Positions 1 through 64,000 of a stretch of DNA of 64,000 nt are shown here, in pieces. The notes beneath the pieces are model-generated. The model worked only from the letters and a program-made list of their open reading frames with translations. It had not been told where the DNA came from and ran no database searches. Source of the stretch: Vicia villosa (Eukaryota; Streptophyta; Magnoliopsida; Fabales; Fabaceae); the NCBI RefSeq assembly GCF_029867415.1, contig NC_081186.1, positions 28,027,915 through 28,091,914 on the forward strand. The letters are read 5' to 3'. A program made the translations under genes and the position numbers. Every line of letters begins with the position of its first letter. Within the stretch, counting starts at the first letter, position 1.

Positions 1-92
1 AAAATAAATAGTTAGACCTACATAACAAAACGCGTGAGTTGCCTCCCACGAAGCACTGCGTTTAACGTCGCGTGGCTCGACGGTCCGCCCTT

Positions 93-3000
93 TCAGTCAG
101 ACAGGCGAACAATCTCTATCAATCCCCTTGCTTGGCCTTGATAATACGGCTTTAACCTTTGTCCATTGACCTTGAAAATACCTCCGTTCTCTTGATTTCC
201 CAACTCCACCGCTCCATGCGGGAATACTTTGTGAACAGTGAAAGGTCCCGACCACCTAGACTTTAACTTTTCGGGAAAGAGTCGCAGTTTGGAGTTATAC
301 AACAGCACCAACTGTCCTTCCCAGAATTCTTTCTTTTCTATCCGCTGGTCATGCCATTTGCGAGTTTGCTCCTTATACACCTTGGCATTCTCATAAGCTT
401 GATTTTGAAACTCTTCTAATTCGTGCAGCTGCAGAATTCTTGACTCTCCCGCCTTGATTAAGTCATAGTTTAGCAATTTGGTTGCCCAAAAGGCGCGGTG
501 CTCAAGTTCTAATGGAAGGTGGCATGCTTTTCCATAAACCAACTGGTACAGCGACATTCCTATTGGTGTTTTGAACGCCGTCCGGTAAGCCCACAGAGCA
601 TCATCTAACTTTACTGACCAATCTTTACAGGAAGCATTCATTGTCTTTTCCAGGATTTGCTTTATCTGCCTGTTTGAAACTTCCACATGCCAATTGTTTG
701 AGGATGATACGGGGTTGCAATCTTGTGCTTCACATTGTACTTTTTCAACAAGTTTTCCATTAACTTATTCAAAAAGTGTGTTCCTTCATCGCTTATCAAA
801 GCTCTCGGTACCCCAAACCTTGAGAAGATATTTTCTTTAAGAAACTTCACTACTACTCTGGCATCATTGGTTGGAAGAGCTACAGCTTCCACCCACTTAG
901 AAACGTAATCTACCGCTACCAGAATATAGCTTTTTCCAAACGACGGTGGAAAAGGACCCATGAAGTCAATCCCCCACACATAGAATAATTCTACTTATAA
1001 CATGCTTGTTTGAGGCATTTGGTTCCTCTTATAAATGTTACCTGTCCTCTAACACCGGTCACATTCCTTGACTATGCTCTGAGCATCCTTAAACAGTGTA
1101 GGCCAATATAATCCTGATTGGAGAACTTTGTCAGCTGTCCTGTCTCCACTGAAATGCCATTCATAATCTGAGTTATGGCAAGCTTGTAGAACATCTCTCT
1201 GCTCTTCCTCTGGCACACATCTCCTCACTAACCCATCTACACCCCTTTTGTACAGAAAAGGTTCATCCCAAAGATAAAACCTGCAATCATGTAAAAACTT
1301 CTTCTTTCTGTTATAATCAAAATCATCAGGGATAACGTTACCTACCAAGTAGTTTGCATAATCGCCAAAACAAGGAACTCCCTTCACAGCGAGGATTCGT
1401 TCGTCAACAAACTCATCCTTGATGGGATGTGTCTCCTCAGTTTCTGCTATTGGGGTCATTCGGGATAGATGATCAGCTACAGTATTTTCACACCCCTTCT
1501 TATCCCGAATCTCTAGATCAAATTCTTGTACTAGCAAAATCCATCTCAACAACCTCGACATCGAATCCTGTTTATAGAAAAGGTATTTTAAAGCAGCATG
1601 GTCAGTATAAACAATTACCTTTGTCCCCAATAGATAGGACCTGAATTTGTCGAAGGCATACACCACCGCCAACAATTCTTTCTCTGTTGTTGCATAATTC
1701 ATCTAGGGAGGATTCAACATGTGACTTGCATAGTAGATTACATGTAAGAGTTTTTCTCTTATTTGCCCAAGCACTGCTCCCACTGCTATATCACTTGCAT
1801 TACACATGATCTCACAGGGTAGAGACCAATCAGGAGAAATTACAATAGGAGCAGATACCAACCTGTTCTTCAGTGTCGTGAAGGCTTCCCCACATTTCTT
1901 ATCAAACACAAAAGGAGTATCCTTCACCAACAAACTCGTTAAAGGCTTCGCAGTTTTCGAGAAATCTCTTATGAACCTACGATAGAATCCAGCATGTCCT
2001 AAGAAACTCCTTATCCCCTTCTCATTCACAGGTGGGGGTAAATTAGCAATAACTTCCACTTTCGCTTTGTCAACTTCGATGCCTCGATGTGAGATTTTGT
2101 GGCCTAAAACTATTCCTTCTCTCACCATGAAATGACACATCTCCCAATTTAGTACCAAGTTGGTTTGCTAACACCTTTCTAGCACCAGAGACAAATTCAC
2201 CAGACACTCATCAAAAGAAGGACCGAACACTGAAAAATCATCCATAAACACTTCCATGCGCTTCTCGAGCATGTCAGCAAAAATAGACGTCATACACCTT
2301 TGAAAAGTGGCGGGTGCATTACACAAGCCAAATGGCATCCTCCTGTATGCAAAAATACCATAAGGACATGTGAATGCCGTCTTATCCTGATCTTTCGGAG
2401 CTACAGCAATTTGGTTGTAACCAGAGTACCCATCCAAGAAGAAATAATAATCATGACCGGCTAACCTTTCCAACACCTGATCACTAAAAGGCAGAGGGAA
2501 GTGATCCTTTCTGGTGGCTGTGTTCAACCTTCGGTAATCAATGCACACTCTCCAACCGGTAACTGTTCTTGTAGGGATCAACTCGTTCTTCTCATTCATT
2601 ATCACAGTTGTTCCTCCCTTCTTTGGCACGACATGAACCGGACTAACCCATGAGCTATCAGATATTGGGTAGATTAGTCCTGCATCCAATAACTTCACAA
2701 CTTCCTTGTGCACAACCTCTTTCATCGCTGGATTAAGTCTTCTCTGAGGTTGCACTACTGGTTTCTGATCTTCCCCCATTAAAATTTTGGTCATGCAAAC
2801 GATAGGGCTAATACCTTTCAAGTCTTCAATTGCCCATCCGATCGCTCCTTTGTACCTCTTGAGAACATGTATAAGCTTTTCTTCCTGAACCTCTTTTAAG
2901 GCAGAGTTTATAATGATTGGACACTTCTCTTCAGAATCAAGAAAAATGTATTTTAAATTCTCGGGTAGCTGCTTCAACTCTGTCCCTTTTTTAACTTCTT

Positions 3001-5412
3001 TATTTTGTTTAGTTGATTGTGGTTCTCGCAAATCTTCCCACCGATGTGGTTTAGATCTTGGCCACTGAGGTTGGGCTTCCATCATGTTTAACACTTCTAA
3101 CTCTTTTCCATCCATCTCTTCATCTTTCTCAGAAATAGATAAACTCAAAACCCTTTCAAGAGGTAGCTCATGCACAAGACAGTTTACTGCTTTGATGAAC
3201 ATTGTGTCCAACACTTCGATGTTTTTGCTTGTTCCTGTTTCCTCTTTGAACCTCATCAAGTCTCTAACATTGATCTTCAACACCTCATCATAGACTTTGA
3301 GTGTCATTGTCCCTTCCTCCATATCTATCATTACCCGTCCAGTTTCAAGAAAAGGTCTTCCCAGAATTATTGGGATTTCCTCATCTTCAGGCATATCTAG
3401 AACATCAAAATCCACAGGGAACACAAACTTATCAATTTTTACAAGAACATCTGTAGCAATTCCATACGGTTTCTTCGTGGAGTAATCCGCAAACTGCAAT
3501 GTCATTCTAGTATCTTTTACAGCACCAAGGCCTAGCTTCCTGTAAATTGAGAGCGGCATGAGACTTACACCAGCACCTAGATCTATGAGAGCCTTTTTGA
3601 ATATCCTATCCCCTATTTCACAGTGAATAGTGACTGCACCTTTGTCCTTCTTTTTCTGTGGAATCTTAAGTCCCTGCAAAATAGCACTACACCGTTCAGT
3701 TAGCACAACTGGCTCCAATGCCTCGGCAAAAGGAATGTTGATCTCGAGCTTCTTGAATAATTCTAAAAATTTCTCAAAATTTGTCTCATTCAGATCCTTC
3801 TTCTTTGCTCTTGTAGGATAAGGAAGAATAATCTTTGGCTTTGCCTCCTTAGATTTTTCTTTTTCAACCACAGGTGATATCACAACTTCCTCAGTCTTTT
3901 TCTGATCATCTCTGATTTCCAAATCAACTTCAATCAACTCTTCCTCTTCAACAACATTATCTTCAACATTTTCAACAGCTTTACTTCTTCTTGTCACTAC
4001 AGCTTTTACATTCTGGTTGTCTCTGGTATTTGTTATAGTTGAACTAGGTAGAGAACCTGGTGCTTGAGCATTGGCCAATTGATGTGCTATTTTCCCCATT
4101 TGGACCTCCAGATTCTTGATAGAGGCTGATGTATTCTTATGATTATTCCTTGTCTCCTCTTGAAACTGAATGTTGTGAGCTGCCATCTTTTCAATAGCTA
4201 GCTCCCAATCTGCTTTCCTTGGAGCTTGCTGTTGTTGTTGCTGGTATTGTCCTTGACCTTGCTGCTGAGTGTTCACTTTTTGATCTCTCCACCCAAAGAT
4301 TGGATGGTTCCTCCATCCTGGGTTGTAAGTGTTAAAGTACGGGTTGTTCTGTTTGAGAAATTTGATTTCTTCAATTTGTTGGGCTGTAGCAAGGCACTGT
4401 GCTGTCAAATGAGGCCCTGCACAAATATCACAATTAGCATTTTGGGCTTGTTGTATCTGAGCCACGTGCTGAGTAGAAATATTCATACCCTTCAACTTCT
4501 TTTCCACTTCTGCAGCTATTTTCTCTTCAATTTTTAACTGCTTATTAGCTTCCAATTTCAAATCTATTACTCCCTCTGGTTTACTAACAACTCTGTCATA
4601 TAGTTCTAAGTGCTCATTAGCAACTATTGCCTCAATAATCTTCTTGATACCAGTGTCTGTTGAGAAATTAGATGAGCCACCGAATGTTGTGTAGATTAGC
4701 TACTTCATTGGGATTCTCAAACCATTCACAAAGTTTGCATCTGCTCTATAGGATCCAGATTATGAGTAGGGCATGCTACCACAAGTCTCTTAAACCTTTT
4801 ATAAGAGTCTCCCAATGATTCACCTTCCTTCTGCTTGAAATTCAGTATTTCATATCTTTTTCTGATGAACACTGATGCTGGAAAATATTCATTCAGGAAC
4901 GTTGTTTCCATCTCTTCCCATGTTGTAATGCTACCAGCGGGCAGAGAATAGAACCACTCTTCTGCTTCATCAGCCAAAGTGAACGGAAACATTCGCAACT
5001 TTTTCTGCTCTTCAGTATGCCCATCTATCTTCAATGTGGTGCTCATAGTCAGAAAATATTGCAGATGCTTATTAGCATCTTCATTAACCCTTCCAGAAAA
5101 GGATATTCTTTCTAATTGGGTGACGGTGCTTGGATGGAGCTAAAAATTAGGAACGTTCACTAGTTTGTTGACAATGGTCTGTCTACCAGTCGGTGCATTG
5201 TTTGCTTCATAGTCACCCAACAATCTTTCTGGTGGATTTTCTCCCATGTTGTCAGGAAGTGTCTCTGTCTCTGAATCTGAATTTTCTGAATGAACGGAAA
5301 CCTCTTCCTCGTTGTCAGCCAGTCCTGCTTCTCTTGCCTTCCTTCGCCGAGTGTGAAAGGTTCTGTCTATCTCTGCGTCAAAAGGAAATTCAGCTGAGGT
5401 CTGACCTCGCAT
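93..5412 (-). pseudogene. Athila gag-protease-RT-RNase H-integrase, broken
   Basis: The gag start (5412 to about 4730) carries the Athila capsid segment with EEWFYSLPAGSI. A zinc knuckle of form CX2CX3HX4C lies near 4420. The protease has DLGAG near 3570, where DLGAS is usual. RT has FMDD near 2240, and RNase H follows with [10 protein letters not shown] near 1600. Integrase follows with [13 protein letters not shown] near 960 and DEGTHF near 790, ending at 93. Six in-frame stops are visible, at 5140-5142, 4700-4702, 2168-2170, 1703-1705, 1049-1051 and 995-997. There are two frameshifts, one in gag near 4730 and one in integrase near 690. No envelope-like ORF is seen before the window edge. 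It cannot make a working polyprotein. Confidence 0.93.
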
Positions 5413-5529
5413 ACAAAATTAGAAAAAATTAGTATTGACAAATTTTAACAAAAACAAAAAAATAAGAAAATTTTAATTGCAAAGCAATAAAATTTCAATT
5501 GATGAGTAATCAATTTCGTATTTTGGAAG

Positions 5530-5547
5530 TCCCCGGCAACGGCGCCA
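5530..5547 (-). promoter_or_regulatory. Athila primer binding site (Asp tRNA)
   Basis: The minus strand reads TGGCGCCGTTGCCGGGGA, complementary to the 3' end of plant Asp tRNA, the usual Athila primer. It lies about 120 bases upstream of the first preserved gag codon. The LTR/PBS junction is unclear: about 20 bases separate the PBS from the first plausible CA end. Confidence 0.88.
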
Positions 5548-6384
5548 AAAACTTAACCGGGAAAATAGCAAGTGTACTATTTTCGCCGAGTAGTTATGAT
5601 GGGATTTATCCCAGAGTTTCGAATCTCAAGGACTGCGTAGGAAAATATGAAACTGACGATCATATCAATTGAACAAAAGCAATGGTTTGTTTTGTTGGAA
5701 AATCCCTTAACAGTAAATTAAATTAGAACGATAAAGAAAGGTTGACTTTTGTTTGGTTAAACATGCTAGGGTGGTGTATGATTTGCCAATTACTAATCCT
5801 ACTCTTTGATCACTTCAACAAGTTCATTTGGTTAAACCACTGATTCTCAAGAGTGTCTTTCCCTAATTCCTTAATTAAAAGACCTTTAACCAATATTGTC
5901 ATTTTTTACTTCTCTTTAAGTTGATAAAGTGGTTAAGCAAATGTTACCAAGAATTATACTAGTTATTGAAAGATTGCCGTAGTCCTAGGTGAAACCTCAT
6001 CAATATCATTGTTCGAGAAAACATTAACACACCCTTCCGGTGCTACAGTGTTAATCATGCTAACCAACGTTCCCGTAAAATTAAACAGTTATTCTTCACA
6101 AACAATGAGATTAAAACCAAATAATAGTTGATGATTAAACAAAGAGATAAATATTCATAGTCTGACAAATCAGGGACACCCCCTAGCATTGGGGGGTTTA
6201 GCTTCTCATAGTAAGAAAGTTATACATAATTGAGTTTAAAGACATTACAAGATGATGAAACTTTGATCTTCAATGGTTGGCCACCTTGAAGATCTCCGTC
6301 TTCACTTCTCTTGTTCAATCAATTGCTTTTTTCTGTATTCTCCGCTTTTTTCTCCAAAAGTCCTCTCCTTAGTCTTCTCTCTTT

Positions 6385-6395
6385 CTTTTTATATT
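6385..6395 (-). promoter_or_regulatory. TATA-like box of the Athila LTR
   Basis: The minus strand reads AATATAAAAAG, followed by purine-rich sequence. It lies about 100 bases downstream of the U3 inverted repeats, as expected for a U3 core promoter. This is a sequence match only. Confidence 0.5.
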
Positions 6396-6488
6396 CCTAG
6401 GTCAAAACTCATGTCTCTGGCAAAGTCCAAAACGCCCTTTTCTCTCAAAATATCCAAAATAATGAAAATTGAAATTTTTCCTCGCACG

Positions 6489-6585
6489 CTGACACGGTCG
6501 TGTCAGACGACACGTTCTGACCGTGTCGTGAGCCCTATATGCCAAGATCACTTTTTTTCTTCTTTTCCTGACACGGTCGTGTCAG
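6489..6585. repeat. Duplicated inverted repeat in Athila U3
   Basis: CTGACAC-GGTC-GTGTCAG occurs at 6489-6506 and again at 6568-6585. A related half-site (CCGTGTCG) lies between them. Each copy is a perfect 7-base inverted repeat around a 4-base centre. The position upstream of the TATA-like box suggests protein binding sites. Confidence 0.8.
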
Positions 6586-7466
6586 ATGACACCACCAGAC
6601 TATGTCAGCTTCCTTGGCTCCTCCAAACGCTCTTTCGATGTGTTCCGAACTCCGCCTTTCGACCATAGTACCTGAGGCAATACAAACTACCAATCCAGAC
6701 CAAAAAAAAGACATCAAAGGAACTCTTAAACTAATAAATAAACTCAACGATGATAAATCACACAATAACTGAATACTTAACCAAAACAAGGAAATAACTT
6801 ACGAACATGTTGCAAACTATGACAAAATAATACCGAAATAAAATGAAAAGTAGCAGAAATGGTGACCGATCAAGTGCTGACGAAGATCTCGTGGATTGCT
6901 GCGGTGATGGTGGCAGTCGACTTGTTAGGCATCGTGTGGAGACATGGCCAGTCACTTGGCAACGAAAACTTCATACCGCAGATGTTGGGGCACTTATTTT
7001 CCACTTCTTCCTCTTTTTGATTCCTGTAAACAAATAAACAAACTTTGCACAAATATAGTTAATGATATGTTTGAGATTTTTGAAAATAAGTTAATTGAAG
7101 GTTTATGGCTTTTTGTTTAAGAAGAATATGAACATGGTGATGGTACAATGAATGGTGATGTTTGATATTTAAGAGGTTTTGTTAGTTTGCTAGAAGAGAC
7201 AAACCCGCATGAGGGAGTGAGGCTCTTGGCTTTATGTAGTATAAGGACTGAAAATCGATGGGACCTCTGGGAATAGGTTTGGTGGATTGCTTGATGTATG
7301 TGAGGATGATGGTTTGCTGTGAAGGGTTGGTGAAAAAATATTGTACAAATTTTGCTATGTGAAAGGAAAAAAATAGGATTAGAAATTGGTTAGTGTCTAT
7401 TTCCGTTAGAGAGAGGTGGAGAAGGGTTAGAGATTGTTAGTTGTTTTTTAAGTGTTAGAATGAGGA

Positions 7467-7478
7467 CCTATTTATACA
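7467..7478 (-). promoter_or_regulatory. TATA-like box in LTR remnant C
   Basis: The minus strand reads TGTATAAATAGG, a good plant TATA match. A CT-rich stretch resembling a transcript leader follows. It marks the U3/R region of the remnant. Confidence 0.5.
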
Positions 7479-7856
7479 CATAAAAATTAGGTCAAGTAAA
7501 TAAAGTAATTAATCAAATATAATAAAAAATTAAATCAAATATAATTTGATTTTGATTTCTTACCGTATTTGATTAATCATAATAAAATTGCTTGATTGCC
7601 TAAAAAGATGCTTGAAATAACAAATCGAAATTTAAAATTTTACTTTTTAGGATTTTTGGACTAAAAAGGCATAAAAATGAAGAAAAGTGAAAAATGAATA
7701 GTTTTTAAAAAAACCTAATTATTAAATACGAAAATTAATAATAAAATGATAAAAAAATATTATTTTTGTGATTTTTTTTAATAAAAGATTAAAAAAAATA
7801 AAGTTAGAAATAAGTAAAAAAGTTAGAACTAAATAAAAGGGAAAAATGATAGAACT

Positions 7857-7913
7857 GGGATTCAGACCCGGGACCTTGTATTTGCAAACCTTACTTCCTT
7901 ACTGACCGGGCCA
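7857..7913 (-). other. tRNA-like module 1 (degenerate A and B boxes)
   Basis: On the minus strand, TGGCCCGGTCA (A-box-like) is followed about 33 bases later by GGGTCTGAATCCC (B-box-like). The spacing fits a tRNA-type internal promoter, but no cloverleaf could be drawn with confidence. It sits exactly at the C deletion junction. Confidence 0.4.
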
Positions 7914-7914
7914 T

Positions 7915-7990
7915 GTTCAATCTTCTTAAACCTAAAGAGGTAGATTGACATCTTCGCTGATCGTGACATGAAGGTGGAAGATGATTGAAC
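7915..7990 (-). other. Polypurine-tract-proximal hairpin of C
   Basis: On the minus strand GTTCAATC (7983-7990) can pair with GATTGAAC (7915-7922). Inside it TCTTC pairs with GAAGA and ACCT pairs with AGGT. The same layout occurs beside the polypurine tracts of D and A. Here the tract itself has been lost. Confidence 0.55.
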
Positions 7991-8395
7991 ACTTAAGTAC
8001 CACAAAAATTTGCACTTGCCGGTAGAGAAATTATGTCGGAGATGGGCTTAAAGATGCCATCCAGTTGTTGACAATATGAAAGTCAGAATGAGTGGTACAC
8101 TAGACTATATCTGAGGTCAAAAATAGGGATGAGTTTGTATCAGACTGTACCCAGTAGATGCGAGGATGGGCGTTATTAAAATAAACCGTACATCATGCTA
8201 TATCTGAAGACGTGGACTCGGATGAGGTCGCACCAGATTGTGCCTAATAATTGTGTTGATGAGTAATGTCAGAGATGGGCTTAAAGGTGGGTGTGATAAG
8301 AGGCATCTTAAAGGAAACTACTTGAATAGGTTCAAACAAAGGATAGAAAAGTGATGTAAAGAAGATTAGGCTTTAGACAAAGCTCGGGAAGAATT

Positions 8396-8829
8396 GTCTT
8401 AGAAAAGACTGACTAAAATGCTCCTTGAAAGGGCAAGAGATGTCTTGGAAAAGATTACCTAAAAAGGTGAAGATATGTCTTAGAGAAGACTACCTAGAAA
8501 GGCTCCTAAAAAGGATATGAAACGTCTTAAACAAGACTACCTAGAAAGGCTCCTAGAAAGGCTCCTAAAAAGGATATGAAACGTCTTAAACAAGACTGCC
8601 TAGAAAGGCTCCTAGAAAGGATATGAAACGTCTTAAACAAGACTGCTTAGAAAGGCTCCTAGAAAGGATATGATATGTCTTATACAAGACTACCTATAAA
8701 GGCTCTTAGAAAGGATATGATATGTCTTAAACAAGACTACCTAGAAAGGTCCTAGAAAGGATATGATATGTCTTAAACAAGACTACCTAGAAAGGCTCCT
8801 AGAAAGGATATGAAACGTCTTAAACAAGA
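8396..8829. repeat. Tandem repeat, about 48-bp unit, 3' UTR of C
   Basis: About nine imperfect copies of a unit around AGGATATGAAACGTCTTAA and CAAGACTACCTAGAAAGG. Some copies vary by gain or loss of a CTCCTAGAAAGG subunit. The array ends abruptly at 8829 where LTR A begins, so A inserted into the array. Confidence 0.85.
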
Positions 8830-9519
8830 TGTAATACGGTGAACTGACTTTTATAATCGAAAATGTTGCGGTTAAGCATGAGTCGTCACCGACTTTTATT
8901 TTATCCAAATATCGGAAAGGCTAAAAGAATAGGAAAATACCTTTTAAAAAGATTTTGAGTTCGGGGGTAATTTATGCAAAGGGAAGGTGTAAGGCACCCT
9001 TTGCATCCATGGTTTTCCATGGGCTCTTAATTGCTTTGCTCTTTTGAAGGAAAAAAGTGTAGAAAAGAAATAAGACTTTAGCTTGTAAATAAGCGTAGCT
9101 TTTTTTGAAGAATTATGAGAAAGAATATAGAAAAAGGTTTTAGAGCAAGGCAAAGCAATTAGGGGCAATTACCTTATAGTTTTGAAAATGAGGTTCTTTT
9201 AGCCTTTCAGGGTGAAAGGGTCTATCCTTGCCATAAGAGGGCAGGAAGCCTTTCATTTGGAGGTTGAAGGGTCATCGAAATATCTTTTGCTATAAGACTG
9301 TCCCATGCCATAGAGGGGCAGGTAGTCTAAGGGAAGGATCAGAATAGCCTTTCGTAGGCAGCCAAAGGATACCTCAGCCTTCTTTGTAGGCAACTTCCGA
9401 GGGTCGAGGTCATATTAGCGTATCGAAGGCAGCATCATTAGGGTCGTATGACCTTTATTTATCGAGGCAACATGGCTGAGGTATCCTCGTATTCGAGGGA
9501 CTGGCTATTCTGCAAAAAC

Positions 9520-10831
9520 ACAAGGCAACAGGCAACAAGGCAACAGGCAACAGGCAATAGAGAGGGTTACCCAAAAGTGTGCGTGGGTGCACCAATCACG
9601 TGATTATGTTCAGTTATATTATCTTGTAATTAGTGATGCTAGATTTAATTCAAAGTTGTCACTCCCTAGAATTACTAACCACGCAGTATAATATAAACAG
9701 TAATAACGGGGAAGGGAAATTGTAACCAGCGGAGGAGAGGGGAATTAAAACCAGCGGGATATAAAAATAAAAGGTTTAACATAAGTAATAATTGAGATAG
9801 AGTTTAGGGTTACCAACGTTCGTAGCTTTGGCAATTTGGCAAACCCTGCAAGGCGGGAAAAATGGCAAACAAAAAGTAGGGTGAGTGCATTATCAATTCA
9901 GCCATAAACAGGGTTACCCTAATCAATAAAAATAAAAATACAAGAAAAGGAAATAATACTTAGCTTCAATGGACGAAGGTTGATAGACAAAGGTTTGCCT
10001 CAAGCCTTAAGCATTGACCCTGACCATTAGAGAATTGGCAAAAGAATAAAAGGAAGAAGTAAGTGTAGGAGAAATTCCATTGACAAGGGAATTAAAACCT
10101 AATAAAATAAAATAAAAGGTAAATAAATATTTAAATAAGAGAGGTTAGAACTTAGCTTCACATTTGATCTGATATGGTTGGCGGGAAGCCTCGGGGTTAA
10201 CCCTAAAAAATGGCAAAGGCAGGAGAATGAAGGCAAGACAAACCCTAAAATCAAAAGGAAACAAAATATACTTTTAAAAAAGAATAAATAGGGTACTTAG
10301 CTTTGGGTCTTGATCGGGCGCGTAGTCGGAAGGAACCATGTTGATAACCCTGAAAAGGCACAAATGAAAAACATTCAGTGTAGGGCTTGGTCTTCGTAAA
10401 CCCTGATTAGGGTACGAACTTAAAATAAGAAAGTACAAACGATTTAATTAATTATTGGTCTCGCGACCTAATTAATTAAATCGGGATAAGAAAAATAAAA
10501 TCGAGTGCAAAAATATTTTTTATGAATTTTTATGGATTAAATAAAATAAATATGAATTATAAAGATATTTAAATAATATGTTTTAAATAAGAAAATAAAT
10601 AGATATGGCAAAAATATATAACAATTTAAATGAAATAAATACTTTATGGAAATAAATAAATAAGTAAGAAAAATAAATATTATGTGACAATAAATATTAA
10701 TTATAAAATAAAATAAAAAAATGAGATAAGTGTTAAATAAAATAAATTATTAACATTTATTATAAAAAGTTTTTTTGAAAAGAAAAAAAACATATACTAT
10801 TTTTATATAGAAAAGAAAAGATATAAAATAA

Positions 10832-10862
<31 letters not shown>
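9520..10862. repeat. Low-complexity part of LTR A
   Basis: AGGCAAC repeats (9520-9556) and a TA tract (10829-10862) bracket AT-rich LTR sequence. Nothing gene-like was seen between them. Confidence 0.7.
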
Positions 10863-10866
<4 letters not shown>

Positions 10867-11710
10867 TACAAATAAAAATAAGAAGCTATATAATTAAAAA
10901 TAAAATATAAAAAAAATTGCAAAACTTAGCTTGTAATCATATGTTGCGCGCGCCGAAGGTATATGGTGGACCTGCAGCCCTGGAAGCGTTTGATGAATCT
11001 AGCTGGGGATCTGACGACTGCAGGATGATGGCACATGGCATGATGGTGCGTCATGAAGCATAGGATCCCAGAGAGAACAAACAAAACGCGCACGCTTGTT
11101 TTTGAATTGGCCAATAGGAGCTTGCAACGAGGTCATCCCTGACCTCCGTCCGTTGCCAAAACTAGGGTTTTACCCACGATTTTTTTTCCGTCGCCATAGC
11201 CTGCAAGAAATAACGAATACCACCAAACGCAAAGAAAAATGTTTCGCGACCACCCTATTGTGGTCGTCTCAGCCTCATGAATCCATTGGTACCTGCATTT
11301 AGCTTCAATTCTACCTAAATAAGAAAGCCCTAATTTGAGATCTCTAATCTCGTCCATGGCAGATTCCTCATACAGTCACATAAACGCAATTATTCTTCCA
11401 GAAACCGTCAGAGCATCATAATAAACAAGAATATGATATTTAATTTTCAGAATGATGCATGATTGGATGGGATCGAACGAAAAAGTATAGTGACTTACCT
11501 TGCCAAATAGGAGGTGTTTCTGGGGTTGTTGAATGCGTACGATAATCCCAATAGGTTCAGAATACTTCAGTGAATCTTCTTGAATGCTTTGAATGGCCTG
11601 AAACACACTCTTGCTCCAAATTCGTTCTTTACTTGTTCTTGAAGTTTAAGAGCAAAACTAGGACTCTATGAGGCAGAGATTCGTACCCTGATGCTCTGAA
11701 CGAGTTCCCT

Positions 11711-11720
11711 ACTTATAGTG
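11711..11720 (-). promoter_or_regulatory. TATA-like box in LTR A
   Basis: The minus strand reads CACTATAAGT, about 1.2 kb into the LTR and about 220 bases upstream of a GTAAGT donor-like site. It is a plausible core promoter with no further support. Confidence 0.45.
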
Positions 11721-12885
11721 GTATAAATTAGGTCACTTAAACAAGAAAGAATCTCCTTGAATCCAATATTTGTGATCTTGGAAATTTTGGAAAATATGTT
11801 TCTAATTCAAGCCAATATTTGATTCAATCATTCCAAATTAAGAGTGTACGAAATTTGATTGTCTATTTGTTCAAATGTTGATTGGATTTGATTGGAATTG
11901 GATCTTTAATTGAATATTTTTTTTTTTATGATTTATATAAAATAATTATCATATTTAAATGATCAAAAAATTCATATAAAATCAAATAAAAGTAAAAATT
12001 TCGTGGGAAAGAGATTTTGGGCCTTTGGATACTTGGGGATCAAGATTGCATTAAAATAACTTAGGCCCATTTGCAAAAATATCCAAGTTTCTTCACATTT
12101 TTCCCTCCAAAATAGCCCAACTTTGACAAGGTCTATCTCTCTCATTTTTTGAGGTATGAAGGTATTCTAGGACTTTTTAGAAAGCTTAAAGAGTCCTCTA
12201 AAAGCTCCTTTTGGTTTCATCTCAATTAAGTCTACCATGTTCAAGTTATGAGCTTTGAGAAAAAGTGACTTTTTGCGATCTTTTAGAAGGACCTATAATG
12301 TTTTGGCTCATATCTCTTATGCGGAAGTATTTCTTGACCTTGGGCCCAACATCAAAGTTGTAGAGAATCAAATTTCCTTGAGAATTAGCTTTTGTTGGGA
12401 AATTTCTGATGTTCCATGTGAGAGTTATGGCTGGTCAAAGTTCAGTTGACTTTTCCTATGCAAAACCCTAATTTAGCAACTTTTGATTTGTTGATTTTTT
12501 ATCTTTCCTTGATGAACCATGATCAATTCTTGATCAAATGGTGAATAATACTTCAATATGAGGATCTTGACAAAAAAACCGGAGTTTTGACTTTACTTTG
12601 ACCACAGTTGACTTTTAGGTTAACTAGTCGGCTGTTGACTTTCTGAACTTTTGAGTGACCAGAGCTTTGAGATAGGCCTTGATACTTGTCATGGAGGTAA
12701 TGTGGGATATATTGAGCCATATGAGATGTATTGGAGCCATTGATTCAGTGATGTTCCTTTGAATGAACCAAACCCTAGTTCAGAGCCTTTGTATAGGAGA
12801 ATGTGTCTTGGAGCTTTTGTGTATTGATTTGAATTGGAATGAGGAAAAATGTATGGGCAATTTTTGGGGTATGACAGCTGCCCCT

Positions 12886-12961
12886 GTTCAATTGTCTTAA
12901 ACCTGAAGGTGTAGAGTGGTTTGTATGCCAGTCGGTATCTGAAGGTGGAAGATGATTGAAC
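12886..12961 (-). other. Polypurine-tract-proximal hairpin of A
   Basis: On the minus strand GTTCAAT (12955-12961) pairs with ATTGAAC (12886-12892). TCTT pairs with AAGA and ACCT pairs with AGGT further in. Compared with D, the outermost pair is G-C instead of T-A, a compensatory change. Confidence 0.6.
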
Positions 12962-13127
12962 ACTAGAATACCAAGAAATTTGCCCTAGCTGAAGTAGGGA
13001 CCTTTGTCTGAGATGGGCTTGAAGATGCCATCTGGTGTTGTGAGTATCAAGTGTTTTGAGAAGTAGTTATTTGAATGTTGATCGTTACGGAACTGCTTTT
13101 AGATTTTGAAAAGTTGATCTGAAGGAA

Positions 13128-13333
13128 GATCGTTAAGGAACCGTTCAAGGTATCGACTTAACTCTGAAAGTGGATCATTAAGGAACCGTCCAAGGTATCG
13201 ACTTAACTCCCCAGTTAGATCATTAAGGAACCGTCCAAGGTATCGACTTAACTCCCCAGGTAGATCATTAAGGAACCGTCCAAGGTATCGACTTAGATCT
13301 AAAGGTAGATTGTTAAGGAACCGTCTAAGGTAT
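13128..13333. repeat. 45-bp tandem repeat in 3' UTR of A
   Basis: Five copies start at 13128, 13173, 13218, 13263 and 13308; a weaker copy precedes them. On the minus strand each unit contains GATACCTTGGACGGTTCC, nearly the same core as the 47-bp array of D. LTR B interrupts the last copy inside that core. Confidence 0.9.
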
Positions 13334-14269
13334 TGTGAGTGTCGTTTTTTTTACCTCCCCGTTTCACTTGGGAGGACGGCACGCTAGACCCTTCACGCGA
13401 AATTTGGAAGGAGAATGCGCCCGTGGTGGGAGGAATTTTATTTCAGTTCTTCCTACGATATCACACGAACTTTCTTATTTGTCCTACGAGTAGGAAAGGG
13501 GAAAAAAGATCTCAACTAAACCCTAGGAGTTTGCTAAGTGTGGGGATTTCACCTAGACTAGAAATTTTGGAGTCCGGGAGGTCAGTTATACATAGGGAAG
13601 TGTTTAAACACCCTACATATCTGTAGTACTCTACAGGAACCTTCTCTGTGTCTAAATGTGTTTGTGCTGCTAATGATTATTGGGAAAGTTTCTCCTTTGT
13701 GTTAGGAGAAGGAATTGAATTGATTAAAAGAAAGATAGACAGACAGACTGACTATTTTTGGTATTTTATTAGCTCGCTGAGATTCCTTGTGAACCTCATG
13801 CCTACATATCCCTAATGGAAGTCAGAGCTTAATGTAGTTCGGGGAACTAATTAATTATTAATTATTTTTGGGTGCCTTGCTTGAAGCTCAAGGTTGAAGC
13901 TTGAATTAAATCTCTGTTTACGGTAAAGAGACATGAATTTATCTTTACAGAGAGGTATTTCTACTATTCCACCACAAACATTAAAAGAGTGATAGAATAA
14001 CTGAATTCATTTCATTAAGAGAGTGACCTTACTTGTGTGTTTGCAAGTATGCTAGTATCTCTTAAATGAAAGAAAGACGCTCGCCCAAATTAGGGAAAGT
14101 TACCACATGTCTGGGTTTTACTGCCAGCTCATGCCTTTCAAAATCCTAAATGGGAGACTTGATTAAAATGAAATGTAATGTTTGTTTGTTTGAATGTGGT
14201 GAGATAGAAGAAAGATCTCTCTATAGAGATAAGCTATGTCTATCTACTGTATAAAAGATTTGATTTTTT

Positions 14270-15600
14270 AGCTGGCTTGTATGAGGCCCAAGCTTGAGGC
14301 TTTTTGATTGATTGATTATTATTATGACTCTGGGAGAAAACTCCACTGGGGATTAATTTACAAGGGATTTTTATGTTCTGTACAAAGCCCAGAATTGAGG
14401 CTGACTCTACTTAGGGAAAATATTATTTTCTGCCTTCTACAAAGCCCAAGGTTGTGGCGGACTCTTAAATAAACTGAGTATGGATGACTCTAATAGGGAA
14501 AAGATCCTAGATGTTAGGAATCTTTGACACACGACATATGGTTTATCTGCCTTGTACAAAGCCCAAGGTTGTGGCTACTGAATGATGAAGGACTCACTGG
14601 GGAGACTCTATTATCTGTCTTGTACAATGCCCAAGGTTGAGGCTGACTATTAACAGGGGAGTTTTATTGTTTTGGTGCCTTGTATGAAGCCCAAGGTTGA
14701 GGCTAACTGTTTTTGTTGGGTTTTGACTCTACTGAAGGATTTATTTATTAAAAGACTGATTTTTGGAAGCTAACCCTTTCCAGGGATTTTGACTCAGCTG
14801 GTGAAATTGTCTGTTAAAAGACTGATTTTTGTCATGTTTTTGGAGGCTGACCCTTTCCAGGGGTTTTATTCTTTTAAACAGGTTTTTATTAATTGACTTT
14901 GGAGGCTAACCCTTTCCAGGGGTTTTGACTCTTTTGGGGAAATTATCTCCTAAGAGAAATGAATCTTTGGATTTGAAGAAGTGATTTTGGAGGCTAACCC
15001 TTTCCAGGGGTTTTTGTTAAGATGAAAGAATGATGTGGAGGCTAACCCTTTCCAGGGGTTTTTGTTAAAATGATTGGCAGAAAGATTATCTAGTGGAGAC
15101 TTCTTGTTTAAAGCCCAAGATGAAGGTTGACTCTTGCTGAGGATAAGCAAAACATGGATCCTAGACTCTGCTAAGGAAAATTGATGAAGATAAGGGTGAC
15201 AGAGACTGTCCATGTCTCTCATTCCAAAAGGTGTACTCAATGTAAAATTGAGACAAACTTAGCTTGTTTAAAGTCTGGTTTAAAGAATGGAAGAAACTCA
15301 CCAGGGTATGTTAAAAGGTGACTAAAGACCTGTTCCTATGTTTATAAGAAACCTGATGGGTCCTTGTATACAAGCTCAAGAGGAAGCTGGAAATGCTTTT
15401 AAGAAGCCTGTGGGTCCTTGTACAAAGCCCAAGAGGAGGCTAATCGAGGGTCATCGAGGGTCCTTGTTATAGCACAAGAGAAAGCTATGTGGTTTTGAAC
15501 TTATTTTGGCTTTAAGCAAATGGGTAAGAGGTTTCACCGGGAATAATTCCTCTTTGGGTGGATGTGTCCTATTTTTTTTTAGCCTTCACCGGGAAGACAT
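14270..15600. repeat. Degenerate minisatellite zone in LTR B
   Basis: Two interspersed motifs recur. GTACAAAGCCCAAGGTTG-like phrases occur about eight times. GGAGGCTAACCCTTTCCAGG occurs about five times between 14762 and 15060. Spacing is irregular, so this is a diverged array rather than a clean satellite. Confidence 0.75.
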
Positions 15601-15820
15601 TCTCAATCCTAGGTCATATTCCTATAATATATATATATAGTTTAACTGTCCTAAGGTTTATACTCAAACGTAGTTCTAAACTAATATATATGCACATTTT
15701 ATATTTGACAGTAATTTAAATAAAGACTGTAAATGGAAAGCTTGTAAAGCCTAACCTGGATGGAGTGGAGGCCATTGAAGAAGTATGTACAGAGCCTCAA
15801 CAGTAATTGGTGGATAACAG

Positions 15821-15823
<3 letters not shown>

Positions 15824-15886
<63 letters not shown>
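15824..15886. repeat. TA microsatellite in LTR B
   Basis: An uninterrupted run of about 31 TA dinucleotides. It creates spurious Tyr-Ile ORFs on both strands. Confidence 0.97.
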
Positions 15887-15889
<3 letters not shown>

Positions 15890-16566
15890 AAACAGTTAAT
15901 GGTTTTTGAAAATAGAAGAAGTGAAGATGGACATAGGTCACATAGGTATCTGAAGAGTTTCACCGGGAATAATGCCCTTCAAATACCAGAAGAATGTTTT
16001 GAAAACAGAAAGAAGATTTTGAAAATACAGTTTTGAAAACAAGCTAAGAAGAGAAGAAGGTGTTGGGACTTACACTCTATTAAAGGCCCACTTAAAAATG
16101 ATTTACTGTTTATGAGAAACAGTTGAAAATGATTGAAATGATATAAGGTTTTGTTGTTTGAAAACCTTAATCATCCGATTAATCGGAGATTGAAAACAGT
16201 TTTGCAAATTGACAAAAGTCAACTTAATCAAGGTAAAGATAAAATCTATACCTAATTAAGACCTAAGTGATTAGGGTTTTATCATAAAATTATTCACAAG
16301 AATAATTAGGTCAAAACAAAATAAAAATGTATATTTAAAGTATTTAAGAAAACACTTAAAACATATTATTTTAAACCTAATAAAAATATATGAAATAAAT
16401 AATATTTTTATGATTTTTTTGATCATTTATAAAATAGGTATATTAAATAACAAGTGTGTGAAAAATGAAGTGAAAATGGATTAGTTTGATAGGTTAAATA
16501 ATTATGTGAAATTTGTGAATAAAACAAAGGAAAATAGTGGTAAAAAATTGGGTTTGTCTCCTTCAA

Positions 16567-16620
16567 GGCTTGAACCCACGCCCTATAGGTTACCAAACAA
16601 AACAAATACCAACTGGGCCA
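16567..16620 (-). other. tRNA-like module 2
   Basis: On the minus strand TGGCCCAGTTGG fits the tRNA A-box consensus. GGGTTCAAGCC, a B-box-like element, lies about 31 bases further on. No acceptor stem was found, so it is not called a tRNA gene. Confidence 0.5.
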
Positions 16621-16720
16621 CGCGTGTGGCTTATTTAAGAAGGGAGCCCATATGATTATATGTAGAACAAAGCAATGAATGAGCTAAAAAAGAAAATAAA
16701 TGAACAAAAGGTCTGAGGGG

Positions 16721-16784
16721 GGGATCGAACCCCAGACCTAAGGCAAGGCAAGGCTTTTGGACGCGCGCTGTAACCACTAGGACA
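16721..16784 (-). other. tRNA-like module 3
   Basis: On the minus strand TGTCCTAGTGGTTA resembles an Asp/Glu-type A-box region. GGGGTTCGATCCC, a near-perfect B box able to form a T-arm, lies about 37 bases further on. The part between them (GCCTTGCCTTGCCTT) is repetitive and unlike an anticodon arm. Confidence 0.5.
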
Positions 16785-17590
16785 CTACCATTCATTCGTA
16801 TATGACACAGCTATCATTGAAAATAAGATAAACTCAATTCTGGGAAATTAAAAAAAAATGGCGCCACCATCTTCATCTTCAACCTCAAGCTTCAAGATTT
16901 GAAATTTTGCTATCTCCTTCGTTTCTCAACTAAACTTAAAGATGTAAACATGGATTTTGCTCGTTTTTGAACGAGGATCATGATGGTATCCTTTAATTTC
17001 ATTTATTTTTAGTGTAACTCAAAATTCGCACGCATGAACACTAAGAACCCTAAAACTGAAATTTAACATGAAATACTCTATATGCATGATATGATGCAAT
17101 TGATTGAGGGCTAATGATCCTTAAAGGTGCAGAAACCAATTGGTAACCTCATTTCTAATTTATCATGCGTGAATTATAGAGTTTGAAGTTCTTGAAACTT
17201 ACCTGAAAAATGAAGATTTGGCTCTGATCAAAGTGTGTTGCAGAGTTGTTGCAACGGTCCAGATAGCTTCAGTGATCCTCCTGGAAGGTGTTGAGATGCT
17301 TAACTTGGACTGTAAGTGCCCAGAACCTCTTGCTCGACCCCAACTGCAACAGCTCCAAGTGAGAGGTGAAGATGATGATTCTCCACGCCCAGAAGTATTC
17401 CAGAGGTCTGGATCACCTCTAAATGCTTCCCCCAATGTGTTTGAATACTTACTTCCAAAGAGAGACCTTTGGTTTGAAGAATCCGAGTCTTCTTGCCAAA
17501 GGACCTTTGAAAAAACTAAGTATGAAGAAAGAAGAGAGAAAGCAAGAATTCTGTTGCTTTGGTGTGATTTTCTACTGAGGTATGCCCTCC

Positions 17591-17600
17591 TATTTATAGG
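17591..17600 (-). promoter_or_regulatory. TATA box of LTR B
   Basis: The minus strand reads CCTATAAATA, a strong plant TATA match, about 1.25 kb into the LTR. It is followed about 390 bases later by a CAG/GTAAGT site. Confidence 0.6.
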
Positions 17601-18862
17601 CAAATGGTTCAGTATAGTTGCAGAGGAGTGAGCTTGCTTAGTGAGGTTGATTTGGTTTTCTTGGCCATGAAGGAAGTTTGCAAATATCTCTTATGCAATG
17701 ATGAGAATTTTGATTCCATTTGATCAATCCCCTAGCCCTCGATTTTGCTTGATCTCAGGGGACAATTCTGAGACAGAAATGAGCTCTAATTGGTTGGTGA
17801 GAAGATTCCTTGGGTGATTCATCAATTTGCCATAAATTCCCAAATGTAATCATTACATAATCACATACAGCTTCAAAGTTGGATGAAAACTAGGTTAAAA
17901 CACTTAGAAAAATTTCTAAGTTTTTATAACCTAAAGCTTCAAAATTCCAAATCTCTTAAATGGTTGATCTTTTGAAAAAAGTTCCTATGTAAGATGTTGT
18001 TTTATTTTGCAAGATCTACAACTTTCATGTTGGAAGTTTTTTGAGTTGTGTAGGTGAAATTTTGAGTTCCCACAATGCCCTCAAAAACCCTAATTCCCGA
18101 CTTTTTGCTCCTTGATGATTCTTATTGAATTTATTTGGTCAAATGACTTTAATATCCATATATTGATGATATTGATCTTTGAAAGTCATGGTTTGACCAA
18201 AAATCTTAAAAGTCAAAGGTGATCCCATACAGTTGACTTTTTCCAGATAAAGTGAGATTTTGGACTTTTGTGTGGAATCAAGATCTTCTCCTCAAATGAG
18301 TGATGTAAATAGGTTATATTGAGGTAGTAGAGGTTCTTGAATCATGTCTTGAGTTTTGGATCCATGCCCTGATTAAAAGTCAACTATCCAGATGAATTAG
18401 GTTAAAAACCCTAATTGTCGACCAGATGAAAATGATGACTGTAGGCTTTGAATTGAGGTGTGATGTCCAGTGGATCTTTTCATATGAGCTATTTGAATAT
18501 GATTGATGTCTTTGAATGATCCCCTGGGGCTTTTTAGGGTTTCCCAAAGGTGATCCCTGATTTTAGTACTTGATAGGCTCAAAAACCCTAGTCTGGTGAC
18601 CTGAGTAAACCTGTACTCAGATGACTGGGTGTCTAATCAATCATAGGTGAATATAAAAGTGAAGCTTTTGAGTCCTATGATTGTTTTAGAGACCAATCCT
18701 TCTATTGATTGATCCTTTGCCTGAGTTTTCTTGTCTTTGAGCATCCTTAATCAAATGCCAGATGAAGAAGTGACTGCTCTGGGTACTTGCTCTGACCTGA
18801 TGAAAATGCTGAAGATATGTCATCTCAGGGGGGGTCAAAAATTAGGGTATGACAGATGCCCC

Positions 18863-18935
18863 TATTTAAGTTTCTTTTATCCGGAGGGAGAGAGATTGAT
18901 ATCTCGATCTCTCCTGCGTGAAAGAGACTTAAATA
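18863..18935 (-). other. Polypurine-tract-proximal palindrome of B
   Basis: TATTTAAG (18863-18870) pairs with CTTAAATA (18928-18935). GAGAGAT (18890-18896) pairs with ATCTCTC (18907-18913) inside it. The sequence is unrelated to the A/C/D hairpin but occupies the same place next to the purine tract. Confidence 0.6.
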
Positions 18936-19231
18936 TCAAAGAATGCCCGAATTTTGGGCGCTCCTGAGATGTTGTAATTGATAAAATCTTTTCATGAACT
19001 GATCCCGTTGTCGCACTTAGCGGGGGATGAGGAGACAAACTCCTGTAGGAATATGTTATGTGGATTCTGGTGAATGGATGGCAATGTAGGGTGCACAATC
19101 CATCTTCTTTAACTAAGTGTTGATACTTAGAAAAAGGTAAACAACCTCCCCTCGTTTCGGATGTCCATCTCGAAACTGGTCTAAGTTGTGATTTTGGACA
19201 ATATCTCAGATAAAGAGAAATTCTCCAAAGA

Positions 19232-19535
19232 TTTGTTTCCTCATCAAACTTCTCATCAGCACTCGGAGATGAGACGCCATTTGATGGTAATAAAGAAACT
19301 TCAAAGGTTTGTTTCCTCATCAAACTTCTCATCAGCACTTGGAGATGAGACGCCATTTGATGGTAATAAAGAAACTTCAAAGGTTTGTTCCCTCATCAAA
19401 CTTCTCATCAGCACTTGGAGATGAGACGCCATTTGATGGTAATAAAGAAACTTCAAAGGTTTGTTTCCTCATCAAACTTCTCATCAGCACTTGGAGATGA
19501 GACGCCATTTGATGGTAATAAAGAAACTTCACCAT
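19232..19535. repeat. 76-bp tandem repeat, four copies
   Basis: Copies begin at 19232, 19308, 19384 and 19460 with TTTGTTTCCTCATCAAACTT (one copy reads TTTGTTCCC). They are nearly identical, so the amplification is recent. Small ORFs on both strands here are repeat artefacts. Confidence 0.95.
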
Positions 19536-19609
19536 CTTCCCTTTTGACTTGACGTCTTGAAAGAATGTCATATGGCCTCATGATCTTTTGAGGGGCTAAT
19601 GACTTTGCT

Positions 19610-20450
19610 TGAAAGCAGACAACTGTTTTCGGGGTGAAAACCCACATTCATCGACTTGTGCCAGGGAACCAACAAACTATTTTCCTAAGAGGAGAACCGC
19701 CATTTGTCGACTCTGAAGGGGATGAAACATCCCAGAAACAGACAAACTGTTTAAAGAAACTGCCATTTGTCGATCTCTTGAATGTTTTAACAGACAAACT
19801 GTCTTTCCTTGGGGAAAGACTGCCATTCGCCAATTGCTAGGGGAACAAACTGTCTTCTACTGGGAGAGACCGCCATTTGTTGACCCTGCTGTGAAAGAAA
19901 GTGAGCAAACTGTCTTCTGCCGAAAGAGACTGCCATTTGCTGACCTTGTTGAGGAATCTTTAAGCGAAACGAACTGTCTTCATGAAGAAGGCTGCCATTC
20001 GTTATTTCTGTCCGAAAAAGTGAGTGAACTGTCTTTTGCCGAAAGAGACTGCCATTCACTGACTCCGCTGGGGATCATTTGTCGATCTGCTGGGGAGATT
20101 CCAAATTATGTTCTTTGACGAAAAGTGGCATCTCTTGACCCTGCTTGGGAAATACCAAACTGTTTTCTTTGACGAAGAGTGGCATCTCTTGACCCTGCTG
20201 GGGAAATACCAAACTGTTTTTCCAGGAGGAAAAACTACCACTTGTCAATTATGTCGGGGAATCCACACTTCTTGGGGAAGAGAACCGCTCATTGACCCTG
20301 TGGGGAATTCCAAAATGCGAAATAGACTATCTCATCTGAAGAAGACTGTCGAGTGTCACTCTGCGGGAGAATCTTGGCTGAGGAACTCCAAAAGTGAATA
20401 AACTATCTCTTTGAGGGAGACTACCATTTGTTGACTTGCTTGGGGAATTT
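19610..20450. repeat. Degenerate tandem zone in 3' UTR of B
   Basis: A unit of roughly 60-75 bases recurs about ten times around AACTGTCTT...GAGACTGCCATTTGT(C/T)GA. Two adjacent copies (20120-20220) are nearly identical over GTGGCATCTCTTGACCCTGC. ORFs here are by-products of the repeat. Confidence 0.75.
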
Positions 20451-21284
20451 GGGTGTATGAACCTTCTTCATGAAGAAGAAAAACCCTTTCACAACTTCGC
20501 AGGGGAATCTCGAGTATATGTCCAAGTAATTTGGGTATTAACACGATCAAAACTTGGCTAGACTATGCTCATTACGCAAATATGATGTGAGACAAAATGC
20601 ATGAATATTACGATGATTATGAAATGCAAAGTGAATGTGAATAGAATTGTCGCGGATGTAAAATCCTATGATACGACTCAAATCTTGTTGATCAGAAGAT
20701 GTCTTCTTCTTGTAGTTCGAACTCTGTTGGGGATACCTGGTTATCAGTTGTCCGCTGTCCGAAGTGAGTAATATGAATTGAAGTGAAGATCCATCATCGG
20801 GAGATGTTCACAAAGCGACCTCATGGGGAAATCTTGGTTCCCGGAGTCTCAACCGTTCTCGGAGTAGCTGTTTGCATTCATCCTATTGTTTGTAAACCTT
20901 AGAAAGAAAATTTCACCTCTATTTTTGCAAGTAAATTCATTTTATTTTATGAAAACATTTGTTTCAAGAAAATGACTGTTTAAACTTAAAATGCATTTCA
21001 AGAAACTGAATAAGACTAGATTGCAAAGGAAAGCACAAGGCTCAAATTATTGTATATGGAATGGTAATCAGCCAAATGCTTGATTCCATGGAGTATTTAC
21101 AAAGTTGGAAATTGGTAATTTTTCGGGAAAAGGGCTACGATGAAACGTGACGAGCGTTATCTTTCCCTTCCAATCCGAGTTGCGCTGTATTCGTGCTTCG
21201 TAGAAGATGACCTACTGCTGATGAATACTCCGCTATGGATTTTTGAATGATCAAGTTGGTCCTGAACACAGTTACTTGCCATAT

Positions 21285-21453
21285 ATCCCTAACTTTTGCG
21301 TAAACTACCCCTTTCGGGTTTTAAGTTTACCGGGATTGATTATTTATTTTTTATGTCTCTAAGTTTTGCCTGAATCGCCCTTTCGGGTTTTCGATTCACC
21401 GAGACGCTCTTTTTTGCCTAAGTCGCTCTTTGCGAGTTTTCAACTTAGCGAGC
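21285..21453 (-). other. Triple stem-loop region after integrase of B
   Basis: On the minus strand there are three modules in a row. Module 1: CTAAGTTG (21448-21441) pairs with CGACTTAG (21425-21418), closed by GCTC/GAGC. Module 2: TGAATCG (21398-21392) pairs with CGATTCA (21377-21371), closed by GTCTC/GAGAC. Module 3: GTAAACT (21330-21324) pairs with AGTTTAC (21306-21300), closed by ATCCC/GGGAT. Loops carry AAAA and, in modules 2 and 3, CCC-GAAA-GGG; the 3' side of each inner stem is followed by GCAAAA. D has the same architecture with changed stem sequences. Confidence 0.75.
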
Positions 21454-21468
21454 TGTTCTTTTAATTAT

Positions 21469-24400
21469 TTAGGCGAAGTATTGCTTGACTGCGTCGACGT
21501 TCACAGGACGGGTGAATTCTTCTCCATCCATAGTCGTGAGTATTAAGGCTCCTCCTGAGAAAGCTCTCTTGACCACGTAGGGGCCGTCATAATTGGGAGT
21601 CCATTTCCCTCTCGAATCTGTGCGAAAAGATTGAATCTTTTTGAGTACAAGGTCGCCTTCTTTGATTGTGCGAGGTCGAACCTTTTTGTCGAAAGCTTTC
21701 TTCATTCTTTGTTGATATAGCTGACCGTGGCATAAAGCTGCCATGCGCTTTTCTTCGATTAAGTTTAATTCATCGAATCTGCTTTGACACCACTCGGCTT
21801 CTGTTAATTTTGCCTCCATCAAGACTCTAATTGATGGGATCTCAACCTCTATGGGTAGGACTGCTTCCATGCCATATACAAGGGAGAAAGGAGTTGCTCC
21901 AGTCGAAGTACGTACTGATGTACGGTAACCATGAAGAGCATACGGGAGCATTTCATGCCAATCTTTCTAAGTGATGACCATCTTCTGAACGATTTTCTTG
22001 ATGTTTTTGTTAGCTGCTTCTACAGCTCCATTCATCTTTGGTCTGTAAGGAGATGAGTTGTGATGCTCAATCTTGAATTCTTCACAAAGCTCCTTCATCA
22101 TTTTGTTATTCAAATTTGACCCATTGTCAGTGATTATCTTTCTAGGAATGCCGTAGCGACAGATGATGTGATCCTTGATAAACCTTACGACAACTTGTCT
22201 TGTAACGTTTGCATATGAAGCTGCTTCAACCCATTTGGTAAAATAGTCTATAGCTACCAAGATGAAGCGATGTCCGTTGGACGCTTTTGGCTCGATCATT
22301 CCAATCATGTCGATTCCCCACATGGAGAAAGGCCAAGGGGAAGAGAGTATGTTGAGAAGAGATGGTGGCACATGAATTCTATCGGCGTAGATCTGACATT
22401 TGTGACACATCTTTGCGTACTGGTAGCAATCTGACTCCATCGTCAACCAATAATATCCTGCTCTCAGTATTTTCCTTGTCATGGTATGTCCATTGGTGTG
22501 AGTACCAAAGGAACCTTCATGTATTTCTCTCATGAGTACTTCTGCTTCTTTTCTGTCAACGCATCTGAGCAGAACCATGTCGAAGTTTCTCTTGTACAGA
22601 ACATCTTCATTTAGGAAGAATCTACAAGCTAACCTTCTCAAAGTCTTTCTATCTTTCTTTGACGCCCCAAGAGGGTACTCTTGCTTTTGAAGAATGTTCT
22701 TGATGTCGTGATACCACGGTTTGTCGTCGATGATTGCTTCTACTGTGAAAACATGAGCGGGCCTATCCAGGCGCATAACATCGATCCGAGGAATGTCATT
22801 CCAATGATTTATCCTAATCATGGAAGAGAGTGTGGCTAATGCATCAGCCAAGTTGTTTTCTTTGCGAGGAATGTGATGAAAATCTACCCTGTCGAAGAAT
22901 GGTAACAATCTTCTCGCGTAGTCTTTGTAAGGAATTAGCCCTGGTTGGCGTGTTTCCCATTCTCCTTTGATTTGATTAATGACCAAAGCAGAATCCCCGT
23001 ATACATCCAAGTGTTTAATTCTTAGTTCCACGGCTTCTTCGAGACCCATGATGCAAGCTTCATATTCGGCCTCATTGTTTGTGCACTTGAAAGTTAATCT
23101 GGCAGTAAATGGAATATGGGTACCTCGAGGAGTAACAATGATTGCCCCAATTCCTCGTCCATAAGCATTGACAGCTCCGTCAAAGATTAAGCCCCACTGG
23201 GATCCTATCTCAGGTCCTTCGTCTGGTAGTGGCTCGTCGCAATCTTTCATCTTGAGGTACATGACGTCCTCGTCCGGAAAGTCAAAACTGGTTGATTCAT
23301 GACCATTGAGTGGATGGTGAGCCAGGTGCTCAGCTAGAACGCTTCCTTTCACGGCTTTCTGTGCGTGATACTCAATGTCATATTCTGATAACAACATCTG
23401 CCAACGGGAAATTCTCCCAGTTAAAGCAGGCTTCTCAAAGATGTACTTGATTGGATCCATATGAGAGATCAAACAAGTAGTATGTCGAATCATGTACTGG
23501 CGGAGACGCTTGGCAGCCCAGGCCAAAGCACAACACGTCTTCTCGAGCATGGAGTAGCGGGATTCACAGTCAGTGAATTTCTTGCTTAGGTAGTAAATGG
23601 CATGCTCTTTTCTTCTCGTCTCGTCTTGCTGTCCAAGGACACAACCCATGGAATCTTCTAAGACAGTTAAGTACATTATCAAAGGTCTTCCTTCCACTGG
23701 AGGAGACAAAATGGGTGGTTCGAGCAGATATTCTTTAATGCTGTCGAACGTTTTCTGACAATCGTCTGTCCAGACGCAACTTTGATTTTTCCGTAGAAGT
23801 TTGAAAATAAGAGCGCAAGTTGCAGTCATGAGATATATGAATCTCGAGATGTAATTCAGACGTCCAAGAAATCCTCTAACTTGTTTCTCGGTTCTGGGTG
23901 AAGGCATTTCTTGAATTGCCTTGACTTTGTCTGGATCTACTTCAATTCCTCGTTTGCTGACAATGAAACCAAGGAGTTTTCATGAGTAGACACCAAAGGT
24001 GCACTTGTTGGGGTTCAGGCGAAGCTGAAACTTCCGTAAGCGTTGAAATAACTTTGTCAGATTTTGTATGTGATCTTCTTCATTTTCTGATTTGGCAATC
24101 ATGTCGTCCACATAGACTTCCACTTCTTTATGCATCATGTCGTGGAAAAGCGTAGTCATGGCTCTTTGATAAGTTGCCCCTGCGTTCTTTAGCCCAAAAG
24201 GCATAACACGATAGCAAAACGTGCCCCAGGGGGTGATGAAAGCTGTTTTCTCCATGTCTTCAGGTGCCATTTTGATTTGGTTGTATCCTGAAAATCCGTC
24301 CATGAACGAGAAAACTTTGGATTTTGCTGTACTGTCTACCAACATATCAATATGTGGTAAAGGAAAATCATCCTTAGGGCTAGCTTTGTTCAAATCTCTG

Positions 24401-24928
24401 TAGTCGACGCACATGCGGACTTTTCCGTCTTTCTTAGGAATGGGAACAATGTTAGCTAACCACTGAGGGTATTCTGAAGTGACGAGGAAACCTGCGTTGA
24501 TCTGCTTTTGAACTTCCTCTTTGATTTTCATGGCCATCTCCGGATGAGTTCTTCTCAATTTTTGCTTGACCGGAGGGCATTCTGCTTTTAATGGCAAGTG
24601 ATGCTCCACTATACTGGTATCCAACCCTGGCATATCTTGATAAGACCAAGCGAAGACATCTGAGAATTATTTGAGCAGTTGTATCAAACTCTCTCTAATC
24701 TCTGAACTGAGCGAAGCTCCAATCTTAACCTCTTTTTTGTTTCCATTGGAACCAAGGTTAATGATCTCTAGAGGCTCATTGTATGGCTGAATGGCCTCTT
24801 CCTTTTGTTGAAGTAATCGTGAAATTTCTTTTGATATTTCTTCGTCTTCTTCTTCCTCTGCCTCAGGAAACTCAAAGCTTGGAGAAGTCATACGGTCGCA
24901 CGTTTCAACGGGGTATTTTATGATTAAT
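21469..24928 (-). pseudogene. B: Ogre-like pol exon (RT, RNase H x2, integrase)
   Basis: A single reading frame runs from the predicted splice acceptor (24929) to 21469. It is broken by three in-frame stops at 24667-24669, 23980-23982 and 21967-21969, with no frameshift. In order it has RT with YVDD (near 24110), a retroviral-type RNase H, and a second RNase H beginning at FDGAVNAYGRG near 23180. The integrase follows with an HHCC zinc region near 22450, a D-D-E core (WGIDMIG, TDNGS, AVEAANKN) and a C-terminal GPYVVKRAF-type end. The second RNase H is a hallmark of the Tat/Ogre group. It pairs with the gag-pro frame now displaced to 60899-64000 by insertion of D. Confidence 0.93.
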
Positions 24929-25255
24929 CTGCATATGTGTGATAAGTTTTATTTAGACAACGAGGGAAGACTCGGTGTATGCAGTTAATGAAATTTTTGA
25001 TGTTTTTTAAGGGTGTTTTTTAGGATTACCAATTTCCGAAAAAAAGAAAAGGAAAAACTAACGACGGAACAAAATGACATTTTTATTTATTGACAGTCAT
25101 TTCTTGAAACAAAGACCCTATAAAACAAAACTCTATTGCTTTGGGCGAAGCAAAGAGGGACATTTTCCTAAGAAATAGTAAAATGCAAAGCCCTATGAAA
25201 CATCTCTTCACCCTGGGCTATGGTGAGAGGATAAAATAACGGTGAAAGTTCCTAC
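24929..25255 (-). other. B: predicted intron between gag-pro and pol
   Basis: On the minus strand a donor AA/GTAGGA (G at 25255) and an acceptor ATGCAG (ending 24929) enclose 327 nt. Removing it joins the gag-pro frame, which otherwise ends at 25252-25254, to pol in the same frame. The split codon (two bases before, one after) matches the phase of the D intron. An intron at this place is established for Ogre elements; these exact sites are inferred. Confidence 0.7.
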
Positions 25256-25340
25256 TTAGGAGTGCGAACAACAGTTGTAACTTCAACAGCTGTCCAATAG
25301 TGGCGAACCCCATTGTGCACTAGGTAATCTGGAACCTTAG
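25252..25340 (-). pseudogene. B: displaced 3' end of gag-pro frame
   Basis: If D and one CTTAG are removed, the frame from 60899 continues here without interruption for about 28 codons, through PDYLVHNGVRHYWTAVEV, to a TAG at 25252-25254. This shows that D inserted inside coding sequence of B, not in its intron. It also fixes the order of insertion. The far part of this frame is at 60899-64000. Confidence 0.85.
25336..25340 (+). repeat. Target-site duplication of D, left copy
   Basis: CTTAG immediately before the TGTTAT start of the 5' LTR; the same five bases follow the 3' LTR at 60899-60903. Confidence 0.95.
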
Positions 25341-25853
25341 TGTTATACCCCAAAATTTGCCCGCATCTTTTTTCAAGAAAACTCCAATCTGAAAATTAAG
25401 AGTCTCATATGATCATGGATTTTTATTTCAACAAATATCCTGACATATGAAATACTTAGTTTTTAGAATTTTTCTTATACAGTAATTTGGCTTGCAGTTG
25501 AATTTATTCTTACGCAAACGCCAAATACTGTTTATTACTTCACACATGCTATTTATTTATTTACAGATAAATAGTGCTGACACAATTGGTACAGAGTTAA
25601 ATCTTTTTGCAGGCGCAGAATCAGGAAACTCAGACTGTACTGGTAACAAGTAGATTATTATTATCTTTTGTTTCCCACTAATTTTTGTACTATATTCCAT
25701 TATTTTAAAAAATCTTTTCAAATATCTTTTTCAAAAATCAAATCTCTCTTTTTCCCAACACTATCTCCACTTTCTTTCAAATCTTACTTCCACTCAAATT
25801 TTCCTTTTGTACGGAATCACATCATTCCCCAACGTCTCTATCCTTCTTTCCAT

Positions 25854-25865
25854 TCTATAAATACC
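25854..25865 (+). promoter_or_regulatory. TATA box of D 5' LTR
   Basis: TCTATAAATACC lies about 510 bases into the LTR and about 90 bases before a short ORF in good start context. The same site is at 56788-56799 in the 3' LTR. A transcript start near 25890 is expected, but this is inferred from the usual TATA spacing. Confidence 0.65.
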
Positions 25866-25956
25866 TCCCATTTTCTTCCATAAAATCTCACATCAAATTC
25901 TAACTCATCTTTCAAATTCCTACCTCATATCTATTTTCTCTTCTTCCCTTACAAGA

Positions 25957-26124
25957 ATGGCAAAGTGGATAGAGACACTGTCTCTTACAGTCATCACCAT
26001 TGCTACGGTGATCATGACTTTCTTCTGCCTGCATAGTCCTGAAGAGTGTGGACCTGCAATGGTTGCACTCCCAATCATCTACATGTTATTGTTCATAGCA
26101 TGGGTCATTAACCGTCATTCCTGA
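25957..26124 (+). CDS. Small two-pass membrane protein ORF in Ogre LTR (5' copy)
   Basis: A 55-codon ORF begins ATGGC with A at -3 (ACAAGAATGG), a good plant start context. It is the first good start after the TATA box. The product begins MAKWIETLSLTVITIATVIM. Two hydrophobic stretches (about residues 7-26 and 35-51) flank a short acidic loop (SPEECGP), and the protein ends WVINRHS. This predicts a two-pass membrane hairpin. I do not recognise a family and no function is known to me. The 3' LTR copy differs by one synonymous base. Because it lies in the likely R region it would be present at both ends of genomic RNA. It could still be an accidental ORF; comparison with other Ogre families would decide. 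Confidence 0.5.
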   Translation: MAKWIETLSLTVITIATVIMTFFCLHSPEECGPAMVALPIIYMLLFIAWVINRHS

Positions 26125-28476
26125 AGTCTGCCGTGATTCTTATTTCTTAAATGTACCGTTTATTCGTCGTACTGTTCAATATAGTATGTAATATTTGTAC
26201 TGTCAGTATTAAATATTGTACTACTTGTCATAATATTGCTTAATTACTCAGATAATATTTTATGTGTTTTCTGCCAGTCAAATATTCATTTTTCTGTGCA
26301 TTAAATGATTTTCAGGGTTATTATCGGTAATTTTGCCCGCGTACAGTAAAAATTAGTTATTTATTATGTCTGTGTTTTTTTAACAAGTCATGTAAATAAA
26401 CTTTCATTTTTCACATAAAACAAAAACAAAAACAACAAAAAAGAAATTTAACTTTGACTGTTGATTTTTCACTCTAACTGCTACGTCAATATCTGAAAAG
26501 TCAGTTGACAGCCAAACTGCTGGCAGTATAATTCTCAGTGTTTTGTACCATCAATCAAATCAATCTTTCACAATTCAAAATTCCAAGATTTTTGTTCTAG
26601 AAGTCTTCTGAATATCACGCGATTAGCAGAGACTCAACACTGCACAAAAATCAGGTACGCTTAACTGTCTCCTACATAAACAGTCCCTGACTAGGGTTTT
26701 CTTGTTTTTACAGGAGAAACAAGTTTTGAGAGCTCAAATGGATTTCATACACATCCATATATCTCAAAGTACCATCATACAAATTTTCAAACTTCAATTC
26801 ACTCAGACGCACCGTCAGCAGCTCAAACAGTCAACAGACGACCCGTTTGACCAAAAAGTCAACAGACAGTCAAAAATGAAATTTTTTGTCAAAGTCCATA
26901 TTTTGTCAAAGGATTCATCATTTGATCATTGGATGATCATAATTCATCAAGGAAAGATCAAAAATCAACAAAACCCTAAGATTCAAAATTAGGGTTTTTG
27001 CCTGAAAAGTCAACTCAACTTTGACTGATCATAACTCTCTCATCCTTCATCCAAAAAATTCAAACCAAAGCTCATTTTGAAGGAAATTCAATTATCTTTC
27101 AAATGCCATTGATCCCATGGTCATTGGATTCACCATTTGAAAAATATGATCAAAGACATTACAGGTCATTTTCAAAGTCAACAAAAAGACACTTTTTTCA
27201 AAAGGACACACAAGGAGCATCAAAAATCATTTTGACATGAGACCAAAGGCATTGGTTAGAGGACTCTTTGAGGTTTCCAAAAAGTGCAAGATCTCCTTCA
27301 TATGACAAAAATTGAGGGAATTACACCTTGTTGAAGTTGGCTAAATTTTGGGAAAATGCATGAAATCAACATTGCTCAAAAATGTATTTTTTCCAAATGG
27401 GGCCAAGTTTTCATGGTTCAAACATTATTTCCATAATATTATGGGCCTCCCACGACCAAGACTAAGCCCATACCTTTTTTTTATCCATTTTTTGCTTGAT
27501 TTTATCTTATTTTAAGATTAAATTAAAAGTAAAAATGGAAGGATAATGGATAGCTTGATTTCCAAGCATGACTCACCCAAGGAATCTTCATCTTTCTGCA
27601 GAGAATTGAAGAGCAAGGCAGATGCATTGAAGACAAGAAGACTTGGTTAATAATTCAAAGCTTTTTTAATATAAAAAATGCAAGAATTCCACAAAGGCAA
27701 CTAGATGCTTCTTAGCTTCAATTCTAAGCACTTCAATGCTTATAAATAGGCTAGCATGCTTCAGTAACATAGGGGACACGAATCAGAAACAAAGCCTTGC
27801 TCATAATACACTTGTAACCACTTGAAAAATTTCAAAGAAAATTCAAATTCGAGTTTTTAATTTCAGTCAATTTCAATACAAACTAAGCATTCAAACATCA
27901 TCTCTGAGCTTCACTGAAGCTATTCCAATCAATTGCAAGTCTTAAACCTCACTGAATCGAGCTATACAGGTCATAGTTTGTTCAAAATAAAACTAACTTA
28001 TATCTCATAATCCATTCATATTTAGCAAGATGTAGACATATATTTGTGTTTGGTTTGAGGTCCTAATCGTTTCTGGAAAATTAATTGAAGTTTGGAGGCT
28101 TGTACGAAGGATCACCATTTTAGGGTTCGAACCTTTAAATTTGGGGTTTTACGACCCATGCAAAATTATGAACTCTAAATAGTATCATTGAACTCGCATG
28201 AACAAGACGAATTAAATGGTGGCATCGCGCCAAATTTATGTTGTTGTTTGCTTGTATTCGTTATTTCCAACAGGTGTAAAAGGTCAGAGTTTCTACACCA
28301 CCTGCAAATGAAAGGTGTAAAAACTCTATCCTGAAGAAGAAGATGATGCGTGGCGTCCTCTGATTGGATGGAGGGCGCGCGCGTGTTTTTTAAATTAATT
28401 TTGGAATCAGTGTTTTGCAGGTACGTCACGTGCCATGGTCCCTCACCATCTGGGCCTTCTGATCCACTTGCCAGCT

Positions 28477-28481
28477 CATCC
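28477..28481 (+). repeat. Target-site duplication of E, left copy
   Basis: CATCC, repeated at 42808-42812. In the uninterrupted 3' LTR of D the site occurs once (CTCATCCAACGCG near 59351), which confirms the duplication. Confidence 0.97.
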
Positions 28482-30573
28482 TGTAACACCCCATTTCTAC
28501 CCGGAAATTATATAAAAAAATCAGAGTTTTCAAAATTTCTCAATAAACAAATGAGGCGTCACATAATTAAACAAAACAAATCACCTCGTCGCATAAAGAG
28601 GAGACATAGCACCTTTGAAATAGAATAACTTATTTTATTAAAACATAGCGGAAATCACTTAAGAATGTATTCAATAAAATATCTTCAGTTAACTTAACAT
28701 TTTGTCCAACCAAAATGAAACAATTAAATAGCAACATCAATAACAATATAAATCGTTCCCCCCAGAGTGCTACGTATCAGAGCGACAGCCGACTCGAGTA
28801 ACGGCAACTAAATCTTCATACTTGAATACCTGCACGTTGCCAATATAAAGGCAACGGCGAAATAAGAGAAAAGGGTGAGATATCAAATCATATAAGTGGG
28901 CATATGATAAATTGCATGCTAGGATTCAGACATATAAAATCATCACATCACAAGTATCAATAGCTACTATACACATCATACTTCTACAGTTCATTAATCT
29001 CACATACTTTTCATCACACAACAAGTCATAATCATGTAAATAGTATCATCTAATAAATTTCACATATTCAAGTAAGCACAAAGTTCAATAGTATAATACT
29101 CAAAAGATTCAATACTATTATCCCAAATATATACACAATCCATCATTATCACATATTCACACGTTTAACCAATTATATATCAAAACATCACCAATTTCAA
29201 TTATCACATCTCATGTACACATGACAATCACATAAATGCATATATTCAAACATCACTTAACCTCAATGTGACTCAATGCAAGACATGTGACTCTATGCAT
29301 GTGGTACCCAATGTGGACCCAAAGTTCCACCGCTTCCGATTCATATAGAATCTAGCCACGCTTCAGATCCGGACAAGATCAAAGCCACCAAATGTAAACA
29401 TATAGTTTACCGCTTTCCGAATTCACTCTAGAATTCAAGCCCCGCTTTTGTTTCAAAGCAAACCACCTTTGTTTCAAAGCAAACCACCTTTGTTTCGAGG
29501 CACACCATGACATGAATGCATGTACAATGTTGACAAACATATGCAATTAAGATCATCTCTACCATCTTAATATTTAGCATATCACAATAATTCAACTCGA
29601 TGAATTATTCACCAATTGTACACAACATTCACAACACATACATATCATTCACATATAAAAGGCCAATTAATCAATTACGATTCACAAAATCCAATTAACA
29701 CTAGTAACCATACTATCTCATGTTAATTCTCATTTTGCCAATTATATATGAACATACACATTTAAAATCAAGCAATTAATCATTAAAATTAATGCTATCC
29801 AACTACCCACAGAGAATCAATATCAAAACAACATCATTGACATAATAATATATATTTCTCAACATACATATTCAAGTCAAAACACAATTACGGATAAATT
29901 CTCAAAATATCGTAATTTACCGACAAACCAAATAGTTGATCTAATTCCAAATTGTATTCTAATCAATTAAACACATTGAAATTAATTCAACTATTAATTT
30001 AATCAACCGATTAATAATCACACTATATTAATTTAATTCACTTCTATTTCTACTCCATTTCCAATTTTCTAGCATTCTATTGCTCAAGACCATTTTTATT
30101 AAAAAGAATATCGCGCTAGCTTTCTAACGCCTCGAACGGAGACTCAAACGGAGTTACGGTTCAAAAGATATGAATTGTTAAAGTTTCAACAAAAAAACAA
30201 ACACCGACATCATACACTAACAACTCTAAACATGTCAAAATTACGCTAAACAAATAAAAGTATGACTCTTAATAATCCAAAACAACTCTGACAACTTATT
30301 GTCAACTCTAACAACTCTATTGACAACTCTATTGATAATTCTATTAAATTATTATAATTTATTTATAAAGAATATTTGAATCAAACACAATTTCGGTCGA
30401 TTAATAAAATATCACAATTTCAACAAAATAACACCACCACGTTAATCTACTAATTAAACTTAGCTACCACGCGAATTTTCATCAAATTCCAGATAACTAA
30501 TTATACCATTTAATTCAGCTATTTTGATCAAACGAGACTGTTCAGTATTTCATTAATCCTATAATTCCTACTG

Positions 30574-30665
<92 letters not shown>

Positions 30666-32020
30666 CATTTCATTTATATTATATTCAGTATATTGTTCTT
30701 ACTATTTTCAAATTGTTTCATTTTAAAAAAAACATGTTCCATTCTCATAATGCTATACCATTAATCAACATGGAAAACAGACATGAAACAGTAAGAAACC
30801 AATTTATAGCCTTGCATCAAACGAACATAAAAGACATGGGTGCCGCTCAAAAGGCATCCTGTTCCAATTCTATTGTTTCAAAAATATATGTTTCCATTAT
30901 ATTCTTTCTATACATATATTATCATATGATATTATCACATGTAACTAATATATTATCATATTATATTATATATGTAACTAATAACTAATGTAGAAATTGA
31001 AAACACTAACATAGAAACAGTAATAGGAGAATTAACTAATGACGTCAGTCAAAGAAAATAAAAGGGCCCCACATCATACAAATGCCGCTGCTGGCCATCA
31101 ATTGCTGGCTGCCATGACACTAAGTGGACGCGCATCTCCCTACACCCAGGGTATGCTACACAGACATGGTCATTTTAATTCCATTCTTTTAGTTTTGGTT
31201 TCCATACGATAATTACAGCACAAAAATCAAACGATTAATTTAGGAACAGCAGCATAGATTCAATCAATTTTTCCAGCAACAATTAACACAAGCAAGAGCA
31301 ATAACTTCAATCCCTAATCCCTAACATACAAGGTTTCATAAGCCCCATTATAGGAAGAGAACCCCACCCTTACCTTATCAATGGAAGCAACTCAATGGGT
31401 CTCTAATTACATCTTTACTTGACACCATGGATGAAAAATCTTCAAGCTTCTTCTTCTTCTCCATAGTCTTGCCTCTTTCTCCTCTATTCTTGTTTCTTCA
31501 TTATGACAACTCCCCCTTCCCAAAATCTCTAAAACCCTAATAAAAAAATCAATTGGGCTTAGTGTTTAAATCCTCTCTTTATTTAATATCCTCCAAAATC
31601 AATTTAGGCCCAATAAGAGATATAACTCAAATAATTAATTATATCACTTATAATAATAATTCCTTCAATATAATAATTCCGACTTATAAATAATATTATT
31701 CTTAATAATATTCTTCGACCATCCGACTAGAAATTCAACTTTTACTTAATAAATTCAAAAACGCTTCTTAAAATAACACCGACAATCCAAATTCGACCAA
31801 TATATCATATTTCCGGTCTAATCTTAATTACTCAGAAAATTCCCAAAAATTCAAATATTATTCCAATAATATTTCTAATAATGAAAATATCAAAACTCAT
31901 GATTAAATATCAATCCGCTATCCCGAATTAATACCGACTAAATCGTCTCAAAATACGAAAACTTCACTAAACACTCCGAACGTCTAGATTAAGCAAATAA
32001 TCAAATTTCCGGGCGTTACA
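28482..32020 (-). repeat. E LTR 1 (3539 bp)
   Basis: Plus-strand ends are TGTAACACCCC and GGGCGTTACA. It has private differences from LTR 2 and 3, including an extra copy of a 21-base TTTGTTTCAAAGC-type unit near 29450. It contains a TA tract (30580-30655), a palindromic TGACGTCA at 31040-31047 and a minus-strand TATA-like site (GGCTATAAATT) near 30801-30811. No ORF with recognisable features is present. Confidence 0.95.
30580..30655. repeat. TA microsatellite, E LTR 1
   Basis: About 38 TA units. The equivalent tracts in LTR 2 and LTR 3 are about 51 and 142 bases long. Confidence 0.95.
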
Positions 32021-33869
32021 ACTCTCCCCCACTTAGAATATTTTCGTCCTCGAAAATCTACTTGACAACACCATCGCAACCAAATCTCGTATCAAATTCT
32101 CAAATATCCAAATCGCTTTTGGTAACACTTCAATCACTACTTCTTCGGCACTACAACGATTCCGCAAGAACACAAACACATTACTATTCTTATCATATTC
32201 ACAATAATCTACGACCCAATGCAGCATCATGGCTCATCGCACTTATTCCAACAGTCTATCAATCCAAATATCAAGATAAATCCTCTTCACAGTCGTATAA
32301 CAACATTGCAACGCAATGGTTCCGCTGCGCAACTCTGATAATTCTTCTTTAAGTCATTGCCTTGTTAAAACTCCGTCAACTGTATGGTTCACAAATTTTC
32401 AATCCAACGCAGACTTTCCTTAATACTCATCCCCACATAGTTGGTTCACTTGTTACCTCCAAATCTTTCACCTCGCGACATTCAATTGCACAAAACTCAC
32501 TACTCTGAATTATTCATTTCGTCCAATTCTCACTTAATCACTCCTCTCATCAAGTTACACAAACTGGTGAGCGGCTAACTTCACGATAAAAATATAAAAA
32601 TCTTTCCACACTATTAGGACAACAAGACAAATCTATAACATCCAACACGATTTTCGTTTACCATTAACAATAGATTGAGGGTGATCAGTTCCCCAATTTG
32701 TCAACTAGTATCCGACAACCATAGTGGAGTATAAATCGTTGTTACATCATAAGAGCGTTTTTTTTCCCACTTAAATCCAATAACACGACATAATCCAATA
32801 ATTCACTTTGGGTTTTCACAATTCCTATAACTTCTTACTCAATCGATCTTGTCGATGAGACACCGATGTCCAAGCATAATACCAAATCTGACTCACAATT
32901 ACTTAGCAACACACAATCGTCAAACATCTTTAATACCAACATCTCGTCTTCTCATTTTAATCATCAACAACAAGTTCTGCTTAACTTCACTTCAGACATT
33001 TGCGATAACAACCATTCTTATTCAACAGGCTTACACATTTCCATAAAGGTAGAATACAACTTCACCTCTTTGTAGGTTCAAACGGTACGTCCAATTGATA
33101 CTCGAAACTCAAGATACGAATCTCTGACATTATCCAAATTGCAAACATCGACGTCAAGCATCGACAATTTTTATGTTATCTCCCAAACTCCTCAAATAAC
33201 TTCGACAACAACTGCACCCCATCCCAACATCATCACGCCAACTCAATCTATTACGGCTACGACAATCATTCTTATAATACATTTCATCTCGTTATCTTTC
33301 TGACGCTTCAAACGGAGTTCAAATCAGATATCCGAAACTCAAGCTACGCGCATTCTCGAGTTCCAACTAGGGTTCGCGATTCACAACACTTCACACATCG
33401 ACTACGTCCGTTAATCACTTTTGCGAGTCTATCATAAAGTCTACCGCAACTTTATCACTTTAACACTTGTCAAACACTGACATTAGACGCAAAGGTTAAA
33501 CACACCGACAAGTTCTCAGTCCTCAACCGTGCTGAACATCACCACTCTCTAACTTCTGTCTCCCAAAATTATCCTTAACTTCACATCGTCTTCGACTCTT
33601 GGTAACATCCAAAACTCTCAACACCACTTGCATCGTCGCTTGTCGACAGCATACCTGACCATCTATTACAATAGAAACATCATCGAGAAGTAAAACTTCT
33701 CCCCCACTTGGAAACAAACCAATTCCTGCAACGAAACAAACAAGTTCGGACAGTGTTTCACACACGTGTCATGTACTAAAGACTAAAACACTGACAACAT
33801 TCAACTGTCGCACAACTCAACAGACTCGACAACTTGGCCGGACGGACCGACCTGCTCTGATACCACTAT
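32021..33869 (-). mobile_element. E internal region 1 (1849 bp), non-coding
   Basis: On the minus strand it begins with the primer site and ends CTAAGTGGGGGAGAGT, a polypurine tract, at 32036-32021. ORFs up to about 96 codons occur on both strands but have no domain and lack a coding look. Only the last dozen codons recall a chromovirus pol end. The second copy differs by one T in a homopolymer (near 32760 versus 38105) as far as I can see. Confidence 0.9.
33854..33865 (-). promoter_or_regulatory. E primer binding site (Met-initiator tRNA), copy 1
   Basis: The minus strand reads TGGTATCAGAGC, the standard match to the 3' end of plant initiator Met tRNA. It lies four bases inside the LTR 2 edge. 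Confidence 0.92.
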
Positions 33870-35942
33870 TGTAACACCCCATTTCTACCCGGAAATTATA
33901 TAAAAAAATCAGAGTTTTCAAAATTTCTCAATAAACAAATGAGGCGTCACATAATTAAACAAAACAAATCACCTCGTCGCATAAAGAGGAGACATAGCAC
34001 CTTTGAAATAGAATAACTTATTTTATTAAAACATAGCGGAAATCACTTAAGAATGTATTCAATAAAATATCTTCAGTTAACTTAACATTTTGTCCAACCA
34101 AAATGAAACAATTAAATAGCAACATCAATAATAATATAAATCGTTCCCCCCAGAGTGCTACGTATCAGAGCGATAACCGACTCGAGTAACGGCAACTAAA
34201 TCTTCATACTTGAATACCTGCACGTTGCCAATATAAAGGCAACGGCGAAACAAGAGAAAAAGGTGAGATATCAAATCATATAAGTGGGCATATGATAAAT
34301 TGCATGTTAGGATTCAGACATATAAAATCATCACATCACAAGTATCAATAGCTACTATACACATCATACTTCTACAGTTCATTAATCTCACATATACTTT
34401 TCATCACACAACAAGTCATAATCATGTAAATAGTATCATCTAATAAATTTCACATATTCAAGTAAGCACAAAGTTCAATAGTATAATACTCAAAAGATTC
34501 AATACTATTATCCCAAATATATACACAATCCATCATTATCACATATTCACACGTTTAACCAATTATATATCAAAACATCACCAATTTCAATTATCACATC
34601 TCATGTACACATGACAATCACATAAATGCATATATTCAAACATCACTTAACCTCAATGTGACTCAATGCAAGACATGTGACTCTATGCATGTGGTACCCA
34701 ATGTGGACCCAAAGTTCCACCGCTTCCGATTCATATAGAATCTAGCCACGCTTCAGATCCGGACAAGATCAAAGCCACCAAATGTAAACATATAGTTTAC
34801 CGCTTTCCGAATTCACTCTAGAATTCAAGCCCCGCTTTTGTTTCAAAGCAAACCACCTTTGTTTCAAGGCACACCATGACATGAATGCATGTACAATGTT
34901 GACAAACATATGCAATTAAGATCATCTCTGCCATCTTAATATTTAGCATATCACAATAATTCAACTCGATGAATTATTCACCAATTGTACACAACATTCA
35001 CAACACATACATATCATTCACATATAAAAGGCCAATTAATCAATTACGATTCACAAAATCCAATTAACACTAGTAACCATACTATCTCATGTTAATTCTC
35101 ATTTTGCCAATTATATATGAACATACACATTTAAAATCAAGCAATTAATCATTAAAATTAATGCTATCCAACTACCCACAGAGAATCAATATCAAAACAA
35201 CATCATTGACATAATAATATATATTTCTCAACATACATATTTAAGTCAAAACACAATTACGGATAAATTCTCAAAATATCGTAATTTACCGACAAACCAA
35301 ATAGTTGATCTAATTCCAAATTGTATTCTAATCAATTAAACACATTGAAATTAATTCAACTATTAATTTAATCAACCGATTAATAATCACACTATATTAA
35401 TTTAATTCACTTCTATTTCTACTCCATTTCCAATTTTCTAGCATTCTATTGCTCAAGACCATTTTTATTAAAAAGAATATCGCGCTAGCTTTCTAACGCC
35501 TCGAACGGAGACTCAAACGGAGTTACGGTTCAAAAGATATGAATTGTTAAAGTTTCAACAAAAAAACAAACACCGACATCATACACTAACAACTCTAAAC
35601 ATGTCAAAATTACGCTAAACAAATAAAAGTATGACTCTTAATAATCCAAAACAACTCTGACAACTTATTGTCAACTCTAACAACTCTATTGACAACTCTA
35701 TTGATAATTCTATTAAATTATTATAATTTATTTATAAAGAATATTTGAATCAAACACAATTTCGGTCGATTAATAAAATATCACAATTTCAACAAAATAA
35801 CACCACCACGTTAATCTACTAATTAAACTTAGCTACCACGCGAATTTTCATCAAATTCCAGATAACTAATTATACCATTTAATTCAGCTATTTTGATCAA
35901 ATGAGACTGTTCAGTATTTCATTAATCCTATAATTCCTACTG

Positions 35943-36010
<68 letters not shown>

Positions 36011-37365
36011 CATTTCATTTATATTATATTCAATATATTGTTCTTACTATTTTCAAATTGTTTCATTTTAAAAAAAACATGTTCCATTCTCATAATGCTA
36101 TACCATTAATCAACATGGAAAACAGACATGAAACAGTAAGAAACCAATTTATAGCCTTGCATCAAACGAACATAAAAGACATGGGTGCCGCTCAAAAGGC
36201 ATCCTGTTCCAATTCTATTGTTTCAAAAATATATGTTTCCATTATATTCTTTCTATACATATATTATCATATGATATTATCACATGTAACTAATATATTA
36301 TCATATTATATTATATATGTAACTAATAACTAATGTAGAAATTGAAAACACTAACATAGAAACAGTAATAGGAGAATTAACTCATGACGTCAGTCAAAGA
36401 AAATAAAAGGGCCCCACATCATACAAATGCCGCTGCTGGCCATCAATCGCTGGCTGCCATGACACTAAGTGGACGCGCATCTCCCTACACCCAGGGTATG
36501 CTACACAGACATGGTCATTTTAATTCCATTCTTTTAGTTTTGGTTTCCACACGATAATTACAGCACAAAAATCAAACGATTAATTTAGGAACAGCAGCAT
36601 AGATTCAATCAATTTTTCCAGCAACAATTAACACAAGCAAGAGCAATAACTTCAATCCCTAATCCCTAACATACAAGGTTTCATAAGCCCCATTATAGGA
36701 AGAGAACCCCACCTTTACCTTTTCAATGGAAGCAACTCAATGGGTCTCTAATTGCATCTTTACTTGACACCATGGATGAAAAATCTTCAAGCTTCTTCTT
36801 CTTCTCCATAGTCTTGCATCTTTCTCCTCTATTCTTGTTTCTTCATTATGACAACTCCCCCTTCCCAAAATCTCTAAAACCCTAATAAAAAAATCAATTG
36901 GGCTTAGTGTTTAAATCCTCTCTTTATTTAATATCCTCCAAAATCAATTTAGGCCCAATAAGAGATATAACTCAAATAATTAATTATATCACTTATAATA
37001 ATAATTCCTTCAATATAATAATTCCGACTTATAAATAATATTATTCTTAATAATATTCTTCGACCATCCGACTAGAAATTCAACTTTTACTTAATAAATT
37101 CAAAAACGCTTCTTAAAATAACACCGACAATCCAAATTCGACCAATATATCATATTTCCGGTCTAATCTTAATTACTCAGAAAATTCCCAAAAATTCAAA
37201 TATTATTCCAATAATATTTCTAATAATGAAAATATCAAAACTCATGATTAAATATCAATCCGCTATCCCGAATTAATACCGACTAAATCGTCTCAAAATA
37301 CGAAAACTTCACTAAACACTCCGAACGTCTAGATTAAGCAAATAATCAAATTTCCGGGCGTTACA
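33870..37365 (-). repeat. E LTR 2 (middle, 3496 bp)
   Basis: It shares most variants with LTR 3 (for example GATAACCGACTCG and CTCATGACGTCAG). It also has private ones (CATATACTTTTC, AAATGAGACTG, CCTTTTCAATGG). Its TA tract is the shortest (35950-36000). It serves both internal regions, one on each side. Confidence 0.95.
35950..36000. repeat. TA microsatellite, E LTR 2
   Basis: About 25 TA units, the shortest of the three aligned tracts. Confidence 0.95.
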
Positions 37366-39215
37366 ACTCTCCCCCACTTAGAATATTTTCGTCCTCGAAA
37401 ATCTACTTGACAACACCATCGCAACCAAATCTCGTATCAAATTCTCAAATATCCAAATCGCTTTTGGTAACACTTCAATCACTACTTCTTCGGCACTACA
37501 ACGATTCCGCAAGAACACAAACACATTACTATTCTTATCATATTCACAATAATCTACGACCCAATGCAGCATCATGGCTCATCGCACTTATTCCAACAGT
37601 CTATCAATCCAAATATCAAGATAAATCCTCTTCACAGTCGTATAACAACATTGCAACGCAATGGTTCCGCTGCGCAACTCTGATAATTCTTCTTTAAGTC
37701 ATTGCCTTGTTAAAACTCCGTCAACTGTATGGTTCACAAATTTTCAATCCAACGCAGACTTTCCTTAATACTCATCCCCACATAGTTGGTTCACTTGTTA
37801 CCTCCAAATCTTTCACCTCGCGACATTCAATTGCACAAAACTCACTACTCTGAATTATTCATTTCGTCCAATTCTCACTTAATCACTCCTCTCATCAAGT
37901 TACACAAACTGGTGAGCGGCTAACTTCACGATAAAAATATAAAAATCTTTCCACACTATTAGGACAACAAGACAAATCTATAACATCCAACACGATTTTC
38001 GTTTACCATTAACAATAGATTGAGGGTGATCAGTTCCCCAATTTGTCAACTAGTATCCGACAACCATAGTGGAGTATAAATCGTTGTTACATCATAAGAG
38101 CGTTTTTTTTTCCCACTTAAATCCAATAACACGACATAATCCAATAATTCACTTTGGGTTTTCACAATTCCTATAACTTCTTACTCAATCGATCTTGTCG
38201 ATGAGACACCGATGTCCAAGCATAATACCAAATCTGACTCACAATTACTTAGCAACACACAATCGTCAAACATCTTTAATACCAACATCTCGTCTTCTCA
38301 TTTTAATCATCAACAACAAGTTCTGCTTAACTTCACTTCAGACATTTGCGATAACAACCATTCTTATTCAACAGGCTTACACATTTCCATAAAGGTAGAA
38401 TACAACTTCACCTCTTTGTAGGTTCAAACGGTACGTCCAATTGATACTCGAAACTCAAGATACGAATCTCTGACATTATCCAAATTGCAAACATCGACGT
38501 CAAGCATCGACAATTTTTATGTTATCTCCCAAACTCCTCAAATAACTTCGACAACAACTGCACCCCATCCCAACATCATCACGCCAACTCAATCTATTAC
38601 GGCTACGACAATCATTCTTATAATACATTTCATCTCGTTATCTTTCTGACGCTTCAAACGGAGTTCAAATCAGATATCCGAAACTCAAGCTACGCGCATT
38701 CTCGAGTTCCAACTAGGGTTCGCGATTCACAACACTTCACACATCGACTACGTCCGTTAATCACTTTTGCGAGTCTATCATAAAGTCTACCGCAACTTTA
38801 TCACTTTAACACTTGTCAAACACTGACATTAGACGCAAAGGTTAAACACACCGACAAGTTCTCAGTCCTCAACCGTGCTGAACATCACCACTCTCTAACT
38901 TCTGTCTCCCAAAATTATCCTTAACTTCACATCGTCTTCGACTCTTGGTAACATCCAAAACTCTCAACACCACTTGCATCGTCGCTTGTCGACAGCATAC
39001 CTGACCATCTATTACAATAGAAACATCATCGAGAAGTAAAACTTCTCCCCCACTTGGAAACAAACCAATTCCTGCAACGAAACAAACAAGTTCGGACAGT
39101 GTTTCACACACGTGTCATGTACTAAAGACTAAAACACTGACAACATTCAACTGTCGCACAACTCAACAGACTCGACAACTTGGCCGGACGGACCGACCTG
39201 CTCTGATACCACTAT
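37366..39215 (-). mobile_element. E internal region 2 (1850 bp), non-coding
   Basis: This is a second copy of the E internal region, with the same primer site and polypurine tract positions relative to its LTRs. Every small ORF of copy 1 recurs unchanged, which reflects recent duplication rather than coding constraint. Confidence 0.92.
39200..39211 (-). promoter_or_regulatory. E primer binding site, copy 2
   Basis: TGGTATCAGAGC on the minus strand, four bases inside the LTR 3 edge. A second, equally intact primer site supports duplication of a whole LTR-internal unit. Confidence 0.92.
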
Positions 39216-42807
<3,592 letters not shown>

Positions 42808-42812
42808 CATCC
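42808..42812 (+). repeat. Target-site duplication of E, right copy
   Basis: CATCC directly after GGGCGTTACA, matching 28477-28481. Confidence 0.97.
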
Positions 42813-44353
42813 AACGCGCCAGACAAAGCAGTCCTTACCATGGACTCTCAATCCAACCACACCTGATCAGTATCCTTTTATTTTCTATTTTTTATTTTAA
42901 TTTCTTTGTTAAATTAATTTAAAATAGTTTTAAAAAATCAAAAAATACACAAAAAATATTTTTAGACTTCTAAAATAATATATTATTTTCTGAAATAAAA
43001 ATATTTTATTTTTTTCAAAATTTCAAAATTTTGTATAATTAATTAGTATATATTTATATATTTGCTTCTTAATTATTCTAACCAATCAAAAAAATCATAA
43101 AAAAAATTGTTCTTTGTGTTAAATATTGTTTATATATTATAAACTAATTTTGTACATATTTTGAATAATTTTCTTTTTAGGTTTTAATTATTTGTATAAT
43201 TATTTGCATAATTATGTTTTAATTAGCTTAAATCAATTTCAAATCAATTTCCAAAAATTCCAAAAAAATTAGTTTTGTTTTAAAATTAATTAAAAAATAT
43301 TTTGTACATATTTTAAACTTAATTTCTAGGTTTAAATATATTTTCATCTTTTTTTCTTCATTTTAATTTAATTAATCATGCATTAATTATAATTAAAATA
43401 AATCATAAAAAATCCAAAAACATGCCTTTTATTTTTCTTGCAATTTAAATTCCTAGATAAATGTATAGGATGTCAAATTCATGTAAATAGGCTAGTTTAC
43501 ATTTCCTGCACAATCGATGTAATAGCGCAGATTTACTTTCCGCACTTTACATTTCCGCATTTTAATTTCCAGCAAATATAAACTGCGTGTATGTCAAAGA
43601 TAAAATTGAACCGTTAGATCACTAACTTCAAAGATAAAATATTTGAATACAATCACAATCACACTTGCACCTCTTAAGGTAAATCCCTTCTCATTCTTTT
43701 CAAAATCAAAGTCAAAATTCTACTGTTTCGAGTACAAAATCGAACCTTGCGTTTATATCCGGTGAAAGGATAGATTTTTAAAGGAAATAGGATAAAGACC
43801 TTACAACTCAGGGTAGACCTCCTAGTTTGCTTGCTCAAATCGAAACAAACAAAATTCTCATACACTGTTGTTTTTCAAAACAAAACTTTCAAAAAAGACA
43901 ATACTTTGTATACATCCAAACACGGATTATTACAAAGTTAACGTTCTATTCAAAACATCTTTCGGAAGATAAACAAGCATTTTGTATACATCCACACACG
44001 GATCATTACAAAATTCAATTTACAAAAGTATTTGAAACCACATATGAGCATTCTAAAGCAATTGAAAAGTGATCGAAAAACAAGTGAGCTAAGCAAACTT
44101 AAGAGCCCATGGATAACCATGGATACAAAGGGTGCTAACACCTTCCCTTTGTATAACCTACCCCCTTACCCAGAATTTCTTAAAGGTCTTTTTTCTGTTT
44201 CTTTTATAAACCTTTCCTTAATTGGATAAAATAAAAGGTCGGTGGCGACTCTGTGAATTTTCAAAATGCGAAAGCATTAAGCGATAAAAGAGTCAGTTCA
44301 CGTATCTCTACAGAACAGAGGTATGGCCCGGGATTAAAAAACGGAGGTCCACA
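42808..44353 (+). repeat. D 5' LTR, right part
   Basis: The last 1.55 kb of the D 5' LTR resumes with the second CATCC. It holds the Ogre-typical block GGTGCTAACACCTTCCCTTT near 44132, a marker also found in minus-strand form in A and, degenerate, in B. It ends GGTCCACA just before the primer site. Small ORFs are shared with the 3' LTR because the LTRs are young. Confidence 0.95.
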
Positions 44354-44357
44354 GAAC

Positions 44358-44375
44358 TGGCGACTCTGCTGGGGA
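44358..44375 (+). promoter_or_regulatory. D primer binding site (Arg tRNA type)
   Basis: TGGCGACTCTGCTGGGGA lies four bases after the LTR end. This is the primer site described for Ogre elements, complementary to an Arg tRNA. Confidence 0.85.
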
Positions 44376-45031
44376 AATACTTTCAAAAACAAAATGTTTT
44401 CAAAAGGGGTTACCTTAAGAGAATAGATCACTTCGATGTTTTCAATTGTTTGACTTGATTGCTCTATTTTTCAAAGGTTTGTTTGGGTATTTTGCTTGTG
44501 TGAAAGATTCTAACCCGAATCTCGAGATACCTTAAGTATATGACAATAGACCTAGGAAACTGTACGGCATGTACCGATACGGTTGATCTGGTAGTCATCA
44601 TTAGTGCGATACTTTGGTTTATACTGATGTCCCTTGAAAACGATCAAGGAGTATATTAGGCTTCCGAAATGTCATTAAACACTAATTTGTCTTAGAACCT
44701 TTTTTAGTTGAACTTGACTTGTGGCCTATTAAGTGGCTAGCTTTGAAATTGATTGAAGTTAGTTATCCTCGAGGAATATTTTGATCGGCCGCTCGAGCGC
44801 CGCATTGAGATGTTACTTCCAAGGATCATAGAACCCGAATACTATTCTAGGACAGGTTTTAACCAACTCAACTTCAGTGGGGAGGGTATCACCTATCAGC
44901 TCCATGCAAGCCTTTAAACCTAAGGCTATTGTTTGATTTGTTTTTGTGTGCCACATGTTTGCATCATAAGCATATCATTTTTGCACCAAACACTTCAAGG
45001 ATCAAAGAGTTTACCTTTGTTTTTGCAGCTA
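44376..45031 (+). other. D untranslated leader
   Basis: About 650 bases between the primer site and ORF1 without a recognisable gene. It ends TTTTTGCAG (to 45028) three bases before the ORF1 start, which looks like a splice acceptor. The upstream in-frame ATG at 44933 lies before this acceptor-like site. Confidence 0.6.
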
Positions 45032-46375
45032 ATGGCTCCCGCCACCAAAGATTACATCCGAATTAACATCTCAACGGTACCATCTGAACTAAAAGACTTA
45101 GTGTCAGAATTCCCCAGGAATGTTCAATTCACTGAAAGGCATGGTCACCTACTCCATTTGGTTACCTCAAAATTTGAAGAAGACATGATACGGGTCCTGT
45201 TCCAGTTCTTTGACCCTGAACATCATTGCTTTACCTTTCCTGATTACCAGTTGGTACCCACTTTGGAAGAATTCTCTGAACTAATGGGATTACCTGTTCA
45301 AATTCAATTACCTTTCACTGGTTTAGAAAGGATTCCAAAACCTGAGGTCATTGCTGCTGCTTTACATCTGCGGAAATCAGAAATCGAGTCCAATTGGGAA
45401 ACAAAGAGTGGAGTTAAGGGTTTGCTTACCAAGTTCTTATTGGAAAAGGCTCGACTACTGCTAGAAATCAAAAGTTATCCAGCTTTTGAGGAGGTTATGG
45501 CCCTTTTGATCTATGGGTTGGTTTTATTCCCAAATCCCGATCAGTTCATAAGTGTACACATCATCAACCTTTTCCTAATCCGTAACCCGGTACCAACATT
45601 GCTGGGAGACATTATACATTCTCTACACACTCGTACCATGAAGAAACAAGGAACTCTCATGTGCTGTATACCACTACTGGCTAGGTGGTTTACATTTCAT
45701 CTTCCCCGATCAGTGTTGAGAAATGAACAAAGAATGCAATGGTCTCGCAGGATTATGTCTCTGTCTCATTCAGATATCCGGTGGAACAACTTCTTTCAAA
45801 GAGACATTACTATCATTGATCATTGTGGAGAGTACCCTAATGTACCACTCCTTGGCATCAAAGGAGGCATCACTTACAATCCCTCTTTAGCTCTACGCCA
45901 ATTCGGATATGCAAGGAGCAACGGTCCTCATGACATGATTATCCATGGCATTGTGTTTGATTACGAGAATGATTCTCATAGACACCGACGAAGGTTCATA
46001 CATGCATGGGGCAGTGTCTATAGAATAGAAAGCAAAACTCTGGGACCATGGAATTCTATTCCTATGGAACCCTACCTCAGATGGGTCCGCACTCATGCTC
46101 AGAAACTCCTTATGCCATATCCTGCTGTTCTACCTGTGACTATTGAACCAGAGGTCGAAGGATATGAACCTCAAGTTATTCTACACCCGGACATGCCAAC
46201 TGACCTAGAAGAGTTGCAAAAATCTTGGGTTCAACTCAAAGAGGAAAGAGACACCTTCAAATCATACTGTCAAGACTATGAGAGAAGGATATTGGAGCTC
46301 ACCGGACAGCTTCAAGAAGAACAGCAGATCAACACATTCCTGGGGGCAAAGAGAAAGCGTCCACGGGAGACCTGA
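45032..46375 (+). CDS. Ogre ORF1 protein (plant mobile domain-like), intact
   Basis: An uninterrupted ORF upstream of gag is diagnostic for Ogre. I take the start MAPATKDYIRINIS at 45032 (447 aa). The frame is open further up to 44933, but that extension lies before an acceptor-like TTTTTGCAG. The body (about residues 40-370) resembles the plant mobile domain/DUF7745-type fold seen in transposon-derived plant proteins, with segments such as ARWFTFHLPRSV and LGIKGGITYNPSLALRQFGY. The C-terminal 70 residues are rich in Glu/Gln/Lys with a heptad look (LEELQKSWVQLKEERD), probably a coiled coil, and end in a basic KRKRPRET stretch that could be a nuclear signal. The role of ORF1 is not established. 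Confidence 0.85.
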   Translation: MAPATKDYIRINISTVPSELKDLVSEFPRNVQFTERHGHLLHLVTSKFEEDMIRVLFQFFDPEHHCFTFPDYQLVPTLEEFSELMGLPVQIQLPFTGLERIPKPEVIAAALHLRKSEIESNWETKSGVKGLLTKFLLEKARLLLEIKSYPAFEEVMALLIYGLVLFPNPDQFISVHIINLFLIRNPVPTLLGDIIHSLHTRTMKKQGTLMCCIPLLARWFTFHLPRSVLRNEQRMQWSRRIMSLSHSDIRWNNFFQRDITIIDHCGEYPNVPLLGIKGGITYNPSLALRQFGYARSNGPHDMIIHGIVFDYENDSHRHRRRFIHAWGSVYRIESKTLGPWNSIPMEPYLRWVRTHAQKLLMPYPAVLPVTIEPEVEGYEPQVILHPDMPTDLEELQKSWVQLKEERDTFKSYCQDYERRILELTGQLQEEQQINTFLGAKRKRPRET

Positions 46376-46685
46376 AGGATCATTTATTTTATTTCTGTCT
46401 TGTAAGCCCAAATGAGGCAAAGAAAAAAGAAGCAAAAAAAAAAAAAGAAATAAATTGATTAACTAACGTTTGTTTCTTCTTTAACAAATCTAAACTCTAA
46501 GATCCTTGAAACATTGCACACACATTTTACTTCATGCATTGCATATACATTTCATACATTGCATTCATATACATTGCACATACATTTCATACATTGCATA
46601 CACATGGCATCCCGTCATACACATTGCATAACAGGTTCACATGACGGATTTCTCATCTTCTCGCTGTTTATTTCAGTCAGAAGAG
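46376..46685 (+). repeat. D spacer between ORF1 and gag, CAT-rich repeats
   Basis: This AT-rich non-coding spacer has a poly-A-rich start (46434-46450). From about 46510 to 46630 it has repeated ACATTGCATA and TTTCATACATTGCAT phrases. A TTTATTTCAG acceptor-like sequence lies just before the gag start. Confidence 0.7.
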
Positions 46686-49600
46686 ATGGAATCTGAAATG
46701 AGCATCAAGAATCTCGAAGCACAGAATGCCCAAGTTCAAGTGGCAATTCTGGAACTGGCAAAGGGGCAACAAGAACTGAAAGCCCTGATAATCAAGAAGA
46801 AAAAGAAGCCCAAAGGATCTGTAGGCTTGAGTCACCTGAAAAGGAAGATCAAAATCCCAGTCAAAAAGTTTAAAAAGCCACCGATCCCTGAAACAGTCGG
46901 TGATGATGAACAAGAAGACAATCAAAGCAACCAGGGTTCTGCTAAACCCTCTCTCTCTTCAAATGAAGAAAATGATCATTCTGGGGACGAACCGGATAAT
47001 GAAAAATACCAACAGCTGGAAGACCGTATGAAAGCTATGGAGATACAAAAAATACCTGGCTTAGATTTCAATGATCTGGGGCTCATCTCGGATATTGTTA
47101 TCCCTCCAAAATTCAAAGTTCCTGTCTTTGCAAAATATGATGGAGTTTCTTGCCCGAAACTACATCTGAGATCCTATGTGAGGAAGATACAACCTCATAC
47201 AACAGATAACAAATTGTGGATTCACTTCTTCCAAGAAAGTCTGTCAGGTACACAACTCGAGTGGTACTACCAGCTGGAAAATACCAAGGTTCATACTTGG
47301 GAAGAATTAGCTGCTGCTTTTTACAAACAGTACCAATACAATGCTGATCTTGCACCAACCCGTACTCAACTAAGGGGCATGTCTATGGGACCAAAAGAAA
47401 GTTTCAAAGGATATGCACAAAAGTGGAGAGATATGGCTGGAAGGGTTCAACCACCCTTATCTGATCGCGAACTAGTTGACATGTTCATGGGCACTTTAAC
47501 TGGCCCTTTCTATAGCCATTTGCTGGGAAGCTCATCATCAGGTTTCACTGACCTGATATTGACCGGAGAACGTGTCGAAAGTGGCATTCAAAATGGAAAA
47601 ATTCAAATAGGTTCCTCCTCTGGTACTACAAAAAGGCCCATCAGCGATAGAAATGAGGTCAATGCAACACAAATTCAGAAAAGTCGCAAAAGTGAGCAAC
47701 ATCAATCTGTAGGGGCAGTTCTGATCTCCGCATCTGCACCTCAAAAAGATCAGCAGCCAAAATATACGCATCGACCAGATGCACCAAGAAGAAATTTCAC
47801 CAGAATCAACATGCCAATCTCTCAGGCATTGCAGCACTTGCTAAAAGCAGATCTGATCACCTTAAGAGGTCCTCCAAAGAATGTCAACACTTCCTCTCCA
47901 AATTATCGCCCTGATGCAACATGTGCCTATCACTCAAACTGTCCAGGACATGACGCAGATCACTGCTGGGCCCTGAAAAATAAAATACAAGATATGATAG
48001 ATGCTGGGGAAATTGAGTTCGATCCTCCAGAAACTCCAAATGTCATCACAGCACCTATGCCAAAGCATGACAAAACTGTCAACGCTATCCTGGACACTGT
48101 TTACATCTATGATGTGAACGAATTATCAACTCCACTCTGCGAAGTCAAAGGAAAGCTAATCCGAGCTGGTTACTTCCCAGGATGTGACCCCGACTGCTTT
48201 TACTGCTCCTGCCTGCCCAATGGTTGTGAAAATCTGAGGATGGGAATTCAAAAATGGATGGATCGCCGTATCATTATGTTTGAGAGGCTCCCTTCTACGG
48301 ACGTGCTGTGCAAAGTCTTTGCAAACGGGATGAGAATAGAGGATGCCTCAGTGATCTCCAGCTTACCATTCAAAATCTCTGCCAAGGCTCCATTCAAAAT
48401 TTCTGCTACACTCAAAGTGGCATCAGTAGTCATTGCTAGTCCAACTCCATTTCCATACTCCTCAGACAAAGCTGTCCCATGGGGATATGACACTAATGTT
48501 TATGTTCATGGAATTAAGCAGGGTACCTCGACTGAAGAGACCGCAAAGTTAACTACTCCAACTGTGGGTAATATTGTGGGTACCAGCAAGATCACGAGAA
48601 TTGGAAGAATCTTTTCACCGGAAATTTCTCCAAATGTTGCTGCTGGTCCAGTCCGAGTCCCAGTTCCTAATCAAAATAACAACGCTCGAGGCAAAGAGCC
48701 ACAAGTTGAACAAGTTCAAACCCCGGTGGAGATCACCGCTGAGGATCCGTCAAAGCAAGAAATGGAGGAAATATTGAAAATCATCTGCAAGAGTGATTAC
48801 AATATTGTTGAGCAACTGGGGCACACTGCTTCAAAAATCTCAATGCTATCTCTGCTAAAATATTCAGAAGCTCATGCCAAAGCTCTGATGAAGTTCCTGA
48901 AAGCTGCGCATGTGCCTCAAGAGATCTCAGTCGACCAATTTGAGAATTGTGTTGCCAATCTAACCGTGAGCAATGGTCTCGGTTTCTCTGATGTGGATCT
49001 AACCCCTGCTGGAAAAAATCACAACAAAGCCCTACATATCTCCATTGAATGTAATGGCACCACTCTATCTCATGTGCTAGTAGATAACGGTTCTTCTTTG
49101 AACGTGTTACCGAAAACAGTACTAGAAAAGCTTGACTTCGAAGGAATTGTGTTACAACCAAGTGATGTTGTGGTAAGAGCCTTTGACGGGTCAACCAGAA
49201 CGGTATACGGAAAAGTGAATCTCCCAATCAGAGTGGGTTCTCAGATTTTCGATTCTATCTTTTACGTAATGGAAATTCACCCAGCCTACTCCTGTTTACT
49301 TGGACGCCCTTGGATACATGGGGCAAACGCTGTAACTTCTACCCTGCATCAGAAGTTAAAATATCCAGTAAAAGGAAAGATTGTCACAGTCTATGGCGAA
49401 GAGGAATATGTGGTTAGTCACCTAAGCAATTCCAAATATGTTGAGTTGGAGGACGAATTCATCGAAACTCCATGCCAATCATTTGAGGTGGTCTCCCCAG
49501 ATGTCTCTACCACCAAGCATATTCCTGCTACTCCAACTACAACTATGGCTTCTCTCAAAGATGCCAAAGCCATGATTGAACAGGGTGATTGCACAGTATG

Positions 49601-50458
49601 GGGACAGCTTCCCGATATACCCTACAAGTCTGACAAACTAGGTCTGGGCTATGATAGTGAAGATCAAAAGAATGATCAAAGTCCTTGTTCTGGAGGATTG
49701 ATGTCACACTTTGTCAGCCAAGAAGTAAACGCTATTGAAGATGAAGGAGTGTTCATGAACCATGTCATTCAGCCATATCCAGATGAAATTCCACCTATTT
49801 CCATGGGAATGTGGGATGCTGTGGGAGAACCAAACGGCAGGTATAATTATTAGTATGCCACACCTCAGAATTCTTATATTGCTATGGAAGACCTTACCCC
49901 GACTGGATGGGGTGATCAAATTGGAAATGATCAAATTTTCACAAGTCCCGTCACTGAGCAATATCAAAATACACCCAAAGAAGTATGGGACACGCTAGGA
50001 GAACCCAGCGGCAAATATGACTATATGGTGAAATACTCCGCTCCTCCGAGCTCACAAATTGCCATGGAGGACATTGTCCCAACTGGATGGGATGAACATT
50101 ACGATGACAATTTCGCTCTTGAAAAAGCTAGGGAAATACCAAATAACGAGGGTTGCTTTCTGTCAGCATACACTCCTTATCAGGATGCACAAGTCTCTAT
50201 TCAAAACATCATCCCGACTGCATGGGACGGCCTTATCGAGCATCTCGCTCAGCCAACAGAGATATCTCAGCCTGGGCTCTCGTATCCAGCAGAGTATATC
50301 CCTTATCCCGAAGGATCACCGGCTCATTTTCCCACTAATGAAATCAATGCTGTGGAAGATGAAAAAGACAACTGCAACTGGAACAGCTGGATACTCCCTG
50401 CTCACAACAGTGGATTGAACAACTGGAAAGCTGAGGATGTGATCTCCTTTGACCAGGA
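46686..50458 (+). pseudogene. D gag-protease frame with one in-frame stop
   Basis: I start at MESEMSIKNL (46686); the frame also allows an ATG at 46641. An N-terminal coiled-coil-like part is followed by a capsid-type gag domain (about residues 155-310, with LEWYYQLEN and KESFKGYAQKWRDMAG). A CXXH...H...C zinc-knuckle-like motif lies near residue 412 and a Cys-rich patch near residues 500-520. The aspartic protease has DNGSSLNVLP at about residue 800. A G-patch-like GLGYD follows, then a linker with repeated W-D-LGEP-G and PTGW motifs. A TAG at 49851-49853 interrupts the frame, which continues in the same phase to 50462. The stop lies after protease, so gag and protease can still be made. Splicing at 50458/50459 would link this frame to pol. 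Confidence 0.85.
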
Positions 50459-50718
50459 GTAAATGCCATTTCCTGTTTTCTTTGTGTATATTGTGCAAAG
50501 ATAAAAATGGTTCCTAAACAATCGAACCATGAGCTTGAAAAGCCGTGTGCCTTAGCACACCGGTCCTTCTATAAGGGCTTATCATATCATGATCATGTGC
50601 ATTCAATAAAATCATGGGACGCTTGCATATTTAAATTTTGTGATCCTTTTTCTTTCTTTCTTCGCTTTCTAATAGCTATGTTTTTTTCTTCACACACACT
50701 CACATAATTAACATGCAG
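50459..50718 (+). other. D intron between gag-pro and pol (260 nt)
   Basis: Donor CAGGA/GTAAATG and acceptor AACATGCAG/ACTC enclose a T-rich intron with a candidate branch point TTCTAAT near 50668. Splicing removes the stop at 50460-50462 and joins gag-pro to pol with a split codon (GA + A, Glu), giving a continuous frame into 50825 and beyond. Ogre elements are known for an intron here. These exact sites are read from this sequence. Confidence 0.85.
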
Positions 50719-53700
50719 ACTCACATACACTCTGGATCCAGTCAACAACGATTCTGCTATTGCCCGTCATGACTTTGAAAATCCGATCTACCAAACTGAG
50801 GACGAAAGTGAGGAAGATTGTGAAGTGCCAAGAGAACTTGCAAGGCTGCTAGAACAAGAAGACAAGGCCATACAGCCTCACGATGAGCCAATTGAGGTCA
50901 TCAACTTGGGCAGCAACGAAGAAAAGAAAGAAGCCAAAATAGGGGCTGATTTAGAACACAGCATCAAGCAAAGACTGATTCAAATGCTGCGAGACTACGT
51001 CGAGATATTCGCCTGGTCTTATGAAGATATGCCAGGCCTTGACACGGACATCGTAGTTCATCGCCTGCCAATCAAAGAAGGTAGCACTCCAGTCAAACAG
51101 AAACTACGAAGGAGTAGGCCTGATATGTCAAAAAAGATCAAAGACGAGGTTGAAAAACAGTTCGATGCCGGATTCCTAAAAGTTGTAAGTTATCCTCCTT
51201 GGATAGCTAACATCGTCCCTGTACCTAAAAAAGACGGGAAAGTCAGAATGTGCGTGGACTACAGAGATCTGAACCGGGCAAGCCCCAAAGATGATTTCCC
51301 TCTACCACACATCGATGTACTGGTTGACAATACCGCACAATGCAAGGTATTCTCCTTTATGGACGGATTCTCAGGGTACAATCAAATCAAGATGGCACCC
51401 GAAGACATGGAAAAAACAACCTTCACAACACCCTGGGAACCTTTTGTTACAAAGTAATGCCCTTTGGTCTGAAAAACGCAGGAGCAACCTATCAACGTGC
51501 AATGGTAGCGCTATTTCATGATATGATTCATCAAGAAATAGAGGTGTATGTCGATGACATGATTGCAAAATCCAACACCGAGGAAGAACATTTGGGTCAT
51601 TTACACAAGTTGTTTGACAGACTCAAGAAATACAAGTTGCGACTGAACCCAAATAAATGTACCTTTGGAGTAAGATCCGGCAAACTCTTAGGTTTCATTG
51701 TCAGCAGCAAAGGTATTGAGGTTGATCCCGCCAAGGTTAAAGCCATTCAAGAAATGCCTATACCTCGTACCGAGAAACAAGTCAGAGGATTCTTGGGACG
51801 TCTAAATTACATCGCCCGATTTATTGCCCACATGACTACTACTTGTGTGCCGATCTTCAAACTATTGAAGAAAGATCAAGTGGAAAGGTGGAATGACAAA
51901 TGCCAGTTAGCCTTTGACAAAATCAAAGAATATCTCCAAAAACCTCCAATCTTATTGCCACCTGTGGAAGGCAGACCTCTGATAATGTACCTAATTGTGT
52001 TAGAAGACTCAATGGGGTGTGTACTAGGACAACATGACGAATCCGGCCGAAAGGAACACGCAATCTACTATCTTAGCAAAAAGTTTACCGATTGTGAAAC
52101 AAGATACTCACTACTCGAAAAAACTTGTTGTGCCTTAGCTTGGGCAGCTCGCCGGCTAAGACAGTACATGCTAAATCACACCACTTTCCTAATCTCCAAG
52201 ATGGATCCCATCAAATACGTGTTCCAAAAACCTGCTCTCTCTGGAAGAATAGCGAGATGGAAAATGATCTTAACAGAATATGACATTCAATACACTTCAC
52301 AAAAAGCAATCAAAGGAAGTGTGGTAGCTGATCATCTGGCTCATCAAGCAGTGGATGATTATCAAGCATTGAACTTTGACTTCCCAGACGAAGACATTAT
52401 GCTAGTCAATGACTACAAACAACCAGGACCAGAAGAAGGACCCGAGCCAGGATCCCGGTGGACTATGGTTTTTGACGGAGCTTCTAATGCACTTGGCAAT
52501 GGCATCGGAGCTGTGATCATTTCCCCCGCAGGAAGTTACACACCGTTCACTGCCAGATTATGCTTCAATTGCACTAACAATATAGCCGAATACGAAGCAT
52601 GTATTCTGGGTCTTAAAGCTGCAATCGATCTAAGAATCAAATTCCTGGATGTCTATGGAGACTCGGCCTTGGTAATCTACCAAGTCAAAGGGGAATGGGA
52701 CACGAAGCACCCGAATCTAATTCCTTACAAAGAATATGTGCTGAGTTTGATTCTTTACTTCGAAGAAATCATTTTCGAACACATCCCACGCGAGGAAAAT
52801 CAACTAGCTGATGCTTTAGCTACCATGTCATCCATGTTCAAAGTCAGGTGGGACAACGAGGCGCCTATGATCACCATTTACAGGCAAGATGAACCATCCT
52901 ATTGCAATGAGATCAATACCGAAGGAACCGAGGAAAAACCATGGTTCCATGAAGTAAAAAGATATCTCGAAGCTCAGGAGTACCCCGAAGGGGCATCCAT
53001 TAACGACAGAAAGTTTCTAAGGAGATTTGCTGCCAAATTCTTTCTAAGCAATGGAACCCTATACAAACGCAACCATGACTCGACTTTACTTCGCTGTGTA
53101 AACAAGAAGGAAGCAGAACAGATCATGGAAGAAATACACAATGGTACCTTCGGTACTCATTCCAGTGGACATACAATGGCTAAAAAGATCCTGAGAGCAG
53201 GTTATTACTGGTCTACCATGGAAACAGACTGCCATCATCACTCCCGAACATGTCACAAATGCCAGATATACGCTGACAAAGTACATGTACCTCCAGTTCC
53301 ATTAAGCGTCCTGACGGCTCCTTGGCCTTTTGCAATGTGGGGTATTGATATGATTGGAGAAATCAAACCTACTGCCTCCAACGGACATCGCTTTATCCTG
53401 GTCGCTATTGACTACTTCACAAAGTGGGTAGAAGCAGCTTCATTTGCTTCTGTTACCAAGAATGTGGTGGCCCAGTTCATCAAATACAATCTCATTTGTC
53501 GGTACGGCATCCCTGAACGGATTATCACGGACAATGGCACAAATCTAAACAACAGAATGATTACTGAACTTTGCACACAGTTCAAGATCAAGCATCATAA
53601 TTCTTCTCCATATCGACCAAAGATGAACGGCGCGGTGGAAGCTGCCAACAAGAACATCAAGAAAATCATACAAAAAATGACAGTAACCTACAAAGACTGG

Positions 53701-54189
53701 CATGAGATGTTGCCTTTTGCTCTTCATGGTTATCGCACATATGCGCGTACTTCAACAGGGGCAACTCCATTCTCCTTAGTCTATGGTATGGAGGCAGTTC
53801 TTCCAATTAAAATTCAGATTCCTTCCCTAAGGATTATGAAAGAAGCCAATCTAGACGAAGACGATTGGATTCAAACACGGTTGGACCAGATAAACTTGAT
53901 TGATGAGAAAAGGCTCGCAGCTATTTGTCATGGTCAGCTATACCAAAAGCGTATGATCAAAGCCTTCGACAAAAAAGTCAAAAGTCAAGCATACCAAAAT
54001 GGTGGCTTGGTTGTCAAACGCATCATCTTACCACAAGGTGATCCCAGAGGCAAATGGACTCCCACCTACGAGGGACCATTCATAATCAAGAAAATATTCT
54101 CCGGCGGCGCCATGTTGCTTACCACCATGGATGGCGAGGATTTCCCACACCCTGTGAATGCGGACATAGTCAAAAAATACTTCTCTTAA
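50719..54189 (+). pseudogene. D pol exon (RT, RNase H x2, integrase), one frameshift
   Basis: The exon opens LTYTLDPVNNDSAIARHD, then an acidic linker. RT follows (FAWSYEDMPGL, CVDYRDLNRASP; YVDD at 51547-51558), then a retroviral RNase H (QHDESGRKEHAIYYLS). A second RNase H starts near 52468 (VFDGASNALGNG, with later Glu and Asp residues). The integrase has an HHCC zinc region (about 53157-53265), a D-D-E core (WGIDMIG near 53340, TDNGT near 53530, AVEAANKN near 53635) and an end at KKYFS. A one-base deletion in a G run near 51435-51437, before the YVDD motif, shifts the frame. This is the only lesion I see. No chromodomain is present, as usual for Tat/Ogre. Confidence 0.92.
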
Positions 54190-54198
54190 AAAAAAACA

Positions 54199-54361
54199 GC
54201 TCGCTAAGTTGAAAACCTGAAAGGGCAACTTAGGCAAAAAAAATGAGCGTCTCGGTGGATTGAAAACCCGAAAGGGCGGTCCAGGCAAAAATTAGAGACT
54301 AAACAAATACTATCCCGGTAGGCTGAAAACCTGAAAAGGCAGCCTAGGCAAAAGTTAGGGA
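54199..54361 (+). other. Triple stem-loop region after integrase of D
   Basis: Three modules begin ten bases after the integrase stop. Module 1: CTAAGTTG (54204-54211) pairs with CAACTTAG (54226-54233), closed by GCTC/GAGC. Module 2: TGGATTG (54256-54262) pairs with CGGTCCA (54277-54283, two G-U pairs), closed by GTCTC/GAGAC. Module 3: TAGGCTG (54319-54325) pairs with CAGCCTA (54340-54346), closed by TCCC/GGGA. Each loop has AAAA then CCY-GAAA-RGG, which can form a GAAA-tetraloop mini-stem, and each inner stem is followed by GGCAAAA. Confidence 0.78.
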
Positions 54362-55497
54362 ATGAAGCATACAACTGTGTTCCGTTCAGCTACCTACTCA
54401 CCATCAAGATTCAACACCTCAAAGACACCGATCAGTCCAATCACTTTCTTCCAACAAGTGAGGGATGAGATGCTCGAAGACAGATTGGCAATAGCAGAGT
54501 TGAAACTTGACTGGATTGTTTTCACATAGCTATTTATCTTCATAAATATTTTCCAAAACTTTCTGACAATTTCCTACTTCTAGGATTGTTGTCTCCCTGT
54601 GCTAACCAGCCTATCATGGCTCTTTTTCAAAAATCAATGCAGCTTAGGCTCAAAAATCACTATTTTCACTTTTTCTGTTTTAAATACGTAAGCGTCCCAA
54701 TGATAATTTTGAATGAGCATGTGCATTTGAATATGATTGATGTTTACCAGGAAAAACAGGAATAGCATTCAGGAAATGTCCTAATTATCTGGACATCATT
54801 CCATCAGAAGAAAATCCCCAAGAGGAGCGCCTTTCTCAGCAAATTCCTCAAAAAGATTTTCTCTTCAAAAGAAGTCTTATCCCCCAGCAGGGTTGTTCCA
54901 GATTACTATCTTCAGAAGGTGTGATCCCCGCACCCGGACTTGGTCAGATAGTGCATCGGAGGATTATGCATCTTCCTCATTCTCATTTGAAAGGGCATCA
55001 GAACTTCCAGATACCTTTCATTCTCAAGAGATATTCAAAGATCCTTCAACAGAATACCAGGATTCTCAAAGAATTTCCCCAGCCAAGGGTACTCAAACAA
55101 GACAAAAGATCATCAACGATCACAATATAGTCATATCCAGATGACTGGCGGAAATTTATTTTCCCAAATAGAAGCTTGACATCTCACATTCATACATCAC
55201 ATATTCACATTCATACATATTCACATTCATACATCATGCATCATGCGCATATTCATACGCATATTCATACACAACATCACATGCATATTTCTCCGGGAAT
55301 ATCTCACATTACATGCATCATAAACATTGCATATCACTAACTTGATTTTTCAGGTAGATGGATATCTTCGACAAAGATGTTCTCAATCACATGCAGTGTT
55401 CACCTGAATTCCATGAACGGTTCTCTCAGATATAATCAAGTCGAAGATTCATTCTGATCACTTACCAACTCAAAAACAGACATTGCAGATCAAAGTC

Positions 55498-55910
55498 GAT
55501 ACCTCAGACGGTTCCAGAACGATCTAGCATCAAAGATCTAAAGCGATACCTCAGACGGTTCCAGAACGATCTAGCATCACAGATCTAAAGCGATACCTCA
55601 GACGGTTCCAGAACGATTTAACATTGCAGATCTAAGTTGATACCTCAGACGGTTCCAGAACGATCTACTATCAAAGATCTAAAGCGATACCTCAGACGGT
55701 TCCAGAACGATCTAGCATTACAGATCTAAAGCGATACCTCAGACGGTTCCAAAATGATCTAGCATCACAGATCTAAAGCGATACCTCAGACGGTTCCAGA
55801 ACGATCTACTATCATAGATCTAAAGCGATACCTCAGACGGTTCCAGAACGATTTAACATTGCAGATCTAAAGCGATACCTCAGACGGTTCCACAATGATC
55901 AACTTCCAAA
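55498..55910. repeat. 47-bp tandem repeat in 3' UTR of D
   Basis: About nine copies, the first starts being 55498, 55545 and 55592, with core GATACCTCAGACGGTTCC. Degenerate copies continue to about 56000. Tandem arrays in this part of Ogre are known to be hypervariable and to seed satellite repeats. Confidence 0.93.
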
Positions 55911-56204
55911 TCTAAATCGGAAAAAACTTTGGACAAGTTCCGTAACGATTATCTTCCAAGACTTAAAGCGGTAACCTTGGACGGTTCCGAAACAGTCAAC
56001 ACAAAGACTTTCAAATCCTTCATCAAGATATAATCAATGGATTCATTCTGATGAACAAACCATTAACCCATTCACCAGGTGGCATCTGAAAGCCCATCTC
56101 AGGTAATGTGTCAATCTGCCAACAACATTTCACAGACGACATTCAAATGCAACTTCCAACATCTCTTCTGATCAAGGTAAGTGCAAATTTTCAGGGCATC
56201 TAAA

Positions 56205-56266
56205 TATTCAATCATCTTCTACCTTCAGATTTCAGACAATCTCTTCAGGTTTAAGAAGATTGAATA
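56205..56266 (+). other. Polypurine-tract-proximal hairpin of D
   Basis: TATTCAA (56205-56211) pairs with TTGAATA (56260-56266). Further in, TCTTC pairs with GAAGA, ACCT with AGGT, and AGAT with ATCT. The lower arm runs directly into the purine tract AGGGGCAAC before the LTR. A and C share the fold with a compensated outer pair. Confidence 0.65.
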
Positions 56267-56274
56267 GGGGCAAC

Positions 56275-59200
56275 TGTTATACCCCAAAATTTGCCCGCAT
56301 CTTTTTTCAAGAAAACTCCAATCTGAAAATTAAGAGTCTCATATGATCATGGATTTTTATTTCAACAAATATCCTGACATATGAAATACTTAGTTTTTAG
56401 AATTTTTCTTATACAGTAATTTGGCTTGCAGTTGAATTTATTCTTACGCAAACGCCAAATACTGTTTATTACTTCACACATGCTATTTATTTATTTACAG
56501 ATAAATAGTGCTGACACAATTGGTACAGAGTTAAATCTTTTTGCAGGCGCAGAATCAGGAAACTCAGACTGTACTGGTAACAAGTAGATTATTATTATCT
56601 TTTGTTTCCCACTAATTTTTGTACTATATTCCATTATTTTCAAAAATCTTTTCAAATCTCTTTTTCAAAAATCAAATCTCTCTTTTTCCCAACACTATCT
56701 CCACTTTCTTTCAAATCTTACTTCCACTCAAATTTTCCTTTTGTACGGAATCACATCATTCCCCAACGTCTCTATCCTTCTTTCCATTCTATAAATACCT
56801 CCCATTTTCTTCCATAAAATCTCACATCAAATTCTAACTCATCTTTCAAATTCCTACCTCATATCTATTTTCTCTTCTTCCCTTACAAGAATGGCAAAGT
56901 GGATAGAGACACTGTCTCTTACAGTCATCACCATTGCTACGGTGATCATGACTTTCTTCTGCCTGCATAGTCCTGAAGAGTGTGGACCTGCAATGGTTGC
57001 ACTCCCAATCATCTACATGTTATTGTTCATAGCATGGGTCATTAATCGTCATTCCTGAAGTCTGTCGTGATTCTTATTTCTTAAATGTACCGTTTATTCG
57101 TCGTACTGTTCAATATAGTATGTAATATTTGTACTGTCAGTATTAAATATTGTACTACTTGTCATAATATTGCTTAATTACTCAGATAATATTTTATGTG
57201 TTTTCTGCCAGTCAAATATTCATTTTTCTGTGCATTAAATGATTTTCAGGGTTATTATCGGTAATTTTGCCCGCGTACAGTAAAAATTAGTTATTTATTA
57301 TGTCTGTGTTTTTTTAACAAGTCATGTAAATAAACTTTCATTTTTCACATAAAACAAAAACAAAAACAACAAAAAAGAAATTTAACTTTGACTGTTGATT
57401 TTTCACTCTAACTGCTACGTCAATATCTGAACAGTCAGTTGACAGCCAAACTGCTGGCAGTACAATTCTCAGTTTTTTGTACCATCAATCAAATCAATCT
57501 TTCACAATTCAAAATTCCAAGATTTTTGTTCTAGAAGTCTTCTGAATATCACGCGATTAGCAGAGACTCAACACTGCACAAAAATCAGGTACGGATTTCA
57601 TACACATCCATACCTGATTTCATACACATCCATATATCTCAAAGTACCATCATACAAATTTTCAAACTTCAATTCACTCAGACGCACCGTCAGCAGCTCA
57701 AACAGTCAACAGACGACCCGTTTGACCAAAAAGTCAACAGACAGTCAAAAATGAAATTTTTTGTCAAAGTCCATATTTTGTCAAAGGATTCATCATTTGA
57801 TCATTGGATGATCATAATTCATCAAGGAAAGATCAAAAATCAACAAAACCCTAAGATTCAAAATTAGGGTTTTTGCCTGAAAAGTCAACTCAACTTTGAC
57901 TGATCATAACTCTCTCATCCTTCATCCAAAAAATTCAAACCAAAGCTCATTTTGAAGGAAATTCAATTATCTTTCAAATGCCATTGATCCCATGGTCAAT
58001 GGATTCACCATTGGAAAAATATGATCAAAGACATTACAGGTCATTTTCAAAGTCAACAAAAAGACACTTTTTTCAAAAGGACACACAAGGAGCATCAAAA
58101 ATCATTTTGACATGAGACCAAAGGCATTGGTTAGAGGACTCTTTGAGGTCTCCAAAAAGTGCAAGATCTCCTTCATATGACAAAAATTGAGGGATTTACA
58201 CCTTGTTGAAGTTGGCTAAATTTTGGGAAAATGCATGAAATCAACATTGCTCAAAAATGTATTTTTTCCAAATGGGGCCAAGTTTTCATGGTTCAAACAT
58301 TATTTCCATAATATTATGGGCCTCACACGACCAAGACTAAGCCCATACCTTTTTTTTTATCCATTTTTTGCTTGATTTTATCTTATTTTAAGATTAAATT
58401 AAAAGTAAAAATGGAAGGATAATGGATAGCTTGATTTCCAAGCATGACTCACCCAAGGAATCTTCATCTTTCTGCAGAGAATTGAAGAGCAAGGCAGGTG
58501 CATTGAAGACAAAAAGACTTGGTCAATAATTCAAAGCTTTTTTAATATAAAAAATGCAAGAATTCCACAAAGGCAACTAGATGCTTCTTAGCTTCAATTC
58601 TAAGCACTTCAATGCTTATAAATAGGCTAGCATGCTTCAGTAACATAGGGGACACGAATCAGAAACAAAGCCTTGCTCATAATACACTTGTAACCACTTG
58701 AAAAATTTCAAAGAAAATTCAAATTCGAGTTTTTAATTTCAGTCAATTTCAATACAAACTAAGCATTCAAACATCATCTCTGAGCTTCACTGAAGCTATT
58801 CCAATCAATTGCAAGTCTTAAACCTCACTGAATCGAGCTATACAGGTCATAGTTTGTTCAAAATAAAACTAACTTATATCTCATAATCCATTCATATTTA
58901 GCAAGATGTAGACATATATTTGTGTTTGGTTTGAGGTCCTAATCGTTTCTGGAAACTTAATTGAAGTTTGGAGGCTTGTACGAAGGATCACCATTTTAGG
59001 GTTCGAACCTTTAAATTTGGGGTTTTACGACCCATGCAAAATTATGAACTCTAAATAGTATCATTGAACTCGCATGAACAAGACGAATTAAATGGTGGCA
59101 TCGCGCCAAATTTATGTTGTTGTTTGCTTGTATTCGTTATTTCCAACAGGTGTAAAAGGTCAGAGTTTCTACACCACCTGCAAACTAAAGGTGTAAAAAC

Positions 59201-60898
59201 TCTATCCTGAAGAAGAAGATGATGCGTGGCGTCCTCTGATTGGATGGAGGGCGCGCGCGTGTTTTTTAAATTAATTTTGGATTCAGTGTTTTGCAGGTAC
59301 GTCACGTGCCATGGTCCCTCACCATCTGGGCCTTCTGATCCACTTGCCAGCTCATCCAACGCGCCAGACAAAGCAGTCCTTACCATGGACTCTCAATCCA
59401 ACCACACCTGATCAGTATCCTTTTATTTTCTATTTTTTATTTTAATTTCTTTGTTAAATTAATTTAAAATAGTTTTAAAAAATCAAAAAATACACAAAAA
59501 ATATTTTTAGACTTCTAAAATAATATATTATTTTCTGAAATAAAAATATTTTATTTTCTTCAAAATTTCAATATTTTGTACAATTAATTAGTATATATTT
59601 ATATATTTGCTTCTTAATTATTCTAACCAATCAAAAAAATCATAAAAAAAATTGTTCTTTGTGTTAAATATTGTTTATATATTATAAACTAATTTTGTAC
59701 ATATTTTGAATAATTTTCTTTTTAAGTTTTAATTATTTGTATAATTATTTGCATAATTATGTTTTAATTAGCTTAAATCAATTTCAAATCAATTTCCAAA
59801 AATTCCAAAAAAATTAGTTTTGTTTTAAAATTAATTAACAAATATTTTGTACATATTTTAAACTTAATTTCTAGGTTTAAATATATTTTCATCTTTTTTT
59901 CTTCATTTTAATTTAATTAATCATGCATTAATTATAATTAAAATAAATCATAAAAAATCCAAAAACATGCCTTTTATTTTTCTTGCAATTTAAATTCCTA
60001 GATAAATGTATAGGATGTCAAATTCATGTAAATAGGCTAGTTTACATTTCCTTCACAATCGATGTAATAGCGTAGATTTACTTTCCGCACTTTACATTTC
60101 CGCATTTTAATTTCCAGCAAATATAAACTGCGTGTATGTCAAAGATAAAATTGAACCGTTAGATCACTAACTTCAAAGATAAAATATCTGAATACAATCA
60201 CAATCACACTTGCACCTCTTAAGGTAAATCCCTTCTCATTCTTTTCAAAATCAAAGTCAAAATTCTACTGTTTCGAGTACAAAATCGAACCTTGCGTTTA
60301 TATCCGGTGAAAGGATAGATTTTTAAAGGAAATAGGATAAAGACCTTACAACTCAGGGTAGACCTCCTAGTTTGCTTGCTCAAATCGAAACAAACAAAAT
60401 TCTCATACACTGTTGTTTTTCAAAACAAAACTTTCAAAAAAGACAATACTTTGTATACATCCAAACACGGATTATTACAAAGTTAACGTTCTTTTCAAAA
60501 CATCTTTCGGAAGATAAACAAGCATTTTGTATACATCCACACACGGATCATTACAAAATTCAATTTACAAAAGTATTTGAAACCACATATGAGCATTCTA
60601 AAGCAATTGAAAAGTGATCGAAAAACAAGTGAGCTAAGCAAACTTAAGAGCCCATGGATAACCATGGATACAAAGGGTGCTAACACCTTCCCTTTGTATA
60701 ACCTACCCCCTTACCCAGAATTTCTTAAAGGTCTTTTTTCTGTTTCTTTTATAAACATTTCCTTAATTGGATAAAATAAAAGGTCGGTGGCGACTCTGTG
60801 AATTTTCAAAATGCGAAAGCATTAAGCGATAAAAGAGTCAGTTCACGTATCTCTACAGAACAGAGGTATGGCCCGGGATTAAAAAACGGAGGTCCACA
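56275..60898 (+). repeat. D 3' LTR (4624 bp)
   Basis: This uninterrupted copy of the LTR shows the empty site of E near 59351. It starts TGTTATACCCC after the purine tract and ends GGTCCACA before CTTAG. It carries the same TATA box (56788-56799) and 55-codon ORF (56891-57058). Near 57583-57635 a GATTTCATACACATCC direct repeat replaces the longer sequence of the 5' LTR. The antisense ORF at 59051-59386 is open but featureless. Confidence 0.97.
56891..57058 (+). CDS. Small two-pass membrane protein ORF in Ogre LTR (3' copy)
   Basis: Same 55-codon frame as at 25957-26124, with start context AAGAATGG. The only base difference is AAC to AAT in the Asn codon near the end, so the protein is identical. 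This copy could be expressed from the 3' LTR promoter into flanking DNA. No family recognised; identity between LTRs of one young element is not evidence of selection. Confidence 0.45.
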   Translation: MAKWIETLSLTVITIATVIMTFFCLHSPEECGPAMVALPIIYMLLFIAWVINRHS

Positions 60899-60903
60899 CT
60901 TAG
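60899..60903 (+). repeat. Target-site duplication of D, right copy
   Basis: CTTAG directly after the 3' LTR, matching 25336-25340. Confidence 0.95.
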
Positions 60904-63900
60904 GCTTAAGCTGGCCTGTGGTAGGTCTTGATTTACCAACCACTGTTTTTGCAACACTCAGACGATCTTCTTCTACTTCAGCAGACTGAGTGGTGTGAGC
61001 ATACCCATTTCCAAGTGGAGTATGTCAAACTTTCTTTTCAGGAAACTTCCAATCTTCTGAATGGAGAGACTCGTTGTCGGAGACACTTTCGAGATCATCC
61101 TCTTCTGTATTTTGGTCTTGCTCTTCTCCCAAGATGGCATTGACCAGATATGTGAACTCTAGATCCGTAGCCTCGGAAGGTGACTTGGGGATATAATCCT
61201 CAATGATGATTTCACCAGTCAAAGATGATGAATAGCAAGGGTTATATATCTCTTTTGGCTGAGAGAGGTACTCAAAATCACTGTTCCATCCCGTTGGAAC
61301 AATATCTTCCAAAGAGGTTTTTGAACTTTCAGGAGCGGAGTATTTCACCATGTAGTCGAATTTTCCGCTTGGTTCTCCTAATTTATCCCAGGTCTCTTCG
61401 GGGATAGGAGGAACTTCTTCAAATGAACCATGACTTCTGGTGGTGAAGCTGTTAGTAACTTCATCACTGTTTGGTTGAGTCTTACTTTCAGATCCCTTAG
61501 TCGGATAACAGCAAGGTGATTCAGACTCTGATAGGGATATGTATCCTGCTTTGTTAAGATAGGATAGCCATTCCTCTTCATCGATGTTTTCCGTACCGAT
61601 GGTATTGACTGTTTGTTGAACAGGTTGAAGAAAACCTCCGCTGCGGAATGTTTCTTGAATTGGAAGAACTACCTCAATTCCTGGAATAGTCTTTGATGAT
61701 GTTGGAAAGAATCCAACTCCTGTTCTGTTCTTGTTGTTGGTAGGAATATTAATGTGCCCCCAACCATTGGTAGTGCCATCCTTTACAACTTGGATTGCAT
61801 CTCTGTAGGAGGAAATAGACGCTGCTTTCTCCTTTCCTTTTTCCTTGTCCAAGGAAAGTGCTTGGAATTTAGTTCCAACAACTTCTTTTGGTTCTATGTC
61901 GGAGAATGATGACAGGTTGCTGACGATCAGAGCTCGTTCTCCACATACGGTTACCAATTTGTCATTTCTTATGAACTTCAGTTTCTGATGAAGTGTTGAA
62001 GTAATTGCCCCAGCCTCATGAATCCATGGGCGACCTAGCAAACAACTGTATTGTGCTGGAATATCCATGACTTGGAAAGTGATTTTGAACGTCTGAGGTC
62101 CAATAGTTATGGGAAGATCCACTTCTCCAAAAACTGACTTCCTTGATCCATCAAATGCTTTGACGATGACATGACTTTTTCTTAGAGGGTAATCTTAGAA
62201 AGATAATCTTGACAATGTTGATTTCGGCATGACGTTGAGAGAGGATCCATTGTCTATTAGGACTCCTGTGAGTACATCACCCATGCAGCCAACTGAGATG
62301 TGAAGTGGAAGATTGTGGTCTACTCCTTCTTCAGGAAGATCTTCATCACAGAAACTTAGGTTAGTTCCGGCGGAGATGTTGGCAACAATGTTGTTGAATT
62401 GGCTTATTGTAACGCTAGGTTCTACAAAAGCTTGTTCCAAAACTTTCTGTAGAGCTTCCCTATGAGCTTCAGAACTCAATAGCAGGGAGAGAACAGATAT
62501 CCTAGACGGAGTATGTAGCAATTGATCTACAATGTTGTATTCACTCCTCTGGATTAACTTCAAGATCTCATCATTTTCTTTCGCTTGAACAGCATTGGTC
62601 GGATGATTGTCTTGCCTATGTGGTACTTCCTCCGAAGGTTTCTCCACATTTTCTATTGTTCTGTTGAAGACTCGTCCACTTCTGGTGACTCGACTAACAT
62701 CAGTAATGTTGACAACAGATGGTAATGGTATTTCCTTACCATTTTCAATGAATGTAGCATTGTACTTGTATGGTATAGCCTTGCTAGATTCATACGGTAC
62801 AGGACCTGGTAAGTAGATGACTAACGGAGCAATTGCTGTCTTCCTGCTGACGTACTTGACTTGCGTTGGTTCAACTTGATTAATTTCAGGAGATATGGTA
62901 AAGACTTCATCATCTTCTCTGTTGGCAAGAACAGTAATGGTATTGTCATCCATCAGCTTTTGAATGTCGTTGCGAACACGCAAACATCCTCGTGAATTTC
63001 TTCGACAAATTCTGCATCTACTGTAAGCGTGGAAATCTGTTCCAAAGTAGGCAAGTCCATTTAAAGTTTTATGGAACCTGACTACCGATCCTTCAAGATC
63101 TTCAACTTTGTAGATTTTGTATTCTCCTGGACATCCTTGAACCATGTTGATGTCATGTTCAGTTCTGACTCGGATATGTTGAATCCATCCTAAGTCCATT
63201 TGTTCTTGTAATGCAGCTTGAACTACGACACATCCTTGATTATTCTTTGGACAAATTTCACATGTGAAGTAGTTGTGCGGTGGTACATGACCATACCCGG
63301 CTTGTTTAGCGTGCATCTTGACAAGATTTTCCCCTATCTGACGAATGTCGTAGATTTGAATGACGTTAGGGTGTTGATCTATCCAATTTACTGAAGCTTC
63401 TTTATGCTGCGGCAAAGGATTTTCTTGGACGTTTGGACTAGTATCTTTGAAGGATAGCATTCCGCTCTTCACTAATCGTTGGACGTCAATCTTGAAAGAG
63501 AAACAGTTCTCAATATTGTGACCTGGTGCCCCCTGATGATAGGGACAAGATTGGTCAGCCTTATACCATGGTGAGGAACTGTTTGTAGGATTTGGAGGAC
63601 TTCTTGTCTGAGTGAGTCCTTTTACCAGTAATGTTGGAAATAATTCCGCATACGGCATTGGTACGGGGTCAAAGGCAGGATACCTTGGAGCCCGATTGTT
63701 GTAATTTGGAGGTCGAACCTGCTGCTGAGGTTGCTACGACCTTTGTTGAATTTGTTGTTGTGAAACCTGAGGTTGATAAGCTGGCGCTGAGTTAACAGCC
63801 GGAGTTATTGCTGCAACTTGAGGTTGGAATTTCTTCTTGATTTTGTGCAAGACATTGCTGACATCTTGATCCTTTTTCTTCTGGAAAGAACTTCCATACT

Positions 63901-64000
63901 TCCTTGGACCAATAGAAGATTCTGGTTCTTTGTTCAAGCGTCCTTCTCGAACTGCTTCTTCTAAACGTACACCCATGTTTACCATCTCGGTAAAGTCACT
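60899..64000 (-). pseudogene. B gag-protease frame, partial and broken
   Basis: The frame is open at the right edge, so the gag start is outside. It has the end of the capsid region (MGVRLEEAVREGRL) and a zinc-knuckle-like CPYHQGAPGHNIENC. Two Cys motifs follow (CEIC...GC and CRIC...GC), then protease DNGSSLNVMP near 62245. A linker near 61310-61400 has LGEPSGKFDYMVKYSAP and IVPTGW, much like D. Three in-frame stops lie at 63734-63736, 62195-62197 and 61025-61027, with no frameshift. Past the last stop the frame continues to 60899, where D interrupts it, and resumes at 25340. Compared with D, this element has the same gag-pro order but a different family sequence. Confidence 0.92.

Follow-up and report, generated by a model that had tools for sequence, protein, structure and literature searches.

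A tandem array of covarying stem-loop modules behind the pol stop codon of Ogre retrotransposons in Vicia villosa, a candidate cis-acting RNA element

Behind the integrase of an Ogre-type LTR retrotransposon of Vicia villosa, designated D, stem-loop modules stand in tandem, raising the questions of whether selection acts on the shape of this RNA and which task such an array might serve in an element with a retained intron. The locus was analysed within a window, i.e. the whole stretch of 64,000 nucleotides under study, and modules were further searched in its 2.03-Gb source genome. D has the order ORF1 (DUF7745), gag-protease ORF, RT, RNase H, additional RNase H and integrase, with the Pfam domains RVT_1, RT_RNaseH, RVT_3, Integrase_H2C2 and rve following each other at 51340-54186. 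Two hallmarks of Ogre (Tat lineage, Ty3/gypsy) are present in D: an additional RNase H lies between RT and integrase, and an intron, predicted from the sequence, parts gag-pro from the pol ORF. The ORF at 44933-46375 matches DUF7745 (E 4.8e-114), and an extra 5' ORF with a plant mobile-like domain is an Ogre feature according to the available text of PMC6317226. Parts of the two LTRs of D share 99.2% identity in an alignment of 2,901 bases, and 2,085 nt separate the pol stop from the 3' LTR. As to the rest of this part of the window, direct repeats of ~5.3 kb, present in at most three copies and nearly 100% identical, occupy 28482-41690; the stretches that flank them (25341-27774 and 42808-43107) are both found again on the side of D that bears the 3' LTR, and hence the repeats apparently lie inside its 5' LTR. 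A bacterial promoter and terminator scan, which is not meaningful in this DNA, found none.

The array of D spans 163 nt (54199-54361, plus strand) from 9 nt past the pol stop. According to the original prediction, three modules stand right after the integrase, each consisting of an outer stem (P1), an inner stem of 7-8 bp (P2), an AAAA bulge, a CCY-GAAA-RGG mini-hairpin (P3) and a GGCAAAA strand, and this drawing was indeed reproduced for all three modules by the minimum free energy (MFE) fold of the sense strand over 54190-54365 (-47.6 kcal/mol, z -3.01, equalled by 1 of 200 shuffles). No such fold arises on the antisense strand, where 52 of 200 shuffles do as well (z -0.64). The homologous region of B, another Ogre-type copy in the window, folds nearly as D does (21278-21460, minus strand; z -3.86, 1 of 200 shuffles as good) and contains the predicted inner-stem changes, but the loop of its first module reads GCAAA and not GAAA, and its third module has CGCAAAA in place of GGCAAAA. 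When a longer 250-nt stretch of D was folded, the MFE structure retained modules 1 and 3 and refolded module 2, and thus single-sequence folding is by itself no proof. Within D, module 1 combines its AAAA bulge and GGCAAAA strand with a P3 that can be read as CCT-GAAA-GGG or in an AGG register, P1 of module 2 abuts module 1 directly while its P2 includes two G-U pairs, and module 3 begins 13 nt past module 2. Positions are collected in Table 1, together with matches to a covariance model, R1, built from 13 modules of several families.

Table 1. Features of elements D and B in the window
Feature	Position	Strand	Remarks
B module 3	21283..21338	-	from fold; inner stem GTAAACT/AGTTTAC; model match 59.1 bits
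B module 2	21353..21407	-	from fold; inner stem TGAATCG/CGATTCA; model match 76.7 bits
B module 1 (core without outer stem)	21411..21447	-	from fold; loop GCAAA; model match 31.0 bits
Covarying intron hairpin, B copy	25126-25162	-	aligned stretch
Ogre intron of D, ~260 nt	50459..50718	+	donor GTAA overlaps gag-pro stop TAA; acceptor ATGCAG
Covarying hairpin inside D intron	50536..50572	+	~80 nt past gag-pro stop; aligned stretch
D pol stop codon TAA (RT-RNase H-additional RNase H-integrase ORF)	54187..54189	+	9 nt upstream of module 1
D module 1	54199..54248	+	P1 GCTC/GAGC, P2 CTAAGTTG/CAACTTAG; model match 54205-54240, 41.6 bits
D module 2	54249..54299	+	P1 GTCTC/GAGAC, P2 TGGATTG/CGGTCCA, P3 CCC-GAAA-GGG; model match 54247-54301, 83.0 bits (part of training set)
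D module 3	54313..54361	+	P1 TCCC/GGGA, P2 TAGGCTG/CAGCCTA, P3 CCT-GAAA-AGG; model match 54310-54364, 75.8 bits (part of training set)
Remaining D 3' untranslated region up to 3' LTR (TGTTATACC from 56275)	54362..56274	+	contains 47-bp tandem array
47-bp tandem array	~55434-55957		hypervariable Ogre 3' UTR kind, apart from modules

Across 118 aligned modules the AAAA bulge, the GNRA-like loop and the GGCAAAA strand are the near-constant parts, whereas the stems are variable. The loop is GAAA in 88 modules, GCAAA in 19 and of other sequence in 11, and GGCAA occupies the 3' strand in 104 of the 118. The GCAAA loop would fit a GNRNA pentaloop, a type able to adopt a GNRA-like fold. The predicted number of three modules holds for D, but arrays contain two to four depending on the Ogre family. 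Families E and J have reduced modules without the P3 hairpin, and in families F and G the AAAA of the first hairpin opens a long loop, with the 3' arm still running into GGCAAAA. Where the array begins with two full modules, as in nine of the families read, their outer stems lie, as judged by eye, 0-2 nt apart, and such abutting stems would allow coaxial stacking.

Sequence identity, when measured across the 210 nt that follow pol, exceeds that of shuffles by a modest margin only (0.647 against 0.539), since families differ in module number, and with simple conservation this weak the case rests on structure. The original prediction took the double changes between the stems of D and B as a sign of selection on RNA structure, a view that would fail if many Ogre copies held no more paired substitutions than expected by chance. 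Paired substitutions do exceed chance: among 65 distinct aligned modules, whose rows are related by descent so that the counts are not independent events, 97.2% of 883 pair cells pair as compared to 86.6% in shuffles, cells with a double change number 145 against 49.6 and the covariation score is 0.445 against 0.266, with none of 500 shuffles reaching any of these three values. Sliding one arm by a single column lowers pairing to 54-55%. Not every measure stands out in this set, since further pair types number 18 against 22.1 in shuffles (14 against 15.2 in another pair count), and the 10 pairs that show a double change compare with 8.0, a count of 10 being reached by 42 of 500 shuffles. Because the alignment was fitted to the covariance model, a swap of whole inner arms was added, with arms taken from fixed positions beside the AAAA; the 24 distinct arm combinations, which represent 108 modules, form 159 of 168 pairs, while the best of 20,000 permutations gave 151. 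The double changes recur between families within one slot, as exemplified by the P2 variants TAGGCTG/CAGCCTA, TAGATTG/CAATCTA, TAGACTG/CGGTCTA and TGGACTG/CGGTCCA in slot 3, by TGGATTG/CGGTCCA and TGAATCG/CGATTCA in slot 2, and by the outer stem CTC/GAG or CCC/GGG in slot 1. Furthermore, the non-Watson-Crick cells of the 65 rows comprise 88 G-U and 3 A-C, and it is this excess of G-U that points to selection on the sense strand, as antisense selection would give the reverse. These sequence comparisons strongly support selection on structure; the structure is kept in the sense strand, most likely as RNA, and it is probably the shape of this RNA on which selection acts.

In the window a core 16-mer, allowing at most 3 mismatches, gave 10 matches against 1.69 expected. 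In the genome a 29-base module pattern matched exactly 20,614 times (10,266 + 10,348) and its reversed form not once, and a pattern for the integrase C-terminus had 15,145 matches as compared to 7 for a control pattern. The two were compared by position and direction over the first 100 listed places per pattern, all on contig C1, with the same strand confirmed on fetched loci. Each of the 100 listed strict modules follows an integrase end at a distance of at most 450 nt, and this includes the last one, C1:20968751, which follows the site C1:20968533. Conversely, 58 of the 85 listed integrase sites up to 20.93 Mb have a strict module at most 450 nt behind them; the 27 sites without one comprise 15 Retand-like sites, 11 of one Ogre subfamily and a single locus, L181, that has modules by the covariance model. 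Modules are therefore present at 59 of the 70 sampled Ogre-type pol ends (84%), and the refuting condition of absence from most families does not hold at these sites, though one subfamily lacks them. Here the label Retand-like refers to an integrase ending in GKWSP.WEGP and was assigned without a tree. At 15 extra loci, which are out-of-frame or divergent sites hit by an integrase pattern with its spacing one base off, the model found modules in 8 of 8 Ogre-type and 0 of 7 Retand-like copies.

Searched over the window and 40 loci (232,054 bases), R1 found 118 modules in 40 of the 41 sources, the sole exception being L121, the rest of the Athila-like element A. As 39 of the 40 loci were taken from the strict-pattern list, the presence of at least one module in them follows from the sampling, whereas the restriction of the additional modules to the region behind pol does not. 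All 115 matches with a readable pol stop start 13-150 nt past it on the pol strand and none lies on the opposite strand, and three further matches in one locus (L120) were left out of the distance count, although the stop and the modules are visible there. Within the window only six matches exist, all behind the pol of D and B, and none near a 5' leader. In ten families the array holds a fixed place behind pol. Outside this genome, the 16-base core matched 74 stretches of the viral_contigs set, none with a GGCAAAA tail. With longer patterns, 13 stretches were obtained from genome_contigs and 11 from viral_contigs, and these were taken as chance because their best model score was at most 20.3 bits as compared to at least 30 for listed Ogre modules. 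The integrase query found no relative in viral_contigs.

The Ogre subfamily without modules accounts for 11 of the 70 sampled pol ends; six of these sites (L162-L167) were fetched and contain no module over ~560 nt behind the stop, the other five being classed by the missing strict match and an integrase 31-mer, and three further 2.5-kb stretches of the subfamily also contain none. Hence, in this subfamily the element is either not indispensable or replaced by something unseen. Further behind pol, short stretches that these copies (L162-L167 and L190-L192) have in common with module-bearing families could be seen by eye. The Retand-like loci have hairpins of their own behind pol. In 15 of 16 loci with an H/YWEGP integrase end (L123, L126, L127, L128, L131, L134, L135, L169-L173, L177, L179 and L180, with L178 lacking it) a symmetric AAA/AAA internal loop lies between GYCA..UGGC and UGG..CCA; L169 and L170 are identical, and L171 has lost the stop before its hairpin. 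In all four S/GWEGP loci (L168, L174, L175 and L176) a different hairpin, UGGCYAA..UUGGCCA, is found. The Retand-like hairpin is not demonstrably homologous to the Ogre modules. Element A, which we take to be Athila-like from its reading frames, has further ORFs and a long region behind pol, and no module occurs in the 9.4 kb of this single copy (window 1-4561, minus strand, and L121).

The Ogre intron provides the natural comparison for any function tied to splicing. Its arrangement was found in all eight Ogre-type copies read, which belong to seven or eight families and include two module-less copies (L182 and L183), with a donor GTAA overlapping the gag-pro stop, an acceptor TGCAG and a length of 259-278 nt in the seven measured. 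In the Retand-like locus L189, on which the judgement for its group rests since L188 has no open frame and is uninformative, no gap parts the gag-pro and pol frames, i.e. there is no sign of an intron. The intron itself contains a second covarying structure, a hairpin with a loop of about GCCC in most families. Over D, B and L182-L187, 9 of its 10 predicted pairs are maintained through changes on both sides, 87.5% of cells are paired as compared to 65.4% in shuffles and 35-46% in slid controls, and the covariation score is 0.804 against 0.315 (0 of 500 shuffles). This hairpin is present in both module-less copies. An AATAAA also occurs within the intron of seven of the eight copies (D, B, L182, L183, L184, L186 and L187, with none in L185) and might serve premature polyadenylation behind gag-pro, though the introns are AT-rich and chance may account for it. 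Using a pattern with fixed ends and a variable gap, 1,832 genomic copies with the intron and 12 without it were counted (12 of 1,844, 0.65%). All 12 intron-less copies belong to a D-like Ogre and agree in a span of 59 bases, as expected from exact splicing (sequence inspected for one), and they may derive from one event that spread. As read from these genomic copies, this suggests one or more, but rare, instances in which spliced Ogre RNA served as template for reverse transcription. The modules lie outside the intron and hence on spliced and unspliced RNA alike, so the intron hairpin is a better candidate than the modules for a signal confined to unspliced RNA.

Among the possible functions we tentatively favour, with less than even confidence, that the array is a modular cis-acting RNA element of Ogre whose job would be that of a stop-codon-proximal stability element, by analogy with the RNA stability element (RSE) of Rous sarcoma virus (RSV). 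As far as the available texts go, that element lies immediately downstream of the gag stop with a minimal length of 155 nt, lets the RNA evade nonsense-mediated decay and stabilises reporters with long 3' UTRs (PMC2925335, PMC5580461). Both elements are stop-adjacent in retroelement RNA, similar in length (155 and 163 nt) and followed by a long untranslated stretch, and the Ogre array starts 9 nt past the stop in D, with every model match that has a readable stop beginning 13-150 nt past it. In Ogre, the stems would act as scaffolds that hold the A-rich strands and GNRA-like loops in a repeated register, with the loops and A-strands as contact sites for a protein or for tertiary contact. The ~2.1-kb UTR between the pol stop and the 3' LTR of D would invite nonsense-mediated decay or deadenylation, and a folded segment immediately past the ribosome at termination would shield the pol stop, as the RSV RSE does. 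The element tracks the stop codon and not the intron, given that the module-less subfamily keeps the intron and that the Retand-like loci have pol-end hairpins. A stop-codon insulator hence fits the position at the pol end, with or without an intron and before long 3' UTRs (the Retand pol-to-LTR region measures 2,933-6,566 bp in the available part of PMC11963269), better than intron-tied export or packaging tied to unspliced RNA.

Several points speak against this RSE-like reading, among them the abundance of the module-less Ogre subfamily. The RSE reportedly acts through PTBP1 on pyrimidine tracts, whereas the modules are A-rich and not pyrimidine-rich. Unlike the modules, which stand behind pol in tandem, the RSE lies behind gag and no tandem units are reported for it in the available part of its literature, and a stabilising activity of the modules is suggested by analogy. 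Repeated identical loops are also typical of protein-binding packaging or export signals, and the one copy of element A has a long region behind pol yet no module. A wider arrangement, possible though rather doubtful, would comprise two RNA controls in Ogre, namely the intron hairpin behind gag-pro on unspliced RNA only and the modules behind pol on both RNAs. With other hairpins at the pol site of Tat relatives, these would form a stop-proximal system that shelters and sorts RNAs in elements ranking among the largest plant retrotransposons and whose designs are swapped as a whole between lineages.

The transport or packaging role guessed at in the original prediction gained no support, as the modules do not track the intron and lie on both RNAs. 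In the first of these alternatives, which is unlikely, the modules would recruit an export adaptor for the intron-containing genomic RNA in the manner of the MPMV CTE or the mouse IAP and MusD elements. CTE-like transport elements occupy the region between pol and LTR towards the 3' end of the RNA, and so do the modules, in a spliceable LTR-element RNA whose ~260-nt intron is present in every Ogre family looked at. The known CTE, RTE (IAP) and MTE (MusD) folds differ from the module fold, and the modules resemble none of 4,227 Rfam families in sequence or structure, with no match at gathering scores over the window and none at E up to 10 over 54150-54450. The presence of modules does not track the intron: the subfamily without them (L182, L183) retains it, so that they do not regularly accompany an intron-containing genomic RNA, and L189 has no intron sign yet belongs to a group with a pol-end hairpin. 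Export tied to the intron is for this reason insufficient as an explanation. A review states that direct study of RNA export is lacking for plant LTR retrotransposons (PMC12786077).

It is likewise unlikely that the tandem hairpins with their same loops constitute a packaging or dimerisation signal that binds the Gag nucleocapsid and brings RNA into particles. The repetition of the module two to four times, with its loops constant and its stems free to vary, does suggest several sites for an oligomeric protein, and the modules are strictly sense-strand and tied to pol-bearing copies. However, they are carried by spliced and unspliced RNA, and yet intron-less copies are rare at 12 against 1,832, a ratio of genomic copies whose meaning as a strength of selection against spliced RNA would depend on the cellular fraction of that RNA. 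Something else must thus select the unspliced RNA, and judged from the sequence the modules are not absent from spliced RNA, as a packaging signal selecting the unspliced form would be. Neither is any of the six module matches of the window near a 5' leader. Export or packaging of both RNAs may still be served by the modules.

A translation element, in which the A-rich strands would serve as docking sites for poly(A)-binding protein or initiation factors and link the 5' end with the 3' UTR, as plant virus 3' translation enhancers do, is in agreement with the predicted single-stranded AAAA bulge and GGCAAAA strand and with the 3' UTR position. It appears quite improbable, since the short A-tracts measure 4-8 nt and none of the enhancer families known in Rfam matches. 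The element for nuclear expression (ENE) can be rejected. The hallmark of an ENE is a U-rich internal loop that clasps the poly(A) tail and forms a triple helix with an A-rich tract, and the unpaired strands of the modules are AAAA and GGCAAAA, with no U-rich loop found on reading the 65 distinct modules. The ENE of plant retrotransposons such as Evade raises RNA stability and mobility, according to the available part of PMC12501189, and like the modules it is a 3' UTR structure of a plant LTR retrotransposon, but the modules follow the stop codon directly and are separated from the RNA end by at least ~2 kb.

The weakest alternative, that the modules have no RNA function and reflect neutral tandem duplication or a DNA-level signal, draws on their being paralogous tandem units between pol and 3' LTR, in the same elements whose 3' UTR repeats vary freely in monomer sequence and length (PMC7004042, as far as available), but is very improbable given the paired substitutions beyond shuffles and slides, the excess of G-U over A-C, a fixed place in ten families with two to four copies of one structure whose stems covary and differ by slot, unlike a free-running array of near-identical monomers, and the location of the actual hypervariable array elsewhere in the 3' UTR (Table 1).

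No description of the modules was found in the open-licence literature, although subscription journals may hold one, and hardly any structured RNA controls are known in plant LTR retrotransposons. The finding bears on the question of how retrotransposons of 20 kb that retain an intron and end in a 2-kb 3' UTR preserve their RNA and settle on the form to be copied. For this, a single genome offers a module of ~50 nt in thousands of natural variants, with fixed loops and covarying stems, and together with the natural module-less subfamily and the second element in the intron it makes this question testable.
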